In this document: in pieces, positions 1 to 60,293 of the stretch | How positions within the stretch are numbered: the stretch's first letter is position 1 | How the letters are laid out: every line of letters begins with the position of its first letter | Assembly (NCBI RefSeq): GCF_000455225.1 | Contig: NZ_HF954537.1 | Span: 1,299,588 to 1,359,880, forward strand | Reading direction: 5' to 3' | Source of the DNA: Megasphaera massiliensis | GTDB lineage: Bacteria; Bacillota; Negativicutes; Veillonellales; Megasphaeraceae | DNA: 60,293 nt | Made by a program: the position numbers and the translations under genes | The notes under the pieces: generated by a model | Databases searched by the model: none | What the model was told of the DNA's origin: nothing | What the model saw: the letters and a program-made list of their open reading frames with translations, nothing else

Positions 1-5
1 AAAAA

Positions 6-42
6 AAGTAGCCTGCTACCTGATATAGATAGTAGGCTACTT
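6..42 (-). terminator. intrinsic terminator hairpin at left edge
   Basis: The arms AAGTAGCCT (6-14) and AGGCTACTT (34-42) pair perfectly. Read on the minus strand the hairpin is followed by seven T. It may belong to the host side of the left phage boundary or be a second stop for the phage late operon. The plus strand has a shorter T run (TTTTA), so it could act in both directions. Confidence 0.6.
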
Positions 43-151
43 TTACCATTTTCGCAAATCATTCAAAAAGTATATATCAAATTCAAAACAAGTATAAATC
101 AGATTATTCAAGACTTTTGTTTTACATCTATTAACGATGATTCATTTATAT

Positions 152-189
152 AAACAAAAAACAACCTGCCGTCCGAGATGGACAGCAGG
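152..189 (-). terminator. late operon terminator
   Basis: A 10-bp stem (165-174 with 180-189, one G-U pair) with a 5-nt loop lies just past the stop of the giant late gene. On the minus strand it is followed by TTGTTTTTTGTTT. This is a classic Rho-independent terminator and marks the end of the phage late transcript. Confidence 0.8.
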
Positions 190-198
190 CCGTTTCTT

Positions 199-3100
199 TT
201 ACCAGTCAAGCAAATATTGGTATTGATTCTTGTCGCTTTTGTTCATACTTGACACTGTTCTTCCTTGGGTATCGAGCTTTTTCTTCTTCTGCTCTGCTTT
301 TACAGTGGAAGGCTTGATACCAGCTTCCTTTAGTTTGCGTGCATTTTCTCCTGTCGGATTCTCGATATACTCATCAACAAGCTGTTGTTTTTTGCTACTT
401 GCCTTTTTCTTTTCGGAAGACAATATTGATTGAATTAAATAAGAATCGCTTTCATCTGTAGATTGGAATCCCATTCCACGAAGTAATCGCTGATATGGTG
501 TCGTGTATTCTTGGTTTGTACGTCCGCGCTTACCAACAGATTCTCCTTGTGTAGCCATCAATAAGTTCCCTAGTCCAGGCGATATATTACGCACCTGTTT
601 TATCCAACCATCCCCACCATACGCGCTTTTAGTGACATTAAACAACGTACTAGCAGCAGGTCCAAACAAGCTATTCAGGTCATCTGGAACTGCATCACCG
701 ATACCAACTCGACTCGTAATATCAATGTTTGCGAAAGCACCAATACCGTACATACCTATCTTGGCAATAGGCTTGAGTGATGGATATTTTTCAGCAAGTT
801 CAATTAAGCTCTTCTTGGCTTCTTTTTCCGGATCATCACCGGTAATTCCCATAATTAGCAATCCCAGAATGTTTGCAAATGGAATCTGGAACAAACCAGC
901 CATGGCAAAATAGGTACCCCAGAAAATAGTCTTTTGCTTTTTAGTGGTTTCCTTGCCAAAAAATGGAAGAAAGTCTTTCATTGCTTCTAACTGTTTAATA
1001 GGATACTTCTTGAATTGCAATAATATCTGCGAAGCTATCGAACCACGCCGAAAAATTCCAGGTGCATCATGGACTCCATAATCGAAGTTTGATTTACGGT
1101 TTACGTCTTTCGCGTATCTAATAGCCTCTTCATGACTCATGCTACGTTTGCGGGCAGCTTCATAAGCCGCTAAAGTTACGCCACGGCGAACAATCCCCTC
1201 TGACTCTTTAAAAAGAATCATTCCCCGGTTAGCCCATTTCCCAGCAGAGAATTTCCCATACCCAGCTCCACTATCAAGTCCAATATCATTCAATACATTA
1301 GTTTGACGGAGTATCTTTAAGTCGTGCAAACTATATTTCCGGTGTGCTCCCTTTAACAACGCCTTCCATAAGGTTGATATGTTGCCAGTATACGCAGCCG
1401 CATTGGCAACCTGTAAAATGTTTAACATCGCAGAAGACACATTAAGGAATCCTAGTTTGGCAATGGAAATTTTATTGGTAATGGAATTTGCAAGGGATAC
1501 CGCGGCTCGATCTCCGAAGCGTGCGTTGACCCATTTACCGATAGCAGGTGTGGCGTTCAGCAAATCATTTAACTGCTTTTCAAGCGTAGATGGATTACCA
1601 TTAATATCATTAATATATTCTTTAATATAATTGGGCAATCCGTGATACTCATTATCAAACCTACCAAAAAGGCGTTCAAACAAAGAAATCGCTTGAGGTT
1701 TGAATTTACTTTCCATAGCTACATATCGCGATGTGCTGTTGAAATAATGTCGCAATACCCATTCTATTTCTTGTTCATAGCCATCCGCCCCCGTCCGTTG
1801 CATGAAGTTACCAAAGAAACGATGACGCCCTTTTTTCTTGACAATCCCGTCCAGCATTTCTTTGGCTTCATACAATGTCAAACTATGTTTGTCGGCTATT
1901 TTTTTTGCCATCCGGTAGAAATCCTTATCGCCAACCGTGGTAGCATATTGGCTTTCATCTAACCCGACTTCTCCAAAATCAAAGACTTTAGGGGCGATTG
2001 TTATTTTCCAATCTCCCTCGTTATTTTTTTTGAGCATCTCTTCGTTTTCAGCTTGCCATTTAATGGCATTTTTTGTAGCTTCACGAATAGTACGCCCACT
2101 AGAAACTACGGTAGATTTACCGTGACTATCTACACACCTTACCATATATTCATGGAAGAAATGGGGAATATAGCCTTTGCGGTTATGAATGTCCGGTACC
2201 CCTTCACGAGTAATTACTTTCCAATGCTTCTTCCCGTCCATGGGGCCTTCTTTCGTTGGAGCCTTTTCCAAGATTTGGATGTTATCGTCATTTTCTAATG
2301 ATTTCAATTCATACTCATTGACTAAATAATGAGACTGCCAATTTCCATGCTCCTTATAAGAAACGAGGGTACTGCCATCATCTTGCTTCGTTTCGCGAAG
2401 TATTTCAACGAACTTATTGTTCCTCAACTCATCCAACTTATGGCCAGCAAAATGTCCTGTTTTTGTCTTGGCTTGTTTTCTAGTTTCGTTGAGTTGGTTA
2501 TAAGCCTTGCGGAAGAGATTGCGAATTGCCAAATAACTGTCAATGACTTTTTCGTTATATCCTTGTTTATGAAGTTCCTCACGTGTATATTCCTTGCCTT
2601 CCATATCACCGGACCATAATAACTCTTGCAAGGTAGCTTTATCTTTCTTGCTTAAATCTAATGCGGAATCCAAATGTCGCTGGTAATCAGCCCGTAATTT
2701 AGTAAGAAGGTTCATGGCATCGTCCGCCATTTTAAAGAACGGTTTGAAATATTTCTTCTTTTCTGCAATTCTTGACGGAGATTGCAACAAGGTTCGATGA
2801 ACGCCGATGTCGTTTTCCGATTCTTGTTTCTGAGATATTTCAATATGGCTCATGAAGCGTTTTTTGGCCTCATTGCCTATTTTCTGTTCTTGTTGTCGAA
2901 TAGAATAATGGATTGGATCCTCTTTTTTTAACTTGCCTAAATCTGTTTCGTCTGCTATAATATTAGACAAATTAAAGGAATCGACCACCAGTGGACCATT
3001 AGGCGTCCGGGCTGAGGTATTTATACCAGTAAGCCAGTGGTCGGTTCTTTTTTTGTTTATGTAAATACAATCGCCACGCATTAACCTATCGATATACCAT

Positions 3101-6100
3101 GTATTGTTTGGGTGATTATTGCCTTTTCCGATTGTTTTTCCATAAACACTTTTTATAATGTTACCCACAATTTTATTTCCGTCTCTCGTCTTCTGTTCCA
3201 TAACAAACGGGATCATAATAGTTGCCCCATCATTATCTTTTAAATCAACGACTACAATTTTTGAAGATATATCTTCAACACCTTTGTTGTCAACAGCTTT
3301 TAAAATAAACATAGGGTCTGCAATCCTGCGAGGTATTTCTTTTAGTACTTCTGGAGAAATTTCGAGCCCGTGTTTCCAATGCAATACTTTATCTAATACG
3401 CGTGGGGAAATATACACTGGCAACATTTTTTCACCAATCAAATTTAAAACTAGAGGAGTATCCATCACCCGCACATACTCATCATACGACAACTTGTGAT
3501 TCATAAAGTCGTCTATTTTTTTTGCAAAGGACTGCATATCCTCTTTTAATTTTCTTTTTGCGTACATCGAGTAACTTCTGGGCTGACTACCATCGCTGTT
3601 TTCTGGTCGTTCCCACACTCTGCCCAACTCAATTTTCTGGAACACGTCGTGTACGTTCTCTGTACGAGTGAATATTATCTTCATCTTTGCGGCAAAATCC
3701 TTAATCTTCTGGAAGAGTTTGCCCCACGCCGTGCCGCGGCCATGTTTACGAGCTTCCACCCATTCGGCATATTTGTTGGCACGGTCTTCGGCGTTCGGGA
3801 TAGATTTAGTAATGGCCGCCTTTTCTTCATTCGTCAATACAGCTTGTTCGGCAACGTGATAAGCTTCATGAAACACTGTACCTTGCCGGCTACCCTGTGC
3901 CAAAGCTATATACGCATCTTTTCCGTGTGTCTTTGCAAAACCTTCTACCACTACATTGTCATTTCCGTCAATGGAGTGGTCTTTTTTTGCTCTGGACAAC
4001 TCATCCTCTGTCAAAACTATTTGATTCTTAACGTCTACAACGATGTGTGAGCCGTTTGGCATGGTAAATGTAATGCGGTCGCCGTATTCTTTGATATCTT
4101 TCGCCGTAGGAAATGCTTCTTTAATGCCAGCCTTTAATTCTTCTTTGGACTGAATAATGGCCTCGCCAGCCTTACGGGCGGAATATTGAGTATCTTCCGA
4201 CATACTTCCGATACGATCCGGCATGGTTCTGTTTTCGAGTGAGTCGAACAAGTCATTGATATTGTTGGCCATTAATTCAATCGGCCCTCGTGCTTCTGTA
4301 TTGGCAATTTCACGAGTACTTTCGTCGGTGTATTTATCGATAACGTAGATCTTTGTCCCGACGCTTGTTCCAGCTCTTTCAAATGTTACGCTTGGCAGTT
4401 TTATTTCGGCCATGATAACAGCATCTGGAACGCCTCTATCTTCCTTACGTTTTGCTTCCTGGTCGCCATACATCCATTTGTCAAAATGTTTCTGGCAAGA
4501 AGGACCATCCGGAACTATTGCAATGATTCGACCGCCGTCTTTCAAATGTCGGTAGGCTTTTGCAAGATGTTCAATGGCCGTCTTCCCGCCTTTGCCGAAC
4601 GGCGGATTCATAACGATCCCGTCGAATTTGTTGTGCAGGTCAAGGTTTTCAAAGTAGTTTTCAACAACTTTAGCATTGGAAACATTACGCATGAGTTTGG
4701 GACTCAAGTCATGCGACGGTTCGACAACGGTATTATAGGTGTCGTTCGGCATCCACCTAGCGATAGCGCCGTCACCGGCAGACGGTTCAAGCAAACTGTC
4801 ACCTGGTTTGCTGTCGAGCCATTCAACCATTTTAAGCCCTAGCGGTTCCGGAGTCGCAAAGAAATCTATCCCTTCACGGGCTTTTGTCCGCGCGTTTCGT
4901 TTCTGCTTGCCAAAGTATACGCCTTTAGCACGGTCAAAGTCTGTCGTTTCATGCTGATTCTTATAGTCGATAGCTTTGCCACCAGTGCCTTCGGTTGCAC
5001 TTCCAGGAAGGTATTTGTGCCATTCGTCGCCTTCTTGAGATTCTTCAAAGGCTTGTACATATGACGCTTTTAATTCACGAGCCATATCACCCAACGCAAG
5101 ATTTTCGACGGTTGCCGCGCGTTCTGCTAGTTTAGTAGCAAATGCAGCCTGTTCCATATATGTACCTGTGTTTAGATACCGGAACATAGCATTTGATTTA
5201 TTCCCTACACGGTAAATACGCCCTTCCTGTTGGATAGCTTCACTAGGTTTTGTAGGAAGTCCTAAATTAATCAATACACGTTGGTGCTTCCCGGTTGTAT
5301 CATGCAAGGATACGCCCGCTTGACCTGCATCAGACTGTATAAGAATTACTTTAGTTTTGCTTTTATCATCATTGAAAGATTTTTTATTGGCTTCACGTTG
5401 TTTCTTGCTAAGCGTACCATTATACAACACAAGACTATCGCCAAATGCGGTTGTAAGAGCATTGATTGGAGATTCAAGGCCGTTTAAGTCGAGCCTCATT
5501 AAATCTGGCCGTTCTTGGCTAAACTTATCGTATTGTTCAAGGACCTTCCCCGCCAACTCATGGTCTGCTGCACGTTCTAGCTGGCTTCTTAATTCGGAAC
5601 TCATGACAAAGGGATTGTTGGCACCGCCCTTATTGTAGTTGTGAAAAACAACTACTCTCTTTCCAGACTTCAAATATTCTTTGATGAGTGGCACCGCCTG
5701 TTTAGCTTTGATTGCTTCAAGAAGATACAACTTCTTAAACCCTTTAAACTGGTTGTTCAGGAATTCATATAAGTCTCTATATTCAGGCTTGTTTCTAAAC
5801 CATTCAAAGGCCTCATCAATCGTTTTTCCAACTCCGGCATCAATGCGAATAAAGCCACGATCGTAGTCATATTCAGATGATAACATACGTCCGTGTATAG
5901 CCCCTGATTCAACGAGTTTGTGATTGAACTGCCGTTCCAAAAGGTCGGTATCTACTTCGGAGCCAGGGCGTTCCAAGCGATTGTAACGCATTTGATAGCC
6001 AAAATTTTCCATGTAGAACGTCTCTTTGCCATTAGCATTGTTATAGCCCTGTTCTTCCATAGGTCCATAATCGCTATAGTTGAAGAGATATCCGTTCGCA

Positions 6101-9100
6101 TAGTCGAGATTAGCAACATGTTCAAAGGGCGTAGCTGACAGGAACACGACTTTAGATTGATTACGCTTAGCAAATTCAGCTTTATCTTCGGTTTCAAAGG
6201 CCTTTAGTTTTCCTCTAAGGCCTTGTACTTGTTCCTGCAATTCACGAGCTTCATCCTCAAGACTGCTTATCTTTTTATCGATTTCAGCATCCGGTAACTT
6301 CCCTTTACGGAGAACGTCACTTCGTTCTTTATCTAGTTTATCGATATTATCATGGATTGACTTTATTTTGGCAGTTAACTTCGTAATCGGCTCATCTAGT
6401 TCGGGGTGTTTATCGTGATGATACCGCTGGAATCCATCTTCATGCCCCGTAATTGCACGTACTAAGTTAAGCGCTTGTGTCGGTGTAGCCTTGGATCCAC
6501 CCATTAATTTTTGACTTTCGTCTGTGATTACTAAATCAAATTCACGATTTACAAGTACATGGTTATCTCCAATATTTGCATATGTAGCCGTAACAGGGCC
6601 TTTGCCTGCATCTTGTTTATTTTCGAGTCGCGTTAACTTAATACCAAAAGATCTTTCTGCATCCCCCTCCCATTGATTTAACACGCCGTCACTAGGAGCA
6701 ATGATAAGGATATTTGTTTTGCCTGCATCCATAAATCGTTTGACAATACCTAGCCCCGTATAAGTTTTGCCTGTTCCGGTGCCATTAGTAAACATCATAC
6801 CATTATGGTTTTTAAAACGATCTTCTGCAAGCATCACGTCTTCAGCCTGTTCTGGAAAAAGCATAGGCAATGCTTTTTTTATGCTATCAAGAGTGCTGTC
6901 ACGTTGCTCTTTTTGTACCTTTTCTATCGGGTTTTCATGCTTGGGTCTGTTTTCAACAGCTCTAACAGATTCGTCATTTCCTTTTGATTCATCGTCGGGC
7001 AATCCCTCAAAGCTATCTCTAACGCTTCTTGATAGCTCAACACTTCTGGAGCGTCGATCCGAGGATTTTTCAGTTTGTACTGTGCGATTGCTAGTCTCTC
7101 CGCTAACAGCGGTGCCACGATTTGAAACGCCGACATCGCCATTTTTTCGTTCTTCGGGTTCTTTTCCTGTCGATGTAAAATCTCGTCCGCCGCTGCGCAC
7201 GGGTCCTCCGCTTTGAACACTACCTTGCCCCAATACGTTTTCACTGGCCCCTTCGCCAGATCGTGAAGCCAACTTATCGGTGCTGCTATTAACATTGTTC
7301 GTCGCTCCTTTCAATTCTTCAACACTAGGATAGTTTATAACTGCATTATACACCGCGTCAAAGTATCTTGCATTACGTGCGCCTAATGTCCCGATAAATT
7401 CACGACGCAAAAGGACTTTGTCAGTCATTCCATGGTCATACATTGATCCGACATACTTAACCGCCGCCGTAAACCGCTTTTCGTCAAGGCTGGCATTTTT
7501 AGGCATCGATTGTAACGAAGTCCAAACCGAACGCAAAAACGGTTCGCCTTGTGGCATGGTTTCCTTCATAGCCCTTGCCCAACTAGCAAATGTATTCAGT
7601 CCGCGTTGTACATGAATGGCTCCTAGCTTAACCATGTGGTACATGAGCGTTGGATTAAACATAGGATTAGAGCTAATTTTAGAAAGTTCAGCAAGAATGG
7701 CTTTCTTTTCAGCTTCCAATGCCGCGTCGCTATCATCTAACAAATGGAACGTCTTGTTTATTGTTTCATTGTCCTTCGGAGTCGTGGCCTTTTTAGGTGT
7801 TTCCTGTGTTTCTCTAGGGTTTGGTTTTTTATTCTGTTTGACTGTTTCTTTTGTCGTTTTATTTGCAGGACTAGGACTATCAAAGAATCCCTTTTTAGAA
7901 GGTGTGTTTTTTGGCTTGTCGTGTTTTTTAATACCAAATGCGGCCATAACGGCTTCTTCGGCATCAGCCACACTTCCAAATCGAGCATCTTCTCTAGCAA
8001 GCTCGCTTGTATTATTTTTAGCGGCGTCTTTTACTTTCTCTTGTGCATCGTCCTTAGCACTTACAACCGCTTCCTTCTGAGCTTTCTTTTCTTTGCGTTT
8101 CTTGGACGCTTCTACACTCATTTGATTAGCGACAGCCATTGCGTCATTAACCATGCTGTTTACCTGAGTCCGTTCGTCATTGCTTAACTGCTTGTCAGTC
8201 TTGACGAGTTCCATGTCATCGAACGTGCCGTATGTAGCATGGCCAGCATCCATCAAGACACGTTTCAGTTTATCCTGTGTCTGCTTCGGAGTCAGCTCTT
8301 TATTCTGTAACTTGTTGGAAATATCGTCAATGACCTTTCTGAACGGATCAGTATGAGATGACTGTACTTTTGGCGTTTCCTGTTCAGACTTTTTACTTTG
8401 CTCTTTTTTTGCCTTTAATTCACGGATGTGTTCTCTTAAAGCCCCTGATGTAATTTCATCGTTAGCCTCTATAAGATCAATATGTATCTGATGATGTTCA
8501 TCGTCATTCCTGTCTACCTTATTTGCTGTTTCGGCATCATGGAATTCTTTTTTTAGTTCATCTAGTTGTTTTTCAGCTTCCTTATATGTGATTTTTCCTG
8601 ACTTTGCGTCGTCACGAGTTGTATTTACACGGTCATTTAAATCCTTGTAATAGGCTAATTTTTCCCGTTCTTCGCTTGTAATGGTATCGGCTGAATGATT
8701 TATTTCTTCTTGTACGTCACCTTCGGTACTTTTTTCGGAAACGGTACTTTGCGCGTCTTTACTTTCAGCTTGCTGACGTTCGGCGTTCCGGCTGTTATCT
8801 TCGTTGCCTTTTTCATTTGTATCGACTTCCTTTCTTGAAGTAACCATCTTGGCATTTTCTGGTTTAATGTGTTTGAATTTATCTTTTAGAGATTGTCCGT
8901 TGGCTTGCTCGTAAAGATTTGCAACCGCCTGTTCGGCTCCATCATAAAGCAGATTCATAGCAGGGTTATCCTTAAAGTTCATGTTCCACTCGTTAAGTGC
9001 TGATTCCCCGCCAGCGCTTTTTATTGCACCATCTATGCGTTTTGCAAACTCGTTCCGAACTTGATTATGGATAATAGCTCTCGCTTCTGCTTCTGTTTTA

Positions 9101-12100
9101 GCATTCTCAAAGGCCCTATGGAGCTGATTTACGTCAAATTTCATCGTCCACGGTCCATCCTTGCCAACGGCCGTACTCCATGTAGTAATTTCCCCGTTTT
9201 TTAGACCGCCTCTCCACTGATTGCCGTCTTCTTTATAAACTGCTTTGAAAGATTCTGGCTTTTCTTTTTTGGTCGGAATATCGTTTTGTTCATTCTGTCT
9301 TTGTGTGGAGACGTCACTATCCGTAGGACTCTGTACAAGTTCCTGCTTGTTGTTGGGAGAAGGCGTAGCAGTCGTTTTTATGGTCGTTTTGGCGGCTTCT
9401 CTTGCCTGTGCCTGGGACTGCTGCAACTGGTCAGCCAATGAAGCCTGCTGTTCTTCTGTTCCGTTTCTGAACGTATCCATATATTGTTTGAATTGCGGAT
9501 GATTGCGGTCAAACGTAGACAGAATACGGCCCAACTGGGCGTGTGGTGCTTCCGTCTGATTCTTTGGTGTAACTTTGTCGGCGGCTTTTGTTGTAGGCGT
9601 TGCATTATCGGCAATTGCCTGTTTAACGGCATCACCAATTTCTTTCTTATAATTGACCTTAATGTAGTTTCTGTTTTCTGGAGTGTCTACGAATTTCGGC
9701 TGTCCATTAGCATCGTTCGTAAACATGCCGTCCAACGTATTCACTTCATCAATGTCTTGAGAGCTATCCAGAACATTTTTAGCTACATCCGGAACAACGT
9801 CATCGGCGGTTACTTTATTTTCTCCGTTAAGTTTGGCCTGATCTTCCTGTGCTGCTTTCCGTGCTGCCTGCGCTTCCTGATCAATTTCAGCGTTTGTACG
9901 CTCCATAGAATCGTCATTCATAATGTCGTTCATAGCAGCATTGCTATCAGCCTGAATTTGATTCATTTCGCTATCAAACTGACTTTGCATTCTTTCAATA
10001 TCGTTGTCTGATGAGTTATTAGAAACGGTCGCATTGCCAGAAATAGGGCCTCCATTATTAGAAAAATGTACATGGCCGCCAGTTGCATTAGCGCTAGGGT
10101 GTTCGTATTCATCAAGCGGAGTCAGTCCCAATTCCTGCCCGCGTTGCATGAGCCATTCACGAGCATCTTTATTCTGTTCAAGAAAATCGGATGCAGTGTC
10201 AAAGGCATTGCCGGTATTATGGTACGAGGCGTTCGGGTCCCCGTCTCTTTTCATCGATGTAATAGAAAGTCGCTGTCCGAATTGTTTATAGAAGTCATGC
10301 ACAAGAATTTGTAATTTGTTGATTGTATCCTGGGTTTCACCTTCTACGTTTGGAGCATCAGCTTCACTGATATCATAGTAGGGATTTCCATTTTCATCGA
10401 GAACGTTACCGTCATAGCCGCCACTAGAATTTCCAACGTCACCCATATTGTCATAGTTATTTTTAACCATGTCCCGATACTGTTCAGCTTCTGGGCCAGA
10501 ACCATTGTAAGCACGAACGCCTGCCCATACGTCACCGTTTTCACCGGCAATTTTAGCTTTAAGGATAGCCATACCGACCATGGCGTTTTGATACGGGTCT
10601 GTTTTCCAATCCGGATATTGTTTGTCGAGTCCTAAATCTTCAACGGTTTCGTCCTGTGCCTGCATAATGCCATATACTCCATCATGAGGTTCGGGCATCC
10701 CGATTGCATTAACATCATCGCCTCCACTTTCGCGGGCTGCAATGGCCAGGCCCAACCGCGGGTCTACGTCAGAATCATTAGCCGCTTGAATGACTGCATT
10801 AACCATCGAATTACCGGTATTAGCATTCATGCTGCTGCGTGTAACAGGCTGTTTTTGTGCAGCCGTTTCTTTTTGAGCTTTAATGACACTGTTATAAGCG
10901 TTGTTGACTTCTTCTGGAGTGCCATTTCGGATAACACCAACAAGCCAGTCATAGTTTTCCTGGCCAATCTGGTCTACCGTATTATTGTTCAAGAAATTAT
11001 AAATTTCTTCTTTCTGAGTGAATGCATCAAAATCAGCCATAGACTGATCTATAGAGTCCTGCGCATTATCATTTTGACTTTCTGCATTATCAGATGCAAG
11101 TCTAGCAATAGCTGAAACGTTAGGGTCTTTACTGTTAGAAATATATTCGGCAGCTGCTTGCTTCGTATTAAATACAGGGTTGCCACTTTCATCGGTCGTA
11201 ATATTAGGTCTAGAAGACATAGACGCAGCAATATGTCCCGGTGTACTCATGCCAATACCACCAATAGCCCCCGCTAAAAAACTGTCTCGCTGATCATCCG
11301 TCCATGCATATGGATTGAACGGGTTCCCCCAAGGCTTGTCTTCTGCATTGTTTTGAATAACCTGCTGTATATTTTCCTGCATCCCTTCGTTGGCTGCACC
11401 CAACGCTACGCCAGGAATCGATCTAGGGATAGCCATTCCAAGACGTTTAGCAGCGCTTTCGGTTACACTTGGTCGGAAAACTTTCGCGCCAGCACCTTTC
11501 ATCAAGGCATATTCAACCGGGCTTGTAACAAGTCCTAATGCCATATTTTCAGCCATTACAGGAGCGCCTTTAAGCATTGCTTGACCATAACTAAGGCCCT
11601 CATCCTGCAAATCTTTTACGGTATTCCCATATTCACCAGCCGATTCAAGAAGGTTCTTACCAATGGCACCTTTAACCATATCCGGTGCAATTTCTTTAAA
11701 CGCCGCCGATCCAGCTACTTTCCCCAGTCCGACGCGACTAAGAGCCTTTCCCATAACACCAGCACCGCGGCCAACAATACTTGCGGGGACTGCTTCGGCC
11801 GCTGGCACCATTGCAACGGTCGAGCCAAACCCCTGACCTAACCAAAACGCAGCTTGGTTAGGATTTGTCAAAATATTATCGCCATATTGTGAGTCCCATT
11901 CGTCACGTACTGGTTTCCAATAATTTTCATAGGCGTCGACTGCGTTTTGTACGCTGTCAATCCCAACGAGCGAAAGTGGAGAGCCCATGGCGTTCGCCGC
12001 GCCTTCTGCAAAGCCCATCCCAAAGGCGGTACCGTGTGGATATTCTTGAGCATTCTTTTTAAATCGTTGTTGTGTGGTTTCTCCCCACACATCCCACGGT

Positions 12101-12333
12101 TTAACATACCCGCCATTATACGTCGGGTATTGTGCAAGTGCCTCTGCACGACCTGGAGCTATAAAGTTAGCAGCAGCATTGGCCCACGAAGTAAGGTTAG
12201 GAAGAAACGAGTCTCCCGACTGTTGGCCAGACGAATCCGCGGCTGCGGACTGTTCTTTGTAGTAATCCAGATTTTTATCGCTTTCTAAGTCACCGCCATT
12301 CACCATGCGGACGAACTTATCATAATATGGCAT
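199..12333 (-). CDS. giant polyvalent ejected virion protein (transglycosylase, M15-like peptidase, helicase, DNA methyltransferase, zincin, MuF_C-like nuclease)
   Basis: At 4,044 residues this takes a fifth of the phage. Domains I can see, in order: a lytic transglycosylase at about 505-630 (catalytic-type ARESGG, then GVYGIMQ); a D,D-peptidase M15-like domain at about 665-760 (HNTGNAFD and GHVHFS); a long Lys/Glu/Asn-rich linker at about 800-1700; an SF2 helicase at about 1830-2400 (Walker A NGTGTGKT near 1850, DESQ near 1935, QQEGRIYRVG near 2366); an N6-adenine-type methyltransferase at about 2490-2620 (EPSAGDG, NPPFG near 2575); a zincin-like HEAYH near 2822; a region like the MuF C-terminal nuclease fold at about 2970-3120; and a helical, partly hydrophobic C-terminus resembling large polyvalent-protein domains (LPD38-like). 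Polyvalent proteins of the P1 DarB kind are packaged and ejected with the DNA. The position, last in the late operon after other ejection-type proteins, fits. The likely roles are crossing the wall and protecting the entering DNA; this is inference. It starts with ATG 11 nt after a GGAG. Confidence 0.85.
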   Translation of the reverse strand: MPYYDKFVRMVNGGDLESDKNLDYYKEQSAAADSSGQQSGDSFLPNLTSWANAAANFIAPGRAEALAQYPTYNGGYVKPWDVWGETTQQRFKKNAQEYPHGTAFGMGFAEGAANAMGSPLSLVGIDSVQNAVDAYENYWKPVRDEWDSQYGDNILTNPNQAAFWLGQGFGSTVAMVPAAEAVPASIVGRGAGVMGKALSRVGLGKVAGSAAFKEIAPDMVKGAIGKNLLESAGEYGNTVKDLQDEGLSYGQAMLKGAPVMAENMALGLVTSPVEYALMKGAGAKVFRPSVTESAAKRLGMAIPRSIPGVALGAANEGMQENIQQVIQNNAEDKPWGNPFNPYAWTDDQRDSFLAGAIGGIGMSTPGHIAASMSSRPNITTDESGNPVFNTKQAAAEYISNSKDPNVSAIARLASDNAESQNDNAQDSIDQSMADFDAFTQKEEIYNFLNNNTVDQIGQENYDWLVGVIRNGTPEEVNNAYNSVIKAQKETAAQKQPVTRSSMNANTGNSMVNAVIQAANDSDVDPRLGLAIAARESGGDDVNAIGMPEPHDGVYGIMQAQDETVEDLGLDKQYPDWKTDPYQNAMVGMAILKAKIAGENGDVWAGVRAYNGSGPEAEQYRDMVKNNYDNMGDVGNSSGGYDGNVLDENGNPYYDISEADAPNVEGETQDTINKLQILVHDFYKQFGQRLSITSMKRDGDPNASYHNTGNAFDTASDFLEQNKDAREWLMQRGQELGLTPLDEYEHPSANATGGHVHFSNNGGPISGNATVSNNSSDNDIERMQSQFDSEMNQIQADSNAAMNDIMNDDSMERTNAEIDQEAQAARKAAQEDQAKLNGENKVTADDVVPDVAKNVLDSSQDIDEVNTLDGMFTNDANGQPKFVDTPENRNYIKVNYKKEIGDAVKQAIADNATPTTKAADKVTPKNQTEAPHAQLGRILSTFDRNHPQFKQYMDTFRNGTEEQQASLADQLQQSQAQAREAAKTTIKTTATPSPNNKQELVQSPTDSDVSTQRQNEQNDIPTKKEKPESFKAVYKEDGNQWRGGLKNGEITTWSTAVGKDGPWTMKFDVNQLHRAFENAKTEAEARAIIHNQVRNEFAKRIDGAIKSAGGESALNEWNMNFKDNPAMNLLYDGAEQAVANLYEQANGQSLKDKFKHIKPENAKMVTSRKEVDTNEKGNEDNSRNAERQQAESKDAQSTVSEKSTEGDVQEEINHSADTITSEEREKLAYYKDLNDRVNTTRDDAKSGKITYKEAEKQLDELKKEFHDAETANKVDRNDDEHHQIHIDLIEANDEITSGALREHIRELKAKKEQSKKSEQETPKVQSSHTDPFRKVIDDISNKLQNKELTPKQTQDKLKRVLMDAGHATYGTFDDMELVKTDKQLSNDERTQVNSMVNDAMAVANQMSVEASKKRKEKKAQKEAVVSAKDDAQEKVKDAAKNNTSELAREDARFGSVADAEEAVMAAFGIKKHDKPKNTPSKKGFFDSPSPANKTTKETVKQNKKPNPRETQETPKKATTPKDNETINKTFHLLDDSDAALEAEKKAILAELSKISSNPMFNPTLMYHMVKLGAIHVQRGLNTFASWARAMKETMPQGEPFLRSVWTSLQSMPKNASLDEKRFTAAVKYVGSMYDHGMTDKVLLRREFIGTLGARNARYFDAVYNAVINYPSVEELKGATNNVNSSTDKLASRSGEGASENVLGQGSVQSGGPVRSGGRDFTSTGKEPEERKNGDVGVSNRGTAVSGETSNRTVQTEKSSDRRSRSVELSRSVRDSFEGLPDDESKGNDESVRAVENRPKHENPIEKVQKEQRDSTLDSIKKALPMLFPEQAEDVMLAEDRFKNHNGMMFTNGTGTGKTYTGLGIVKRFMDAGKTNILIIAPSDGVLNQWEGDAERSFGIKLTRLENKQDAGKGPVTATYANIGDNHVLVNREFDLVITDESQKLMGGSKATPTQALNLVRAITGHEDGFQRYHHDKHPELDEPITKLTAKIKSIHDNIDKLDKERSDVLRKGKLPDAEIDKKISSLEDEARELQEQVQGLRGKLKAFETEDKAEFAKRNQSKVVFLSATPFEHVANLDYANGYLFNYSDYGPMEEQGYNNANGKETFYMENFGYQMRYNRLERPGSEVDTDLLERQFNHKLVESGAIHGRMLSSEYDYDRGFIRIDAGVGKTIDEAFEWFRNKPEYRDLYEFLNNQFKGFKKLYLLEAIKAKQAVPLIKEYLKSGKRVVVFHNYNKGGANNPFVMSSELRSQLERAADHELAGKVLEQYDKFSQERPDLMRLDLNGLESPINALTTAFGDSLVLYNGTLSKKQREANKKSFNDDKSKTKVILIQSDAGQAGVSLHDTTGKHQRVLINLGLPTKPSEAIQQEGRIYRVGNKSNAMFRYLNTGTYMEQAAFATKLAERAATVENLALGDMARELKASYVQAFEESQEGDEWHKYLPGSATEGTGGKAIDYKNQHETTDFDRAKGVYFGKQKRNARTKAREGIDFFATPEPLGLKMVEWLDSKPGDSLLEPSAGDGAIARWMPNDTYNTVVEPSHDLSPKLMRNVSNAKVVENYFENLDLHNKFDGIVMNPPFGKGGKTAIEHLAKAYRHLKDGGRIIAIVPDGPSCQKHFDKWMYGDQEAKRKEDRGVPDAVIMAEIKLPSVTFERAGTSVGTKIYVIDKYTDESTREIANTEARGPIELMANNINDLFDSLENRTMPDRIGSMSEDTQYSARKAGEAIIQSKEELKAGIKEAFPTAKDIKEYGDRITFTMPNGSHIVVDVKNQIVLTEDELSRAKKDHSIDGNDNVVVEGFAKTHGKDAYIALAQGSRQGTVFHEAYHVAEQAVLTNEEKAAITKSIPNAEDRANKYAEWVEARKHGRGTAWGKLFQKIKDFAAKMKIIFTRTENVHDVFQKIELGRVWERPENSDGSQPRSYSMYAKRKLKEDMQSFAKKIDDFMNHKLSYDEYVRVMDTPLVLNLIGEKMLPVYISPRVLDKVLHWKHGLEISPEVLKEIPRRIADPMFILKAVDNKGVEDISSKIVVVDLKDNDGATIMIPFVMEQKTRDGNKIVGNIIKSVYGKTIGKGNNHPNNTWYIDRLMRGDCIYINKKRTDHWLTGINTSARTPNGPLVVDSFNLSNIIADETDLGKLKKEDPIHYSIRQQEQKIGNEAKKRFMSHIEISQKQESENDIGVHRTLLQSPSRIAEKKKYFKPFFKMADDAMNLLTKLRADYQRHLDSALDLSKKDKATLQELLWSGDMEGKEYTREELHKQGYNEKVIDSYLAIRNLFRKAYNQLNETRKQAKTKTGHFAGHKLDELRNNKFVEILRETKQDDGSTLVSYKEHGNWQSHYLVNEYELKSLENDDNIQILEKAPTKEGPMDGKKHWKVITREGVPDIHNRKGYIPHFFHEYMVRCVDSHGKSTVVSSGRTIREATKNAIKWQAENEEMLKKNNEGDWKITIAPKVFDFGEVGLDESQYATTVGDKDFYRMAKKIADKHSLTLYEAKEMLDGIVKKKGRHRFFGNFMQRTGADGYEQEIEWVLRHYFNSTSRYVAMESKFKPQAISLFERLFGRFDNEYHGLPNYIKEYINDINGNPSTLEKQLNDLLNATPAIGKWVNARFGDRAAVSLANSITNKISIAKLGFLNVSSAMLNILQVANAAAYTGNISTLWKALLKGAHRKYSLHDLKILRQTNVLNDIGLDSGAGYGKFSAGKWANRGMILFKESEGIVRRGVTLAAYEAARKRSMSHEEAIRYAKDVNRKSNFDYGVHDAPGIFRRGSIASQILLQFKKYPIKQLEAMKDFLPFFGKETTKKQKTIFWGTYFAMAGLFQIPFANILGLLIMGITGDDPEKEAKKSLIELAEKYPSLKPIAKIGMYGIGAFANIDITSRVGIGDAVPDDLNSLFGPAASTLFNVTKSAYGGDGWIKQVRNISPGLGNLLMATQGESVGKRGRTNQEYTTPYQRLLRGMGFQSTDESDSYLIQSILSSEKKKASSKKQQLVDEYIENPTGENARKLKEAGIKPSTVKAEQKKKKLDTQGRTVSSMNKSDKNQYQYLLDW

Positions 12334-12350
12334 TGACTGTCACACTCCTT

Positions 12351-14633
12351 TTAAGGATTTAAGAAAGGTATTGAATAGCCTGACTTTCTAAGGTCTTGAA
12401 TAACAGACGGTGCGTCGGCCGAATTTGCTGCATAGAGTGCTTTCGCGATTTCAACGTCGGAAAGATTATTCTGCCCGTTAGCCTTGTCCATTATCATATC
12501 AGTTGCAAAGCTGTATAAGTCATTGTAGTTACTCAAGTCATAGTTCGGATTAACCGACCTCGATATAAGATTTTTGGAATTAATATAGTCACTGTTCGAC
12601 TTCCAGCTATTATCTTCATCTTTTTCATGTTCCTTTTCCCAATAATTAACGAATTTATAGGCGTTTGCTACTGCGTCTTTATCTGTGTTTCCACCAGACG
12701 ACGATCCGCCGCTACGACCGGATGGTCTTTGGCTTGCTTTGAAGTTATCTTCCCATTCCTTAAACTTACGTTCTTTTTCTTTTTCGCTTGACTGCCACCT
12801 CATACGATTATTTTGAAGTGTGCTGTTAACCTTTCCTTGCAATATAATTCTGTCGTTAGCGTATTGATTGGTAACTGCCATTTGTCGTCGTTTTATCTGG
12901 TCGCCTATGTCGGCCATTTCTTTCTTTACGCCGGTAGCGTAGAAATCACGTCCTCCAGGAGTATTCGAGAGCAGGTAAGAGGCAATATTAGGATCGTACT
13001 GTTGCATAGCCTGGGCATAAATAGAAGCGTCCGAATAGTTACCTTGATTGATTGCATTCCAATACTGGGCGGCTATTTGACCGGCTCTATATTGGTTGTA
13101 GTCATTTTCTTGTGCCTGCCATTGTGGTCGATAACGTTCCAACGTCGAGTTTACGACCTCGATAGGCATATCATGTTGAATTGCCCAGTGTGTAAAGTCG
13201 GATTCATTCTTTTGCGCATCAATGTGCGGCGGAATGTTTCCGTTAAGACTGGTTCTTAAACTGCCTTCCGTTGGTGCCAGCGGGCGCGTATTATATCTTG
13301 CAATGTTGTTTAAATACCCTTTCATTTCCGTTTTCTTTTTGGGATCTGTTTCGGCGTCTACAATTTGCTTAGCAGCAACATATTCCGGGTTTTCACTTCT
13401 AAGCAGATATGCCGGAGTGTTGTCCAACTGGCTAGACAATTCCTGTTTTTTCGTCGGATCGGTTTCTTTGTTGTACTTATCCAGCAAGTCTTTGTAGTCC
13501 GGATTATCTATTTGTGTTTCGCCTGGGAACAACTGATTCATGAGTTTCTGCGGGTCGTTCGGGAATAATCCGCTTTTATTATCGCCATTATTTGCCGCCT
13601 GTTCGACGCTAGAAGGCGTTTTATTTTGCTGTTGGTCCTGAGTGTCGCCTTGTATCTGTTGATTAGTCTGAGCGTCATTCACGGCCTTTATGGGCTGTTC
13701 ATTGTTATCTTTGATTGGCGCATCCGGTTCTTTGATTGGTGTATCGTCTACCGGCTTTATAGGCACGTTGTCCTGAATTGCCGACGTTGTATCAATGGGC
13801 AATGCGTCGGCTACATTACCATCGCTTTTTAAATACGGATTTTTATATTTCCAAGCGTTATCGAGATTTGACTGGCCAAAAGATAAATTACCGTTAATAG
13901 GCTGGCCAAGCTGGCCTGTTATGGCAGGAATGTTCTGCTTGCTTACTGGCGGTATATCAACGTTGGCCGTGGGTAATACGCCCATGCTCTGCGCTACCGT
14001 AGCCTGTGGATTATTACTTTTAGCGGTATCACTCGCGGCCATTTGTTGCAAGGTATTAAAGTCTAATAATCCTTTACCGTTGCCGGCCTTGCTCTGATTA
14101 TTAAGATAGTCAGCGAATGAGATATTGCCCATGAGGTTCCCATCTGCATCCGTAGCCGTCGGATAATATTTGCCCAGATTGTTATCAGCATACATGGACG
14201 GTAAAAACGTAGGCGATTGATAATTTACGGCTCCTGTATCGGCATTGTAATTTAATCGCCCAGGAACATTTTGCAGGTTAGTAAGATAGTCGGCTGCTAC
14301 CTGGTTCGGATTTGCACCAAAACCGCTATAGGCGTTACCAATTGCGGCCGTCTTACCGTCTGCCATCATGGGAGTCGAGTTAGTATCATACAAAGGTACA
14401 TCGTCCGGCATGGATACGGGATTCTGCTGTCTAAACAACATCTGATCCGCTTGTTTCTGCTTATTGTTTAAATAATTCTGACCAATAGCGTTGCCAATTA
14501 ACATGCCAAGCGCATACTTCGGGTCATCCCAGGCATATTTTGCAAAGTTAACCTGTGGCAACGTCTGCGTATTATATGGACGAGTGTATTGCCGTGTAGC
14601 ATTAGCAGCAATATAGTCCGGAGATTTAGCCAT
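12351..14633 (-). CDS. putative internal virion (ejection) protein
   Basis: 760 residues, no recognised enzyme domain. The N-terminal third is Asn/Gln/Tyr-rich. Residues about 280-340 hold a low-complexity stretch with PIK repeats spaced by acidic residues (PIKPVDD, PIKEPDA, PIKDNNE, PIKAVND). The C-terminal part is more helical and Gln/Arg/Lys-rich, with a Ser/Gly patch near 640. It sits directly upstream of the giant ejected protein (17-nt gap) and downstream of the Hint-bearing protein. Podoviruses place large internal proteins that form a trans-envelope channel in this slot. The functional call rests on position and composition only. Confidence 0.6.
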   Translation of the reverse strand: MAKSPDYIAANATRQYTRPYNTQTLPQVNFAKYAWDDPKYALGMLIGNAIGQNYLNNKQKQADQMLFRQQNPVSMPDDVPLYDTNSTPMMADGKTAAIGNAYSGFGANPNQVAADYLTNLQNVPGRLNYNADTGAVNYQSPTFLPSMYADNNLGKYYPTATDADGNLMGNISFADYLNNQSKAGNGKGLLDFNTLQQMAASDTAKSNNPQATVAQSMGVLPTANVDIPPVSKQNIPAITGQLGQPINGNLSFGQSNLDNAWKYKNPYLKSDGNVADALPIDTTSAIQDNVPIKPVDDTPIKEPDAPIKDNNEQPIKAVNDAQTNQQIQGDTQDQQQNKTPSSVEQAANNGDNKSGLFPNDPQKLMNQLFPGETQIDNPDYKDLLDKYNKETDPTKKQELSSQLDNTPAYLLRSENPEYVAAKQIVDAETDPKKKTEMKGYLNNIARYNTRPLAPTEGSLRTSLNGNIPPHIDAQKNESDFTHWAIQHDMPIEVVNSTLERYRPQWQAQENDYNQYRAGQIAAQYWNAINQGNYSDASIYAQAMQQYDPNIASYLLSNTPGGRDFYATGVKKEMADIGDQIKRRQMAVTNQYANDRIILQGKVNSTLQNNRMRWQSSEKEKERKFKEWEDNFKASQRPSGRSGGSSSGGNTDKDAVANAYKFVNYWEKEHEKDEDNSWKSNSDYINSKNLISRSVNPNYDLSNYNDLYSFATDMIMDKANGQNNLSDVEIAKALYAANSADAPSVIQDLRKSGYSIPFLNP

Positions 14634-14638
14634 TTATA

Positions 14639-15754
14639 TTATTCCCCCTCTACCCAATTATCGGTACTACCGCCTTTAGCGATAAATCCATCGGCATAAT
14701 AATTGTTGTCACCGGTAAGCTGCAAATCATATACTTTTCGCTCTCCGGAATAAACCATATTAACGACGCGGCCCTTACCTTTAAGCGTCGTACCAAGAGT
14801 CATATTGCCGATTTCTTTCCAGCCGTCGTCAGTAAGCAACGGTTGCGTCAATGTTGCGCTAACATAATTCGTGTTCACGCCGTCCTTACATACGAGGTTC
14901 CAAACATCGTTGTATTTAGGCGTAAGAGTTTGTTTGACCGTCTCAACCGTTTCGGTCCCGTCTTCATGCGGACAAAGTACGGCATCGCCAACTTTAACGT
15001 CTGTAATTTCTTTTTCGGTTCCATCTTCCATACGGATTTTGGTTTCGGGCGCAAAACAGAAAATAGTTGCATTGCTTGCAAGGCCTGTAAGAATCCCGCC
15101 AAACAAACCGCCGCCGCTTGTGCTTTGTGTCTGCTTTGTCGTTCCCTTTCCTGCTAGGCTAGATAATGCCCCGGTCGTTGCACCATTAAGTCCCAAGGAT
15201 GCATTCCACAAGTTAATTGCCGGCTGTTGTGCTCCTTCCTGCGCAGCTGCGGCCGTTGCAATCGGCTGCCCGGATGCATCGATATTTTGACCGTAAATGT
15301 TAGCTAACTGGGATAAGGTATTGTTCCAATTTTGAGCCATAGCATCACTAGCACTATCGCTAATCCCTTTCATCCCTGTATTCATCACGGAGCTATTAAC
15401 GACGCCTCTAGCCCCCATATCCTGCAAAAGATTGCCCATGGAGTTATTAACGCCGCTCTTAATAGAGTTTTCCATCGCCGTTTGATAGGTGGCTGGAATC
15501 TGACCTTGTGCCAAACCTCTAAGGCCATTTTGTCCCCACTGGATTTGACTAAGAGCGTTTTTCATGAGCTGATTATAATCAACCTGTGTATCGCCCAGGG
15601 AGTTATACAACATATTGCCGGCAACGTCATTGAGCTTTTTTGCGTTCGGCATGACGTACTTAGAGTATTCTAAGGCCTGTTGCTGCATAGCTTTTTCTTC
15701 CGCTGTCGGTGTATAAGTTTGCGTATTGGAGCTTGATCCGCCTTTTTTGCCCAT
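14639..15754 (-). CDS. virion protein with a C-terminal Hint (hedgehog/intein) domain
   Basis: 371 residues. Residues 1-230 are Ala/Gly/Asn/Gln-rich and helical, as in short-tailed phage ejection proteins, and end in a glycine-rich stretch. A Hint domain starts at about 232 with CFAPETKIRMEDG, the usual Cys1 start, followed by KVGDAVLC and a block resembling motif B (TLTQPLLTDDGW). Two usual catalytic features look altered: the block-B histidine (normally T-x-x-H) reads T-L-T-Q, and the end reads YYADGFIAKGG rather than ending in His-Asn. Protein splicing is therefore unlikely. Cys1-driven cleavage or a purely structural role remains possible. About 12 residues follow the domain. It lies between a GNAT-like gene and the 760-residue protein. 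Confidence 0.75.
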   Translation of the reverse strand: MGKKGGSSSNTQTYTPTAEEKAMQQQALEYSKYVMPNAKKLNDVAGNMLYNSLGDTQVDYNQLMKNALSQIQWGQNGLRGLAQGQIPATYQTAMENSIKSGVNNSMGNLLQDMGARGVVNSSVMNTGMKGISDSASDAMAQNWNNTLSQLANIYGQNIDASGQPIATAAAAQEGAQQPAINLWNASLGLNGATTGALSSLAGKGTTKQTQSTSGGGLFGGILTGLASNATIFCFAPETKIRMEDGTEKEITDVKVGDAVLCPHEDGTETVETVKQTLTPKYNDVWNLVCKDGVNTNYVSATLTQPLLTDDGWKEIGNMTLGTTLKGKGRVVNMVYSGERKVYDLQLTGDNNYYADGFIAKGGSTDNWVEGE

Positions 15755-15758
15755 TCAA

Positions 15759-16232
15759 TCACGACCTTTCATTAGCGTTTTTCCATGGCTTATACTGCCT
15801 TCGGAGTTCGTTCGTCACATAATAATCAATGGTACCGTCGTCATTTTCCTTCGGTGTACAAACAACTTCACGACCGTTTTTATCTGAACAGATATACCGG
15901 TGTACACCATTCGTTTCAAAGTCCTGCTCAATCTTCCATCCCCAATAGCGGATATATGCCTTAATCGGCAGTATACACACCGTAATAATGCGGTCGTACC
16001 CAAACTGCAAGGCTACACATTCCAGTGCATCACGCCAGAATTTAGCGTCATTGCACAGGTTCCAACATAGAATGGCATGATCTTCATCTAAGCCCTTCCA
16101 TTGGCAAAACCCGCGTTCCGGTATATACCACGTTGTAAATCCAGGCAAAAACATAAATTCATCGTTAGTTTTACGTTCATACTCTTTTATCCATGCTAAT
16201 AACTCTTTTCGTTCCATATTATTACTCCTCAA
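15759..16232 (-). CDS. possible GNAT-like internal virion protein
   Basis: 157 residues, aromatic- and Trp-rich. The ATG at 16217 (MERKELLAWIKEYERK) is a plausible alternative start five codons inside. The central part (about 55-115) with FGYDRIITVCILPIKAYIRYWG followed by a Cys/Asp/Gly hairpin resembles the acyltransferase-like fold of T7 gp13-type internal proteins. I see no acetyl-CoA loop that settles it. It overlaps the preceding tail gene by 4 nt, so the two are translationally coupled. Its position between the tail nozzle protein and the ejection proteins matches podovirus gene order. Confidence 0.45.
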   Translation of the reverse strand: MRSNNMERKELLAWIKEYERKTNDEFMFLPGFTTWYIPERGFCQWKGLDEDHAILCWNLCNDAKFWRDALECVALQFGYDRIITVCILPIKAYIRYWGWKIEQDFETNGVHRYICSDKNGREVVCTPKENDDGTIDYYVTNELRRQYKPWKNANERS

Positions 16233-17587
16233 AGGTCCGCTACGTCGACAATGATATGGTCCACGGTAAATCGATCATTAGATTTAACTATTATGTCCAT
16301 ACAGTCGGTAGAGTGGTTACAGCGGAACACATGCCTATCGGCCGTAGATACCGGCACGGATAACTGTCCTTCGGTCAATGTCGCCGTGCCTGCATAATCT
16401 GCTGTGAATTTTGTATCGACTCGTTTCATAAGTATCTGATTGGCACTAATAACGGCTTTGGGATGAAGGATATATGAAATAGGCTCTCCATCGTCGTCAA
16501 GATACTGGCTGGACCATGAGTATAACTTACCCTCACTAGCTACGATGATATCGTCCGTCGTTTCAACGATACTATTTACAGGAACATTGAATAGTAATGT
16601 AGTAGCACTTCCAAGCAAGTAATTATAGGCAACAAAGTATCTGTAATTGCTTGTCGGACGGATTAATATCATGCAATGCCGCTGTAAGTGGAAAAAGCGA
16701 GGTTCGTACATGTTTTCTGTTATCAGGCCATTAAATTTATCACCAATATCGGACGTTTGAATATTTCCGTATTCCATGACCGCCGATAAGGTCTTTAATC
16801 CCCTGATAGACTGAAATATAACTGAATTGCCTATATTAACCGCGCATCGAGTACCAGCAATATCTGTATTGTTAGCAATTTCTGTTACTTGCCAATTACT
16901 AGGCTCTGCATCCCCGGATAACTGGTATATCTTGCCATTTGATTTGATGAATATGATGTCGGTCGCAAGTGGTACAATGGCAACTATGGTACCGCTGTCA
17001 CCGTAACCAACTTCCAACCATTGGTTTTTATCAGCTCTATTAGTGTCTTCTTCCCAATCTGTACCGTCTCCAATACCGGATAAATAAAAACCGTCGGTGC
17101 CTTCCATTGATACGGCTATACGGGCAAATCGCTGAAATACTAAATTACACGTCGGGCTGGATGATACCGTTTGCAACGTACCGTTTTGAGTGTAGTCGTA
17201 GTATTGCAATTTACCGCCACTAGCAATCCATACTTTATCCATAAATTTAGCGCACGTCGGTTCATAACTTCCGGTCAATTCTCCAATATATTCCGGCTCT
17301 TGACCTATTATATATCGGTAAGCCCTGTTCTTATTCGTAAAACACAAGAGAAGGTTCGTATCTACGTCGTACCACATATCGCGGATACCTTCATCGTCGC
17401 TCATAGTATAAAGCAGGCCCAGTCCAGCCCGCCCCGTCAGCCGCTTACTGTCTCGCGCATAAATAAAATTTTGCGCTTCTTGTAATTCAGACAGGTCAAT
17501 CTGTTCCGGAGCCTGCGATATATTAATGCCACCGACGAGTGAAGAAAACGTGATAGACTGTGAGTTGTGCTTGTTTAGTCGTCTCAT
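16229..17587 (-). CDS. tail nozzle / tail-tube-like protein
   Basis: 452 residues from the ATG at 17587, chosen because GGAGGGAAGAAA sits immediately upstream; the frame stays open further but has no better ribosome site. The N-terminus (SLVGGINISQAPEQI...) and the succession of short beta-rich units with aromatic-glycine turns (KVWIASGGKLQYYDY, DIIFIKSNGKIYQLSG, IIVASEGKLYSWSS) suggest a beta-propeller, as in the tail-needle/nozzle proteins of P22- and T7-like phages. No enzyme motif is present. It separates the lysis cassette from the ejection genes. Confidence 0.65.
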   Translation of the reverse strand: MRRLNKHNSQSITFSSLVGGINISQAPEQIDLSELQEAQNFIYARDSKRLTGRAGLGLLYTMSDDEGIRDMWYDVDTNLLLCFTNKNRAYRYIIGQEPEYIGELTGSYEPTCAKFMDKVWIASGGKLQYYDYTQNGTLQTVSSSPTCNLVFQRFARIAVSMEGTDGFYLSGIGDGTDWEEDTNRADKNQWLEVGYGDSGTIVAIVPLATDIIFIKSNGKIYQLSGDAEPSNWQVTEIANNTDIAGTRCAVNIGNSVIFQSIRGLKTLSAVMEYGNIQTSDIGDKFNGLITENMYEPRFFHLQRHCMILIRPTSNYRYFVAYNYLLGSATTLLFNVPVNSIVETTDDIIVASEGKLYSWSSQYLDDDGEPISYILHPKAVISANQILMKRVDTKFTADYAGTATLTEGQLSVPVSTADRHVFRCNHSTDCMDIIVKSNDRFTVDHIIVDVADL

Positions 17588-17604
17588 TTTCTTCCCTCCG
17601 TCTT

Positions 17605-18063
17605 TTATTTTGCGATATATCCTATAAGCAACGTACCCGCAATGACTGCCCATGTATCGCGTTGCCGTTTCAAACGCGCGTCTTTTTTAGTCATTTCGTT
17701 GATTTGCTCTGTCAATCTCGTCAAAGATTCTTTTTGCCTGTTCAAGCTTTCGTTGGCTTGATTCAATGAGCTGTCTGCTGTCGTTAATGACTGCTTTGTT
17801 TTCGTCAACTGTTCTCTGGCTATCGTCAATTGCTCTTGTAACGACGTCGAGTTGTTGTCTAGCTTGTCTAATTTGCTCTGTAGCTGTATTAATGTTGTCT
17901 CTTGCTCGCTGATTATCGTCTTCAACTGATTGTACTGTGTTAACGACATTTCTATTTTCTCGTTCTGCGCTATGGTTGTAGTATCGGTACACAAGCCAAC
18001 CGCCGGCAATAACAACGCACAAGAGAACACAAGCAACGACAATATTCTTTTTGTTTTGTGCAA
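17605..18063 (-). CDS. spanin-like protein, overlapping gene in a second frame
   Basis: 152 residues starting from a TTG at 18063, preceded at 9 nt by AGGGAGG, which itself lies inside the upstream spanin-like gene. The N-terminus is a clear signal peptide (KTKRILSLLVFSCALLLPA, with a Cys at 25 although the lipobox VGLC is not canonical). A Gln/Leu/Thr-rich coiled coil spans about 35-130, and a C-terminal membrane segment follows (TWAVIAGTLLIGYIA). An N-terminal export signal plus a C-terminal anchor is the layout of unimolecular spanins; it could equally pair with the overlapping i-spanin. It overlaps the other gene over 377 bp in a different frame. Spanins fuse inner and outer membranes, which implies a diderm host. 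Confidence 0.6.
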   Translation of the reverse strand: MHKTKRILSLLVFSCALLLPAVGLCTDTTTIAQNEKIEMSLTQYNQLKTIISEQETTLIQLQSKLDKLDNNSTSLQEQLTIAREQLTKTKQSLTTADSSLNQANESLNRQKESLTRLTEQINEMTKKDARLKRQRDTWAVIAGTLLIGYIAK

Positions 18064-18103
18064 ACTTATCAGCCTCCCTTTTTAACTGCGACAGATAAAA
18101 CAC
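17687..18103 (-). CDS. Rz-like inner-membrane spanin
   Basis: 138 residues from a GTG at 18103, with AGGAGGTGATCCA just upstream. A membrane segment at about 21-40 (IVVACVLLCVVIAGGWLVY) follows a short basic N-terminus. The rest (about 45-138) is a charged, Gln/Arg/Asp-rich coiled coil. This N-in, C-periplasmic layout and the position right after the endolysin match lambda Rz-type i-spanins. The reading frame overlaps the next gene by 377 bp in another frame; both frames have good initiation sites and protein-like composition, so I take both as real. Confidence 0.65.
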   Translation of the reverse strand: MFYLSQLKREADKFAQNKKNIVVACVLLCVVIAGGWLVYRYYNHSAERENRNVVNTVQSVEDDNQRARDNINTATEQIRQARQQLDVVTRAIDDSQRTVDENKAVINDSRQLIESSQRKLEQAKRIFDEIDRANQRND

Positions 18104-18114
18104 TGGATCACCTC

Positions 18115-18744
18115 CTAGTTTTCCGAAAACAAGTAATCAGCATACATCCAGTTACCATCAACCAAGCGGCCGCCAATCGGTAACTGGTCCGTGTCCTGCC
18201 AGACAAAAGCACGGATATCATCGGTTCCGCCCCATTCGGCGTTCCATACGGAGCAATCCAACGTCCGCCAGTCAATCGGCCCGCCACCGCGCCCGCCGCT
18301 ATCAGTGACAGCGCGTTCAAGCCAACTGTAAGACGCATATACGCCTGTTTGAAGTCCTATATTCTGAATCCATGCACGACATTGAGCTGTAGCGTTATCC
18401 CCTGAAAAAACGTAGCCATTACGCTCTTTCCAGCCGTCAGCGTCTTCGAGGTCATAGAATACAGGAAGTTCCAATAATACGCCGCTGTCTGCGATGATTG
18501 CGGCGCATTTTCGCGCGTGTTCGGCTGTCGTTACAGGGAACAGGCTATAATCGTAGTGGTATGCGCCAACTAGTAATCCGTACTCATGAGCCATTTGAAC
18601 GTTGTGGCGGAACTCTCCGTCCTCATGCCCATTCCCCCAAGAGCAACGTACATAGACGAATTTACAGCCTGCATCTACCGCAGACTGCCAAAAGTCCGCG
18701 TCTAAATAGCCGTTATTTTCCGATACGTCAAACCCTCGAATCAT
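18115..18744 (-). CDS. GH25 endolysin (N-acetylmuramidase)
   Basis: 209 residues, a single glycoside hydrolase family 25 domain with no separate wall-binding repeats. Motifs: RGFDVSENNG at 3-12, FVYVRCSWGNG at about 28-38, GAYHYDYS at about 57-64, and LPVFYDLEDADGW at about 92-104, which carries the acidic catalytic pair. Trp-rich C-terminal strands (SVWNAEWGG, AFVWQDTD) complete the barrel. It cleaves the beta-1,4 bond of peptidoglycan at the end of the lytic cycle. It lacks a signal peptide, so it needs a holin; the gene overlaps the upstream holin candidate by 4 nt. Confidence 0.92.
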   Translation of the reverse strand: MIRGFDVSENNGYLDADFWQSAVDAGCKFVYVRCSWGNGHEDGEFRHNVQMAHEYGLLVGAYHYDYSLFPVTTAEHARKCAAIIADSGVLLELPVFYDLEDADGWKERNGYVFSGDNATAQCRAWIQNIGLQTGVYASYSWLERAVTDSGGRGGGPIDWRTLDCSVWNAEWGGTDDIRAFVWQDTDQLPIGGRLVDGNWMYADYLFSEN

Positions 18745-19067
18745 CTTTCCACCTCCCGTTTTGTACTCTGTGTTGTAACCGGCATTGCATATCGTGCGGA
18801 ATTAAAACGCGAGTCCATGCCGTACTTTGTCCAGGCAGCTTTGGCCAGCCCGACAACCGTAGCAATACCGCCGGCAACCGCAGTTACTCCGCTCCAACAA
18901 CTGGTCAATTCAAAATGGGTACCGCGTAATGCGTTGGACCAATACCCAAACAGCCAACTGAATAATACCAAACAAAGGAAAATCATCATGATGACTGACA
19001 TGATAACAACTAATTGGAGCCAGTGTTTTTGCCCCCATTCGCCTAAATCTATAATTTTATTCTTCAT
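18741..19067 (-). CDS. holin candidate
   Basis: 108 residues. One strong membrane segment at about 18-44 (LQLVVIMSVIMMIFLCLVLF...) and a weaker hydrophobic stretch at about 58-75 (SGVTAVAGGIATVVGLAKAAW) precede a charged C-terminus. Size, two hydrophobic segments, and 4-nt overlaps with the endolysin on one side and a second small membrane protein on the other support a holin. There is no family-specific motif I recognise. Confidence 0.6.
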   Translation of the reverse strand: MKNKIIDLGEWGQKHWLQLVVIMSVIMMIFLCLVLFSWLFGYWSNALRGTHFELTSCWSGVTAVAGGIATVVGLAKAAWTKYGMDSRFNSARYAMPVTTQSTKREVER

Positions 19068-19351
19068 TCTGATTCACCCTCTTTCATCTTGAGGACGTTA
19101 TTGTATACGGCTGTCATGACTCCGTTTTTACCTAACTCGTGATAGCAATCGTACATGTTGCAGAAATTTTGCTTTTCATCAAGGGAGCATCCCCGTTTTT
19201 TAAACCGCTCATACGACATTAACATGTCATTTCTCAACAAAGCTTGTACGCCTTTGTGTAATGTTAATGTTGATCGGTACAAGCCGAAGAAATAAGCGGA
19301 GACACTTGAAATAGCCGCAATGACTATTGTCGTTACTATTTGTTCAACCAT
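19064..19351 (-). CDS. small membrane protein of the lysis cassette (holin-like)
   Basis: 95 residues. An N-terminal membrane segment (about 5-27) is followed by a soluble helical part, GVQALLRNDMLMSYERFKKRG..., of a kind common in Firmicutes phage holin-associated proteins. It begins the lysis cassette; its start is only 29 bp from the divergent recombinase start. It could be the holin, with the 108-residue protein acting as antiholin, or the reverse. Confidence 0.55.
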   Translation of the reverse strand: MVEQIVTTIVIAAISSVSAYFFGLYRSTLTLHKGVQALLRNDMLMSYERFKKRGCSLDEKQNFCNMYDCYHELGKNGVMTAVYNNVLKMKEGESE

Positions 19352-19380
19352 AAATACCCCCTCGAAAGGAACTTTGAAAT

Positions 19381-20391
19381 ATGAAATTACCTAATGGATA
19401 CGGAACTTGCTATAAACTATCTGGGAATCGGAGGAGGCCGTTTGTCGTGAAAAAGACGATAGACGGAAGACAAAAGATACTGGGCTACTTCGATACGTTT
19501 GCTCATGGCATCGCCTACCTTTCTTCTGTCAATGAATCGCCATTAATCGACGATAGTATTACCTTCGCTGAACTGTTTCTACGTTGGAAACAGTTGAAAT
19601 ATAGTCGGTTATCCGTATCCAGTTGCAAGAGCTATGACAATGCCTTTAGACACTGCCACAAGCTGCATAAACTGCCTTTTCGTAGTATCCGATATGGTCA
19701 TTTGCAAGACGTTATCGACGACATACAGGCAGGATACTGCACACAAAAGAAGTGTCGCGGACTATTAGAACAACTATACCGTCACGCAATCAAGTACGAT
19801 ATCGTTAGCACCGACTACGCAAGATATATTGAGCTAAAACCACACATTAAGAAATACAAGAAAAAGCCATTCACGGTCAGACAAAGAAATAAGCTTTGGC
19901 GTGCCGTAGATGATAATCCGGATGTCATTGATGTACTCATCCTTATTTATACAGGCCTTCGAATTGGAGAATATTTGCGACTCACGCCACACGATGTGAA
20001 GTGGCGCAGCCACTACTTTATCGTCCAACAATCTAAAACAGCATCAGGCACCGGACGCGCTGTACCCATTCATAAAAACATTTATAAATGGTTTGTATCT
20101 CGTAAAGAACAAGACTACATCTGTCAGCACGAAAACGGGACTCCATATACCTATGATTCATTTAGACGACGGTTTGACTCCGTTATGAAGTCTTTCGGGA
20201 TGCACCACACACCACACGAGTGTCGACATACTCTAGCCTCAATGCTTGATAGCGTCGGAGCTAACGACACGGCCATAAAGAAAATACTGGGTCATGCCTG
20301 CCGCGGTGTAACAAAACACGACTACACACATAAAACAATTCGTGAGTTGCGGAAGGCTATTGACGCGGTTTACCGTTGGGGAGTTGGCTAG
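19381..20391 (+). CDS. tyrosine recombinase, probable tail-fibre invertase
   Basis: 336 residues. All catalytic residues are visible: Arg in TGLRIGE, Lys in QSKTASG, His and Arg in HECRHT, His in ILGHA, and Tyr in KHDYTH. The N-terminal 50 residues are basic and resemble an arm-binding domain; a core-binding domain follows. It is the only plus-strand gene within the late region. It lies beside two fibre genes with silent cassettes and is far from the phage ends, while a separate integrase sits at the right end. I infer DNA inversion (an Rci-like role) rather than integration. The last codons (RWGVG, stop) are encoded inside crossover repeat B. A start-proximal AAAGGA supports the ATG at 19381. 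Its promoter must lie within the divergent small membrane gene. Confidence 0.85.
   Translation: MKLPNGYGTCYKLSGNRRRPFVVKKTIDGRQKILGYFDTFAHGIAYLSSVNESPLIDDSITFAELFLRWKQLKYSRLSVSSCKSYDNAFRHCHKLHKLPFRSIRYGHLQDVIDDIQAGYCTQKKCRGLLEQLYRHAIKYDIVSTDYARYIELKPHIKKYKKKPFTVRQRNKLWRAVDDNPDVIDVLILIYTGLRIGEYLRLTPHDVKWRSHYFIVQQSKTASGTGRAVPIHKNIYKWFVSRKEQDYICQHENGTPYTYDSFRRRFDSVMKSFGMHHTPHECRHTLASMLDSVGANDTAIKKILGHACRGVTKHDYTHKTIRELRKAIDAVYRWGVG
20373..20385 (+). repeat. crossover repeat B of fibre 2 shufflon
   Basis: CCGTTGGGGAGTT, identical to repeats C and A. It occupies the last codons of the recombinase gene in one frame and begins silent cassette 1 in another (reading VGEL). Confidence 0.75.
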
Positions 20392-20587
20392 TCATTATCC
20401 GCGCGTTTCATGCGACTCTGGCATGCCTTCCGGTGAACCTTCTAGGGAACTATTCAAAACCGTTGACTGCCGGGACCAATACGGGCCACGCTCGTTGCCT
20501 AACGCGTGGGGGAAGATTGGCAATGATGAATATCACAATAACATCTCTCCGTCAAAGGCCGCATACGCCTGGCAACGTACTATGTAG
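20373..20587 (+). other. silent fibre C-terminal cassette 1 (fibre 2)
   Basis: An open frame without its own start or ribosome site: it reads VGELASH, then about 60 residues ending in SPSKAAYAWQRTM and a stop at 20585-20587. The ending matches the C-terminus of the active fibre 2 (GNGYHYNVSPCKSVYVWYRIS). It faces opposite to the active gene, so an inversion between repeats B and A would fuse it to the fibre 2 N-terminus in frame. Confidence 0.8.
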
Positions 20588-20600
20588 CCGTTGGGGAGTT
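20588..20600 (+). repeat. crossover repeat C of fibre 2 shufflon
   Basis: A second plus-strand copy of CCGTTGGGGAGTT, directly after the stop codon of cassette 1. It reads VGEL in the cassette frame. Confidence 0.75.
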
Positions 20601-20835
20601 AGCCTCGCACGAACATTACAATTCCATTTGGAACAAAAATAATGAAACAGGTGTTAGTGGCTCTAACGGCGGTTATCTGCTAAGCGGAGTTATTCAATGG
20701 AGTAATACAACATTCACAACTGCTGGCGGAAGATACGGTGATACGTGCGGAATAACCAAGCCAACTGGCAATGATAATTACCATACAAACATATCTCCTT
20801 GTAAGGCTGTATATGTTTGGAAAAGAATCAGCTAA
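20588..20835 (+). other. silent fibre C-terminal cassette 2 (fibre 2)
   Basis: An open frame with no start of its own: VGELASHEHYNSIW..., then a Gly/Thr/Asn-rich body, ending NISPCKAVYVWKRIS and stop at 20833-20835. It shares the constant-side motif and the C-terminal signature with the active fibre 2 but has a different middle. It is convergent with the active fibre gene, and the two stop regions overlap by 8 bp. Confidence 0.8.
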
Positions 20836-21343
20836 TCCGATACCACACATATACTGATTTACACGGAGAAACATTATAGTGATAGCCGTTACCACCAGTT
20901 GCGGTTACGAGCTGTTGTTGATTAGTTTTTCCGTTAGCGTATTCAACTGCATTGCCGTTAGTTTGTTGAGGTATTTGATAGGTGCCAGAGTTATATCTAA
21001 AAGATACGGCCCACATCCAAAATGGAATTTCGTGCTGATGAGACGGCAACTCCCCAACGGTTAATTGATGCTCAAATTCACCGTACTTTTGACCGGCCTT
21101 AAATTCTTTCGTCCACGTTGTACTTCCATGCTGTTCTGTAGCCTTCCCTTGCGCCACCAATGTATAGCCTGGTGTCAGTGCTTCCCAGGTCCCGCCAAAC
21201 AATTCGCTTGGGTCCGTAGGGTCATCGGAGAAATAATAGCTACCAACAGGGTGTGCCTGCAATAGAATATTTTCTATTATGCTGGCCATATTCTTGATTA
21301 TGTCGTCGACGTTTTGCGTCAAATCAATTGTATTTTTACCCAA
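20828..21343 (-). CDS. tail fibre 2 (active version)
   Basis: 171 residues. The start is a TTG at 21343, with AGAGGTGA at suitable spacing. Residues 1-95 are the constant part, including HPVGSYYFSDDPTDPSELFGGTWE, a signature of tail-collar and short-fibre tips. Residues from about 96 (VGELPSHQHEI...) are the exchangeable part, ending TGGNGYHYNVSPCKSVYVWYRIS. The junction carries repeat A, the inverted partner of repeats B and C. The protein probably contacts the host surface. The variable parts differ mainly in their middle, as expected for a receptor-binding tip. Confidence 0.8.
   Translation of the reverse strand: MGKNTIDLTQNVDDIIKNMASIIENILLQAHPVGSYYFSDDPTDPSELFGGTWEALTPGYTLVAQGKATEQHGSTTWTKEFKAGQKYGEFEHQLTVGELPSHQHEIPFWMWAVSFRYNSGTYQIPQQTNGNAVEYANGKTNQQQLVTATGGNGYHYNVSPCKSVYVWYRIS
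21048..21060 (-). repeat. crossover repeat A of fibre 2 shufflon
   Basis: A minus-strand copy of CCGTTGGGGAGTT inside the active fibre 2 gene at the constant/variable junction (TVGELPSH). It is inverted relative to repeats B and C. Confidence 0.75.
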
Positions 21344-21487
21344 ATATTTATTTCACCTCTGTTCTTAACGTGTTCTTTATTGCAGAACAAATAACAACGG
21401 TCAATCTCGTAAAATACGTAATTTACTCGTGTTATTTATTTGTTCTTTACGATAATAATCCATAAAACGGCTTAACCATGCCATTTA
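21344..21487. other. intergenic region between fibre 2 and its upstream gene
   Basis: 144 bp, AT-rich, with GTTCTT repeated near both ends (GTTCTTAACGTGTTCTTTATT and TTTGTTCTTTACG). It holds the fibre 2 ribosome site. I see no clear promoter or terminator. Confidence 0.4.
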
Positions 21488-22084
21488 TCACGTCATATAG
21501 GCTGATAGTTCAGCTTCATTTTTGCAATTATTAATTGCGTCACGGATTTTCATGAACCACTCGTAAGCCGCTATCTGCTGCTTTCTAGCCTCGTTCCCGG
21601 CTGCTATGAGCTGTTCTTTTGTTACGTCGATGAAGGCAAGGCTATTAGACGAATCGCGCACCTTATACTTACCTTTATCAGTAATAAGTGTTAAGGCCGT
21701 CTGCCATTCACGCTGGCTCTTTTCGTCCGTGCTAAATCGCAGATCGTCCACTACAACATCAGCTTCTTTTTTAGCGATGTATTTATTGTACTGAATTGAC
21801 AAGGCTTTTTCTTTTAATTCGCTTAGTGTAGGCGGTACATATTCACGCCTTGCTTTTGCTTCGATGTAGGCCGTAACATTGTCGATATAGCCTTCATACA
21901 TAGCATCAGGATAGTCTTTAAATTCATCATCTACACAACATTGTTTCTGCGTGTCATCATAGATGATTTTATTCGGGACATTGGTAATTCCGCTATCCAC
22001 TTTGAAATTATCAGCGGTGTCGCTGTACTGTTCACCTTCTTTGATGATAAGTACAGCGTTATCAATGATTTGAAAAACTCTCAT
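21488..22084 (-). CDS. DUF4376-like tail fibre assembly protein
   Basis: 198 residues from the ATG at 22084, chosen for AAAGGAG 6 nt upstream. The N-terminal half is beta-rich and acidic. The C-terminal half (about 95-195: YVPPTLSELKEKALSIQ..., DLRFSTDEKSQREWQTAL, ...YEWFMKIRDAI) matches the DUF4376 pattern seen beside phage fibres. It lies between the two fibre genes and probably helps fold or trimerise one of them. Crossover repeat E lies 21 bp upstream of the start codon, outside the ribosome site, so inversion of the fibre 1 segment would change its upstream DNA without damaging the gene. Confidence 0.65.
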   Translation of the reverse strand: MRVFQIIDNAVLIIKEGEQYSDTADNFKVDSGITNVPNKIIYDDTQKQCCVDDEFKDYPDAMYEGYIDNVTAYIEAKARREYVPPTLSELKEKALSIQYNKYIAKKEADVVVDDLRFSTDEKSQREWQTALTLITDKGKYKVRDSSNSLAFIDVTKEQLIAAGNEARKQQIAAYEWFMKIRDAINNCKNEAELSAYMT

Positions 22085-22104
22085 TTTTTCTCCTTTCAAG
22101 TTCT

Positions 22105-22115
22105 CTACCAATGAG
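22105..22115 (+). repeat. crossover repeat E of fibre 1 shufflon
   Basis: CTACCAATGAG on the plus strand, starting the first silent cassette of fibre 1 (TNEL). Its first 10 bases are identical in repeats F and D. Confidence 0.7.
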
Positions 22116-22358
22116 TTGGCCTCACACGGACATGGAGCAAGCGCCTCGACAGATAGTCATACTCATACGGCTTGGACCGTTATCGGCGGGTCCGACTTTC
22201 TGGGTGGACATAGTGGCAATAATGGTAAATGGGGTAATACTACTACAAGCCAAAATAGTCATTCGCATTCAATCAATATTTCTGCAACTGGCGGCAATGG
22301 TTATCACGAGAATAGACCGCCGTATGTTGTCGTTAACCGCTGGAAACGCACGGCATAA
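22105..22358 (+). other. silent fibre C-terminal cassette 1 (fibre 1)
   Basis: An open frame lacking a start and ribosome site: TNELASHGHGAS, then a Ser/Thr/His/Gly-rich body with repeated SHSHS-type motifs, ending NGYHENRPPYVVVNRWKRTA and a stop at 22356-22358. The ending is nearly identical to active fibre 1. Inversion between E and D would join it in frame. Confidence 0.82.
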
Positions 22359-22369
22359 CTACCAATGAA
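22359..22369 (+). repeat. crossover repeat F of fibre 1 shufflon
   Basis: CTACCAATGAA on the plus strand, placed right after the stop codon of the previous cassette. Confidence 0.7.
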
Positions 22370-22639
22370 TTGGCAATTCACGGACATGGAGCCAGTATAT
22401 CTAGCACCAGTTTAGTCGGTACGTTAGGGGCATATACATGGGACCACTTAGCTAGTGGTATTGTGTCGGCCCAAGATATGAATGGTAGTGTTAACCCAAG
22501 CGGACATTACGGGTACTACAAATATACTGTTAATGCTTCACATGGGCATTCAATTAGTCTTTCGAATACGGGCGGAAACGATCGTCATGAAAATCGTCAG
22601 CCGTATCTTGTTATTAATAGGTGGAAACGAAATGGTTAA
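22359..22639 (+). other. silent fibre C-terminal cassette 2 (fibre 1)
   Basis: An open frame: TNELAIHGHGASISS..., a distinct middle (TWDHLASGIVSAQDMNG), then HGHSISLSNTGGNDRHEN and the ending RQPYLVINRWKRNG, stop at 22637-22639. It converges on the active fibre 1 gene; the palindrome TTAA at 22636-22639 supplies a stop codon to both strands. Confidence 0.82.
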
Positions 22640-23490
22640 GCTGTTCTTCTCCATCTATTTACAACGGCGTATGGAGGCCTATTTTCATGATTTCCGTTAC
22701 CGCCTGTGTTGCTAATAGTAATGGTGTGCGAGTGGTCGCCATTCCAACTAGTGGTTTGATTATTCCAATAGTTAGCACCGCCAGCACCAGCATTTTCGTC
22801 CTTACCGTCAACAATAACGCGCAAGGTGTGATTATGACCGCCATTCGTACTTGAACTTGCACCATGTGAATGCGAAGGCATTTCATTGGTAGTGAGTTTG
22901 TGTTTAGCTTCACCGCCTGTAGCGCCAAGAGAATAACTATACGAACCGCTACTATCAGAATATGAACCACTAGATACAAGAACGCGACCACCGTCCATGA
23001 GCGACCATGTTGTTCCCGGCCATAACTTATTCGGGTCGCTACTCGTAGTAGACTCCCATATAGAGCCTACAGGGTACACAATGTCAATTACCTCTTTAAC
23101 GCTTCTTTGCTGTACCTTTTTCCACGTTCCATCGGCTGCTAAGTAGTAATCTGTTTGCGTTCCTGAGGCAGGTGCCGGTACTAGCCCTTGTTTTCCGGCT
23201 GCGTTTGAAGTTGCTCCTTTAAAATTGGTAATAGATTTAACACCACTCCCAACGGCATTATCCACATATCCTGTTGACGGCAATAATTCCCACTTAACCG
23301 GAGATAAGTTTGTCAGCAAGTACATATTATTATTATCGTCAGTCCGAACACATGTCATACCTACTTGCAGATTTTCGGTAGGGAACACTGTACCACTGAA
23401 ATTACTGGCTACAGACTGTATGTTTTTATCCGCCTTGCCTAGGTACACGTTACACGCATCAGTATCGTATAACTGGCTGTATTCCTGCAT
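22636..23490 (-). CDS. tail fibre 1 (active version)
   Basis: 284 residues. The N-terminus probably joins the virion; the middle has IVYPVGSIWESTTSSDPNKL, the tail-collar type GS-W-P motif, at about 139-158. The constant part ends near 202 (KHKLTTNEMPSH). The variable part (about 82 residues) is His/Ser/Gly-rich and ends GNHENRPPYAVVNRWRRTA, a common ending of phage receptor-binding fibres. Repeat D marks the junction. It follows the 713-residue tail protein by 4 bp in the late operon. Confidence 0.82.
   Translation of the reverse strand: MQEYSQLYDTDACNVYLGKADKNIQSVASNFSGTVFPTENLQVGMTCVRTDDNNNMYLLTNLSPVKWELLPSTGYVDNAVGSGVKSITNFKGATSNAAGKQGLVPAPASGTQTDYYLAADGTWKKVQQRSVKEVIDIVYPVGSIWESTTSSDPNKLWPGTTWSLMDGGRVLVSSGSYSDSSGSYSYSLGATGGEAKHKLTTNEMPSHSHGASSSTNGGHNHTLRVIVDGKDENAGAGGANYWNNQTTSWNGDHSHTITISNTGGNGNHENRPPYAVVNRWRRTA
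22882..22892 (-). repeat. crossover repeat D of fibre 1 shufflon
   Basis: CTACCAATGAA on the minus strand inside the active fibre 1 gene (TTNEMPSH). It is inverted relative to E and F. Confidence 0.7.
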
Positions 23491-23494
23491 ATTG

Positions 23495-25636
23495 TCACCA
23501 TCCTTTTGCTACCCATGATATGACGCCAGTTGTTAACTTATCGTCCGTATCATGTAATTCAACTTCAAAATATCGTCCGCCGTCATCTGACTTGTCCGTT
23601 GATATAATGCGAGGTACAAGTGATGTAGTACTGCTGCCACCTTTTACCGTAACCTGTACTTCCGGCGGATTATAGTAATGTTTGTTGTAATATACTTTTG
23701 TTGCTCTGGTCGCGTCTTTAATCTGTATTTGTCCACGATCGTCGGTATCATCAATATCTACATGAGGTGCAACGTCATATAAGAGCGGCTGCGAATGTGT
23801 CGCGTTGCTTACCACTCGTAAGCGTAGCATTGCTTTCTCGTACTCATAATCGCCAACGTTAAAATCGGTAAATTCTTCATACAGCGGCGGCGTGTCTGAC
23901 ATAGCCAAGAAATCAGCCGCTTCTTTCGCCGAACTAACGACCTGCAAAGCCTCTATATAAGCGTTACTAGCCCTTAAATAAGCATCGTATACGGCAATAT
24001 CTTCGGCTGGATTCTTCCCGGCATCCTTTGAAAGAGAATCACCTACGACAACTAAATCGCTTAATACACGCGAAAATACAGCGTCTCTATTGAAAGATTC
24101 TTCTACCGATAACGCCTCTTTTAGCTTATGTTCCGTCTGAACGAGTAATTTATCTGCGATGATTAATCGTTCATCTTGTTGGTTGTATATATCACGATTT
24201 ATCTTATCCAAGGTTTTCAATTCCTCTCGCAAGGTTTTTATGGTATCCCAAACCTTGTACCAACCATCGTTAATAGATAGCTGTTCATGGTTTACCGTAT
24301 CCATGCGCTTTGATATCGCATCCATCGCCTGTATCTGTTCACGCATATACTTTCGCATATAACGGGCAATCTCATCAGATACCCGGACCGATTCATATAA
24401 GACATGTTCAAGTGTCTGTCTTTGTCCTTCAATTACAGATATAGACTCCGCCTGTTTAACTTTTGATACCTTGCGTAAAAAATCCATAAAATATAGCGCG
24501 TCATATAACTGTTTTTGGGCCGTTTTCCGTATAACGTCAGTAGCACGTATATTTTCAGAAATATTAATGAGAAAGAGTACATTATCCCAATATATTTCCG
24601 TTACATGGAGCATTTCACTTCGGATAATACTTAGAATATTCTTCTCATCATCAGTCAGTGTCACCGTTTGCTCTTTGTACTTTGGTTTGGCATGACTCAT
24701 ATACCTGTCTATGGCTTTTATCGTTTCAGGAAAAGAGCGGGCTAGGTTATTTATAAGGAGCGGCGTAACCGTTAGCGATTCTTTCTTTCTGGGATACAAT
24801 CGTTTCCGCTGATGATCCAATACCGTTATTTTTTCTCTGATCATCCGGAACCAATTAAAGAAGGCGACATGACTATCAACAATCAAAACAACTTCACAAG
24901 GATTTATGTACACGGCCTTTATCGGTCGTTCCATTATTTGCAAATCCTCTTTAGTTTGCTTTCGGGAAACGCTGCTTTGGTTTTCAAACATCAACACCGA
25001 TTCATCAGAGGCGCGTAGCCACTCTAAATCACGGCTATATTCGTCTGTAACGCCAGTTACATCCAGCCTTAGAGTGTTTATATGTTTGGCGCTCTTTTCT
25101 GCGATACGGAGCGAATAGCGGTTGTTTTTGGTGTATGCTGTGCGATTGCTGTCACTAATACCAAACGATTCCTTCTTTGTCCCTGATGTATAATCCGATT
25201 TATTGATATCCCGAACCTTGACGCCTTCTAGCATATGCAGATTGAAATTGACGTTATCCCAATATGTTTCACGGAAGATAATTCTGTCTTTCAAGCTATG
25301 ATAAAGACGATTAGAGCGTGTATCGGCTATCTTAGTCGTTTCAATTGGTATGGCTTCAAAATCCCAATGATACAATTCATTTACTGGCGTCGTTATTTCC
25401 GATACAGGCTTTTCATACTCATTGGCCCGATAATAGTGCAGCCATATATCAAGTATAAATCTAGGCATACCGTGTCGACGGCCATATTCTTCGACGATGT
25501 AGGCGTATTCATTGCCCTTCACACTGAAAAATGTCTTGCCAAACTTATCCAACACTCGACGGCAACGTTCGTCGTCTAGCGGAAATGCTACATCGTCAAT
25601 TTTGTACAGCGTGAATGTTTTGGCAAGGTCTACCAT
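23495..25636 (-). CDS. large tail or fibre structural protein
   Basis: 713 residues. The bulk (about 90-600) is charged and consists of loosely repeated units with patterns such as ETYWDNVNFNLHMLEG and EIYWDNVLFLINISEN, and short E-x-L-x-V units (EALSVEES, ESISVIEG, ESLTVTPL), suggesting an elongated rod. The last 100 residues form a beta domain (KVYYNKHYYNPPEVQVTVKGG..., GVISWVAKGW) like those at the tips of tail proteins. It is probably the stalk that carries the fibres; no closer family is recognised. Confidence 0.6.
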   Translation of the reverse strand: MVDLAKTFTLYKIDDVAFPLDDERCRRVLDKFGKTFFSVKGNEYAYIVEEYGRRHGMPRFILDIWLHYYRANEYEKPVSEITTPVNELYHWDFEAIPIETTKIADTRSNRLYHSLKDRIIFRETYWDNVNFNLHMLEGVKVRDINKSDYTSGTKKESFGISDSNRTAYTKNNRYSLRIAEKSAKHINTLRLDVTGVTDEYSRDLEWLRASDESVLMFENQSSVSRKQTKEDLQIMERPIKAVYINPCEVVLIVDSHVAFFNWFRMIREKITVLDHQRKRLYPRKKESLTVTPLLINNLARSFPETIKAIDRYMSHAKPKYKEQTVTLTDDEKNILSIIRSEMLHVTEIYWDNVLFLINISENIRATDVIRKTAQKQLYDALYFMDFLRKVSKVKQAESISVIEGQRQTLEHVLYESVRVSDEIARYMRKYMREQIQAMDAISKRMDTVNHEQLSINDGWYKVWDTIKTLREELKTLDKINRDIYNQQDERLIIADKLLVQTEHKLKEALSVEESFNRDAVFSRVLSDLVVVGDSLSKDAGKNPAEDIAVYDAYLRASNAYIEALQVVSSAKEAADFLAMSDTPPLYEEFTDFNVGDYEYEKAMLRLRVVSNATHSQPLLYDVAPHVDIDDTDDRGQIQIKDATRATKVYYNKHYYNPPEVQVTVKGGSSTTSLVPRIISTDKSDDGGRYFEVELHDTDDKLTTGVISWVAKGW

Positions 25637-25642
25637 AAGCGC

Positions 25643-26086
25643 TTACGACAAAGTGAACTGGAATGTCGTCGTCATCGTGTCATCCGCCGCCTTGTTGATA
25701 ACGTCAAATACGACACGATCCAAGAAGGTGCCACCGCTGGCAGCATTGCAAATACCGGCTTCGGTAATAGCGCCCGTAGCTTCTCCGGCTGCGAAGGTCG
25801 TCGTGAGTGTGAATACTTTCGTACCCTGGCTATGGGAATAGCTGGCTGCTTTTCGCTTAATTTCGGTCGTGAGTCCTGACTGTGAAGAAGATACCGCTGT
25901 TGTGCCGGTGCCGACTGCCGTATATCCCATGAGGGCCGGTCGTGTAGGATTTGCAATAGCAGCGCAGATAAAATCAAAGCCGTCGTTCAAAATAAGATTA
26001 TCTTTTCGGCGTGTTTCAACGTCGCCGTTCGCGTGCCGAATAACTAATTCCAGCGCACCTTTAATTTTCATATCGTCTTTGTTCAT
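25643..26086 (-). CDS. small tail structural protein
   Basis: 147 residues, beta-rich with a charged N-terminus (GALELVIRHANGDVETRR) and a Thr/Ala-rich end (TMTTTFQFTLS). GYTAVGTGTTAVSSSQSGL and AITEAGICNAASGGTFLDRVVF are typical of small phage tail or fibre proteins that form a compact beta sandwich. It lies between two large tail genes with 5-6 bp gaps. The role is inferred from position. Confidence 0.55.
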   Translation of the reverse strand: MNKDDMKIKGALELVIRHANGDVETRRKDNLILNDGFDFICAAIANPTRPALMGYTAVGTGTTAVSSSQSGLTTEIKRKAASYSHSQGTKVFTLTTTFAAGEATGAITEAGICNAASGGTFLDRVVFDVINKAADDTMTTTFQFTLS

Positions 26087-26091
26087 TATGT

Positions 26092-27948
26092 CTACTCCTT
26101 TGGATTCAAAAATAAACGGTCAAATGAGTTGCTACATGGCGGGATAAATGCTTTCGCGTACTTACTCGTATCCATGTTGAACTCACGGATAAAAAATAAC
26201 CGTGTCGTATCCGTCTGGGATACACCAAAATACAGCCAATCATGATTTAGTTTAGGAACGGATACCGTGAGTGTCTTTTTGCTTACACTGTCTTTTAAAT
26301 AAAATTGGTTTGATCGAGCGTCATAGCCAATGTATAAGGTAATATCCCTAAATATACCGTCAGCCCATAAATGTTGAGCTTCATAAGAATTGACTGTAAA
26401 AGACATTTCTCCGACTGAAATATAGTCACTCTTATTAGGTTTAGAGCCGCGCAGCTCAAGAATGATGCAATCGTTCAGCAGCGAATTGTTTTTAAACCAA
26501 AAGCCCATAGAAAAGCTGGCGTTAATATCGCATGAATAGGCTAGTGACGTTGTATCGGTAATAAGTACACCATCGCCCCATTTAACCGGAGAAAATTGCG
26601 TATTACGTTCTTCTATGATAGTGCCATTAGTCGGCTTTGTTGTTCCGTCGATAATAGCGTTAAAAACGTCATCGTTTTTGCCTGTATAACGTGCTATCTG
26701 CTTTTGCAGCTCAACTCCGTCCAGGTCACCTAAAATTCCACATACAAGGACGTGTTCGGCCTCGTAAGAATTGACAGCGAAGGTCATGTCACGGACTCGT
26801 AACGTCTGTTCTGTAACGGCATTAAGTTTGCAGTCAATCCAGTTACGGGCCTTGATTTTCTGCGGTAAATTGATTTGCATGAGATATTCGCCGTTAAATG
26901 ACGTTTTTTCGAGTCTCAAGCCTTGCATTTGAGCGTTGTAATACATGTTAGTCTTGATACCGCTATAACCGACGTCCAATTGGTTATAATCAATGATGAC
27001 GTTCTTATTGATTTCTTTGTCGGCGGTCATGAGATACCATGTAGCATCCTGTGAATAGTTTCCATGGTCATCAACCGCCTTAATCATGTAATAGTAGTCG
27101 CCTTGATTAGGTCGGATATACCGATACTTGTTGACCTTGCTCCGGAAAATCTCCGTACCTTGTTCCCAGTCCCGTGTTTGACCTACTTTTACGATATACT
27201 TGATATTGTATATGCTTAGCGCATCCCAATAAAAATATAGGTTTGCGCCATTTTTTTCGGCCCAAAACCCGGTTACGTTCGGAACGTAGCAGGAAAGATA
27301 TGTACGCTCACCTTCCCCGAATTGGTCGTAGTAAGCGATGTATATATCTTTGATATTGGGATATGGATACAGATATACATTGTCGACCGTTTGATATTTA
27401 ACGCCGTAGATATATAGATTGGCACCGATACAGTTTGAGGGAATTTCAAGGAAGGTAATGAGCGTGCCTTCATTGTTTTTAGTGAATGATACGTCAGCCG
27501 GCGCGTTAGGTCGTACCTTGTTATACGACAAAGTACGTCCATTAGATACCTTGCCCTCTTTACTGACAGCGAACAGATATATCTTGCCACTAGCCGTAGG
27601 AGGAATAACCAAACTAGACGTTGCCGTCGTGCGCTCTAGTAAGCCGTTAGCATTACCTACATTGGCGTTTGTGCGCAGTTCATAGTACGCCAGATCGTCA
27701 TTTTCTATGGAATCCCAATTCATGACGCCGCCTAGTCGGTCAAACGTCAAAGTGAAGTTGCGTGGCATTTGAAAATCGCCTTTGTTCGAGGCGTCCACAT
27801 CGTCAGCCGTAAAGCCATTAGCTACATTGACCTGTTCATTGACTGATTTTAGGTACTTTCTAAGCAATGATATGAGTTGCCTACCGTCGCCTTGTATCGC
27901 GGTCGGAAGGTCCGGCATAGACAATACTTGTTTCTTATAATCCGCCAT
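26092..27948 (-). CDS. tail protein with Fn3-like and lectin-like beta domains
   Basis: 618 residues. Residues about 80-310 look like successive fibronectin III-like units (PNAPADVSFTKNNEGTLITF, PNVTGFWAEKNGANLYFYWD). The C-terminal 250 residues resemble a concanavalin/LamG-type fold (SFSMGFWFKNN, DWLYFGVSQTD). A short motif occurs twice: FAVNSYEAEHVLVCGIL near 395 and FTVNSYEAQHLWADGIF near 520. This suggests duplicated beta strands. It is probably a host-contact or tail-tip protein. Confidence 0.6.
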   Translation of the reverse strand: MADYKKQVLSMPDLPTAIQGDGRQLISLLRKYLKSVNEQVNVANGFTADDVDASNKGDFQMPRNFTLTFDRLGGVMNWDSIENDDLAYYELRTNANVGNANGLLERTTATSSLVIPPTASGKIYLFAVSKEGKVSNGRTLSYNKVRPNAPADVSFTKNNEGTLITFLEIPSNCIGANLYIYGVKYQTVDNVYLYPYPNIKDIYIAYYDQFGEGERTYLSCYVPNVTGFWAEKNGANLYFYWDALSIYNIKYIVKVGQTRDWEQGTEIFRSKVNKYRYIRPNQGDYYYMIKAVDDHGNYSQDATWYLMTADKEINKNVIIDYNQLDVGYSGIKTNMYYNAQMQGLRLEKTSFNGEYLMQINLPQKIKARNWIDCKLNAVTEQTLRVRDMTFAVNSYEAEHVLVCGILGDLDGVELQKQIARYTGKNDDVFNAIIDGTTKPTNGTIIEERNTQFSPVKWGDGVLITDTTSLAYSCDINASFSMGFWFKNNSLLNDCIILELRGSKPNKSDYISVGEMSFTVNSYEAQHLWADGIFRDITLYIGYDARSNQFYLKDSVSKKTLTVSVPKLNHDWLYFGVSQTDTTRLFFIREFNMDTSKYAKAFIPPCSNSFDRLFLNPKE

Positions 27949-27952
27949 AATA

Positions 27953-28420
27953 TCAACTCATTCCCGCGCTTATTGCCTGTTGTAAGGCATTAACAATATT
28001 CGTGTCCTGCGTGATATCGTACTCATTTTCATTGAGTGCGATAAGCACGGCAGACTTAACAATAACATCGTTTATTGCATCATGCGTAAACGGCAGCGCT
28101 TTCGATGCATCGTCAATCAAATTAGGTGTCGCAAAATACCTAAAGCGTACATCCTTTACGGACGGATCAGTTATTTTTACGGCTCCGCTTGTCATAGATA
28201 AGGGATACGTACCACATGCATTCATATAGTTTCGGGGAATAGAATCGCCGTCACGCACGGTTGTTTCCTGCACGAGTACAGGCCATTTTGCAGCTATGAG
28301 AAGGCTTGATACCTGCTGTATTGCCGTGTTGATGAATTGTATGCACCTTTCGCGGCTATACTCATCACTGATATCATGCGTTTCCTGCTGGATTCTCGTT
28401 ACTGCGGTATCTACGTTCAT
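27953..28420 (-). CDS. head-tail adaptor-like protein
   Basis: 155 residues, mainly helical, with QFINTAIQQVSSLLIAAKWPVLVQE in the N-terminal half and a beta region with PRNYMNACGTYPLSM. It lies between a larger adaptor-type gene and the tail proteins with short gaps, where short-tailed phages encode head completion or adaptor subunits. No specific family is recognised. Confidence 0.5.
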   Translation of the reverse strand: MNVDTAVTRIQQETHDISDEYSRERCIQFINTAIQQVSSLLIAAKWPVLVQETTVRDGDSIPRNYMNACGTYPLSMTSGAVKITDPSVKDVRFRYFATPNLIDDASKALPFTHDAINDVIVKSAVLIALNENEYDITQDTNIVNALQQAISAGMS

Positions 28421-28432
28421 GCCCTCACCCCC

Positions 28433-29086
28433 TTAACATATGAACGGCATACGTTTTTCAACGTTGGCGTATTTTCGCATTGGTACGACATGGGAAAGAA
28501 TGTCTTCTACGGCCTGTTGCATCGTATCTCCGTCCGGCTGCTGTGTCAGCACCATAACAACTAGCTTGCACATCGCATCAAGAAAGACGCGCGGTAATTC
28601 GATTTTGCTGTCCTCTAGGCTATCAACACTAAGAAAAGCTGCATTATATAACATGTCTACGTCTTTTACGCCCGTATACAGCTTATTTTGCAGTATCTTG
28701 TATTCGTCCCACCGCGGAGGCCGGATAGCGTCGCACGTATGCAGATCATGGCCGTGACCATCAACGATCCTTACCAACGTTAAGAAATCATCTGGCAAGT
28801 CTACTCCGGTATAGCGCATGTCGATGTGCGCTTTAGGCTCTATAGCTATCGTTTCGTCGTCCGGGTCCGGCTTGATGCTGTCGTTATATTCGTCGATAAC
28901 CTTATTCATTGCGTCCTGGCGATAGTGCTGTATCTTCTCTAAAAAATCGCTATTGATATAGTATTGATTGATATACCGTAATACCTCATTAATGGCCTGC
29001 AACACGTCATAATCACTGTATTTTACTTCGTTGTTATCGCCTGCCTTATACCTTACGAGTCGCTTGAGTTCGGCTGCTGTAATCAT
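28433..29086 (-). CDS. adaptor / tail tubular-like protein
   Basis: 217 residues from the ATG at 29086, chosen because it overlaps the upstream stop codon as ATGA. The N-terminal helices (ITAAELKRLVRYKAGD, YDVLQAINEVLRYINQYY) and the central DLPDDFLTLVRIVDG with PRWDEYKIL are like phage adaptor proteins that join portal to tail in T7- and P22-type phages. An earlier in-frame start would add nine residues. Confidence 0.6.
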   Translation of the reverse strand: MITAAELKRLVRYKAGDNNEVKYSDYDVLQAINEVLRYINQYYINSDFLEKIQHYRQDAMNKVIDEYNDSIKPDPDDETIAIEPKAHIDMRYTGVDLPDDFLTLVRIVDGHGHDLHTCDAIRPPRWDEYKILQNKLYTGVKDVDMLYNAAFLSVDSLEDSKIELPRVFLDAMCKLVVMVLTQQPDGDTMQQAVEDILSHVVPMRKYANVEKRMPFIC

Positions 29087-29418
29087 AACAGCACCGCCCC
29101 GGTTCCCCGCCATACGGTACGCTTATGATTGACTTTAAATGCGCTGTGTACCTCAAAAAACTTCTTCATGCATTTCATGTAAGTACGCATATCGCCTTCT
29201 TTTTGTGCGCGTTTGGCGGTTATTAACCATGGATCAAACATCCAAAATTCAGGCGGTATATATCCCATTAGCTGCATTCGTTCGTTTTTGTCACCAAACC
29301 ACCCGCCGTTATCTGCTTCATTGGCCTTCCGTGTCGCGTCGATTTCGTTAGATACGTTAACAGTGTTTCGCAACACGATCTTACCGTCGTCTTTATACAG
29401 TCGTTGGTTTGTTATCAT
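29083..29418 (-). CDS. unknown structural-region protein
   Basis: 111 residues. A basic N-terminus, a Trp-rich centre (GGWFGDKNERMQLMGYIPPEFWMFDPWL) and a basic helical end. No domain is recognised. It follows the capsid gene and its terminator and overlaps the adaptor gene by 4 nt, so it is probably a head or connector accessory protein. Confidence 0.55.
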   Translation of the reverse strand: MITNQRLYKDDGKIVLRNTVNVSNEIDATRKANEADNGGWFGDKNERMQLMGYIPPEFWMFDPWLITAKRAQKEGDMRTYMKCMKKFFEVHSAFKVNHKRTVWRGTGAVLL

Positions 29419-29431
29419 CCAATCACCACCT

Positions 29432-29468
29432 TATAAAAAAGGGGATACTACGAGTACCCCCTTATAAG
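29432..29468 (-). terminator. terminator after the capsid gene
   Basis: A 9-bp stem with a 3-nt loop (29441-29461), followed on the minus strand by TTTTTTAT. It sits right after the major capsid stop and would limit read-through from the abundant capsid transcript into the tail genes. Confidence 0.75.
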
Positions 29469-29479
29469 ATTACTTAAAA

Positions 29480-30682
29480 CTATCGCTGAATATCGACGAT
29501 TGCACATGATGCTTTCGGCTGTGTTCCCTGTAAGCCGACGCGCGTTTCAATGACGAATTTTTCATATGTGCCGTCCTTACCAAGATTATTGACTTCGTGC
29601 GGACGAGACAGGTAACGCATGTCCCAGAACTGCATATCGAGGATATCGATACGTTCGTCCGGATACAGGCGGTGAATATTGGCATTGACTACACCGAACG
29701 CGCCCTGGTACGTAGTTGCGACCATAGCCGCTTTTTTCTCACCGGACTTACGGTAGGTCGTAGTCTGTGCCAATACAAGGTCTGAGAAGTGACGGAACTT
29801 AGAAGACGACATATACGCTTCAGACGGGTTACCTCCACGCTTAAAGGCCATTTCCATCGCATCATTGATGTCATCCAGAGTAAAATCTGCATTGCCTCCA
29901 CAAGAGATAATGTTGTTAGCAACTATCTGCACCGACGTGCCTGCTGCGGTAGGCTTAACCTGTTTATCGGTAATATTTTCGACAGCGCCTTTCTGCGTGT
30001 CAAACAACGTCAGTTTTTTACGGTCTGTACCGTCTACGCGGACATAGTAATACATACCTTTCTTGAGGCCCGTAGGCATGGTTTTGGCAACAAAATAGAC
30101 GATATCACCAGTATCAAGGTTCGGATTCTTATCGCAAGTAATAGTACCGTCTGTAGAGCTTACGGTTACGTCGATAGTATTCATTGACATAAAAAACGGT
30201 ACACCACCGGAAAGGGGCGCAACGTCTTTTGCCCCATCCACCTTCTTTTCACCGTTGACGAGCATGTATTCAATGTCCTGGGCCTGATATTTGTAGGCGT
30301 CGAATTTAGCGTCGTCAAGATCAGTGCCGTGTTCATTGTTATATGCTTTGGTTACTTCGTTCTGTATGTCCGATACAAGGCCGCTGTTCTGGAAGTTCTG
30401 AACATTATTGCTCATACCTTCAATGGAACCGACCGGTTCAAATTCATACTTTTCGTATTCAAGGTGTGCGTTCGTCTGAGGCGGGCGCAGGCCTTTAGTC
30501 ATCCAAGAAAAAGACGTTTCTGTTGCCGGTTTGGTGTTACCAAACTTGCTGTAAAATAACGTAGATTCAGGGCTGATATTGGTCAAAATCGGACTGAGGT
30601 CTTCAGCATGGCCAATCGCATCATAAGTAAAGGACTGGTTTACCGATTTATTAAGGTCACGAATTACATCTGGCATTTGCAT
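29480..30682 (-). CDS. major capsid protein, SU10-like
   Basis: 400 residues. DLSPILTNISPESTLFYSKFG at about 28-48, TSFSWMTKGLRPPQTNA at about 56-72 and the C-terminal QFWDMRYLSRPHEVNNLGKDG match the SU10/DUF5309 type of HK97-fold capsid protein. A beta-rich insert at about 170-255 (TIDVTVSSTDGTITCDKN... LTLFDTQKGAVENI) is probably a surface domain. It follows the scaffold gene by 9 bp, with an AGGAG ribosome site. Confidence 0.85.
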   Translation of the reverse strand: MQMPDVIRDLNKSVNQSFTYDAIGHAEDLSPILTNISPESTLFYSKFGNTKPATETSFSWMTKGLRPPQTNAHLEYEKYEFEPVGSIEGMSNNVQNFQNSGLVSDIQNEVTKAYNNEHGTDLDDAKFDAYKYQAQDIEYMLVNGEKKVDGAKDVAPLSGGVPFFMSMNTIDVTVSSTDGTITCDKNPNLDTGDIVYFVAKTMPTGLKKGMYYYVRVDGTDRKKLTLFDTQKGAVENITDKQVKPTAAGTSVQIVANNIISCGGNADFTLDDINDAMEMAFKRGGNPSEAYMSSSKFRHFSDLVLAQTTTYRKSGEKKAAMVATTYQGAFGVVNANIHRLYPDERIDILDMQFWDMRYLSRPHEVNNLGKDGTYEKFVIETRVGLQGTQPKASCAIVDIQR

Positions 30683-30691
30683 CTCTCCTTT

Positions 30692-31858
30692 TTATTTGCC
30701 GCTGTGCCAGTACTGTGCCATAGCTGCGCGGCGTTCACGTTCTGTCATATTTCTAAGCTGTGTAAAATCAAACGGTTTTGGCTGAGACTTCGCTCCGTTT
30801 CCGGGCTGTTCAACCTTCGGCACCGGTACTTTCTTCGGTGTCTTCGTTAAGTCGTTCTTTTTGGCGTAGTACGCGGTGCGACACTGGTTATAATAACCTT
30901 CCAGCACCTTGCACTGCGCCTGGTTAATATTGCCGGCGTTAAGCGCATTGATAGCGTCCGACACTGCCGCGGCGTCCTTATACGGCATGGACTGGTAATA
31001 TGTACCCATCATCTGATTAATCTCGTCAAAATTAGGCTCTTCCGCCTGAATTTTGCGAGTGTAATCTACAATGCTGGCATATATTGCCTTCTGTTCGTTC
31101 TGCGCCGCCTGCGTCTGCATCTGCTGTTGCTGAATAGCGTTGATTAACTGACCTTTAAAATAATCTTTCGCGGTGTGATACTGTGCGACCTTATTTTTCA
31201 GGTCTTCATCGTCCGAATATTCAGCGGTGTCGATGTCATCCTGCGTCAATCCATAGGCCTGCATTGCTTGATTAGTTGCGGCCTGGTCGATTTGCGCGAA
31301 CATCTGCTTCTGCTGCTCCAACTGCTGTTGTTGCTGCTGCGCGGCAAACGCCTGCTGTTGCTGCTGTAACTGCTGTTGGCGTTGCATCTGCTCCTGTCGA
31401 TATTGTGCATACTGTACTTGGTACTGAGCCGGAATACGCGATTCATCGACATGATTGTTTTGAATTGCGCTATTAAGCTCATCCAACGTGTACGGTTCGG
31501 TATGCAGTAAAGGCTGTGCCTGTGGTTCCTGCTGGCTGGTCTGCTGCTCCGGAGTAGTGCTTTCTTCCTGTTTCTGTTCCGCTTCCGGTTGCTGCTGTTC
31601 GGCATCGTCGTTGCCGCTTTCTTCTTCCGGTGTTTCACTGGCCTGCGGCGTATTGCTTACGATACGTTTTCGGCCTGTCTGCGGATCAGTTACAAGGTAT
31701 ACAGCTCCGGTGTCATTAGACTGAGGTTGCTCGTGCGTTTCTGCCGCCGGTGTATCTGTTGTTGACTCCTGGGCGGGGACCGCGACGGTTTCATTGGTTG
31801 CTGCACTGGCTTCTTCTCCTTCGGCAAACAACTGAAGATTAAATTCAAAATTGGTCAC
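30692..31858 (-). CDS. scaffolding protein
   Basis: 388 residues beginning MTNFEFNLQLFAEGEEA, the usual N-terminus of tailed-phage scaffold proteins. The middle (about 60-240) is very rich in Gln and Glu with runs of Gln, giving a CAG/CTG-like DNA composition at about 31080-31640. The end is basic (NMTERERRAAMAQYWHSG), as in scaffold C-termini that bind capsid. It directly precedes the capsid gene. Confidence 0.8.
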   Translation of the reverse strand: MTNFEFNLQLFAEGEEASAATNETVAVPAQESTTDTPAAETHEQPQSNDTGAVYLVTDPQTGRKRIVSNTPQASETPEEESGNDDAEQQQPEAEQKQEESTTPEQQTSQQEPQAQPLLHTEPYTLDELNSAIQNNHVDESRIPAQYQVQYAQYRQEQMQRQQQLQQQQQAFAAQQQQQQLEQQKQMFAQIDQAATNQAMQAYGLTQDDIDTAEYSDDEDLKNKVAQYHTAKDYFKGQLINAIQQQQMQTQAAQNEQKAIYASIVDYTRKIQAEEPNFDEINQMMGTYYQSMPYKDAAAVSDAINALNAGNINQAQCKVLEGYYNQCRTAYYAKKNDLTKTPKKVPVPKVEQPGNGAKSQPKPFDFTQLRNMTERERRAAMAQYWHSGK

Positions 31859-31863
31859 GTCGT

Positions 31864-32136
31864 CTATTCTCCTTTCCGTCGTGCGCCTTTAGCTTGCACG
31901 ATAATGCCATTCATATATTGGTAAAATCTAATCGCCGCTTGATATGAGGCTTGTATATCTTGCGGTGTCTTACTGGCTGCTAATTCTTCTAGTGCCTTTT
32001 GTTTCTCGACTTCCATCCAGTCATTTAGAAATTCTTGTAGGTCTTCTGCTCTTCTGCCGTCCGTAAGCACTCGTGCGAGGTATCTGTCTCTATTACCCGT
32101 TACGCGTGCTTGCGTCAGCTCGTCATGTCTGGCCAT
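31864..32136 (-). CDS. small conserved head-region protein
   Basis: 90 residues, charged and helical. It overlaps the portal gene by 14 nt and precedes the scaffold by 5 nt. No domain is recognised; it may be a head assembly or portal-associated protein. Confidence 0.6.
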   Translation of the reverse strand: MARHDELTQARVTGNRDRYLARVLTDGRRAEDLQEFLNDWMEVEKQKALEELAASKTPQDIQASYQAAIRFYQYMNGIIVQAKGARRKGE

Positions 32137-34363
32137 TGTTCATCCCTTGCTGTAACTGCTGCAATTGCTCCGGTATCGGCCCTTGTGGCTGATTAGGAAC
32201 CTGTAATGAGTCGTCATGAGCGACCTTATTAATCAAGTCGTCAATCGTTGCATTACCGGCTGTCCGACTGTTAATAATCCCGACTTGCGTATTAAGCGGC
32301 AAATCGTTCATGTTGGCTCGTACCGACGGGATACTTGCGACGGCAACCTTGCCTTCGTAGTCCGCCTGTTTGATGATGAGTTGTTTTTGCAGGTCTGCCT
32401 GTTCTTTGGCCGCTTCCTGCGCCTGCTGCTGTTGTGCCGCCTGTTGCTGTATCTGCTGTGCTTCCGGGCTGTCAGGATCAAGCAAGATACCTTGCGTGTT
32501 CTTGAGTCCCATTTCCTCCAGTAATGCGGTGCCGGCTGCATAATAGCTTTTTGGCGTTGCAACTCCGGCCTGGCTAAGCGTCGGATATACATTAGATAAC
32601 AACATCATGTAAGACTGGATACGCGCCTCTTTGGTTCCTGCTCCATTGCCGACGTTGATTACAAGGTCGTAGTCGATATCAAGGTCATTGCTTGATATCG
32701 AGACTTCTGAATCCTTAAATCGGAACGTCTGTACATCCTCGCCGTACTTACGATTAAGCAATATCAAGAACCGGATCATGGGAACAATCCAGTTTTCGGC
32801 AAATAATCGTGCGATAAGTCGTATACGCTTATCTGCCTGGCCTAATATTGCAGTAATCCCGGTCGCGGTGCTGTTAAGGCTGTTGGAGTCAAGGCCTTGA
32901 TTGTACTTGGTGCTGCCTGTACGGTTTTGCAACTCGCTTTCTGCGTAGTTGACTAGATCCATAGACAGCGGAGACAGATTAGCCGGAGGCGGATTGGCAA
33001 TCGCTGCGCTTGGGTCGCCGTTAATAGGCACGTATTCATCGCCATTCATGAGCGCATCAATATCAGTAACCTTGGAATAATCGATAAATTTCTGCTGGTC
33101 GTTATTTTTGGCGACATTGATGATGATTTGACGGATAAGAGCGGTCTTGAGGTCTTGCAGCCCCTCTACTTGCTCTGCTAATGCATGGTCTGCGAATATT
33201 TTGCGACTTTCCCGAACGCTTCCCAGGGCAAAAAACGGAGCCAGGTCAAACTCATTGACTTGGATAGACAGCGGTACATTACCGACACAATGCACGATAA
33301 GATGCTCGTATACGCCGTCGTTGTTGTAGTCGACGTCTACATAGCACTCGTACAACTCAACGTCCTTGGACGCCTTGTCATGATCAGTTGGCTTCATACC
33401 ACCTTGATTACGTGCCGGATTGACGTACTCATCGGCATTGGTGTACCTTGTATCGCCTGCGTCATCCAGTGCCTTATCGACGTTTTGATAGGTCCCGTCT
33501 AACTCTTTGCGCTTGAGGTAGTCTCCCTTCACAATTTTCCGATGAGCGACAAATTTGCAGCTTTGAAGGTTACTGCCCTCCGGCGTGAATCTAAGCTCCG
33601 TCGGCGGTACATACTCAACTACCGGATGATTAGACGTCACCTTAACATGGTCGAATTGCACCTCGTACAGATCAGGCGCGTCTTTCAAGGGCTTTATGCT
33701 CTTGATTTCAATTTCACCGGATAATGACGCCTGCGTAAGCATCATAGCCTGTTGCATATCGTTTACGTCGTACATCAGCTTGTATCGTGTACGGTTCTCT
33801 TCCCGCTTCCACCATATCTTGGTAACTCCTAAATTGGTCGATAACGCTTCATCCACTACGTCAGATACCATGGAGGTGTAGTTATTCTTACGCATGAGCT
33901 GGTACTCAATGAGCTGCTGTATCTTGGTCGCTGTGTCGTCGTTCTGTATCGTGCTACCCGCGATAGTTACCGGAGACTCGTTTCCCGTAAATACCTCTAC
34001 AAGCGACGGTTTCATCCACTCGATGACGTTGGCCAAGTCCATGCTCACGAATTTACTCTTACGTGACAGGTTAGGCAGTTTTTCCTTGTAGAGTTTCTGT
34101 TCCCCGTATCGGAGACGCTGCCGGTGTATCAATTTAGGCTCTACAGTACCCTCATAATACTTATTGGCTACGTCTATGCCGTCACATACACTTGCCATAA
34201 TCTTCTCGATTTCCGCATCCTTGAGTGTGTCCAATGATACGGGACGTTCTTCTGGCTCCGCTTGCTGTAAGAGCCAGTCAGTTACACTAATCTGCGGTGC
34301 ATCCCGCCCAAATAAGGATGACTGCTCCTGTGCATTAGACAGGCCGCTGTTAATATCGTCCAT
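32123..34363 (-). CDS. portal protein
   Basis: 746 residues from the ATG at 34363, preceded by GAGGTGATGTA; an upstream in-frame start exists but has no ribosome site. FVSMDLANVIEWMKPSLVEVFTGN at about 90-113 and YVPPTELRFTPEGSNL near 260, followed by long C-terminal helices and a Gln/Ala-rich barrel-like tail (about 640-680), match the large P22-like portal family. The portal is the dodecameric channel at the head vertex through which DNA enters and leaves. Confidence 0.85.
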   Translation of the reverse strand: MDDINSGLSNAQEQSSLFGRDAPQISVTDWLLQQAEPEERPVSLDTLKDAEIEKIMASVCDGIDVANKYYEGTVEPKLIHRQRLRYGEQKLYKEKLPNLSRKSKFVSMDLANVIEWMKPSLVEVFTGNESPVTIAGSTIQNDDTATKIQQLIEYQLMRKNNYTSMVSDVVDEALSTNLGVTKIWWKREENRTRYKLMYDVNDMQQAMMLTQASLSGEIEIKSIKPLKDAPDLYEVQFDHVKVTSNHPVVEYVPPTELRFTPEGSNLQSCKFVAHRKIVKGDYLKRKELDGTYQNVDKALDDAGDTRYTNADEYVNPARNQGGMKPTDHDKASKDVELYECYVDVDYNNDGVYEHLIVHCVGNVPLSIQVNEFDLAPFFALGSVRESRKIFADHALAEQVEGLQDLKTALIRQIIINVAKNNDQQKFIDYSKVTDIDALMNGDEYVPINGDPSAAIANPPPANLSPLSMDLVNYAESELQNRTGSTKYNQGLDSNSLNSTATGITAILGQADKRIRLIARLFAENWIVPMIRFLILLNRKYGEDVQTFRFKDSEVSISSNDLDIDYDLVINVGNGAGTKEARIQSYMMLLSNVYPTLSQAGVATPKSYYAAGTALLEEMGLKNTQGILLDPDSPEAQQIQQQAAQQQQAQEAAKEQADLQKQLIIKQADYEGKVAVASIPSVRANMNDLPLNTQVGIINSRTAGNATIDDLINKVAHDDSLQVPNQPQGPIPEQLQQLQQGMNNGQT

Positions 34364-34396
34364 TACATCACCTCGTAACTGTGCAAATAACAATAA

Positions 34397-34471
34397 TGGT
34401 GCCAGAACGCGGACTCGAACCGCGATAGTGCCGCTTATGAGGCGGAGTCTCTACCATTGAGATATTCCGGC
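34397..34471 (-). tRNA. tRNA with anticodon CAT (Met or Ile2)
   Basis: Read on the minus strand: acceptor GCCGGAA pairs with TTCTGGC, then A and an encoded CCA. D stem TCTC/GAGA, anticodon stem CCGC/GCGG with loop CTCATAA (anticodon CAT), T arm CGCGG-TTCGAGT-CCGCG. It lies between TerL and portal, inside the late transcript. Whether it is elongator Met or lysidine-modified Ile cannot be decided here; the initiator features are absent. Confidence 0.9.
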
Positions 34472-34478
34472 ATGACAA

Positions 34479-34601
34479 GTGGACGCCTGGGGACCGTCTG
34501 GGAAACGGTCGCTAACCCCCAAAACGTCCACCGCCAGAAAGGAGGTGTAACTATGAATACGCGGGGTCGCAAAGGGGCGCCGTTGCTGCGTTGCCCCGCG
34601 T
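34479..34601. ncRNA. candidate structured RNA next to the tRNA
   Basis: Nested stems: GTGGACG (34479-34485) with CGTCCAC (34525-34531), TGGGG (34488-34492) with CCCCA (34517-34521), and GACCGT (34492-34497) with ACGGTC (34505-34510). A second hairpin has arms ACGCGGGG (34559-34566) and CCCCGCGT (34594-34601). Between them, the minus strand reads CACCTCCTTTCT (34536-34547), equal to the 3' end of Firmicutes 16S rRNA. It could be a processed leader of the late transcript or a plus-strand element; strand and function are open. Confidence 0.5.
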
Positions 34602-34603
34602 GA
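34536..34603 (+). CDS. possible 16-codon ORF with perfect Shine-Dalgarno
   Basis: AGAAAGGAGGTG lies 5 nt before an ATG at 34553; the frame reads MNTRGRKGAPLLRCPA and stops at 34601-34603. The coding part coincides with an 8-bp-stem hairpin. It lies antisense to the late operon with no plus-strand gene downstream. The ribosome site is unusually strong for chance, but the same bases on the minus strand form an anti-SD-like sequence, so coding is uncertain. Confidence 0.35.
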
Positions 34604-34605
34604 AA

Positions 34606-36132
34606 TTACATGAATCCTGCACGATGCATCTTGCCTCGTGTCATCTTGCGCCACTTGTCCACTCCATTGTCCTTGTCGCGGTATAACTTAGCACACATAT
34701 AGGCCAGACAGTCCATAAGGTGCGAATACTCATTTTTCTCCGGCTCATCCAGTGTCCTGCCTGCGACTACCTTACGATGATAACCGCCCGTAAATGCCTC
34801 GATAAGCATCTGACACCGTGGGTCTAATAACAATAATGGCTTGCCATCAGGCGTCAACGTCGTCAAAAAGTAACGTATTGCCTCGCTGCGTCCGGTCTGT
34901 GACAATTCGCCCGGATCTACCCGGATACCGTAGTTGTCATACAGTAGCTGGTTGGCAGTACTCTCATCGCTCTGTGCGCGTTGATTGCCTGCCGGGTCGC
35001 CTATGTCGGTACAGTCATAGCCGTTGTAGTACGTAGCCATTTCAGCCGATACAGCACGACCATGAGCCAACATGCCACAATCCCATGATTGCAGCTCTGT
35101 AAGTATGAGTAACTGCCCTTTGGCCGTCGTCTGACCGATTACAGTTGCCGGAGTTAATCCGTAGTCCCATCCGCGTATAAGCGGACGTCCTGGGACTGGT
35201 TTCAATTCCTCATTGGCAACGTGGAAATTATAATTAAATTCCGGATAATATTTAGGCTCTGCACTGACAGTCCAGTTGATTTCGTATTCTCGTTCCCAAC
35301 CTTCTGTAGTCGTACCTTTCTTTTCGTTGGTGCGCCATTCTTCCGACCGCTTCGACGGGTCCGCGCTGTAATGTATCCTTGCTACGTACACGCCGTTACG
35401 ACGGTACTCATGTACGCCTTGCATTACGTCGTGTGGCTCCTGCTCTTCTTCCGGCTCATCCTCGTTGAGTTGGCCGGTAACTAGCTGGCAGAAAAACCCA
35501 GGATTGGCCGATGAGTCGATGAAGATACGCCCACCGCCCTCAATCGTCGGTCGTAAACTATTCCATGTTGCTTGTGCGAAGTCCCAGAAGGCCATTTCGG
35601 TGCAATATACGACGGATGCAGTGTACTGACGTAATTGGTCAGCACCTTCAGCGACCGCGCGGAACTCGACACCATTAGACAGCTTAATGTAGTCATAGCC
35701 CATCTTAGATCGTGTCTTACGCTCTACCTTCGGCCATGGGTACCCGGCAGGCAGATGCTCATACAGGAATAATAAGCGGCTATCTCCCAATAGGTACGCG
35801 CTGTCATCGTATTTCTTGGACTGGACGAATATAGAAAGATTTTTGCCAAACATTGCGAAGTGCAGCAGATTAGCCAAACATCTCCAGGTCATCATCATTC
35901 GACGTGATTTCGGGAACGCGGCGACCTGCTCACCGTGTATTATCTTGTCTACTCGTGCGAGATAGTCCAGCTTGGGGAAGTGTTCGACAGCACCGCGTTT
36001 TGCTTCGTTGACCGTGAAGCAGCAATTATCGATAAATTCCGTCGGATTTTGCGACCATACCTGCAACTGCATCAACATAGCCAGCTCTTGACGTTCTTTT
36101 TCATTTTTATTTGCTGTTTTTGCCGCTTTCAT
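34606..36132 (-). CDS. terL: terminase large subunit
   Basis: 508 residues. The Walker A-like FPKSRRMMMTW at about 73-83 and the Walker B-like SVVYCTEMAFWDFA at about 172-185 form the packaging ATPase. The C-terminal nuclease-like half contains LIRGWDYG near 315, YDCTDIGDPAGNQRAQ, and later acidic residues typical of the RNase H-like fold. It drives DNA into the procapsid through the portal. It lies downstream of the probable small subunit. Confidence 0.88.
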   Translation of the reverse strand: MKAAKTANKNEKERQELAMLMQLQVWSQNPTEFIDNCCFTVNEAKRGAVEHFPKLDYLARVDKIIHGEQVAAFPKSRRMMMTWRCLANLLHFAMFGKNLSIFVQSKKYDDSAYLLGDSRLLFLYEHLPAGYPWPKVERKTRSKMGYDYIKLSNGVEFRAVAEGADQLRQYTASVVYCTEMAFWDFAQATWNSLRPTIEGGGRIFIDSSANPGFFCQLVTGQLNEDEPEEEQEPHDVMQGVHEYRRNGVYVARIHYSADPSKRSEEWRTNEKKGTTTEGWEREYEINWTVSAEPKYYPEFNYNFHVANEELKPVPGRPLIRGWDYGLTPATVIGQTTAKGQLLILTELQSWDCGMLAHGRAVSAEMATYYNGYDCTDIGDPAGNQRAQSDESTANQLLYDNYGIRVDPGELSQTGRSEAIRYFLTTLTPDGKPLLLLDPRCQMLIEAFTGGYHRKVVAGRTLDEPEKNEYSHLMDCLAYMCAKLYRDKDNGVDKWRKMTRGKMHRAGFM

Positions 36133-36194
36133 ACAATCAACCCCGCGTCAATCCAATCAATATTGAATAATTAAACAAAAAGCAGAACAATTTA

Positions 36195-36746
36195 TCACTT
36201 GTCCTGCTGTAATTTGTCCTGTAATTCTTTAATCCTGGCTGTCAGTGCGTCACCTGTAAGTGCCTCAATCTGTACCGGTCCACCATCTGCACCCGTTACT
36301 GCGTTTTCCACGCGATCCTTGAAATGCTGCGGATCAAGATTCTTAAGCTTAAATATAATGGCCGTCGTGTTTGGTGCTGCTTTTTCTTCCGTGACAGTCA
36401 CTTCTTTGCCTGTAGCCACCTCGTTTCCGTCCTCATCGTACTTGTATTGGTACTTAGTCGTTACCTTGCCAGCTATTACGCCACCCTCAGAACTCCTGTC
36501 AAGCTGCTCAAAGGCTCGTGCAATCTCCGCAGACTTGTTACTTTTTAACGCCGCCGAAAGTCCCGAATCAGTCTTTTTCCACTCCTGTAACGTGCTGTAG
36601 GCAATTCCCATGATTTCCTTGGCTATTCTTTCCTCGCTGTAGCCTTCAATTGCCCTGTGATACCGTATTCGTGCTAGTCCGGCAGGCGATAACCAATACA
36701 GCTTTTCAGCACTAGGACGCTGTTTTTTACGCTTCACCCCATCCAA
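36195..36746 (-). CDS. terS: probable terminase small subunit
   Basis: 183 residues. An N-terminal helix-turn-helix (LSPAGLARIRYHRAIEGYSEERIAKEIMGIAYSTLQEWKK, about 19-58) is followed by a central oligomerisation-type helix and a segment with AAPNTTAIIFKLKNLDPQHFKDR, a hallmark of phage small terminases. It probably recognises the packaging site. The gene immediately upstream encodes only a similar HTH. Confidence 0.75.
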   Translation of the reverse strand: MDGVKRKKQRPSAEKLYWLSPAGLARIRYHRAIEGYSEERIAKEIMGIAYSTLQEWKKTDSGLSAALKSNKSAEIARAFEQLDRSSEGGVIAGKVTTKYQYKYDEDGNEVATGKEVTVTEEKAAPNTTAIIFKLKNLDPQHFKDRVENAVTGADGGPVQIEALTGDALTARIKELQDKLQQDK

Positions 36747-36756
36747 TCACCCGCTC

Positions 36757-36999
36757 TCATTTAATTCCTAATACAGGTCCTAACAACATCTCCGCTATGG
36801 GACTCATTTTGCCGTCTAACGCCTTGGCAAGTCGTTTATCTTCTTTTGCCCATCGCATCAAGGTGTTATAGTCTACACCAATTTCCTTCGCAATCCGTTC
36901 CTTACTGTAGCCCTTAAATGATCGGCAATACTCAATACTCATAAGTCCCGCGGTAGATAGCCAATGTGCTTTCTTAACCCATTCTTTCATTTTTGCCAT
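36757..36999 (-). CDS. short HTH protein, paralogue of the terminase small subunit N-terminus
   Basis: 80 residues. LSTAGLMSIEYCRSFKGYSKERIAKEIGVDYNTLMRWAK aligns with the HTH of the neighbouring small terminase, but the rest of that protein is missing. It may be a DNA-binding accessory or regulator of packaging, or a relic of gene duplication. Confidence 0.65.
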   Translation of the reverse strand: MAKMKEWVKKAHWLSTAGLMSIEYCRSFKGYSKERIAKEIGVDYNTLMRWAKEDKRLAKALDGKMSPIAEMLLGPVLGIK

Positions 37000-37013
37000 A
37001 CACTAGCTCCCCC

Positions 37014-37304
37014 TTACCCAGCCGTAAATGTCATTCCTGGAATGTGTCCCAACATCCAGTCGATATATACCTCATCTGTGCTATGCCTGCGCTCCACATG
37101 ATATCCCAGTTTTTTGAGGTCCAACATAATTTCATCAACCACGATGAAATCATATGTCCCCGGAAGCTTAATCAGCACAGCAGACTGCCCACTCAATGCG
37201 CTTGACTTAATTTCATTGCGTATTTTGTGGATCAGTGTCTTCTTGCTTTCATTGGACATGTCCATTGCCTCCATAAAACATTCCGTCTTATTTTCGTTTT
37301 CCAT
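37014..37304 (-). CDS. unknown small protein
   Basis: 96 residues from the ATG at 37304, which has GGGAGGGG upstream; the frame is open further but lacks a ribosome site. Alpha/beta pattern (SAVLIKLPGTYDFIVVDEIMLDLKKLGYHVERR), with no known domain. It is the first gene of the packaging cluster. Confidence 0.6.
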   Translation of the reverse strand: MENENKTECFMEAMDMSNESKKTLIHKIRNEIKSSALSGQSAVLIKLPGTYDFIVVDEIMLDLKKLGYHVERRHSTDEVYIDWMLGHIPGMTFTAG

Positions 37305-37534
37305 AGTCAGCCCCTCCCTTGTATCATTATTAATCCCAGATAATTTGCCATTGGTTGCGGCGGAGCGCGTACTTATAACCATTTCCGCGCCACTCGCCGC
37401 CCATTTCTTATATTAATTATCTCATTTTATGGGCATACTTATTCCGCGAATAAGCGTAATGTGGTGACAGTAAACAGTAAGTCGCCAAATAAGCGCCCGC
37501 TCTTTTGAGTGGGCGCTTTTAGTTTATCGATATT
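37305..37534. promoter_or_regulatory. intergenic control region before the packaging genes
   Basis: This 230-bp gap contains a perfect palindrome, CTTATTC-CGC-GAATAAG (37438-37454), and a hairpin with arms AAGCGCCCGCTC and GAGTGGGCGCTT (37491-37517) followed by TTTTAG on the plus strand. It separates early accessory genes from the late cluster, so a late promoter with a regulator site is plausible. I cannot assign a convincing -35/-10 pair. Confidence 0.5.
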
Positions 37535-38050
37535 TTATTTTTTGGTAGCCATTTCCGGCAGCAGATAACTAGCTACTACCATTGCCATTGCCATATTATT
37601 AATGGCCTGTGGCAGCTCTTCTTTGGTACAAAAGGTTTCCAACAAGTCAAACTCAACTCTTATATCAGCGCTATTAATCATAGGTTTTATTTCATCAGGG
37701 ATACCTTGAAATCCATATAACCGCGCCTCGTTAAACACATATATTCCGTCCGACACACTATATTTGCCATTAGATATTTTGGAAACAAGCACCATTATGT
37801 GATCGTTCCTGATGTCTAAGTATGGCAAACATATCATTTCATACATATCGTCGGCTTTGGTTACCGTGTTATTCATAAGCCAGTTGCTATACATTGTAAC
37901 AATGTCGCTTTCTTTTCCGGTTTTTACGCCTTTTTTGTATTTGGTGTATAAAAATACCTTACATAAAAATCTAAGTACTAAATACCCAACAATAACTTTT
38001 ACTAGCCAACTGTTTAATATCTCAATCAATATACCAATCCAATATTCCAT
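37535..38050 (-). CDS. membrane-anchored protein of unknown function
   Basis: 171 residues. A hydrophobic N-terminal segment (about 5-32, IGILIEILNSWLVKVIVGYLVLRFL) and a soluble alpha/beta domain. The C-terminus has MAMAMVVASYLL, possibly a second membrane helix. No family is recognised. It is the last gene before the intergenic region preceding the packaging cluster. Confidence 0.6.
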   Translation of the reverse strand: MEYWIGILIEILNSWLVKVIVGYLVLRFLCKVFLYTKYKKGVKTGKESDIVTMYSNWLMNNTVTKADDMYEMICLPYLDIRNDHIMVLVSKISNGKYSVSDGIYVFNEARLYGFQGIPDEIKPMINSADIRVEFDLLETFCTKEELPQAINNMAMAMVVASYLLPEMATKK

Positions 38051-38059
38051 GATTTCCTC

Positions 38060-38440
38060 CTATTCTATAACCCTTATAAGTCCTAACTGGCACGCTGCGC
38101 ATTTTGCGAATACACGCGCCTCGTTGACCGTTGTATAGTAACAGTCCTTAGTCAATCCATGCCTTGTGATGATATCCTTGTAATCACGACGGCGGTATTT
38201 CTCTTTCACGGCTACTGCCAGGCCTTCTAATTCTTCATACGTTGCGTCAATCACCTTCAGCCACCGTTCCGGATAGTCTATAATGGTTCCGTCCATCAAG
38301 ACTATCTTTTTTATTTCCTGGCCCGACAAGTCGCAGGCCTTCCGGCGTGTTACCGCGTACCTGATTTCCCTTTCCCGATAAAATTTATCGTCAACACATC
38401 GCGTCATTGCGTCGGATGATTGACGTTGCAGATTATGCAT
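38060..38440 (-). CDS. possible late transcription regulator (RinA/ArpU-like)
   Basis: 126 residues from the ATG at 38440, which overlaps the end of the dCMP deaminase gene. The C-terminal half (KEKYRRRDYKDIITRHGLTKDCYYTTVNEARVFAKCAACQLGLI) resembles a sigma-region-4-like HTH found in RinA/ArpU proteins. Such proteins switch on packaging and head genes and are often encoded just before the terminase, as here. The match is by eye, so it is tentative. Confidence 0.45.
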   Translation of the reverse strand: MHNLQRQSSDAMTRCVDDKFYREREIRYAVTRRKACDLSGQEIKKIVLMDGTIIDYPERWLKVIDATYEELEGLAVAVKEKYRRRDYKDIITRHGLTKDCYYTTVNEARVFAKCAACQLGLIRVIE

Positions 38441-38867
38441 GATAATCACCAGCTATCGTGACTACTCGTGTAATGCCGGCGTTCTTGATTCTGCGCTGAC
38501 ACTGTTTGCACGGCTCCGGACTGGGCAATTCTTCTTCTGTTTCTACATCGTAGCCCCATAAGTATAAGGTCGCACCCGTCATTGCTCGTCTACTGGCTGA
38601 TATAATTGCATTTTCCTCTGCATGTACGGCCACACAACGTTCAATCATTTGACCGTGCGGCACTTGATGCAGGCGGCGGTAACATTTTCCGGTATCGCAG
38701 CAATTACGCTCCCCTCTAGGACTGCCGTTATAACCGGTGCTAACGATCTCATCGTCATTAACGATAACGGCCCCGTATGTACGTCTCAAGCACGTTGACC
38801 GCTGCGCTACGGCCTTAGCAATGTCTAAGTAATATTGGTCCTTCGTCGGTCGCTCTCTATTTGCCAT
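38433..38867 (-). CDS. dCMP deaminase
   Basis: 144 residues from the ATG at 38867. The zinc-binding signature is complete: AVHAEENAI at about 79-87 and PSPEPCKQCQRR at about 114-125. It converts dCMP to dUMP, supplying thymidylate synthesis. The GYNGSPRGERNC segment is usual for the family. The phage dUTPase is encoded about 9 kb away in the same operon and works on the same branch of nucleotide metabolism. Confidence 0.88.
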   Translation of the reverse strand: MANRERPTKDQYYLDIAKAVAQRSTCLRRTYGAVIVNDDEIVSTGYNGSPRGERNCCDTGKCYRRLHQVPHGQMIERCVAVHAEENAIISASRRAMTGATLYLWGYDVETEEELPSPEPCKQCQRRIKNAGITRVVTIAGDYHA

Positions 38868-39054
38868 TCCTCTTCCCCCATTTCCGCCCCCTGATAGAGC
38901 CAAAAATATGCTGCTCAATGTCTCTCGCTGCGTCCTTCTTTCTCCGCCAGGGATATTTCTTAGCTTCCCGTTTCATTTTAATCCGATCAGCTGCTAACTC
39001 TTCCGGCGTCATGTGACTAATTGTCACATCACCTGGCTTATAATAATTTTCCAA
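38857..39054 (-). CDS. unknown small basic protein
   Basis: 65 residues, Lys/Arg-rich (DRIKMKREAKKYPWRRKKD). It overlaps the deaminase gene by 11 nt. No domain is recognised; it may bind nucleic acid. Confidence 0.55.
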   Translation of the reverse strand: MENYYKPGDVTISHMTPEELAADRIKMKREAKKYPWRRKKDAARDIEQHIFGSIRGRKWGKRNGK

Positions 39055-39076
39055 CTACAATCACGCTCCATACAAT

Positions 39077-39472
39077 TTACTCAATTCTATATAGCAAGTC
39101 CAAAATTCTACAACCGGAACTCTCATCATAATAGTCATCTTTATAGCTGGCAAACATGCAAGAAAAACAGTCTCGTCCATGCCGATTGCAGGCCGCTAAT
39201 TTTAACTTTTTTAACTCTGATACTAACCCGTCTAATGACGTTAATACATTGTTTTTGTAGTCCATGGCCATTTCTGTAATATCTTCGGCGTACCATTCAT
39301 CTGGCTTCTGTTTGCATCTCCTATCAATAGAATCAATGGCATCTTGTTTGTTTTTTGCTATTACTTCGTGCGCGTTACCGACACACCCGTCTACTATTTC
39401 ATGTACAAGATATACACGGGAGTTATTTCGTCGCATTGCGTCGAAGTTAAGAAAGTCCAGTGCTAATCCCAT
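39077..39472 (-). CDS. Cys-cluster protein, small phage family
   Basis: 131 residues from the ATG at 39472 (GGAAGGAG upstream). Residues about 70-85 read DYKNNVLTSLDGL, followed by CNRHGRDCFSCMF. The next gene upstream has DLKNNVLTAIDEM and another cysteine cluster, so the two are probably related. Function unknown; the cysteines could bind zinc or iron-sulfur. Confidence 0.6.
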   Translation of the reverse strand: MGLALDFLNFDAMRRNNSRVYLVHEIVDGCVGNAHEVIAKNKQDAIDSIDRRCKQKPDEWYAEDITEMAMDYKNNVLTSLDGLVSELKKLKLAACNRHGRDCFSCMFASYKDDYYDESSGCRILDLLYRIE

Positions 39473-39477
39473 ATTTT

Positions 39478-40083
39478 TCACTCCTTCCAAAATGTGCATA
39501 CCGCTTGTTTTGCCAACTCCATAACACACTCTTTCGAGCCATTACAGGTTAAGTGTGCCGGGCATGATTTGCAGTTTGGCCACATCTGCTTACTGGTCTT
39601 TTCCGTCTTTTCACACATATAGTCACTCATTTCATCAATAGCCGTAAGTACGTTATTTTTTAAATCGTATTGTTCTACTTTTGGTGCAGTCCCGCCGGTA
39701 AAAAGCATGTCAGGCTTATACGACCAAACATTCCAACTGTTTGGCTCGCCACCGTCGTCAATATATAACCGGTACTTGATATGTCTCAAGACGTCGAAGG
39801 CCAGCTTACTGTCGGCGTCATGCTGATACTTGGTTTTTGGCATCGCCACTGACAGCGCATCATTCATGTATGTATAAGCAACGTCTTTACGATATTGGTA
39901 GTCCTCGTCCGTTTCATCGTCGGCTATTTTCTCCGTCAGCGACTTCCCTTCAAGTGACAAGTCATCAATTAAGCTATCGCACTGCCCAATATGTAACCTA
40001 CCCCATTGTTCAAGTGCTTTTTCAATAAGTTGCAGCTGCTCTTCTGTCAATATAAGTTGGTATCTTGTCTCTGATTCTTTCAT
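39478..40083 (-). CDS. Cys-cluster protein, larger member
   Basis: 201 residues. An acidic, helical N-terminal two thirds, with RYQLILTEEQLQLIEKAL near the start, is followed by DLKNNVLTAIDEM and the cluster CKSCPAHLTCNGSKEC. The N-terminal part resembles a coiled or helical-bundle domain; no known family is assigned. Confidence 0.6.
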   Translation of the reverse strand: MKESETRYQLILTEEQLQLIEKALEQWGRLHIGQCDSLIDDLSLEGKSLTEKIADDETDEDYQYRKDVAYTYMNDALSVAMPKTKYQHDADSKLAFDVLRHIKYRLYIDDGGEPNSWNVWSYKPDMLFTGGTAPKVEQYDLKNNVLTAIDEMSDYMCEKTEKTSKQMWPNCKSCPAHLTCNGSKECVMELAKQAVCTFWKE

Positions 40084-40095
40084 GATTATCCCCCC

Positions 40096-40281
40096 TTAAT
40101 AGCCCCATCTAATCAAGATATTGTCGTCGTTCATTGCCACTTTATACCCTAACTCATCGAGCGTATGAGCCAATGCACGATCTACGTTATCATCTCCCGT
40201 AAGGTCAATGGCCACGTACTGCTTCCCGTGCCTGTACGCCTTTTCAATTAATTTATCGATATGTCTTGCGCTGATATCCAT
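40096..40281 (-). CDS. unknown small protein
   Basis: 61 residues, alpha/beta: RHIDKLIEKAYRHGKQYVAIDLTGDD and ALAHTLDELGYKVAMNDDNILIRWG. It is well packed between neighbours with short gaps. No function is assigned. Confidence 0.5.
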   Translation of the reverse strand: MDISARHIDKLIEKAYRHGKQYVAIDLTGDDNVDRALAHTLDELGYKVAMNDDNILIRWGY

Positions 40282-40293
40282 GTATTCACTTCC

Positions 40294-40746
40294 CTAATCT
40301 ATTAAAATAACGGTGCCGTCTTGGTCCATAAAACTATAATGCAATAATTCATAGTTGTTATCATTAAGCTTTTCTTCATCGTATTGGGTCCCTATTACCG
40401 TCATAGAATCACACCCGAAGAGATCATTTAAACAATAACGCAATCCCTTCGGCCGTATGTCATAGAAATAAAAACGATCGTCTTGCTCATCAAATTTAAT
40501 TTTAAAAAAATAAGTTGGGACATCTTCTTCAACAACTTTTACTATATCGCCCTCATAAATCAGTTGCCCGTCACTATCTTCTAATACAGTTGCCCGCATA
40601 ATATCGACTTCATCAAACCGGGCTGAAATCACTTCATCACCGGCGCGGCCTTTAATGCGTTTTTTGCGTAAGTCCAGCTCCGATACCTGGATCATTACTT
40701 CTTTTTCTTTGTGCCAGGCTCGATATTTTATGTTTTTAGGATTCAT
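40294..40746 (-). CDS. YopX-like protein
   Basis: 150 residues. KYRAWHKEKEVMIQV at the start and GQLIYEGDIVKVVEED in the middle are the recognisable YopX features. The family is common in phages; its function is unknown. Confidence 0.75.
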   Translation of the reverse strand: MNPKNIKYRAWHKEKEVMIQVSELDLRKKRIKGRAGDEVISARFDEVDIMRATVLEDSDGQLIYEGDIVKVVEEDVPTYFFKIKFDEQDDRFYFYDIRPKGLRYCLNDLFGCDSMTVIGTQYDEEKLNDNNYELLHYSFMDQDGTVILID

Positions 40747-40760
40747 GGTTATCTCTCCTT

Positions 40761-40922
40761 TTATTCTTCTAATTCATCGACACTGTATACATTGCTGTTT
40801 GCTGCTGGCAACTTTTCTTTAATTTGCTCAATCACAATCTGTTTGGCCTCGTTGTCCGATTCAGCATCAATATCTATTGACGTAACGATCACAACTCTAT
40901 AGGATTTGATTTCTTTATCCAT
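40761..40922 (-). CDS. small protein, paralogue of the neighbour
   Basis: 53 residues starting at the ATG at 40922, with a good GGAG site. IDIDAESDNEAKQI aligns with the next gene upstream (IDIYAESEDDAWEK), so these are a tandem pair. Beta-alpha pattern; function unknown. Confidence 0.6.
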   Translation of the reverse strand: MDKEIKSYRVVIVTSIDIDAESDNEAKQIVIEQIKEKLPAANSNVYSVDELEE

Positions 40923-40940
40923 GGTTATTGCTCCTTTTCC

Positions 40941-41096
40941 TTAATCATCCCAGACGTCTTCAATGTCATATTCATATAAGCCGGTCAGGCCGCCGAATTC
41001 TTCTGATGCTTTTTCCCATGCATCGTCCTCCGACTCCGCGTATATGTCAATAATTACATTCGCTACGATACGATACTGCTTTAATTCTTTTTCCAT
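40941..41096 (-). CDS. small protein, paralogue of the neighbour
   Basis: 51 residues from the ATG at 41096. KQYRIVANVIIDIYAESEDDA matches its downstream neighbour (KSYRVVIVTSIDIDAESDNEA). Acidic C-terminus. Function unknown. Confidence 0.6.
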   Translation of the reverse strand: MEKELKQYRIVANVIIDIYAESEDDAWEKASEEFGGLTGLYEYDIEDVWDD

Positions 41097-41115
41097 GGTT
41101 ATCTACTCCTTTTTA

Positions 41116-41328
41116 TTAATATCGATGAGTCGATTTTCCGTTTTCATCCAACTCGTAAATATCATCAAGCCCTTCGCTATGGTCTATTTGGTCGCAAAAC
41201 CGATACATTATACAGTCGTTGCAAACCCTAACCTTATTGCCATTACCATCCATGGGACCATATTTATCGCAAAACCTTATGAGCGTATTGGCACACTTGA
41301 TTAACTCCTCTTTGTCGAATTTATCCAT
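41116..41328 (-). CDS. small Cys-cluster protein
   Basis: 70 residues from the ATG at 41328 with AAAGGAG at 8 nt. The pattern NTLIRFC-x-KY...CNDCIMYRFC is shared with the gene at 41970-42359 (NTIIDYC...CDHCAIYDFC). A small metal-binding fold is likely; function unknown. Confidence 0.6.
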   Translation of the reverse strand: MDKFDKEELIKCANTLIRFCDKYGPMDGNGNKVRVCNDCIMYRFCDQIDHSEGLDDIYELDENGKSTHRY

Positions 41329-41347
41329 GGTTATCACTCCTTTTGTT

Positions 41348-41758
41348 CTACATTCTCTTGACTGCTTCTATTACTAACTTCTTTGCCTTTTCTTTATCTT
41401 CCGTTTCACACCTATCAACAATCTTATTGACCAACTTAATTAGCTGTACAAGTGCCGATCCTGTTTTACCGTTTATGCCACCAATGCACCCCAACCGTCT
41501 AAAATCCGCCAATAGTATTACGACATCATCGTCATTAGCCGGTATCTTGCCAATAGCCGTTGATAACGACCTGACCTGCTTATAGATTCCTTCTGGCGAC
41601 ATGTCTTCCCGTTCTTTTTTATGTTTATTTTCTAAATACAGCTCTAGCCGATCGAGTATATTAAAGGCATAATGTTGCACAATTCCAAAGACAATAAGGA
41701 AAATTATCATCAGAAATGTAGTTATTGTTGTTATCTCCAACATATCCCCCACCGTCAC
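41348..41758 (-). CDS. small membrane protein with helical soluble domain
   Basis: 136 residues if the GTG at 41758 is used; a later ATG at 41743 is also possible. An N-terminal membrane helix at about 12-32 is followed by a Lys/Glu-rich linker and a helical domain. No family is recognised. Confidence 0.55.
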   Translation of the reverse strand: MTVGDMLEITTITTFLMIIFLIVFGIVQHYAFNILDRLELYLENKHKKEREDMSPEGIYKQVRSLSTAIGKIPANDDDVVILLADFRRLGCIGGINGKTGSALVQLIKLVNKIVDRCETEDKEKAKKLVIEAVKRM

Positions 41759-41760
41759 TG

Positions 41761-41967
41761 CTATTCCCCCAATCCATTATCTTCACTCCAAATGTTTACC
41801 AACTTATTGTATATTTCCTTTATTTTTTCTTCGGTTCCTGTAAGTTTCAGTATATTCCCAGATACCATGTAAAATCTTAACTTATGTTCTCCCCCAGTGC
41901 TTTCTAACAATTCAATACTCTCTATATATTCCGGTCGAATTATCTGCGTGTCTGTTTCAATTATCAT
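41761..41967 (-). CDS. unknown small protein
   Basis: 68 residues, beta-rich then helical (RPEYIESIELLESTGGEHK, KLTGTEEKIKEIYNKL). It ends 2 bp before its downstream neighbour begins. It could be a small adaptor or inhibitor; there is no evidence for a specific role. Confidence 0.5.
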   Translation of the reverse strand: MIIETDTQIIRPEYIESIELLESTGGEHKLRFYMVSGNILKLTGTEEKIKEIYNKLVNIWSEDNGLGE

Positions 41968-41969
41968 GG

Positions 41970-42359
41970 TTATTCCTCCTTATCGACTTTATATTTGGGG
42001 AGTTCACTCAAATTATCTCCGTTCGTTGCCTTGTTACAAAAATCATATATGGCGCAATGGTCGCATTCTACGTAACCGTCGCATTCTCTTTGTTGGGTAC
42101 AATAGTTCTCACAATAATCGATGATAGTGTTTACCGCCTGTCTTACCTCGTAGAATTCTCGGTCTTCCAAATCGTACTGATACTCCTCGAGTACATTAAT
42201 AAGCCCCTTTCTCACCGTCTTCCCGTGCTGGTCGTTGCCAATGTATAAGATATCCCCGCACCCGATTTTGAAGGGGGATCCAGCTTTTAACTCGTATACC
42301 AATGCTTCCACGATATAAAGCTCGTTCGTGGCGTTTTTGTTTACATTGTTTTTTTCCAT
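41970..42359 (-). CDS. Cys-cluster protein
   Basis: 129 residues. The C-terminal half has CENYCTQQRECDGYVECDHCAIYDFCNK, eight cysteines, related to the 41116 gene. The N-terminal half is beta-rich (KIGCGDILYIGNDQHGKT). Possible zinc or iron-sulfur protein. Confidence 0.6.
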   Translation of the reverse strand: MEKNNVNKNATNELYIVEALVYELKAGSPFKIGCGDILYIGNDQHGKTVRKGLINVLEEYQYDLEDREFYEVRQAVNTIIDYCENYCTQQRECDGYVECDHCAIYDFCNKATNGDNLSELPKYKVDKEE

Positions 42360-42393
42360 TTTTTGCCTCCTTATGTGATACTTTCGCCTTCTA

Positions 42394-42786
42394 TCATTTA
42401 AGAGATCTTAACCTATCTTCTAAGACATAGCTCGCCATTTCGAAAATACAATCGCCTGCGCAGTCATCCAGTTCGACGTTTGCCGGACAACCGGCGCAAC
42501 CTGCCTGTTCCTCGCAAAAACCATGTCTAAGCATATATAACAGTCTAGTACCATCCATCAACATATCAGGATTAATCATTCCTCTTTCCTGGCGATATTT
42601 TTTCACCTCAAAGTCCAGCCTTGTTTTTTCCTTCATTAGTTCCCCTAACTGGAAACCAAGCTCATAAAATTCCCGACTATGTTCCATGCCTTTCTTCATA
42701 TCAGTTATCTTTGTCGCTACCTTCTCAATTTGTTTTTTAATATCGGCTAACTCTTTTTCTTTTTTACACAGGTCGTATGGTTTCAT
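42394..42786 (-). CDS. Cys-cluster protein with coiled-coil N-terminus
   Basis: 130 residues from the ATG at 42786 (GAGGAG upstream). Residues 5-75 form a charged coiled coil. The C-terminus has CEEQAGCAGCPANVELDDCAGDC, similar in style to the other cysteine-cluster genes in this region. Function unknown. Confidence 0.6.
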   Translation of the reverse strand: MKPYDLCKKEKELADIKKQIEKVATKITDMKKGMEHSREFYELGFQLGELMKEKTRLDFEVKKYRQERGMINPDMLMDGTRLLYMLRHGFCEEQAGCAGCPANVELDDCAGDCIFEMASYVLEDRLRSLK

Positions 42787-43096
42787 TTTTTTCTCCTCGT
42801 AACATTGAATCAATCTGTTCCAATTCGTGGCTTACTTTAACCACTGACAACGCCAGGCGATCAAGCGGTTCTCTTAAGCTTGTCATGTCTACGCCAGCCA
42901 TTTCTAGTTGCATAGCAAGGGACATTCCATCGACACGATCATAGTCAATCTCACGGTACATAATATGATTACCGTTTTCGTACTGTTCTATGGTTTTATC
43001 TCCTATTTTCTTAATTACTGTTTTTCCAATCTCTTCGCCATGCCTAAATACGCTCATTGTATAACGATCTTGATTTATGGTTACTTTGATTTCCAT
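42764..43096 (-). CDS. small protein, tandem paralogue of the neighbour
   Basis: 110 residues if the ATG at 43096 (MEIKVTINQ) is used, as its paralogue starts in the same way; the ribosome site (AAGGAGGT) is somewhat distant. N-terminal beta sheet, then QLEMAGVDMTSLREPLDRLALSVVK. It overlaps the downstream gene by 23 nt. Confidence 0.6.
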   Translation of the reverse strand: MEIKVTINQDRYTMSVFRHGEEIGKTVIKKIGDKTIEQYENGNHIMYREIDYDRVDGMSLAMQLEMAGVDMTSLREPLDRLALSVVKVSHELEQIDSMLRGEKNETIRPV

Positions 43097-43154
43097 TTCA
43101 AACTTTCTGACCTCCTTCTGTAACAGGGATAGATACTTCCGTCGGAAGGAAAAA

Positions 43155-43457
43155 TCACTCAACTTGTTTCAAGTCCATCATTAAATACTTTGCGCCTGCT
43201 TCCAACACAGCAAGGGATTCACATATTTTCCTAGTATCTATGCCATATCTTTCCATTTGTGTCGCAAGGATTTTACTACCATCCTCATCAAATCTAAGGC
43301 CTCGTTGTATACCATGACCATTGCCATCTTTGTAGTAGACTAAAAACCCAAATTCTCCTCGCAAAATGGAGACCGTTCCAATTTCGTGTAGACCCTTATA
43401 GGCTACAATTCTATATACATCCGACTCTATGGTTACTCTAATCTTTGTTTGTTCCAT
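43155..43457 (-). CDS. small protein, tandem paralogue of the neighbour
   Basis: 100 residues. KIRVTIESDVYRIVAYKGLHEIGTV and TQMERYGIDTRKICESLAVLE align with the neighbouring gene. Function unknown; probably a phage-specific fold that duplicated. Confidence 0.6.
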   Translation of the reverse strand: MEQTKIRVTIESDVYRIVAYKGLHEIGTVSILRGEFGFLVYYKDGNGHGIQRGLRFDEDGSKILATQMERYGIDTRKICESLAVLEAGAKYLMMDLKQVE

Positions 43458-43468
43458 TTTTATTTCTC

Positions 43469-43849
43469 CTATTTCTGTTCCTGGTGCTGCGCTTTTACTG
43501 CCATTCGTCCCGCTTCCGTAACCGGAACCGACGCTTCCGTCGGCAGATAGATGACCTGATTCTTAGTTTCCTTTATGGCCTCTACCCACTTTTGTTCCAT
43601 CGCTTCCGGATAGTCACGGACAGACTCGCCTAAAATTCTATTGGCCTCTGCTTGCTTTTTGGCGGCTTCTAATTCAGCCTCCGCTTCCTGGACCTTAATC
43701 TGACGATCTTGCGTAGCTTTAGCAAGTGCCGCTTCGCCCTGTTTTCCCTGCTGCCATACCAAATAGTTAGGGTAGCCATAAGCAATGCCAGCGCCTACAC
43801 CACCGAACAACATAACAACAACTAATAAACTGGATACTCGTTCAAACAT
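43469..43849 (-). CDS. small SPFH/band-7-like membrane protein
   Basis: 126 residues. One N-terminal membrane helix (about 7-26), then an Ala/Glu/Lys/Gln-rich coiled coil (QIKVQEAEAELEAAKKQAEANRI) that resembles the end of SPFH/prohibitin-type proteins. A globular SPFH domain is missing, so this may be only a coiled-coil membrane anchor. Confidence 0.55.
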   Translation of the reverse strand: MFERVSSLLVVVMLFGGVGAGIAYGYPNYLVWQQGKQGEAALAKATQDRQIKVQEAEAELEAAKKQAEANRILGESVRDYPEAMEQKWVEAIKETKNQVIYLPTEASVPVTEAGRMAVKAQHQEQK

Positions 43850-43863
43850 GATATAGTTCCTCC

Positions 43864-44772
43864 TTATAACAACTCACGAAACATACTTTCAAATATAGTG
43901 ACGGGAATGCTGTTTCCCGCTTGGCGGTACAGTGTCCGCCTAGAATTAACCGCCGCGGCCGCTGCGAAATCATCGTCACTGTATCCTTGCAGCCGCCAGC
44001 ACTCGCGTTCTGTCAAGTACCGGTATTTCCCGTTACCGATTGGTAAGCATCCGCTTCCAGGTGCGCGGTCCGGACGTTCCGTTATCGTGTAACAGTAGTC
44101 CTTAATAATTGGCAACCGTCTTACACCTTTCTTGTTTCCGATTGCCCGAAGCATAGACGGGGCTTTTACTCTGTAATAGTCGTCTACTGGACCGGCTTCC
44201 AGAAATTCTTTGATTGGCCGCATATTCCGTTTTTTAAGCCTTAAAAAGTCGAACGGCATACTTCCTAGCATGGATACCGTAAAAACTCGTTCACGGCGTT
44301 GTGGAAGGCCAAAATCAATAGCATTTAAAATCTCGTATGAGCTGGTGTATCCTAACCGGTCCAAGGCCAATACATATTGTTGGTAATTCCGGACCATGTA
44401 TTTTGATAACACGTTTTTCACATTTTCCCAAATTATGATCCTTGGACGCCACACGCCCATGTTCTGAACGATGTTGACCGTTTCCCACATCAGCGAAGAA
44501 CGTGTTTCGCTGCCTGGATCGGCACCTTTTTGTTTTCCTGCGATAGAAAAATCTTGGCACGGTGAACCGTGAATCAGGATATCGGGCTTTAAATCCCAAC
44601 CACGAACGTCCTGGGCCTTATAATCAAGGTCGTTTCGGAACATCGCGTTATACGACCGGACCGCCTTTTCATCTATCTCGACGTAATCGATTGATTTAAC
44701 CGGCACACCTAGATTTCTCAATGCTATCCGTGGACTTCCAATCCCCCCGAATAGCTCTAAGATTTTAATCAT
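43864..44772 (-). CDS. DNA cytosine-C5 methyltransferase
   Basis: 302 residues from the ATG at 44772; an earlier in-frame start is not supported by a ribosome site. Motif I KILELFGGIGSPR at the start, the catalytic PCQ motif in HGSPCQDFSIAGKQKG at about 70-85, motif VI-like IIWENVKNV, motif VIII-like FGLPQRRERVF, and the motif IX/X end YRQAGNSIPVTIFE. It adds methyl to cytosine C5, probably to protect phage DNA from host restriction. No partner endonuclease is seen. It overlaps the upstream gene by 8 bp. Confidence 0.92.
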   Translation of the reverse strand: MIKILELFGGIGSPRIALRNLGVPVKSIDYVEIDEKAVRSYNAMFRNDLDYKAQDVRGWDLKPDILIHGSPCQDFSIAGKQKGADPGSETRSSLMWETVNIVQNMGVWRPRIIIWENVKNVLSKYMVRNYQQYVLALDRLGYTSSYEILNAIDFGLPQRRERVFTVSMLGSMPFDFLRLKKRNMRPIKEFLEAGPVDDYYRVKAPSMLRAIGNKKGVRRLPIIKDYCYTITERPDRAPGSGCLPIGNGKYRYLTERECWRLQGYSDDDFAAAAAVNSRRTLYRQAGNSIPVTIFESMFRELL

Positions 44773-45286
44773 TTTTGTATTCCTCAATCTTCCGCAATGT
44801 ATTGATAATGTATTCTTCACTTTGATATCGGCAGTTATACTCCCTGATTGGCTCATTACAAGACCCATATACTCCCTTTTTATTGCTTTTTACTACTGAT
44901 AGTTCGTACTCAACATCTCCTGATAAGGCTATATATCTAATGATTTTCGCGCCATACCCATTGTCGAAAGATACGAAAAATCTTTCATAATCTCTAGTAC
45001 CCATGGAAAAGGCATTTTCGTCTGAAACGTACGGACCAATGCGGACTCGTTCTTTGTATAATGGGATATCTTCATCTTGCGTCGTGCGATTAGAGCCGGT
45101 GTATTCAATCCTGGCCTCCAAAACTCGTAAATACTTATGCATCGCTTTTATTTGATTGGCCATTAGATAATACTCTACGGTATTCATAATGTCTTTGTTG
45201 TTATCTAAATGACGAATTAGCTTCATGAGTCTTTCACTCAACTGATTTCGCTCTTCTTTTAGTTTAAAAACATAGTAATCTCCCAT
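44765..45286 (-). CDS. unknown accessory protein
   Basis: 173 residues from the ATG at 45286 with GGAGGT upstream. A helical N-terminal half (EERNQLSERLMKLIRHLD) and a beta-rich C-terminal half. It shares an overlap with the methyltransferase start, so the two are probably co-translated. No domain is recognised. Confidence 0.55.
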   Translation of the reverse strand: MGDYYVFKLKEERNQLSERLMKLIRHLDNNKDIMNTVEYYLMANQIKAMHKYLRVLEARIEYTGSNRTTQDEDIPLYKERVRIGPYVSDENAFSMGTRDYERFFVSFDNGYGAKIIRYIALSGDVEYELSVVKSNKKGVYGSCNEPIREYNCRYQSEEYIINTLRKIEEYKND

Positions 45287-45304
45287 TTTTACTACCTCCA
45301 AATT

Positions 45305-45703
45305 TCACTTTTTATTCTCCTCATTAACGTTATATTCTTCGCCGTCCCGAATTATGAAGAATCCTGGTTTGTGTTGGGGATATTTTTCAAGCCAAGCAAA
45401 GAAGGCTGCTTCTATTTTTTTGTTCAAATCGTCCATTTCCTTATTGCTGACTGATTCTAAATACCCATCACTCCACTCACCAAAATCCTCATCAGCTTGG
45501 TCCTGTAAACCATAAAGCATGTTTTCTGCGACGTCTATTTCCGGCACAAACTGTTCAACTTGACCGACAAAAAATATAGTCTCCCCCCGTTCTTTCGCTT
45601 CTTCAGTAGCTGTCTTAATTGCCTCTTTTTTGCTGTCAAGAAAAACAAATTCATAAATTTCACCATTAAATGAATACGCCCATTCACCTGTTTTTTTTAG
45701 CAT
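45305..45703 (-). CDS. accessory protein, tandem paralogue
   Basis: 132 residues. GEWAYSFNGEIYEFVFLDSKKEAI... and an acidic centre. It aligns along its length with the next gene. The short gap (1 bp) and similarity show a tandem duplication. Function unknown. Confidence 0.6.
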   Translation of the reverse strand: MLKKTGEWAYSFNGEIYEFVFLDSKKEAIKTATEEAKERGETIFFVGQVEQFVPEIDVAENMLYGLQDQADEDFGEWSDGYLESVSNKEMDDLNKKIEAAFFAWLEKYPQHKPGFFIIRDGEEYNVNEENKK

Positions 45704-45704
45704 T

Positions 45705-46070
45705 TCAATCGCCTCTCCCTATAGATTCAAGATCATATTTTTCAGCGTTTTCGACAAACCAAAAACACGTTCTATACTCCGGATTATTATCAACCCATTT
45801 CCAAAACTCGATCCCCATCGCTTTAGCAAGTTTATCCATTGCTTCCGGATAAACAGCAACGCCTTCGCGTAATAACTTGCGACTCAAATCTTCAGTAAAA
45901 TCTCGATACGGGGCTTGTCTATATACCATGCCAACCCAAAACGATTCCACTCCATGTAGTACCGCGTCTATGCGGGCCGCGCGAATGGCCTGTTCTTTAC
46001 TGCTAAAAAATACATTGCTGTATTCTTCGCCGTATATGGAATAAGTCCATTCTCCATTCGAGCTAATCAT
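45705..46070 (-). CDS. accessory protein, tandem paralogue
   Basis: 121 residues from the ATG at 46070, chosen for AAGGTG at 9 nt. GEWTYSIYGEEYSNVFFSSKEQAI matches the neighbour, as do the Trp/Phe-rich later parts (FWKWVDNNPEY / FFAWLEKYPQH). Function unknown. Confidence 0.6.
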   Translation of the reverse strand: MISSNGEWTYSIYGEEYSNVFFSSKEQAIRAARIDAVLHGVESFWVGMVYRQAPYRDFTEDLSRKLLREGVAVYPEAMDKLAKAMGIEFWKWVDNNPEYRTCFWFVENAEKYDLESIGRGD

Positions 46071-46338
46071 CCTTATTTTCACCTTCTTCTAATTTGTCGA
46101 GTTCCCCAGACAATACAAGTGCTGTTGCCTCACAGACAATGGTCATTTGGTATATCCACAATTCGTCCCAATCAACGTCTCCATTCTTTCTACGCTGACC
46201 GGCCGTTTTCTGCCGTGTAGCCTTGCATAATTTCAGTACGGCTTCTTTGAGTGCCGGAATATTCGCTTTTTGGCCACCCATCATGAGGAACGACCACATA
46301 GTGCTTTTGACCTGGTTCTTCATCTTGTCCTTTTTCAT
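46063..46338 (-). CDS. unknown small protein
   Basis: 91 residues, basic at the N-terminus and acidic at the end, with a helical core (PALKEAVLKLCKATRQK). It overlaps the next gene by 8 nt. Possibly a small DNA-binding or regulatory protein; no family. Confidence 0.5.
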   Translation of the reverse strand: MKKDKMKNQVKSTMWSFLMMGGQKANIPALKEAVLKLCKATRQKTAGQRRKNGDVDWDELWIYQMTIVCEATALVLSGELDKLEEGENKDD

Positions 46339-46374
46339 CGTTTATTCTCTCTTTTACAGTTCCTTTCACCGACC

Positions 46375-46620
46375 TCATAACTCTTCAAATTTTTTCTTTA
46401 ACATTTCTAAATCTTCTTCCAGTCTTTTTAATAACATCGCTTTGAGGTCCTTTTTTGTATCTGTCAAAAGATTTGAAGAATAATCTTTGTTATGACAATC
46501 AATAATTTTAATCTCACTGCATTTGTCATTTTCCAGCACTTTAATGACCGCATTCGTGTCTTCAATATCGTCCCACAACTCAATGCCGGCTTCACATCTT
46601 TCTAGTTCGTCTTGTGTCAC
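46375..46620 (-). CDS. unknown small acidic protein
   Basis: 81 residues, acidic with a long C-terminal helix (DTKKDLKAMLLKRLEEDL). Adjacent to the RusA gene with no gap. No domain is recognised. Confidence 0.5.
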   Translation of the reverse strand: MTQDELERCEAGIELWDDIEDTNAVIKVLENDKCSEIKIIDCHNKDYSSNLLTDTKKDLKAMLLKRLEEDLEMLKKKFEEL

Positions 46621-47073
46621 TTATCGCACCTCCTTAAATCTCTCAAACTGCCCACTTTCCACTCTTTTTACGAGTTTGGGGTGCAGCCAATACGCCGGAA
46701 AATCAAGGTCAGTGATTTCACCTAGCGTGATTTCTACTCGCGGATTATCATGGTCAATGCCTACTATCATCGAGCCATCAACATCAGCAATAAATCCGTC
46801 ATCCTCTACTATTCCGGCCTTTTCCAGTATGTCGGCGGTCGCCTGGATCAATCCGAATAAGTCAGGCCAGCCGCGCCGGTCCGGCATATAATACCGGGCC
46901 GTCATGCACACCGCGCAGTCAATTGGGATACGTGGCCGTTGTGGCTTTAACTGCCATAATGCGCTTTCTTCGTATTCCCTATACTGTTTTGATTGTATAA
47001 GGCCGTGTTTTGTCCGCTGCATGGAGTTTTTCTTGGTTATTGGCCGGCCTTTTATAATGTACGTCTTCATCAT
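46621..47073 (-). CDS. RusA-like Holliday junction resolvase
   Basis: 150 residues. IIKGRPITKKNSMQ near the start and a central region with PDLFGLIQATADILEKAGIVEDDGFI followed by GSMI match the RusA endonuclease fold, with Asp residues of the type used for metal binding. It resolves four-way junctions made by phage recombination. It lies downstream of the annealing and replication genes, as expected. Confidence 0.8.
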   Translation of the reverse strand: MMKTYIIKGRPITKKNSMQRTKHGLIQSKQYREYEESALWQLKPQRPRIPIDCAVCMTARYYMPDRRGWPDLFGLIQATADILEKAGIVEDDGFIADVDGSMIVGIDHDNPRVEITLGEITDLDFPAYWLHPKLVKRVESGQFERFKEVR

Positions 47074-47076
47074 GTC

Positions 47077-47244
47077 TCACGACCTACGCTTCAATTTCAA
47101 TAGCTTATATGCCCTGTATAACATCACAATACGAGTCGTTTTGAGGTCTTCACCATGGGCATATAACCACATCCATAGATTTGCACCCAGCTCTTTTTGT
47201 CTGCATGTTTTTTCTCTAAACGACCAACGTTTACTCTTCAGCAT
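47077..47244 (-). CDS. unknown small basic protein
   Basis: 55 residues from the ATG at 47244 with GGAGGT upstream. Very basic (LKSKRWSFREKTCRQKE). It overlaps the upstream gene by 14 nt. Probably binds nucleic acid; not recognised. Confidence 0.5.
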   Translation of the reverse strand: MLKSKRWSFREKTCRQKELGANLWMWLYAHGEDLKTTRIVMLYRAYKLLKLKRRS

Positions 47245-47476
47245 CGCTACTACCTCCATAGATATCTACGCTTTGAACGAGTTGATCTAAACGGAGTAAC
47301 TCGCCTCTCAAAATAACTATTTTGTTATGTATGGCCGTTCTAGTTGCAGCCATTGGGACAACTCCATATGCATAGTCCCTATCCATGCCTGCAAATACAT
47401 TCCGTTCAACGGACTTCATTAATCCGGTCGTCATTGTTAACTGATCGATAATATCAAGCGATTGATTTGTATCCAT
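47231..47476 (-). CDS. unknown small helical protein
   Basis: 81 residues with a helical C-terminal half (THNKIVILRGELLRLDQLV-like pattern). It contains DIYGGSSD near its end. No family is recognised; it is compactly arranged with its neighbours. Confidence 0.5.
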   Translation of the reverse strand: MDTNQSLDIIDQLTMTTGLMKSVERNVFAGMDRDYAYGVVPMAATRTAIHNKIVILRGELLRLDQLVQSVDIYGGSSDAEE

Positions 47477-47488
47477 AGTAATTCTCCT

Positions 47489-47932
47489 TTATTTCCCAGT
47501 GCTTCCGAATCCGCCCGTTCCTCGCTTTGTTTCGGTAAGCTCGTCGACTTCTTCAAACTCAATATCAACGTTCTTTTCAATCAATCCCTGCATGAACCTA
47601 TCGCCTTTTTGAATACCCTCAAGGTCATAACCAACATTATCAAACAATCCTTGTACTTCGCCTCTATATGAAGCATCAATGATACCCACACAATTAGATA
47701 ATCGCAACTTACTTTTAGCTCCGTAACTACTTCTCATAAACAGCTTCATGTGATATCCCGCTGGAATTTCAAACGCCAACCCGGTGGGTATTTTTTGACC
47801 TTTAGCACCACCACAAATCAAAAACGACGTTGGTGCATAAAAATCAAAGCAGGCGTTACCATCGGTAATTAGTGGCAGCTTAATATCTTCGCTTGGATAT
47901 GTTCCCAATACTTTTTTTACTTTAATCTTCAT
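47489..47932 (-). CDS. dut: dUTPase
   Basis: 147 residues. All five motifs can be traced: NACFDFYAP (1), RSSYGAKS (2), GIIDASYRGEVQ (3), KGDRFMQGLI (4) and GTGGFGSTGK at the very end (5). The enzyme hydrolyses dUTP to dUMP and pyrophosphate and works as a trimer. Together with dCMP deaminase it keeps dUTP low and feeds dTMP synthesis. Confidence 0.92.
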   Translation of the reverse strand: MKIKVKKVLGTYPSEDIKLPLITDGNACFDFYAPTSFLICGGAKGQKIPTGLAFEIPAGYHMKLFMRSSYGAKSKLRLSNCVGIIDASYRGEVQGLFDNVGYDLEGIQKGDRFMQGLIEKNVDIEFEEVDELTETKRGTGGFGSTGK

Positions 47933-48125
47933 AGTGTCTCCTATTTCTTTCTAATGCTTTGTTTTTAGCCTTGTGGGCGATTTTAGGCCGCGTTCCATGA
48001 CATTGTATAGCTCGCGGTTTGCAAGCCCTGTCATCGGCGCATACAGGCACTAATTTGCCGTCTGCTGTTACAACGTAATGACAATAACCATAAATCTTCT
48101 TGTGACAGTAATAGCAACTTTTCAA
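47922..48125 (-). CDS. small zinc-ribbon-like protein
   Basis: 67 residues. CYYCHKKIYGYCHYVV, then VCADDRACK, giving cysteine pairs of a zinc ribbon type. The C-terminal half is basic. It overlaps the dUTPase gene by 11 nt. Confidence 0.6.
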   Translation of the reverse strand: MKSCYYCHKKIYGYCHYVVTADGKLVPVCADDRACKPRAIQCHGTRPKIAHKAKNKALERNRRHYED

Positions 48126-48138
48126 ATACCGTCACCTC

Positions 48139-48525
48139 TTAAAACGGAATATCTTCCTCAACGACCTCGCTCCCCATATTGTTAAAGTCTCCGTTATTGT
48201 TTCTCATCGGCCGTACAACCTTCGCAATCCGATTAACGATGACGTTATAGGCAACCTTATTATTTCCGTCCTTAGAAACGTATTCTTGTTGATCTAATCG
48301 ACCAGTTACTTCGACACGATCCCCAGAATGTAACTCCTGAACAATTGCTTCCGCCTGTTCTTTAAATGCCGTGCAGCGCCACCACTGGGATACCCATTCA
48401 TTTCCCTGTCCGCCTGGCTTCTTTTTATTGTCAGCTACGGAAAAATAAACGATAGGCGTTCCTTTTCTTGTGACGCGACTTTCTGGGTCCTTGCCAATGT
48501 TTCCAACGATCGTGATTGTGTTCAT
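48139..48525 (-). CDS. ssb: single-stranded DNA-binding protein
   Basis: 128 residues. An OB-fold with MNTITIVGNIGKDPESR at the start, SQWWRCTAFKEQAEAI and DRVEVTGRLDQQEYV, and the typical acidic tail ending in EDIPF that binds partner proteins. It coats ssDNA during replication and recombination. The gene is followed by the zinc-ribbon gene and dut. Confidence 0.93.
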   Translation of the reverse strand: MNTITIVGNIGKDPESRVTRKGTPIVYFSVADNKKKPGGQGNEWVSQWWRCTAFKEQAEAIVQELHSGDRVEVTGRLDQQEYVSKDGNNKVAYNVIVNRIAKVVRPMRNNNGDFNNMGSEVVEEDIPF

Positions 48526-48539
48526 GTTGTTTGCTCCTT

Positions 48540-49118
48540 TTAATTTTTATTGCCGCCGTAAATGTCTACGGGACCGTTTATCCTTTCATATTCGTCTAAT
48601 GCAGGATATTCAACCCCACATTCGACGTTCAAACACTTCATAAATTCCCAAATCGGTACTTCTCCGTGTGTTAAGACATACACCTTGTCTTTGTAATACC
48701 CGAATAAGTCCGTGATTCTCTTTTTTCTCCACCCGTATACGCTGTACATCGTCCAGAAAATAACGATTGCGACTCCGGCTACCATGTCCCGTGTATGGGC
48801 CATTAAGACTCTGTCTTTCGTCGGCCCAGTAATAATCCGCTGCATCTTTTCCGCGATTTTCTCGTTATCAAATCGATTAAAGCCATATTTTTCTAACTCA
48901 TCTCGCCAGTCATAAATGAATCCTTCTTGAAATTCATCTAAGTGCGACCACATGTCGTTCATTTTTGCAAAACGGTTCCGGCCAAACCCGTATTTATCGT
49001 GCAAGCAATTGAATAACAACGTTGTCGCCCAGTCCGTTCCGCTTTCTGCTCCTGCTTCCCGTCTGATCTGTTGCCGTTTCTCCTGCTGCTTATCAAGCGC
49101 ACTCGTAACCCAATTCAA
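48540..49118 (-). CDS. unknown replication-region protein
   Basis: 192 residues. FNCLHDKYGFGRNRFAKMNDMW and a Trp-rich C-terminal half. A possible membrane-like stretch (VAGVAIVIFWTMYSVYG) lies at about 113-130. Proteins of this look are often found next to SSB in Firmicutes phages, but the role is unknown. Confidence 0.55.
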   Translation of the reverse strand: MNWVTSALDKQQEKRQQIRREAGAESGTDWATTLLFNCLHDKYGFGRNRFAKMNDMWSHLDEFQEGFIYDWRDELEKYGFNRFDNEKIAEKMQRIITGPTKDRVLMAHTRDMVAGVAIVIFWTMYSVYGWRKKRITDLFGYYKDKVYVLTHGEVPIWEFMKCLNVECGVEYPALDEYERINGPVDIYGGNKN

Positions 49119-49123
49119 TCATT

Positions 49124-49690
49124 TCACTTCCTTATTACCACAATATCAACTAGTCCCGTTTCAGGCTGATAAGAAAACTTACATTTATCCGTTCCCATCA
49201 TCATCGCGGAACGCTGTCCTTCCCTAAATACATCTGCATTTCTGATGATCGTTGCGTTGTCCATGTCTGGAAATACACGATGTACGAATTCAATCAGATC
49301 TCTAGGAAGGTCGCTTATATCCGGCGGTTTCTTTTCTTTTTCTCGATTTTTCGAGTTGCTCCATCGCTCCTGAATTTTGTCTATCTTGTCTTTTATTCGT
49401 TGCCGGCCTTCTTCATTGATCGGCGGCGTTGGCAGGGCCTTGTATTCCTGCACCGCGTTGACTTCCTGTTTTACAATCTGGCGTATCAACGGCACGCTTG
49501 GTATTTTTTCTGGCGACGCCTCAATCGCCTTTTCAATGGCCCGCATAACCACCCTGTCCGGATACTTACCAAGTTGCGCCAACATAGACGCGATAAACAA
49601 CTTGGCATTGTCTGCATCCAGCTTCCATCCATCAGCGGGATAACTTCCCCGCAATATCATTAGGATTTGTTTCGCTGTTTCCGCTGTCAT
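49124..49690 (-). CDS. possible helicase loader (G39P-like)
   Basis: 188 residues. The N-terminal 75 residues (AKQILMILRGSYPADGW..., RAIEKAIEASPEKIPSVPLI) resemble the loader/inhibitor family of SPP1 G39P. The middle is charged and probably flexible. The upstream gene is a DnaD-like initiator and overlaps it by 59 nt. The host helicase would be loaded at the phage origin; this is inference. Confidence 0.5.
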   Translation of the reverse strand: MTAETAKQILMILRGSYPADGWKLDADNAKLFIASMLAQLGKYPDRVVMRAIEKAIEASPEKIPSVPLIRQIVKQEVNAVQEYKALPTPPINEEGRQRIKDKIDKIQERWSNSKNREKEKKPPDISDLPRDLIEFVHRVFPDMDNATIIRNADVFREGQRSAMMMGTDKCKFSYQPETGLVDIVVIRK

Positions 49691-50510
49691 AGGCTTTACA
49701 CAACCTTTCTAACTCTGCATCTTCTAACCGTTGCCGTTCAGCCCTGCTCATTCGTTTGGGCTGCTGCTGATTGTTATAGTTATTACGCTCCCAGTTACGG
49801 ACCGTTGCTTTCCAATTCTTCATGTGGGTCTTCCCAACATACCACCCATTACTTTCGTAGTGGTCATAGAAGTATTCCGGATCAATACCGTTTTGACGTT
49901 CTTCACAATACGCACGAATTTCTTCCACGGTTGGCTTTACAAAGCGCTTGGTCCGTTTTTCTTTTGCAGGTTCATCAGCGTACACTTCACGTACACTCGA
50001 TGTACGCTGCACCGTACACTCAGTGTTCTCACATACACATACACATTCACTTTCATTACTTTCTTTTTCTTTGTTACTTTCTTTTTCTTTAATTGTGTCT
50101 AAAAAGTCCTTTACGGTTTGATTAATTTCATCGCTATCCTTCAAGTGTTCTTTAATCACGCTTAACAGTACTTTATCCTTTACGCCATTTGCTGATTTAA
50201 CGAGGCAATCAAAGATAGGCTTACCCCCTTTTACGGTAGAGTATTTTAAAAAATTCTTAATCGCTATTTCACATCCGCTTCGCGCTATCACTTTGTAGTT
50301 GTTTTCAAAACGATCAAGAAGGCCTCTGACAGCATCTTCACTGTATCCCAGTTCAAAGGCTGCTATCTTTGGTGGAAGTTCGTATATCCCACATGGTTCA
50401 GAATGTGGATTTGTAAGAAGATACAACATGAAATATTTATCTTCTGGCGTCCAGTAAATTACTTTTTCGTCCGTCCAAAATCCAGTACTAACTATCCTCT
50501 TTACTTTCAT
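49632..50510 (-). CDS. DnaD-like replication initiator
   Basis: 292 residues from the ATG at 50510. The N-terminus (RIVSTGFWTDEKVIYWTPEDKYFMLYLLTNP) is a winged-helix replication protein start. A low-complexity linker with KEKESN repeats and cysteine-rich stretch (ECVCVCENTEC) is followed by a C-terminal DNA-binding module (YCEERQNGIDPEYFYDHYESNGW...). It probably opens the phage origin. Confidence 0.75.
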   Translation of the reverse strand: MKVKRIVSTGFWTDEKVIYWTPEDKYFMLYLLTNPHSEPCGIYELPPKIAAFELGYSEDAVRGLLDRFENNYKVIARSGCEIAIKNFLKYSTVKGGKPIFDCLVKSANGVKDKVLLSVIKEHLKDSDEINQTVKDFLDTIKEKESNKEKESNESECVCVCENTECTVQRTSSVREVYADEPAKEKRTKRFVKPTVEEIRAYCEERQNGIDPEYFYDHYESNGWYVGKTHMKNWKATVRNWERNNYNNQQQPKRMSRAERQRLEDAELERLCKAYDSGNSETNPNDIAGKLSR

Positions 50511-51300
50511 TACCTTTATCCATCTCCTTCTTGTACATGGCGGTTCGACAATCAATCGCCGTATACCACTCGCATATATCAGCCGCGATCAATGCGTTAT
50601 TTTGCAATTCATCAACCGTCATAATTCCTTCGGAAACAACATTTTTCATGGTTTGCACAATAAAGCGAAGGTCGCCAGGCTTTAATTCTGTTGGGAATCT
50701 ATTTCTCAAAATTCCACGAATATAGAGAATCTTATTTAACTCCGGGTCTGTCTTCTTTCTAATTTCATATAAAATGTTGTTCTCAATCTTGTTAAATGAT
50801 ATTTCCGCGCTTTCATCCGTATCTATGAAATTCTTTTCAACAGAATCTTTAACTCCATCGAGTACGGTTTGTGTGCCGTATTTCTTTAATAGTCGATGCA
50901 ATGTTCGCTTTCCACTTTCGTTTGGAGTATATCCGGTTATTGACGTGAAGAAGTCGGCAGCATAATCTACGGTTTCAGTCTCAAGATTTTTTAATTCATC
51001 GTTCCACTGCTTAATCATTTCTAGTTGTTCGCGTCGTTCGTTCAATTCGTCTAGTTGTCTCTTCTGCTTAATTACTACGCTTTTGTCGTCCAACATTATG
51101 TTACTTTTGCCTAAATTACAGTCGGAGCAAGCGGTAACAAGGTTTGTTATTTCATTTGTTCCACCTTTAGACACCGGAACAATGTGGTCAACATGTAGCA
51201 CAACGTCAGGAGCTGATTTTCCGCAGTATACGCATTTAAAGCTATCGCGCTTAAAAACTTCAAACCGAAGTCTTTTCGACAAATCCTTTCTTTTAGTCAT
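50488..51300 (-). CDS. HNH endonuclease domain protein
   Basis: 270 residues. The N-terminal HNH nuclease has CVYCGKSAPDVVLHVDHIVPVSKGG, ending ACSDCNLGKS, with both cysteine pairs and the catalytic His. The C-terminal part (about 110-260) is helical, like DnaD-associated replication proteins. It may be a homing or recombination nuclease fused to a replication-type domain. It overlaps the initiator gene by 23 nt. Confidence 0.8.
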   Translation of the reverse strand: MTKRKDLSKRLRFEVFKRDSFKCVYCGKSAPDVVLHVDHIVPVSKGGTNEITNLVTACSDCNLGKSNIMLDDKSVVIKQKRQLDELNERREQLEMIKQWNDELKNLETETVDYAADFFTSITGYTPNESGKRTLHRLLKKYGTQTVLDGVKDSVEKNFIDTDESAEISFNKIENNILYEIRKKTDPELNKILYIRGILRNRFPTELKPGDLRFIVQTMKNVVSEGIMTVDELQNNALIAADICEWYTAIDCRTAMYKKEMDKGNESKEDS

Positions 51301-51565
51301 TGTCTCTACCTCTTATCTTTATAAATAGTTCTCTCATCTGCTTTGCCTTTGGTCCGTGTGCCATTTCATGACAAGCCCGACATAAGCAGATCAGATTAAT
51401 TAACACACTTGTACCGCAATGAGATCGAAAAATAATATGATGACATTCGACCGCCGGCGCCCCGCAGACTTCACATAGTCCATCAGCCCGTTCATAGGCA
51501 ATTATTTTGTTTTTTCTGAACAGTGCGTCGTCTTGACGTTTTCTTTTATTCACGCGGGACTCCAT
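51293..51565 (-). CDS. small HNH endonuclease
   Basis: 90 residues. CEVCGAPAVECHHIIFRSHCG, then CLCRACHEMAHGPK, a full HNH motif with two cysteine pairs. Either the ATG at 51565 or the GTG at 51553 may be used. It lies between NinB-like and larger HNH genes, as NinG-type nucleases do in recombination operons. Confidence 0.8.
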   Translation of the reverse strand: MESRVNKRKRQDDALFRKNKIIAYERADGLCEVCGAPAVECHHIIFRSHCGTSVLINLICLCRACHEMAHGPKAKQMRELFIKIRGRDND

Positions 51566-52095
51566 TCTTCAATTAGACTTTCAATGTATTCCGGTGCTTT
51601 GGTCGTTATTCCCAGTTGCTTGCATTCGTCAAGCAAGCAATCTATAAGTCTGCTCATTTCCGCCGTATTGTACGTGCTGCTGCCGTAGTAACATTGAGTC
51701 AAGGTGTAACCTGGCGTTCGTCTGCACGGCCCTACGACGATACATATCTGCCCAGTATGTCCGGCTTCCCAGTTGCGCTGCCAGGTATCTACGGCGTCGT
51801 CCCGAACCGGAATCGCCTGGAACGGCTGCGAGTCTTGAATAGCCTCTCTATACACCTCTTCTTTTGAAATGTATTGGCCGTCCTTACTCAATGCTTCGGC
51901 AATCTCTTGGCAGATAGCCCAACATAACGCGTTTGCGTCTAATGAGCGTTTACGGCCAGGCCGCTTTATTTCAATTTCATACTCAACGTCATTCTTGAGT
52001 CTGTTGATATCTTCGGTTTTGGGTGCCGGCATGAGTAGCTGATAACCACTCATGCCTTTCATTACCTGCACACCTTTGCAGCGGAATTTCATCAA
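51550..52095 (-). CDS. NinB-like recombination protein
   Basis: 181 residues. KRSLDANALCWAICQEIAEAL, YISKEEVYREAIQDSQPF and the end with STYNTAEMSRLIDCLLDECKQLGI are characteristic of phage NinB/Orf-family proteins, which help load annealing proteins on SSB-coated DNA. It follows the ERF annealing gene with a 4-nt overlap. Confidence 0.75.
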   Translation of the reverse strand: MMKFRCKGVQVMKGMSGYQLLMPAPKTEDINRLKNDVEYEIEIKRPGRKRSLDANALCWAICQEIAEALSKDGQYISKEEVYREAIQDSQPFQAIPVRDDAVDTWQRNWEAGHTGQICIVVGPCRRTPGYTLTQCYYGSSTYNTAEMSRLIDCLLDECKQLGITTKAPEYIESLIEEWSPA

Positions 52096-52769
52096 CCAAC
52101 ACCGTCCATCAAAGCGGCATCGTCTTTTTCCTGCATGGCAGCTACCATTTTATCGACGCTTTCATAGAAGGCCTTCGCTTCCGGAAGAGTTAACTCAGAA
52201 AATCTTTCTTTTTTATACTTTTCTTTTACGAGTGGGATAATAAACGGAACTGCTCCATTTTTTCTCGCCCAGGCAGTTACAAGTTGGTAGTATTCCCTAA
52301 CGGTTTGAGGAACACCAGCAGGAACGACGCTATCCTTTTTTTCTTTCTCCTCTTTTTTCCCTTCTTCAGAATACTTGTTATTCAGCGTATCAGGGTCCTT
52401 TGAATCGTCTATGCAGAACAGTCCATTTAAGGCATATTTTCTTGCGTAAGACGATGATGAGCCAGTAACCTGACTATCATCCATCCCCTTTCTGGACTGT
52501 GGTTCACGAGCAAGCGCAGATACGGATACATGTTCACCGTTTTCATTATCAATCAACGTTGCCGTCGCTTTTATATAGTATCTTTCCCCAATCAAAACAA
52601 CGTCATCACTAATCAATAAGGTTACACCACTCTCTTTCAAAAGAGGCTTAACGCCTTCCACTATATCTTCACAGGACCGGTATGAATATTTCCCAAAACT
52701 GTTGTACTGTGATTTTGGAGCCCGGAGCTTAACTTGGACGTCAACAAGTTTTTCATAGATAGAAGCCAT
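52092..52769 (-). CDS. erf: ERF-family ssDNA annealing protein
   Basis: 225 residues. The ERF core is clear: GKYSYRSCEDIVEGVKPLL at about 27-45 and GSSSSYARKYALNGLFCIDD at about 102-121. A Lys/Glu-rich linker and a C-terminal helical segment follow. It anneals complementary ssDNA in phage recombination. Confidence 0.88.
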   Translation of the reverse strand: MASIYEKLVDVQVKLRAPKSQYNSFGKYSYRSCEDIVEGVKPLLKESGVTLLISDDVVLIGERYYIKATATLIDNENGEHVSVSALAREPQSRKGMDDSQVTGSSSSYARKYALNGLFCIDDSKDPDTLNNKYSEEGKKEEKEKKDSVVPAGVPQTVREYYQLVTAWARKNGAVPFIIPLVKEKYKKERFSELTLPEAKAFYESVDKMVAAMQEKDDAALMDGVG

Positions 52770-52772
52770 GCC

Positions 52773-53834
52773 TTACACCTCCTTTACTTCGGTAACTTCA
52801 AATTCAAAACCAATTCTTTCCAGCTTATCTTGTAATTGTTCAAGATCGTATTCACCTAGAACTCCGAAGAAATTTACGGTTACCGTATATTGTGGGATTT
52901 CTCTGGCGGTGGCTGATTTCGTAGCTGGTGGTAATACAGTTGTTTCTTTTGTTTCCGGCAACGAGTTCTCTTCGTCTTCGGCGCTATTCCAGTTAATTTC
53001 ATATTCATGTTTCACCGTATCAATCGATAAAATCTTGTCTTCATTTTGTTCTTGCTGTTTCTGGACCTCTTGCGCTCTCATTGCAGCAGCAACTTCAATT
53101 TCCTTCTGTCTTTTCACATCCGACTCAATGAAATCTTTAATTTCGTTGAAACTGATATTTTCCACCATACCAATATATTTGTTTGCATTAATTGGCGTAG
53201 AAAGCTTTTCGGCTTCATTGGTCATAGTAATGAAGGTCTTTACCATAACCTTCTTTTCTTCCATCATTTTTACTTTTTCTTCTTCGGCGGTTTGTTCTGC
53301 CATCAATCGACTTACTTCACTATCGATAGCTTTGGTCGTATCCGACCATTTTGCCGTTTTGTTGTACCAGCGTTTATCCGGAACAAACTTAGCAATGTAT
53401 TCTGCTTTTAACTTTGCCGCCGAAGCCTTTTTGCTAAACTCTGTATTTACCATCCTGTCGATAGCTTCGATTCTAGCCGTTTCATATCGATCCAATTGTT
53501 TTCGGAGCGGCTTTTCGACGTCTTCAATAATCATTCCCAGCTCGTCACATTGGTTTTTGAATAAGTGAGTGGGCATGCTTAATAGCTGTTTGCCTTCCCG
53601 TTCAAATCGTTTAAGGCTGGTCCGTAATGACACAACCTCGCGTAACGCCCGTTGACTATCTTCAACATTTTCATCTGTCACGACCATATTGGTGTATTTT
53701 TCTGTAACCGACTTCAAGTAGTTCTTGACGTCTTCCATGTTCCATCCAAGTTCAACCGGCTTATTTGTTATTTTGGGAACTACCGGAATTAATTCATCGT
53801 TAAATTCACTATTATTAGTTACGTTTTTCATCAT
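52773..53834 (-). CDS. DUF1351-like protein of the recombination operon
   Basis: 353 residues. The N-terminal half is a charged helical region (KRFEREGKQLLSMPTHLFKNQ..., EDVEKPLRKQLDRYE), typical of DUF1351 proteins found with ERF in Firmicutes phages. The C-terminus has a small beta-alpha fold (QYTVTVNFFGVLGEYDLEQLQDKLERIG). Its precise role is unknown. Confidence 0.7.
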   Translation of the reverse strand: MMKNVTNNSEFNDELIPVVPKITNKPVELGWNMEDVKNYLKSVTEKYTNMVVTDENVEDSQRALREVVSLRTSLKRFEREGKQLLSMPTHLFKNQCDELGMIIEDVEKPLRKQLDRYETARIEAIDRMVNTEFSKKASAAKLKAEYIAKFVPDKRWYNKTAKWSDTTKAIDSEVSRLMAEQTAEEEKVKMMEEKKVMVKTFITMTNEAEKLSTPINANKYIGMVENISFNEIKDFIESDVKRQKEIEVAAAMRAQEVQKQQEQNEDKILSIDTVKHEYEINWNSAEDEENSLPETKETTVLPPATKSATAREIPQYTVTVNFFGVLGEYDLEQLQDKLERIGFEFEVTEVKEV

Positions 53835-54116
53835 TTATGCTCCTTTCGCCATTTCAGCACGTTCGAGAAGGTTATATAATTCATCCTGATCTTCAATATC
53901 TATTTTGTCTTCAACTTCCCAAATAGAGTGTTCAAACGCTCCAACAAGGCTATTAAAGTCAATATAGTAGGTGTCTGTCCCTTCGACGATTTTTTCTCCA
54001 ATTGTTTTTAGTGTTCCTATTCCAAGCCTGTTCGCAATAGAAACAAGTTCTTCGCCAATTCTTTGACGCTCAATGGCTCTAGCAACGTCAGCCCAAAACC
54101 TTTCGTTCCAATCCAT
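53835..54116 (-). CDS. unknown early protein
   Basis: 93 residues, acidic, helical. It abuts DUF1351 with no gap. No family is recognised. Confidence 0.55.
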   Translation of the reverse strand: MDWNERFWADVARAIERQRIGEELVSIANRLGIGTLKTIGEKIVEGTDTYYIDFNSLVGAFEHSIWEVEDKIDIEDQDELYNLLERAEMAKGA

Positions 54117-54201
54117 TGACTATCCCTTCTTTCTGCTCTACAATAAAACTAATCAATGTTTTTTGTTTGGCTGTCTCCTGTTGGCGCAGGCGGCAGCCTT
54201 T

Positions 54202-54468
54202 TTACTTTATTACGATTTTCTGCCCAGGATAGATAACGGCATCAATGCCAATATCGTTATCGGCCATCAGTTGACAGATCGTATCGCGGATATCTTCGCC
54301 GCGACGATCGGCAATCGGCCTGGCCAGGGACCAAACTGTTTCTCCTTCTTCTACAACATGTACAGTCGGTGCCGTTGGTTTTTCTTTTAATTGGTTTTCA
54401 CAGTATCCCCACGCTACTCCAGCCAAAGCGGATACAGAAACAAGTATTGCCCATTTTTTTAAGGTCAT
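54202..54468 (-). CDS. LysM-domain protein with an N-terminal membrane anchor
   Basis: 88 residues. A signal anchor (WAILVSVSALAGVAWG) and one LysM-like domain (HVVEEGETVWSLARPIADRRG..., DAVIYPGQKIVI). It overlaps the HTH gene by 4 nt. A wall-binding membrane protein in the early operon is unusual; superinfection exclusion is one possibility. Confidence 0.65.
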   Translation of the reverse strand: MTLKKWAILVSVSALAGVAWGYCENQLKEKPTAPTVHVVEEGETVWSLARPIADRRGEDIRDTICQLMADNDIGIDAVIYPGQKIVIK

Positions 54469-54767
54469 ATTCTTGTCGCCTCACTTAATGCGCCGCTAAG
54501 GACGCCACATATACGCGCTAGTTTTTCTTTCAAGGCTTTGTTCTCTTCGGACAAGGCCTTGTTTTCGTTTTCAAGCTCTGACCACTCTAGCGGGCCGTGC
54601 GCAGGCTCTTCATACTGGCAAAGAGCCTGTACTTCCGCTGCACGGTAGAAGCACCCAGGAATTTCATACAGGCGATGCAACCGCCCATCTCCTTCCATCC
54701 GCTGAATGGTTGAGCGGCTGCACCCGAACAGTTTTTGAAGTTCTTCTGCCGAGTACAGCATTTTCAT
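54465..54767 (-). CDS. excisionase-like HTH protein with coiled-coil tail
   Basis: 100 residues from the ATG at 54767, which has GGAGG at 8 nt. A MerR/excisionase-type HTH (SAEELQKLFGCSRSTIQRMEGDGRL) and a C-terminal Glu/Lys coiled coil. It lies just after the antirepressor gene, so it may direct excision or act as an early regulator. Confidence 0.6.
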   Translation of the reverse strand: MKMLYSAEELQKLFGCSRSTIQRMEGDGRLHRLYEIPGCFYRAAEVQALCQYEEPAHGPLEWSELENENKALSEENKALKEKLARICGVLSGALSEATRI

Positions 54768-54772
54768 TGTGT

Positions 54773-55534
54773 TCACCTCCCTAAATATCGATTAATGAAG
54801 AACAACTGCCCTTTGCCGGTAACCTTCGGCGTCTTTGTAATCCGAATCGTACCGTCAGGATTATTAATTGTAGTTTCCTTGACTTCAAAGAGGCCGTGTT
54901 CCATCGCTCTTTGAGTCGGCATATTCCGTGAACTGCCGCTTTTCATGAGAAATCCTTCATTGCGAAGTTGTCGGAATAGTCGGTGTTGTCCTGTGTCGTA
55001 GCCGTTTTGCTTCAACAGCTTAGCCAGGTCACCAATTAATATGCTAGTGTGACTAGCGCTAACTGCCCCGGCGAACAATACCTTCGGCCGATCATCTTTA
55101 ATTTGTTGTTCGGCAGCCACTCTTGCGGCCCGTTCTTCTTTTAGCTCTGTCGCCAACCGGATGAGTGTGTCAGGATTCAACAACGCTTCTTCCAGCCTTT
55201 CCGGCGTAAGATATCCGCCGTGCTTTCTGATTGCCGGTAAAACCTCACTGGTTACCCAGTGTTTGAATTTCTTTGCTGTCGGGAGTTTAGAGCTGAATAC
55301 CAAACTGTATATTCCAGACTCGTTGATGACTGTTTTGTTAGGATTGCCAATACCGTCGCGAATCGCTACGGTATTCTTATCTTCTCCGTCAACGTGTTTT
55401 GCAAGGGCGTCTCGGGTGTTTGAATAGCCAAGCGACGTTGCAACATCATTACCAACAAACCAAGGTTCATTGTTGATACTGACAGTTCTTATCTGCCCAA
55501 ACTCTGGGCTGCTGAATATTTTTAAATCGTTCAT
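54773..55534 (-). CDS. phage antirepressor (BRO-N and KilA-C domains)
   Basis: 253 residues. The N-terminal BRO domain (about 1-110: IRTVSINNEPWFVGNDVATSLGYSN..., ESGIYSLVFSSKLPTAKKFKHWV) and the C-terminal KilA-C/ANT domain (about 130-253: LFAGAVSASHTSILIGDLAKLLK, GQHRLFRQLRNEGFL) are both clear. It probably inactivates the CI-like repressor. AAGGGAG lies before its ATG. Confidence 0.87.
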   Translation of the reverse strand: MNDLKIFSSPEFGQIRTVSINNEPWFVGNDVATSLGYSNTRDALAKHVDGEDKNTVAIRDGIGNPNKTVINESGIYSLVFSSKLPTAKKFKHWVTSEVLPAIRKHGGYLTPERLEEALLNPDTLIRLATELKEERAARVAAEQQIKDDRPKVLFAGAVSASHTSILIGDLAKLLKQNGYDTGQHRLFRQLRNEGFLMKSGSSRNMPTQRAMEHGLFEVKETTINNPDGTIRITKTPKVTGKGQLFFINRYLGR

Positions 55535-55576
55535 CTTCTTTTCTCCCTTCTGTTTGTTTTTCTATATGAAATATGT

Positions 55577-55591
55577 ATTTCGAAAAGAAAT
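55577..55591. promoter_or_regulatory. operator O5
   Basis: ATTTCGAAAAGAAAT, a 15-bp palindrome with the same half-sites (ATTTC/GAAAT) as O1-O4. It sits between the Cro-like and antirepressor genes. Confidence 0.55.
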
Positions 55592-55593
55592 AT

Positions 55594-55788
55594 TCAGGGC
55601 GCAAAAATAGCATCTAGTGTCTGGTTAAGCGCCTTTGCAATAGCCTTTGCCATTTCTACATCTGGATTCCTATCTCCAGATTCATAAAGAGAAACGGCCG
55701 TCTGACTTATGCCTAAAATTCGGCCTAACTCAACCTGCGTTAATTCTCGCTTTTCCCTGAAATATTTTATTTTGTTTTTCGGTTTCAC
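55594..55788 (-). CDS. Cro-like HTH repressor
   Basis: 64 residues, a single HTH_3 domain (REKRELTQVELGRILGISQTAVSLYESGDRNPD). It is divergent to the CI-like gene across the operator region, as Cro proteins are. It probably binds the same operators and favours lytic growth. Confidence 0.8.
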   Translation of the reverse strand: MKPKNKIKYFREKRELTQVELGRILGISQTAVSLYESGDRNPDVEMAKAIAKALNQTLDAIFAP

Positions 55789-55820
55789 TTTTTCGTTCCC
55801 CCCTTTCTTGCTACACTATT

Positions 55821-55849
55821 ATTATATTTCATAATGAAATTTTTGTCAA
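55821..55849 (-). promoter_or_regulatory. early lytic promoter (minus strand)
   Basis: TTGACA at 55844-55849 and TATAAT at 55821-55826 on the minus strand with a 17-bp spacer, a consensus sigma-A promoter. Operator O1 fills its spacer. It reads into the Cro-like gene and the early operon. Confidence 0.75.
55826..55840. promoter_or_regulatory. operator O1
   Basis: ATTTCATAATGAAAT, a 15-bp palindrome between the -35 and -10 of the early minus-strand promoter. Repressor bound here would block that promoter. Confidence 0.65.
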
Positions 55850-55854
55850 TCATT

Positions 55855-55869
55855 ATTTCATAAGGAAAT
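55855..55869. promoter_or_regulatory. operator O2
   Basis: ATTTCATAAGGAAAT, near-palindrome between the two divergent promoters, adjacent to both -35 elements. Confidence 0.6.
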
Positions 55870-55898
55870 TTGAAATATCATCGTTTTTGAAATATAAT
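55870..55898 (+). promoter_or_regulatory. repressor maintenance-type promoter (plus strand)
   Basis: TTGAAA at 55870-55875 and TATAAT at 55893-55898 with a 17-bp spacer, reading toward the CI-like gene. Its start site would lie in operator O3, so the repressor could shut off its own synthesis. Confidence 0.7.
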
Positions 55899-55899
55899 T

Positions 55900-55914
55900 A
55901 TTTCATAGGGAAAT
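55900..55914. promoter_or_regulatory. operator O3
   Basis: ATTTCATAGGGAAAT, same half-sites as O1. It abuts O4 with no spacer. Confidence 0.6.
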
Positions 55915-55929
55915 ATTTCCATGTGAAAT
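55915..55929. promoter_or_regulatory. operator O4
   Basis: ATTTCCATGTGAAAT, directly following O3. The pair lies over the start region of the plus-strand promoter. Confidence 0.55.
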
Positions 55930-55947
55930 AAAAAGGACGGTGACACC

Positions 55948-56340
55948 ATGAGAATCGGAGACAGAATGAAACAGCTTAGAGAAGAAAAAGACCTGATGCA
56001 ACAAGAAGTTTGTAGTGCTTTAGGACTTGAACAAAGCACCCTGGCCAACTATGAAAACAATCGTAGGGTGCCGAAAACCGACATATTAATTTCGATTGCC
56101 AATTATTATGGCGTTTCACTTGACTACCTCGTCGGAAGAACCAATAATCGCTTTGACAATTCAAAACGTCATCCAAAGGACTTAAATAAATTCCTTGAAC
56201 AAGCCGAAATTGTATTTGATGGAGATACGTACAATTTGAGCGACGATGAACGTCAAATGGTTATGAAGTCCCTAGAAGTCGCTTTCTACGCGGCTAAGCA
56301 AGCTAACAAGCGCAAAAAAAGCGACACAACTGATAAATAG
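55948..56340 (+). CDS. CI-like phage repressor
   Basis: 130 residues. An N-terminal HTH_3 (MKQLREEKDLMQQEVCSALGLEQSTLANYENNRRVPK, about 7-43) and a C-terminal charged helical region with no visible LexA-type peptidase. The next gene encodes an ImmA-like metalloprotease, so the lysogenic switch may be opened by that protease cleaving the repressor, as in ICEBs1-type systems; this is inference. Confidence 0.82.
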   Translation: MRIGDRMKQLREEKDLMQQEVCSALGLEQSTLANYENNRRVPKTDILISIANYYGVSLDYLVGRTNNRFDNSKRHPKDLNKFLEQAEIVFDGDTYNLSDDERQMVMKSLEVAFYAAKQANKRKKSDTTDK

Positions 56341-56351
56341 AGGTGTCGCCT

Positions 56352-56792
56352 ATGGTTAGGAAAAATATAAAATTGCGAGTCAAAAACCTCGTGAGGAAAA
56401 TGGGAACGGCTGGCCCCCTTCAAATTGCGGATGCGCTGAAAATACCGATCGTGTACGCTAAACTGCCGGACGGTATAAGAGGCTATCTTACAAGGCCGCT
56501 TAGAAGGAAAATAATCGTACTTAACGACGAATTGGATGAACGGGAAGTCCCTATTGTCGTTGCGCACGAATTAGGTCATGCGCTTATGCATGGTGCGGCA
56601 GGCACTTTTCATGCAGACACGGTTAACTATTGTTGCGCCCGTAGTGAATATGAGGCCAATTTATTTGCCCTGTATCTGCTATCGTACTGTTATGACGTCG
56701 ATGAACGTCTATTGCAGTCAGCCCCCAGGAATCGCGATGTAATGACGTATAAAGAAGCTCATTTATTGTTATGTAGATGTATTGAAAGATAG
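56352..56792 (+). CDS. ImmA/IrrE-type metallopeptidase
   Basis: 146 residues from the ATG at 56352 with AGAGGTG upstream. The zinc motif VVAHELGHALMHG is intact and ARSEYEANLFALYLL supplies the third ligand region. Proteins of this type cleave the repressor encoded by the preceding gene after DNA damage. The gap to the repressor gene is 11 bp. Confidence 0.87.
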   Translation: MVRKNIKLRVKNLVRKMGTAGPLQIADALKIPIVYAKLPDGIRGYLTRPLRRKIIVLNDELDEREVPIVVAHELGHALMHGAAGTFHADTVNYCCARSEYEANLFALYLLSYCYDVDERLLQSAPRNRDVMTYKEAHLLLCRCIER

Positions 56793-56805
56793 GATGGTGT
56801 TATTT

Positions 56806-56979
56806 ATGAATTTTATATTATGGGCCGTATTCTTTGCTCTTATTGGTCTTGGCAAATACTCCATAGGAGAAATAAAAAGAAACAATAAGGCTAAAGGTAT
56901 TACACTTCTTATTATCACTATCGTTCTTATGATTGCTTGGTTTATTTTAAAGGGGCACCAATCATCTCACCGAATGTAG
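56806..56979 (+). CDS. small two-helix membrane protein
   Basis: 57 residues if the ATG at 56806 is used. Two membrane segments (ILWAVFFALIGLG and ITLLIITIVLMIAWFIL) around a basic loop. Expressed with the lysogeny genes, it may affect superinfection, but no family is recognised. Confidence 0.55.
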   Translation: MNFILWAVFFALIGLGKYSIGEIKRNNKAKGITLLIITIVLMIAWFILKGHQSSHRM

Positions 56980-57042
56980 GCTAATACAAAACCAATTATC
57001 CTTTATCTTCATCCACGGCCAGCGTATTGTCAGGAGGTAACT

Positions 57043-58119
57043 ATGAATATAGACTACAACTTCACTTACCGCCAAAAAGACAAGGGCTGGCAAGTCATAT
57101 TGTCTTATAAAGACGGTAGCAAATGGAGACAAAAAAGCAAACAGGGACTAAAGACAAAGCAGCAGGCAAAAGCCATGGGCGAGGAACTTTTGTCCGACCT
57201 TAAAAGAACATTTGTTCCTTCTTCAAACGCTATGAAGGGAACAACACTTAGACAATTTTTGCCCGTATTTCTAAAGGCAAAAGCTGGCGATGTTTCTTCG
57301 TCAACGCTTATTGAGTATCGTGATGTGTGTAAGTTTTTTCCGGAAATTGCAGATATTCCAATGGACGAAATTACCACTCAAAACGTCGCACGCATTTTAA
57401 CAAGAAGAAAAACAGAAGGTTATTCAGTCGCAACACAACGACTTAGACTTACTATATTAAAGGCTGTATTATCTAGTGCAGCCAATACTTATGGCATTAT
57501 CCGTGAAAATCCGGTAAAACGGATTAAACTTGATAAGCGGCAACGAAAAAAACTCCGCACCCTTTCGAGCGAGGAGTTTAGGACATTACTACAAAGCCCA
57601 ACTGCAATTGGGTATGAATACTACAAAACGATCGTAATGACAGCTTATTATACCGGTATGCGCTATGGCGAGATTTTAGGCTTATCATGGGATAATATAG
57701 ACTTTGACAAAAAAGAAATAACTATTGAAAAACAGTTAAAAAGGTATCCTCACGATCATAAAATTACCTATAAACTAGGTCCACTGAAAACACCTGGATC
57801 GTATCGGACTATTCCAATACCGGATGTATTAATTGAAAGCTTAATTAAACGGAAAAAGCAAAGCACCGATAACTTAGTTTTCTCCGTCGTAAGCTCCAAT
57901 ACAATGGCTATAAACCGATGGATCAATAAATCTATTCCAGGACGATCTATACATGCATTCAGACACACTTACGCAACAAATCTACTTGCGCACGGTGTTG
58001 ATGTACAAACGGTAGCGGCACTATGTGGCGATACCGTAAAAACAATCATCAACAACTATATCGACTATACAAATGAAATGCGAAAGAAGGCTGCGCACGA
58101 TATTAATAGGATTTTTTGA
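57043..58119 (+). CDS. int: phage integrase (tyrosine recombinase)
   Basis: 358 residues. An N-terminal AP2-like arm-binding domain, a core-binding domain (about 65-165), and a catalytic domain with Arg in YTGMRYGE, Lys in LKTPGSYRT, His/Arg in HAFRHT and Tyr in NNYIDYT. The position usually LGH reads CGD, a change also seen in some other integrases. A strong AGGAGGT precedes the ATG. The gene lies at the right end of the phage, so it is the true integrase. Confidence 0.92.
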   Translation: MNIDYNFTYRQKDKGWQVILSYKDGSKWRQKSKQGLKTKQQAKAMGEELLSDLKRTFVPSSNAMKGTTLRQFLPVFLKAKAGDVSSSTLIEYRDVCKFFPEIADIPMDEITTQNVARILTRRKTEGYSVATQRLRLTILKAVLSSAANTYGIIRENPVKRIKLDKRQRKKLRTLSSEEFRTLLQSPTAIGYEYYKTIVMTAYYTGMRYGEILGLSWDNIDFDKKEITIEKQLKRYPHDHKITYKLGPLKTPGSYRTIPIPDVLIESLIKRKKQSTDNLVFSVVSSNTMAINRWINKSIPGRSIHAFRHTYATNLLAHGVDVQTVAALCGDTVKTIINNYIDYTNEMRKKAAHDINRIF

Positions 58120-58134
58120 CGAATTTTTGACGAA
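58113..58134 (+). repeat. tandem 11-bp repeat at the integrase end
   Basis: TTTTTGACGAA occurs twice in direct tandem, spanning the integrase stop codon. Such repeats may be arm-type sites for the integrase near the attachment site. Confidence 0.5.
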
Positions 58135-58239
58135 CAAGGTTTTATCACTGAAAAAAGCTTATTATTAAGCCCTTTTCAAGTGTCTGTGATACAATGTTAC
58201 TATTATATATCAAGTGCCGGGAAAAAGAAACACTTTTTT
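58120..58239. other. right phage boundary region
   Basis: 120 bp between the integrase and the first host gene. It contains a small hairpin (GCTTA/TAAGC at 58157-58170, then CCTTTTC) that may end integrase transcription. The attachment core should be here, but I find no clear matching repeat at the left end of the window. Confidence 0.5.
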
Positions 58240-58977
58240 TCATTTCATTTCAATGAGGGTCGGCCAATATTTTTTAGGCATGAAATTACGGCGCAGGGCC
58301 TCATTTTTCCGCGAAGGAATGGCAATCGTGCGGTAATAATTCTGCCAAGCCCGTTCAATGGCCAGCTCATCATCTGACAATTCCGGTTCCGCCTGTACGT
58401 CAGGAATCGTCACCATGACGGGCTTTTCCCGGTCGTAATAGACACCAAACCCCCGGCCCGTATCGTGGAGAACCCAGCGTTCGCCCGGAAGGCGGCGGAT
58501 AAAGTGCGGTGCCATGACCGGAATGACGCAGCACGTCGGCTTCAGCCGGCAGTAAAGCATGCCGTCGGACAATTCCTGAAAGCGGGCCAGTCCCAAGAGT
58601 TTATGGCGCTCGTTACCCGTCTTCCGTGCCCACTCGCAGACCGTCCAAATATCGGCCTCGCTGCGGTGATTGAGAAATGTCCCTTTATAATAAAAAGCCT
58701 TCCGCAAATAGCCCAGTAAGATCATCCCACCTTTTTTCGGTTCCGACAAAAAGGCATAGTAGAAATAATGACAGGCCTTGGGGCCGCATTGCCGCAAAAG
58801 GCCGTCCAGGATGCGCCGTGCCTTGCCGTCGTCAGTCGTAACAAAGCGTGACTCGGAAAAAAGTGAGGCCTCCTCGGCTTCCAAACAGATATCCTCGATC
58901 TGCTCCACGCCGTCATGCCAGCCGTCAAAGACGGCCGACAGGTACCCGAAAAAACTTCCATCGTAAGTATATATCAT
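58240..58977 (-). CDS. DUF4130 / TIGR03915-like protein (host)
   Basis: 245 residues. MIYTYDGSFFGYLSAVFDGW at the start and the later HYFYYAFLSEPKKGG, and the end with ERAWQNYYRTIAIPSRKN and RRNFMPKKYWP, match the DUF4130 family predicted to act in DNA modification or repair beside a radical SAM protein. The partner gene lies 10 bp upstream. Its base composition is richer in GC than the phage. It is host DNA. Confidence 0.85.
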   Translation of the reverse strand: MIYTYDGSFFGYLSAVFDGWHDGVEQIEDICLEAEEASLFSESRFVTTDDGKARRILDGLLRQCGPKACHYFYYAFLSEPKKGGMILLGYLRKAFYYKGTFLNHRSEADIWTVCEWARKTGNERHKLLGLARFQELSDGMLYCRLKPTCCVIPVMAPHFIRRLPGERWVLHDTGRGFGVYYDREKPVMVTIPDVQAEPELSDDELAIERAWQNYYRTIAIPSRKNEALRRNFMPKKYWPTLIEMK

Positions 58978-58987
58978 AGCATTGCCT

Positions 58988-60232
58988 CTAAAATAAACTC
59001 ATGGGCTCGTAAGCAGACGGCTGCTTCTGTCCCGATAAGAGCATCCTTCGGACATAGGCCGGATCCGTCGAAAGACCGTAGTATTTCCCCTTGCAGGTAA
59101 TAAAATAGCGGGCCCTTTTTAACACGACGCCTAAGCGCTTCAGACTGTCATAAGACAGGAAGGCCTGACGGCGGGCAGCGCAGATACGGCGGGCTGACAC
59201 GACGCCGATGCCGGGCACGCGAAGCAAATCATGGTACGAAGCCCGGTTGACTTCAAGGGGGAAAACTTCCGGATGGCGCAGGGCCCAACAAGCTTTCGGA
59301 TCGAGATCCAAATCGAAGTTTGGAACCTCATCGGTCAAAATTTCTTCGACGTTAAACTGGTAAAACCGCATCAGCCAGTCGGCCTGATACAGTCGATGTT
59401 CCCGAAGAAGGGGCGGCTCTGCAATAGCCGGCAGATTGGAACCCGTCACGGCCGGCACATAGGCCGAATAATAGACGCGCTTCATATCGACCTTGTCATA
59501 CAAGGCCTGGCTGAGGCGCAGGATTGTCCGGTCGCTGTCCGGCGTCGCCCCGACGATGAGCTGTGTCGTCTGACCGGCCGGCACAAAGGACGGTACCTTC
59601 TTGTACCGTTTCTTTTCATCACGCCACTGATCAATGCCTTCACGGATATGACCCATGGGAACGAGGATATTCTCTTTGGTCTTCTGCGGTGCCAAGAGTT
59701 TTAAGCTCGACGAGGACGGCAGTTCGATATTGACACTCAAGCGATCGACGTAACGGCCTAGTTCTCGAATCAAAGCCTCACTCGTACCGGGAATTCCCTT
59801 CATATGGATGTAGCCATTAAATTTCTTCTCTTCCCGCAAGATCCGCGCCGTCCGAATCAACAGCTCCGTCGTATAGTCCGGCGAGCGATAGACACCGGAG
59901 CTGAGGAACAGCCCTTCAATATAGTTGCGCCGGTAAAAGGCAATGGTCACATCGGCGATTTCTTCCGGCGTCAAAATAGCCCTTTTCGCGTCGCGGCTCG
60001 CAGCATTGACACAGTAGGCACAGTTGTAGATGCAGTGATTAGTCATGAGGATCTTTAAGAGGGATACACACCGTCCGTCTGACGACCAGGTGTGACAAAT
60101 GCCGCAGGCCGCCGCATTTCCGATGCCGCCGGCCTTATTTGCTCTGTGGCTGCCGCTCGATGAGCAGGACACGTCATATTTCGCAGCATCGCTTAAAATA
60201 TGTAATTTTTCTTCGATTCGTTCCCAATCCAC
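58988..60232 (-). CDS. radical SAM DNA modification/repair-like protein (host)
   Basis: 414 residues. The radical SAM cluster motif NHCIYNCAYC (C-x3-C-x2-C) lies at about 65-74, and a helix-hairpin-helix DNA-binding motif (LLRVPGIGVVSARRICAAR) is near 340. This matches the TIGR03916-type protein always found next to the DUF4130 protein. It is complete and starts near the right edge of the window. Confidence 0.87.
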   Translation of the reverse strand: MDWERIEEKLHILSDAAKYDVSCSSSGSHRANKAGGIGNAAACGICHTWSSDGRCVSLLKILMTNHCIYNCAYCVNAASRDAKRAILTPEEIADVTIAFYRRNYIEGLFLSSGVYRSPDYTTELLIRTARILREEKKFNGYIHMKGIPGTSEALIRELGRYVDRLSVNIELPSSSSLKLLAPQKTKENILVPMGHIREGIDQWRDEKKRYKKVPSFVPAGQTTQLIVGATPDSDRTILRLSQALYDKVDMKRVYYSAYVPAVTGSNLPAIAEPPLLREHRLYQADWLMRFYQFNVEEILTDEVPNFDLDLDPKACWALRHPEVFPLEVNRASYHDLLRVPGIGVVSARRICAARRQAFLSYDSLKRLGVVLKRARYFITCKGKYYGLSTDPAYVRRMLLSGQKQPSAYEPMSLF

Positions 60233-60293
60233 AACCCTCTCGCCTCCTCGTGCAGCTGCAGCTCTATGGGTTTAAAAGAGACTGCCCGACGAA

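Follow-up and report, generated by a model that had tools for sequence, protein, structure and literature searches.

A probable tail fiber shufflon of two arrays beside a tyrosine recombinase in a Megasphaera massiliensis prophage

Results

Gene content of the region

The window analyzed here, a stretch of 60,293 nucleotides of the Megasphaera massiliensis genome, is part of a prophage that has a repressor, a major head protein, a terminase and an SU10-type portal. Next to two convergent tail fiber modules, and downstream of the lysis genes, is a gene for a tyrosine recombinase of 336 aa (19381-20391, plus strand), which was identified by its match to Pfam Phage_integrase (PF00589, 1.3e-18) and which we propose to be a shufflon invertase. 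The two fiber genes are both on the minus strand: fiber 2 (20828-21343), with matches to Pfam Gp10_C (1e-14) and a PHROG tail protein (5.6e-17), and fiber 1 (22636-23490), with matches to the same domain (2e-20) and to a PHROG tail protein (1.4e-22). Between them is orf207 (21488-22111, minus strand), a conserved DUF4376-like gene whose Pfam match (0.0012) is below the cut-off. A second recombinase gene, outside of the proposed shufflon (57043-58119, plus strand), was assigned as the separate prophage integrase; its product matched Phage_integrase (4.1e-18) and Arm-DNA-bind_4, and it adjoins the repressor gene (55948) and flanks host-like genes. Two other minus-strand genes were read by eye: a 4044-aa frame (199-12333), by its look a giant multi-domain phage protein with lytic transglycosylase-, helicase- and methylase-like stretches, and a virion-region protein (14639-15754) that has no PHROG match and whose internal CFAPETKIRMEDGTEKEITDVKVGDAVLC block resembles a Hint/intein-type domain.

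Two arrays of silent fiber tips

A preliminary description of this DNA had reported a 13-bp repeat at 20373, 20588 and 21048-21060, and had proposed that inversion between the last copy and either of the others would give an in-frame fiber with a new tip. Exactly three exact copies of the repeat, CCGTTGGGGAGTT, were found in the window, and we refer to them as crossover sites 1a (20373-20385, plus strand), 1b (20588-20600, plus strand) and 1c (21048-21060, minus strand). There was no fourth copy in the window at up to 2 mismatches; in shuffled sequence, with 2 mismatches allowed, the mean number of matches was 0.89. The 2.7-Mb genome has one other exact copy (C6:348386), which was rejected as a further array site because it is inside an apparent S-adenosylhomocysteine hydrolase-like housekeeping gene and so looks like a chance occurrence.

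Site 1c marks the junction between the constant part of fiber 2 (21061-21343) and its current tip (20828-21060), where it falls at the TVGEL codons. Sites 1a and 1b each head a plus-strand frame: silent tail-tip cassette 1 (20373-20587), which is open from site to stop, has ~70 aa after the site and is without an in-frame start codon of its own, and silent tail-tip cassette 2 (20588-20835), which has ~81 aa and a weak PHROG tail protein match (0.0014). Both of these promoterless frames read VGELASH, as previously noted, and both end, as fiber 2 does, with SPxKxxYxWxR. The close packing that had been remarked upon was also evident, in that the TAG stop codon of cassette 1 (20585-20587) directly abuts site 1b, and the end of cassette 2 (20835) overlaps the end of fiber 2 (20828) tail-to-tail by 8 bp. 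Computed inversion of 20588-21060 gave a complete in-frame fiber 2 of 176 aa and that of 20373-21060 one of 165 aa, the current protein being 171 aa, so the predicted outcome of inversion at either copy was upheld.

Site 1a overlaps the 3' end of the recombinase gene, as it sits within the last codons (CGT TGG GGA GTT GGC TAG). We treated this overlap as incidental because the recombinase of the nearest relative, L005, stops just before its site. It was also observed that inversion of the whole of array 1 would, as computed, alter the C-terminal tail of the recombinase, giving 336, 348 or 351 aa depending on the adjoining cassette.

The array that had been designated shufflon 1 is therefore real, but it is one of two, the second being at 22105-22892 and serving the neighboring fiber 1. 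The array 2 site, CTACCAATGA, is present as site 2a (22105-22114, plus strand), site 2b (22359-22368, plus strand) and, inside fiber 1, site 2c (22883-22892, minus strand), and the three have only 10 bp in common. Sites 2a and 2b head silent cassettes 1 (22105-22358, plus strand) and 2 (22359-22639, plus strand), and computed inversions of these gave fiber 1 proteins of 283 and 292 aa (current, 284 aa). All six tips in the two arrays are thus open, and all are in frame after computed inversion. The array 2 site is unlike that of array 1 and the array is without a recombinase of its own, so we can only propose that one enzyme works both.

The recombinase

The preliminary description had contrasted the tyrosine recombinase at this locus with the serine invertases that phages usually employ for fiber inversion. 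The enzyme class was correct, as the protein is no serine recombinase and matched PF00589 with a tyrosine catalytic set, but a tyrosine enzyme is already known for this task in the Rin systems and in the Int1 of haloviruses. The protein has arm-binding, core-binding and catalytic domains, and its chain ends a few residues past the last of these. Its catalytic residues, R194, K219, H279, R282, H305 and Y315, constitute the RKHRH pentad plus the tyrosine and are invariant in 64 relatives. In an AlphaFold2 model (pLDDT 91.7), three strands and a helix form an N-terminal domain ahead of the core-binding and catalytic domains; pLDDT there is mostly ~90, and the same region contains a conserved PNGYG..G.RRRP block. 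The arm-binding domain of the IntTn916 subgroup likewise consists of three strands and one helix (PMC8138268), and on the basis of the model the N-terminal domain is an arm-binding domain as in that subgroup. The closest fold match was Tn1549 Int (Z 19.0) over residues 59-310, the Tn1549 structure being one without the arm domain, and the beta-stranded insertion in the catalytic domain of the IntTn916 type was not resolved in the AlphaFold2 strand list. The recombinase is intact and belongs to an integrase lineage, that of the IntTn916-type arm-domain enzymes. The same genome also encodes a second prophage-type recombinase of this family (L022, contig C1), which is 39% identical and beside which no array was detected.

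Nearest relatives

The nearest relative of the window, the viral contig L005 (IMG/VR 2558309039), has the same gene order, with a recombinase that is 83% identical and an orf207 product that is 76% identical. Its array 1 has three silent cassettes and its array 2 has one, and the array 1 tips are only 31-39% identical to those of the window, which is the kind of homologous array with different tips that the preliminary description had suggested be sought. The array 1 sites of the two phages, CTGTCGGGGAA in L005 and CCGTTGGGGAG in the window, are synonymous in TVGE (GTC/GAA in L005 and GTT/GAG in the window) and are identical within each array; such uniformity inside an array, alongside divergence from phage to phage, points to matching at the DNA level. 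The next relative, L161 (55% identical), has two opposed pairs of sites, ACCGTCGATGAG and ACTATCAGTGAA, that resemble both window sites.

A search for another strain of the window's phage, with the array in the other orientation, yielded no inverted copy. In viral contigs no relatives were found of fiber 2 or of the protein at 23495, and the only relative of fiber 1 was that of L005, while among 61 genomes of the order the fiber constant region was found only in the window's own genome. In the nearest annotated phages, Butyrivibrio Idris and Fusobacterium JD-Fnp2, the recombinase has lysogeny/lysis surroundings, with no array in the stretch scanned.

These comparisons bear on whether the shufflon is real but locked, such that there is no more inversion in the window's phage, or such that the enzyme serves array 1 alone, array 2 being a relic. 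Array 2 gives this alternative some basis, since its site has diverged, there is no adjoining recombinase, the three copies in the window agree over just those 10 bp and the copies in L005 (CTATCGArGAA) differ at one core position. However, the recombinase has all of its catalytic residues, the cassettes of array 2 are intact, and a second array has been kept at the same place in both L005 and L161. We therefore regard a locked or half-relic shufflon as unlikely.

Arrays across the recombinase family

A profile search with the recombinase identified 160 further loci. In approximately 35 distinct relatives, mostly from Negativicutes prophages, a 10-bp site is repeated 3-11 times, in direct and inverted orientation, downstream of the recombinase, and several loci that were first scored as array-free proved to carry an invertible pair of opposed copies. 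The sites are of a GGGGA type, including ACAGTGGGGA, CCAGGGGGGA, CCAAGGGGGA, ACAGGGTGGA, CCACCGATGA and others. The hosts of the family include Anaerovibrio, Acidaminococcus, Phascolarctobacterium, Allisonella and other Negativicutes, and recombinases from Gallibacterium are also flanked by arrays (two opposed copies in L089). The largest arrays, in viral contigs L185, L203, L229, L188 and L194, have 8-11 sites and equally many different tips in ~2.5 kb. In a quick tree, the array-bearing recombinases were all in one group of 43 rows (SH-aLRT 93); by another split, all array loci were among 47 rows and none were among the other 57, the support for that split being weak (37). The array/no-array labels were partly spoiled by duplicate loci, and so only the broad result of the tree was used. 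By those labels, the Clostridia relatives have no arrays.

Direct evidence of rearrangement came from two prophages of one genome (L071 and L072 of G019), whose recombinases are ~39% identical to that of the window and whose arrays and surroundings are 100% identical except that cassettes have been re-ordered and inverted. The block at 479-940 in one corresponds to 721-1182 in the other, and that at 931-1182 corresponds to 731-480, inverted, with all joints exactly at the 10-bp site ACAGTGGGGA. Judging from the alignment, two successive inversions between sites would explain the difference. A switch of the active tip was considered for this pair and rejected, as the frames place the constant fiber gene at the other end; the active tip, which is Gp53-like in L071, is identical, and only silent cassettes have moved. 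A switch between silent and active states is shown across related phages, at the level of sequence comparison, by the cassette QGGSVIMSSTNISITPP, which is silent in L192 but active in L180 and L196 (84-89% aa identity). Another cassette is common to L192 and L196, where it is 100% identical and in opposite orientations.

One alternative is that the recombinase at 19381 is an ordinary prophage integrase and that the cassettes are remnants of fiber genes left by homologous recombination between phages. The family does include plain integrases without arrays (the Clostridia clade), and an arm domain, which the enzyme has, is the usual mark of an integrase (PMC8138268); nor was any inversion of the window's own array observed. 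Against this, the prophage has a separate integrase at 57043 beside the repressor, every silent cassette has an open, in-frame sequence that starts with an exact site, the layout is kept in L005, sites and arrays recur beside the ~35 relatives, and the L071/L072 breakpoints are exactly at the site. Given these observations, we consider an ordinary integrase among fiber remnants to be very unlikely.

It could also be argued that the repeats are a by-product of a conserved protein motif (TVGEL, TNE), with homologous recombination as the means of tip exchange. The fiber motif in which the sites fall is indeed conserved, and repeats so short could stem from homology of the proteins, for which array 2 is the most plausible case. 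Nevertheless, third codon positions are the same within an array and differ between phages, as described above for L005, and in most of the family arrays inspected the site encodes QWG or QGG, where the fiber C-terminal domain begins, rather than TVGE, which indicates that the DNA is conserved rather than a protein motif. In addition, the breakpoints occur at a 10-bp repeat between otherwise unlike cassettes, which is too short for homologous recombination. This explanation is thus highly improbable, and an origin of the array as a chance or protein-motif repeat was rejected based on the repeat count, the open frames, the computed inversions and the QWG/QGG frames.

Putative arm-type repeats

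Recombinase genes in the family are followed, right behind the stop codon, by a direct repeat whose period is exactly 11 bp: a repeat at lag 11 no more than 40 bp from the stop codon (at least 7/8 identity) was found for 26% of 149 genes, compared with 0-4% for the other lags from 6 to 19, and relatives have a second 11-bp-period repeat cluster 66-70 bp away. In the window and L005, where the recombinase gene and the array directly adjoin, the element is instead between fiber 2 and orf207. There, the putative arm-type direct repeat TGTTCTTAACG and TGTTCTTTA (21360-21379, plus strand, period 11) has a single copy in the window at up to 3 mismatches and is identical at 20 of 20 positions in L005; a second, degenerate putative repeat, TGTTATTTATTTGTTCTTTA (21430-21449, plus strand), is 70 bp from the first, and a spacing of 67-70 bp recurs in relatives. 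The putative arm element, TGTTCTTAACGTGTTCTTTA, has the same sequence in both phages, with its degenerate copy 70 bp further. A possible match in L238 was rejected as unrelated. The element at 21360-21449 is between the two arrays and outside both invertible segments.

Arm sites have a known role in lambda-type integrases. Based on comparative statistics and the structural model, we propose that the arm domain of the recombinase binds the repeats at 21360-21449, which may act as a fixed accessory element.

Discussion

In view of the in-frame inversions, the L005 array with different tips, the L071/L072 rearrangement and the silent/active swap between L192 and its relatives, the original reading of this locus as a tail fiber shufflon is still the best one. 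We estimate the probability at roughly 0.9 that the region is a site-specific inversion array for two tail fibers worked by the recombinase at 19381, and, as judged from the relatives, the array in the window's own phage is probably active. In the mechanism that we envisage, the recombinase would cut and rejoin DNA at the 13-bp sites embedded in the TVGEL codons, and inversion of 21048-21060 with 20373 or 20588 would swap the fiber 2 tip for a stored one while storing the old tip. Array 2 would do likewise for fiber 1, so that as many as 3 x 3 combinations could arise, and a change of tip may let the phage alter which bacterial surface gets bound. The recombinase would have descended from arm-domain (IntTn916-type) integrases; its N-terminal domain may bind the 11-bp-period repeats, and the fixed element between the arrays may then assist synapsis or favor inversion over deletion. 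More tentatively, and at somewhat less than even odds, we speculate that an arm-domain integrase lineage became a dedicated tail fiber invertase that kept its attP-like arm clusters, ~70 bp apart, as an enhancer-like element giving an inversion bias, with one enzyme and one arm element serving both arrays.

Tyrosine-recombinase shufflons for receptor-binding proteins (RBPs) are already known in phages (PMC6109161, PMC8778435). The Rin shufflon has been described from Bifidobacterium prophages (PMC6109161) and Eggerthella lenta clade 1 prophages (PMC8778435), and, as in the window, it has a phage tyrosine recombinase that adjoins the RBP gene and is distinct from the integrase. Both systems also combine a constant RBP part with dissimilar C-terminal cassettes, each of which begins with a short asymmetric repeat (11 bp and 8 bp in Rin), such that inversion gives a new RBP. 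However, the Rin site, TTCCCTAACCC, is unrelated to CCGTTGGGGAGTT, and the window differs in its two arrays for two fibers, arm-type repeats, Gp10_C-type tips and hosts that are mainly Negativicutes. Because Rin is described as being without an arm-type domain (PMC6109161), while the window enzyme has one, and because of the conserved 11-bp-period repeats near the arrays, we did not file the window system as Rin; the enzyme is set apart from Rin by description.

In the modules of haloviruses phiCh1, phiH1 and ChaoS9, a tyrosine recombinase (Int1) similarly inverts the ends of tail fiber genes, but one opposed fiber copy flanks a short Int1 (a 675 bp gene in ChaoS9) and there is no multi-cassette array facing one gene (PMC6471424). 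The window would work like Min, one of the Min, Cin and Gin systems (p15B, P1 and Mu), in that several fiber C-termini are exchanged by inversion, although those systems use serine recombinases (PMC6109161). The R64 shufflon and its Rci share with the window a tyrosine recombinase, a multi-cassette array and asymmetric sites of which one side is conserved and the other variable (PMC11852207), but R64 acts on a plasmid pilV adhesin, and Rci is without an arm domain (PMC8138268) and has an extra C-terminal domain (PMC11852207), the reverse of the window enzyme. The IntTn916 subgroup, including Tn1549 Int, is similar to the window enzyme in fold and arm-binding domain, but its known members are described as phage or ICE integrases (PMC8138268), whereas the window lineage is associated with shufflons, contrary to the rule by which mobility is predicted from an arm domain.

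In the open-access literature searched, neither shufflon recombinases with an arm domain nor arm-type repeats close to such arrays were found to be described, and the same was true of these systems in Negativicutes. The principle is known, but neither this type of enzyme nor its distribution across many gut prophages appears to have been described. An arm domain is generally taken to identify an integrase, a working rule to which the window recombinase is an exception, and the enzyme is a natural comparison for a question raised as open in the Rin paper, namely how tyrosine-recombinase shufflons favor inversion over deletion (PMC6109161). The breadth of the family (~35 loci, with up to 11 sites) could supply new orthogonal shufflon enzymes. 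Few phages of gut anaerobes form plaques, which makes receptor switching in this group difficult to investigate. In the present case every tip in the repertoire is readable from the genome, and hypotheses on host range thereby become testable.

Follow-up and report, generated by a model that had tools for sequence, protein, structure and literature searches.

A probable tail-fibre shufflon with its own crossover core, the second in one prophage, and a tyrosine recombinase proposed to serve both

We analysed a DNA window of 60,293 bp, a prophage within a 2.7-Mb bacterial genome, and interpret its array A2, with a probability of roughly 0.75, as a second tail-fibre shufflon beside a first in the same prophage; one recombinase would act on both arrays, and differing cores would prevent exchange between them. 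In the proposed mechanism, the recombinase encoded at 19381-20391 would recombine two A2 sites (CTACCAATGA) of opposite orientation. The segment from 22883-22892 to either 22105 or 22359 would thereby flip, and the 85-residue end of fibre 1 would be swapped in frame for one of two silent ends. The same enzyme would act at array A1 (CCGTTGGGGAG) on fibre 2, giving nine fibre pairs, and a core common to all sites of one array but not to those of the other would preclude the exchange of tips between A1 and A2. The fibre tips presumably bind receptors, and tip switching may affect host range.

Layout of the two arrays

The module runs from the recombinase (+) through A1 with fibre 2 (-) and a DUF4376-like gene (-) to A2 with fibre 1 (-) (Table 1). 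Three copies of CTACCAATGA are present in the window, at 22105(+), 22359(+), and 22883-22892(-), with no others, and the 11-mer CTACCAATGAA is found at 22882-22892(-) and 22359(+), in agreement with the A2 repeats reported by a first-pass annotation of this DNA. When the 1.4-kb stretch that holds them was dinucleotide-shuffled 2000 times, 5 of the shuffles contained a 10-mer repeated three or more times in mixed orientation, a count that leaves aside the common reading phase of all CTACCAATGA copies. The invertible stretch of A2 (22105-22892) is distinct from the span of the fibre 1 gene (22636-23490, minus strand).

Joining of the constant part of fibre 1 (199 amino acids) to each A2 site yielded open frames of 283 (c1), 292 (c2), and 284 (expressed) amino acids with the related ends RPPYVVVNRWKRTA, RQPYLVINRWKRNG, and RPPYAVVNRWRRTA, respectively. 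The A2 tips are 41-60% identical in pairwise comparisons, with that of c2 being 41-47% identical to the other two. Fibre 1 matched Pfam Gp10_C with 74.5 bits (cut-off 27) as well as PHROG tail families, and the match of cassette c1 to Gp10_C was weak (E 0.0027). A2 thus has two of the features by which a shufflon is recognized: a constant part with alternative C-termini, each headed by CTACCAATGA, which is found in both orientations, and a nearby recombinase gene, which is 1.7 kb from A2 and overlaps A1. A third feature, the occurrence of alternative arrangements, was seen in relatives and not in this prophage (see below). The sister array A1 for fibre 2 lies 1 kb from A2 and has the different core CCGTTGGGGAG, which supports the earlier suggestion of a second tail-fibre shufflon with its own crossover repeat and a layout like that of the first. 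The count of nine possible fibre pairs proposed there also stands, with three tips per array and two single inversions in each.

Table 1 Coordinates of the arrays, fibre genes, and recombinase genes in the window
Feature	Position	Strand	Remarks
Tyrosine recombinase, proposed invertase for A1 and A2	19381..20391	+	Pfam Phage_integrase, 67.8 bits
A1 crossover site 1 (CCGTTGGGGAG)	20373..20383	+	Overlaps last recombinase codons; opens silent A1 tip c1 (to about 20587)
A1 crossover site 2 (CCGTTGGGGAG)	20588..20598	+	Opens silent A1 tip c2, which ends near 20836
Fibre 2 gene, 171 aa	20828..21343	-	Gp10_C, Pfam 56.1 bits (cut-off 27)
A1 crossover site 3 (CCGTTGGGGAG)	21050..21060	-	Within fibre 2 gene
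DUF4376-like gene (MRVFQI...)	21488..22084	-	Pfam DUF4376 below cut-off; between A1 and A2
A2 crossover site 1 (CTACCAATGA)	22105..22114	+	Opens silent tip c1
A2 silent tip cassette c1	22105..22358	+	Gp10_C-like C-terminus; end RPPYVVVNRWKRTA
A2 crossover site 2 (CTACCAATGA)	22359..22368	+	
A2 silent tip cassette c2	22359..22639	+	End RQPYLVINRWKRNG
Fibre 1 gene, 284 aa	22636..23490	-	Residues 1-199 constant; residues 200-284 form the expressed variable tip; Gp10_C
A2 crossover site 3	22883..22892	-	Within expressed fibre 1 gene; T-T-N-E-M-P-S-H motif
Prophage integrase	57043..58119	+	Beside immunity genes

Given that the sites coincide with a motif conserved in this fibre family (T-x-x-E-M/L-P/A-S-H), the sharing of CTACCAATGA might reflect that protein motif only and not a recombination site. 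We regard this explanation as barely credible. Synonymous positions are fixed within the core and not elsewhere, with the core being invariant and the codons of identical residues outside it agreeing in 35% of cases; the core has a sharp left edge in the silent copies even though the DNA to their left belongs to no reading frame of a fibre; and inversions in relatives are bounded exactly by such cores, the pair L114/L115 described below being in direct contradiction to it.

With the distal A2 site lying just 5' of its ribosome-binding site, at a distance of a few bases, the DUF4376-like gene retains its translation start whatever the state of the array. A gene starting with M(R/K/H)VFQI is similarly placed in five phages (the window, L001, L067, L053, and L089), and its product is possibly a helper of fibre assembly. 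At the other end of the module, the stop codon of the recombinase gene falls in a silent A1 tip (20360-20391), and inversion between 20373 and 21050 would extend the recombinase from 336 to 351 amino acids, making possible a self-feedback through a change at its C-terminus. In L001, unlike in the window, the recombinase stop lies just ahead of the site.

Recurrence in other phages and evidence for inversion

The module of recombinase, array, gene, and array, with two different cores each time, was also found in L001, L053, L067, and L089 (L053 is the same in sequence as L094 and was counted once). In L001 (IMG/VR 2558309039), the recombinase is 83% identical to that of the window, the gene order is the same, and the cores are CTGTCGGGGAA and CTATCGA[AG]GAA. 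The recombinases of L067, L053, and L089 are 52-57% identical to that of the window, and their core pairs are CCGTCGATGAG and CTATCAGTGAA for L067, CCACCGATGA and TCACTGAGAG for L053, and CCACCGATGA and CTGTTGATGA for L089. A rearranged form was found in L065, with the recombinase between two arrays, fibres of different families, and the cores CCATTGAGGA and ACAGGGTGGA. In a recombinase tree constructed without L089, the window, L001, L067, and L053 grouped together (support 86) and L065 was placed elsewhere, which, on this tree, suggests two or more origins of the two-array layout or its loss in between. The related phage L032 has the neighbouring genes without the recombinase, with one fibre and no silent tips.

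Searches of viral and genome collections for near relatives of the fibre or recombinase of the window returned only L001, and a DNA search of plasmids gave no match. When the A2 core and its flanks were used for an exact pattern scan, 19 contigs matched, and in none of them was the core repeated. No Gp10_C tip cassettes were present in prophages of the same genus whose recombinase is 39-42% identical to that of the window, and among them an array-like repeat was present only in G013/L023. Enzymes of Butyrivibrio and Fusobacterium phages (31-35% identical) had no array in the annotation and were set aside as probable integrases. Single arrays with the core ACAGTGGGGA, related recombinases, and fibres with a Q-W-G motif were seen in L090, L091, L092, L095, L098, L100, L129, L052, L063, and L023, and tyrosine-recombinase fibre shufflons look common in the phages of this group. 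Several copies of the palindrome-like CCACCCTGATAGCAGGGTGG lie beside a related recombinase in L056 (4125-5489), which looks like another type of site.

Inversion at such sites occurs in relatives. Comparison of L114 with L115 revealed a 457-bp segment, 94% identical and in opposite orientation, that is bounded exactly by CCAAGGGGGA sites, and the silent tip of L114 is the expressed tip of L115. A tip that is silent in L053, at 7895(+), is expressed in L089, at 7126(-), with 72% amino-acid identity and with the constant regions of the two phages in the same orientation. In the L051 assembly, bases 495-589 recur exactly, in inverted form, as bases 1-95, with the copy ending at the site, and bases 412-506 repeat 4594-4688 at the fibre junction, beside a run of ten N; both orientations thus appear to be present within this assembly. 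These direct cases all concern A1-type or single arrays and none an A2 array. For the prophage of the window, neither A2 nor A1 was found in a flipped copy, its assembly included, and two other twin-array assemblies contained no second arrangement. From the relatives, we infer that inversion also takes place in the prophage of the window.

The presence of only one arrangement in the assembly would also be expected if A2 were a relic, with tips that are remains of duplication, a repeat kept by chance or gene conversion, and no present flipping. In L067, an in-frame stop in the recombinase gene fits such an explanation; this TAG (L067:2467-2486) represents decay, error, or recoding, and the L067 arrays may be locked. 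For the window, we consider a relic very unlikely: every silent tip is open, in phase, and retains the C-terminal motif; the core is invariant where neighbouring codons have changed; and the catalytic residues of the recombinase are complete (R194, K219, H279, R282, H305, and Y315, an R-K-H-R-H-Y set that is invariant in 19 relatives). In addition, ordinary homologous exchange needs more matching sequence than a 10-bp repeat offers.

Proposed recombinase assignment and possible insulation of the arrays

The prophage integrase is encoded next to immunity genes, and a 15-bp repeat (CAATGTTACTATTAT) is present at 58192 and 559 bp to the left of the window, a pair consistent with attachment sites. 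This makes the enzyme encoded at 19381-20391 an additional tyrosine recombinase, internal to the prophage and part of its late region. A weak match to Arm-DNA-bind_4 in 3 of 19 relatives suggests that an arm-binding domain may be present. Elsewhere in the prophage, a 371-aa protein of the virion region (14639-15754) has a Hint/intein-like C-terminal part with sub-threshold Pfam matches and a similar counterpart in L032, and a single open frame of 4044 aa (199-12333) looks like a multi-domain "polyvalent" phage protein.

Synteny and gene content indicate that the recombinase at 19381-20391 is probably common to A1 and A2. The first-pass annotation had weighed one recombinase against a second acting elsewhere, and had rested the former option on a TTGG...AG motif found in both arrays on opposite strands. 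One enzyme remains the better option; the motif was abandoned as its basis, given that it is not conserved, with both L001 cores lacking TTGG. In the window, the A1 core agrees with the A2 core at only 3 of 10 bases, so that recognition by one enzyme is not obvious from their sequence, and this difference at 7 of 10 positions would fit an A2 that is invertible but served by another enzyme, which could be the integrase (57043-58119) or, in trans, a tyrosine recombinase of the host. Outside the prophage, the host genome has seven further matches to tyrosine recombinases, and a phage inversion locus without a nearby recombinase is on record (PMC6109161). We nevertheless judge this alternative unlikely. 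In five phages, A2 always accompanies A1 and this recombinase; the records of L001, L089, and L094, which are possibly fragments, each contain one tyrosine recombinase and no second; no match to a serine recombinase (PF00239) was found anywhere in the host genome or, in a record that is possibly a fragment, in L001; the two L001 cores differ at only 2 of 10 positions; and recombinases of this family adjoin many different cores.

The cores themselves follow a common pattern. Read in the fibre coding direction, all 18 distinct cores of the family have a pyrimidine at position 2 and a purine at position 3. The pattern [AC]YRNNRRKGA fits 14 of these 18 cores compared with 0.11% of window positions, although it was drawn post hoc from the same cores and is descriptive and not proof. 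It spans fibres read in different codon phases (CAG-TGG-GG and ACY-NNN-NNN-GAR), which argues for a constraint imposed by the enzyme. All 10 cores of the T-x-x-E fibres in the five phages have a threonine codon with C or T as its last base, compared with 40% of the threonine codons in seven genes of the window.

All copies of the 10-base core within an array are the same, a single base in A2 of L001 excepted, and the cores of the two arrays in one phage differ at 2 to 7 of 10 positions. Tyrosine recombinases depend on matching overlap sequences for strand exchange, so that differing cores would keep the tip repertoires apart. On this requirement, insulation of A1 tips from A2 tips by array-specific cores is the slightly favoured interpretation. 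In a tree of 26 tips, all A2 tips formed one clade (SH-aLRT 99) and the A1 tips of different phages intermingled; the separate clades could result from selection on fibre fit and not from core mismatch. We would put at about even odds the fuller proposal of an orthogonal system, in which one enzyme would recognize a loose frame about [AC]YR.....GA with a free core middle and would thereby operate two insulated shufflons with independent tips. If one enzyme does act without mixing, the array-specific cores would constitute a natural set of orthogonal sites and would bear on how tyrosine recombinases choose partners.

Comparison with known systems

Phage tail-fibre shufflons of tyrosine recombinases with one array are already known. 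The literature searched, which took in few subscription papers and no preprints, yielded no description of the two-array layout, a recurrent module that would allow a combinatorial choice of two fibre tips. The Rci shufflon of plasmid R64 resembles the arrays described here in that a tyrosine recombinase shuffles C-terminal segments; it differs in its target, an adhesin at the tip of a conjugative pilus, in its single array, and in its site. IncI2 shufflons have also been described (PMC5430464). The Min, Gin, and Cin systems of p15B, Mu, and P1, of which Min is multi-segment (PMC6109161), likewise vary phage tail fibres through DNA inversion; these systems rely on a serine recombinase, the type not matched in the present host genome, and on one fibre array.

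HvsR of Mycoplasma pulmonis is a single tyrosine recombinase reported to govern inversion at vsa and hsd with distinct sites (PMC2268961), an arrangement like that proposed for the window. It differs in that it operates on a bacterial chromosome, on surface lipoproteins and restriction enzymes, and at loci that are not adjacent copies of one layout.

The Rin shufflon, described in Bifidobacterium prophages (PMC6109161) and reported also in those of Eggerthella lenta (PMC8778435), shares with the window a phage-encoded tyrosine recombinase apart from the integrase, a constant N-terminus of a receptor-binding protein with several silent C-terminal segments, and a short asymmetric repeat at each segment; inversion changes the tip in Rin, as is proposed for the window. 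In the window, the variable C-terminus belongs to a tail protein according to the Gp10_C and PHROG matches, with a putative role in receptor binding. Rin comprises one array with one 11-bp asymmetric repeat (TTCCCTAACCC), and its enzyme was described as lacking an arm-binding domain (PMC6109161), whereas the window has two arrays, two fibres, and two cores, with repeats that differ from the rix repeat by which, together with homology to the Rin enzyme, that system is defined. A2 works like Rin and is not classified as Rin, from which it is set apart by its repeat and by the number of arrays.

Follow-up and report, generated by a model that had tools for sequence, protein, structure and literature searches.

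Between its genes for the terminase large subunit (TerL) and the portal protein, a phage late operon in the genome of Megasphaera massiliensis carries a short sequence identical to the end of 16S rRNA. Does this identity reflect chance, a signal read from the opposite strand, or a part of a functional RNA? The features of the window – the whole stretch of 60,293 nucleotides that was analysed – are listed in Table 1. The preliminary description had placed a 12-nt match between TerL and portal, shortly before a tRNA and in the sense orientation of the late operon (minus strand); each of these points was borne out. The host assembly is without a 16S sequence, so the 16S end was taken from relatives of the same genus and the same order, in which it reads GGCTGGATCACCTCCTTTCT; CACCTCCTTTCT is its last 12 nt. 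In proteobacterial hosts the 16S tail is, for example, CACCTCCTTA. Dinucleotide-shuffled windows contain a mean of 0.015 exact copies of CACCTCCTTTCT, counting both strands.

Table 1. Coordinates of the 16S-tail copy and its surroundings in the window.
Feature	Position	Strand	Remarks
Anti-Shine-Dalgarno (anti-SD) / 16S-tail copy CACCTCCTTTCT	34536..34547	-	exact 12-mer; ACACCTCCTTTCT counted from 34548
Hairpin 1	34559..34601	-	predicted fold; begins 5 nt past the TerL stop codon
Hairpin 2	about 34474..34535	-	predicted fold; between anti-SD and tRNA
tRNA, anticodon CAT (tRNA-CAU)	34397..34471	-	ARAGORN and Rfam agree; 64 nt downstream of anti-SD
Portal Shine-Dalgarno (SD) GAGGTG	34369..34374	-	6-bp complement of anti-SD; duplex -10.2 kcal/mol
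TerL	34606..36132	-	phrog_2, E=1.5e-21; upstream of the element
Portal protein	32123..34363	-	phrog_1216, E=1.1e-90; downstream of the element

The tRNA has a canonical fold (57.3 bits, Rfam) and is not initiator-like, because its position 1-72 is paired. The portal start is the ATG at 34363; the listed open reading frame begins at a TTG at 34393. Two stable hairpins had been described as flanking the anti-SD: both fold, but only hairpin 2 stands out against shuffled sequences (z = -3.5), the stretch with hairpin 1 reaching z = -0.6. The preliminary description had also considered an RNA with an exposed anti-SD; in the predicted ensemble the anti-SD is not fully open (unpaired probability 0.46, compared to 0.58 in controls) and can pair with the portal SD. 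Across elements, uniform exposure was rejected, as predicted unpairing is not consistently above that of shuffled controls; uniform sequestration was likewise rejected by the predicted folds. An Rfam scan of the window at the gathering score returned the tRNA only, which places the element outside every Rfam family.

The closest relatives provide a means of asking which parts of this arrangement are retained. By TerL identity these IMG/VR phages are L010 (86%), L012 (82-83%) and L011, L016 and L017 (about 80-81%). The TerL–portal gaps of the window and L011 cannot be aligned outside the tRNA, yet the match grows to 13 nt, ACACCTCCTTTCT, which is found exactly in L011, L016 and L017. This 13-mer is the longest word common to the gaps of the window and L011; shuffled sequences share words of at most 9. 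The distance from motif to tRNA is 64 nt in the window and L011 alike, and the place of the window tRNA-CAT is taken in L011, L016 and L017 by a tRNA-Ile(TAT). Hairpin 2 is weak in L011 (z = -0.1), and hairpins of other sequence stand at the place of hairpin 1 in L010 and L011. In L010 the motif is reduced to ACATGCTCCTTTCT, with only CTCCTTTCT kept, and the tRNA to a remnant (7581-7672, plus strand) with T arm and acceptor intact and a shortened anticodon arm; L012 has no anti-SD, and of its tRNA an acceptor-stem remnant. Neither yields a tRNA call (for L010, in ARAGORN and Rfam alike). Given that L010 is decayed in both parts and L012 has lost both, motif and tRNA appear to decay together, albeit in a small sample. 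L010 also gives a weak match to SpF41_sRNA, at 25 bits against a cut-off of 52, for which we claim no membership. TerL relatives at 56-64% identity have neither motif nor tRNA.

Conservation of this kind could arise from the opposite strand, where the sequence reads as a Shine-Dalgarno, AGAAAGGAGGTG, 5 nt before an ATG at 34553 that opens a 16-codon reading frame. Sequence and spacing do fit a start site, but in the window alone: L011 is without a start codon at usable spacing, L010 has only a GTG in another context, and the motif is kept without a start codon in L011, L164, L075, L251 and L177. Broader evidence comes from a scan of IMG/VR in which CACCTCCTTTCT had to lie ahead of a tRNA-like pattern; it gave 24 matches as against 2 for the control, a single reversed motif, and neither of the 2 has a tRNA at the match. 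Real tRNAs are present at 12 of the 24, representing 9 lineages. An opposite-strand reading frame of at least 40 aa at SD spacing accompanies 7 of the 12 tRNA-less matches and none of the 12 that are tRNA-linked, which led us to reject a plus-strand ribosome-binding site; as an explanation of the element it is scarcely credible. The exception, L353, has a 71-aa opposite-strand GTG frame 16 nt away, beyond SD reach.

The order found in the window – hairpin, anti-SD, hairpin, tRNA – recurs in unrelated phages. Other scans added L153/L217, L236, L043/L063, L091 and L040/L061/L076, together with near-exact examples in L412, L425, L383 and L441. The 12-mer is single-copy in 16 of 18 phage records, in which the reversed motif has no copy. 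L045 and L075 share ATCACCTCCTTTCT intact while both flanking hairpins are altered in sequence; the adjacent phrog_850 protein is 72% identical between them. The motif is a loop sequence in L236 and L153, where the hairpin is long, and in L040, where the loop is that of GGCATC-GATGTC. L244 has no tRNA in the vicinity, and there the motif is flanked by two hairpins, one of them terminator-like. The motif of L040, L061 and L076 lies within a conserved noncoding stretch and, as the whole stretch is conserved, carries little weight alone. Structure immediately before the tRNA was also compared: the preceding 45 nt fold with z < -3 in 36% of the cases that carry CACCTCCTT as against 8% of other phage tRNAs in the same loci, and in 34% of cases with CTCCTTTCT only, a set that may hold both members and chance matches. 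The base after TTTCT varies among elements, which indicates that the copied unit ends at the mature 16S end.

Several observations attach to these loci. The gene after the element in L075 (9016-10413, minus strand) and L045 (153-1499, minus strand) is the phrog_850 'RNA-binding protein'; it has DUF2828/DUF7788, is possibly Ro60-like, and is 42% identical in Prevotella Lak phages. The noncoding stretch, at about 2600-2860 (plus strand) in L040 and also in L061 and L076, comprises some 230 nt conserved upstream of a tRNA-Met and matches no Rfam family; additional copies of CCTCCTTTCT lie farther upstream in L040 and L061. GTCTCCTTTCTTTT shortly before a tRNA-Met is common to L071, L144, L157, L168, L171, L182 and others, and may represent the 16S-tail element in shortened form.

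Chance, or the relic of an rRNA-operon spacer acquired along with its tRNA, would require no function at all. The rRNA operon (16S end, tRNA, 23S) offers the same order of 16S tail, spacer and tRNA, and host-type operons share it. A search of 398 genomes of the phylum for more copies returned rRNA operons and, apart from these, a single match at which no tRNA was called. The phage element, however, comprises only 12-14 nt of 16S, is sharply bounded, lies inside phage operons and precedes tRNAs of types other than the Ile-GAT or Ala of spacers; moreover, it is retained exactly against diverged flanks in two lineages. For chance alone we arrive at roughly 1-3 motif–tRNA pairs in IMG/VR, a rough estimate of our own that assumes 1-2 million phage tRNAs, and single examples such as L353, L177 and L260 may therefore be chance. 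One lineage speaks for this explanation: in the crAss-like relatives of L260 (cr126_1 and PhiCrAssBcn4) hairpin and tRNAs are kept and the motif is not. Free change of the motif beside retained hairpins is the pattern that the preliminary description had named as evidence against its own reading; it is seen in this one crAss-like group and in part in L010, but in neither L011 nor L045/L075. On balance we regard chance or relic as improbable. That related and unrelated phages have the motif in like surroundings makes it probably a working RNA part, and we are fairly confident, though short of certain, that the 16S-tail element is real and conserved at the RNA level. Among crAss-like phages, L482 (830-925), L480 (500-550) and L481 (310-360) share a hairpin that contains TCTGGTCTGTGAAGATAG or a close variant of it, in the interval from tRNA-Arg to tRNA-Glu.

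If the element works as RNA, then its target may lie close at hand. The anti-SD could pair with the portal SD, holding the portal gene off until RNase P and RNase Z excise the tRNA. In the window, L011 and L016 the two are complementary over 6-9 bp (-10 to -11 kcal/mol), and this holds for portal SDs of different sequence (GAGGTG, AGAGAGGA). The minimum-energy fold of L016 includes the pairing; in the L010 fold the corresponding segment is paired to the region of the portal start. Such pairing is nevertheless expected anyway, as any SD complements an anti-SD, and a copy of 12-14 nt reaching to the 16S terminus exceeds what a lock needs. A lock is possible in the window clade and not general, because elsewhere the next gene is distant, behind more tRNAs or a ROOL RNA; as the explanation of the element we consider it unlikely.

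A second possibility is that the element is aimed at a protein: a hairpin resembling h45, together with the tail, would mimic the 16S 3' end and capture a factor that binds the tail or takes part in its maturation, be it bS21 or another. There is a precedent in OLE RNA, whose P6 helix contains a perfect 6-nt anti-SD mimic (CCUCCU) that binds bS21 and is required for that binding (PMC12054373). The preliminary description knew of no named RNA of this kind; its claim has to be qualified, since OLE is likewise noncoding, occurs mostly in Bacillota and has a perfect anti-SD copy. OLE differs in being about 600 nt long, not a phage RNA and not tRNA-linked, and neither the window nor the loci scanned gave a match to it in Rfam, whose models include that of OLE. 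At the level of sequence, both partners of an OLE-type interaction are present, the anti-SD in the element and a bS21 gene in the host, and in several elements a hairpin stands just 5' of the tail. Against this, bS21 is absent from all phage records tested, the 5' hairpins are without sequence likeness to h45, and most elements lack the GGAU that precedes CACC in 16S. We think a protein decoy unlikely, a little more so than the lock. A unit ending at the 16S terminus fits either selection for the widest SD pairing or mimicry of a protein ligand.

Pairing with mRNA has its own precedents. In the C-rich anti-SD sRNAs of Staphylococcus aureus (RNAIII, RsaE), and in the UCCCC of the icaR 3'UTR, a single-stranded pyrimidine seed beside a hairpin pairs with SDs; their UCCC motifs are of 4-6 nt and are not released by tRNA processing. 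The phage element differs in that 12-14 nt of the 16S tail are copied; it is complementary to the portal SD, and its predicted accessibility is not above control. The reading that we tentatively favor, and that could well be wrong, is of a tRNA-anchored phage RNA that copies the host 16S tail, pairs through this anti-SD with SDs and tunes late translation. In the late transcript TerL would be followed by a hairpin, the anti-SD, a second hairpin, the tRNA and portal. Cleavage by host RNase P at the tRNA 5' end would leave an upstream RNA whose 3' end is protected by hairpin 2, the anti-SD lying directly ahead of that hairpin, and the same cut would free the portal mRNA. The anti-SD may then pair in trans with the SDs of other mRNAs, in cis with those of the flanking late genes, or with both; by competing with 30S subunits it would, in the late phase of infection, tune the translation of mRNAs that have strong SDs. 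A general SD competitor is argued against by the fact that the phage's own mRNAs would be hit too. Taken as a whole, the earlier reading of this locus is partly supported.

The recurrence in unrelated phages raises a wider and more doubtful prospect: that an undescribed class of RNA has arisen in, or spread across, many of them, in which the full 16S tail sits on a hairpin-protected, tRNA-processed transcript, is sometimes joined to ROOL, and diverts SD recognition or 30S factors. A search of the open-access literature found no description of such an element. Its nearest counterparts in setting are ROOL and GOLLD (RF03087 and RF02032; PMC12286853), which are likewise phage-encoded and beside tRNA islands; these, however, are intricate RNAs of hundreds of nucleotides, the paper makes no mention of an anti-Shine-Dalgarno or Shine-Dalgarno sequence, and the window, where Rfam matched the tRNA only, has no match to either. 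ROOL does adjoin the element in L222, L412, L091 and L043, as a neighbor distinct from it: in L043 about 12 nt separate the end of ROOL (257-873, minus strand) from the motif, which is followed after about 6 nt by the tRNA. ROOL is present in 4 of 27 scanned loci and in none of 15 tRNA-array controls, numbers too few for a claim of association. If the class is real, then phages keep, next to their tRNA genes, the tail with which ribosomes select mRNAs, copied in portable form. How phages steer the initiation of translation could then be approached directly, and tRNA-island RNAs without assigned function would for the first time have a testable connection to the ribosome.

Other features came to light in the course of the analysis. 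In the window, a 4044-aa protein (199-12333, minus strand) combines SLT transglycosylase, MuF_C, Strawberry-notch-type helicase and weak methyltransferase domains and is a giant polyvalent virion protein. There are two tyrosine-integrase genes (19381-20391 and 57043-58119, both plus strand), one of them within the late region on the opposite strand. Among the viral contigs, L386 has a match to a permuted tmRNA (4361-4638), and the tRNA array of L094 contains a tRNA-Pyl and a skipping-rope RNA (3025-3101 and 11497-11566).
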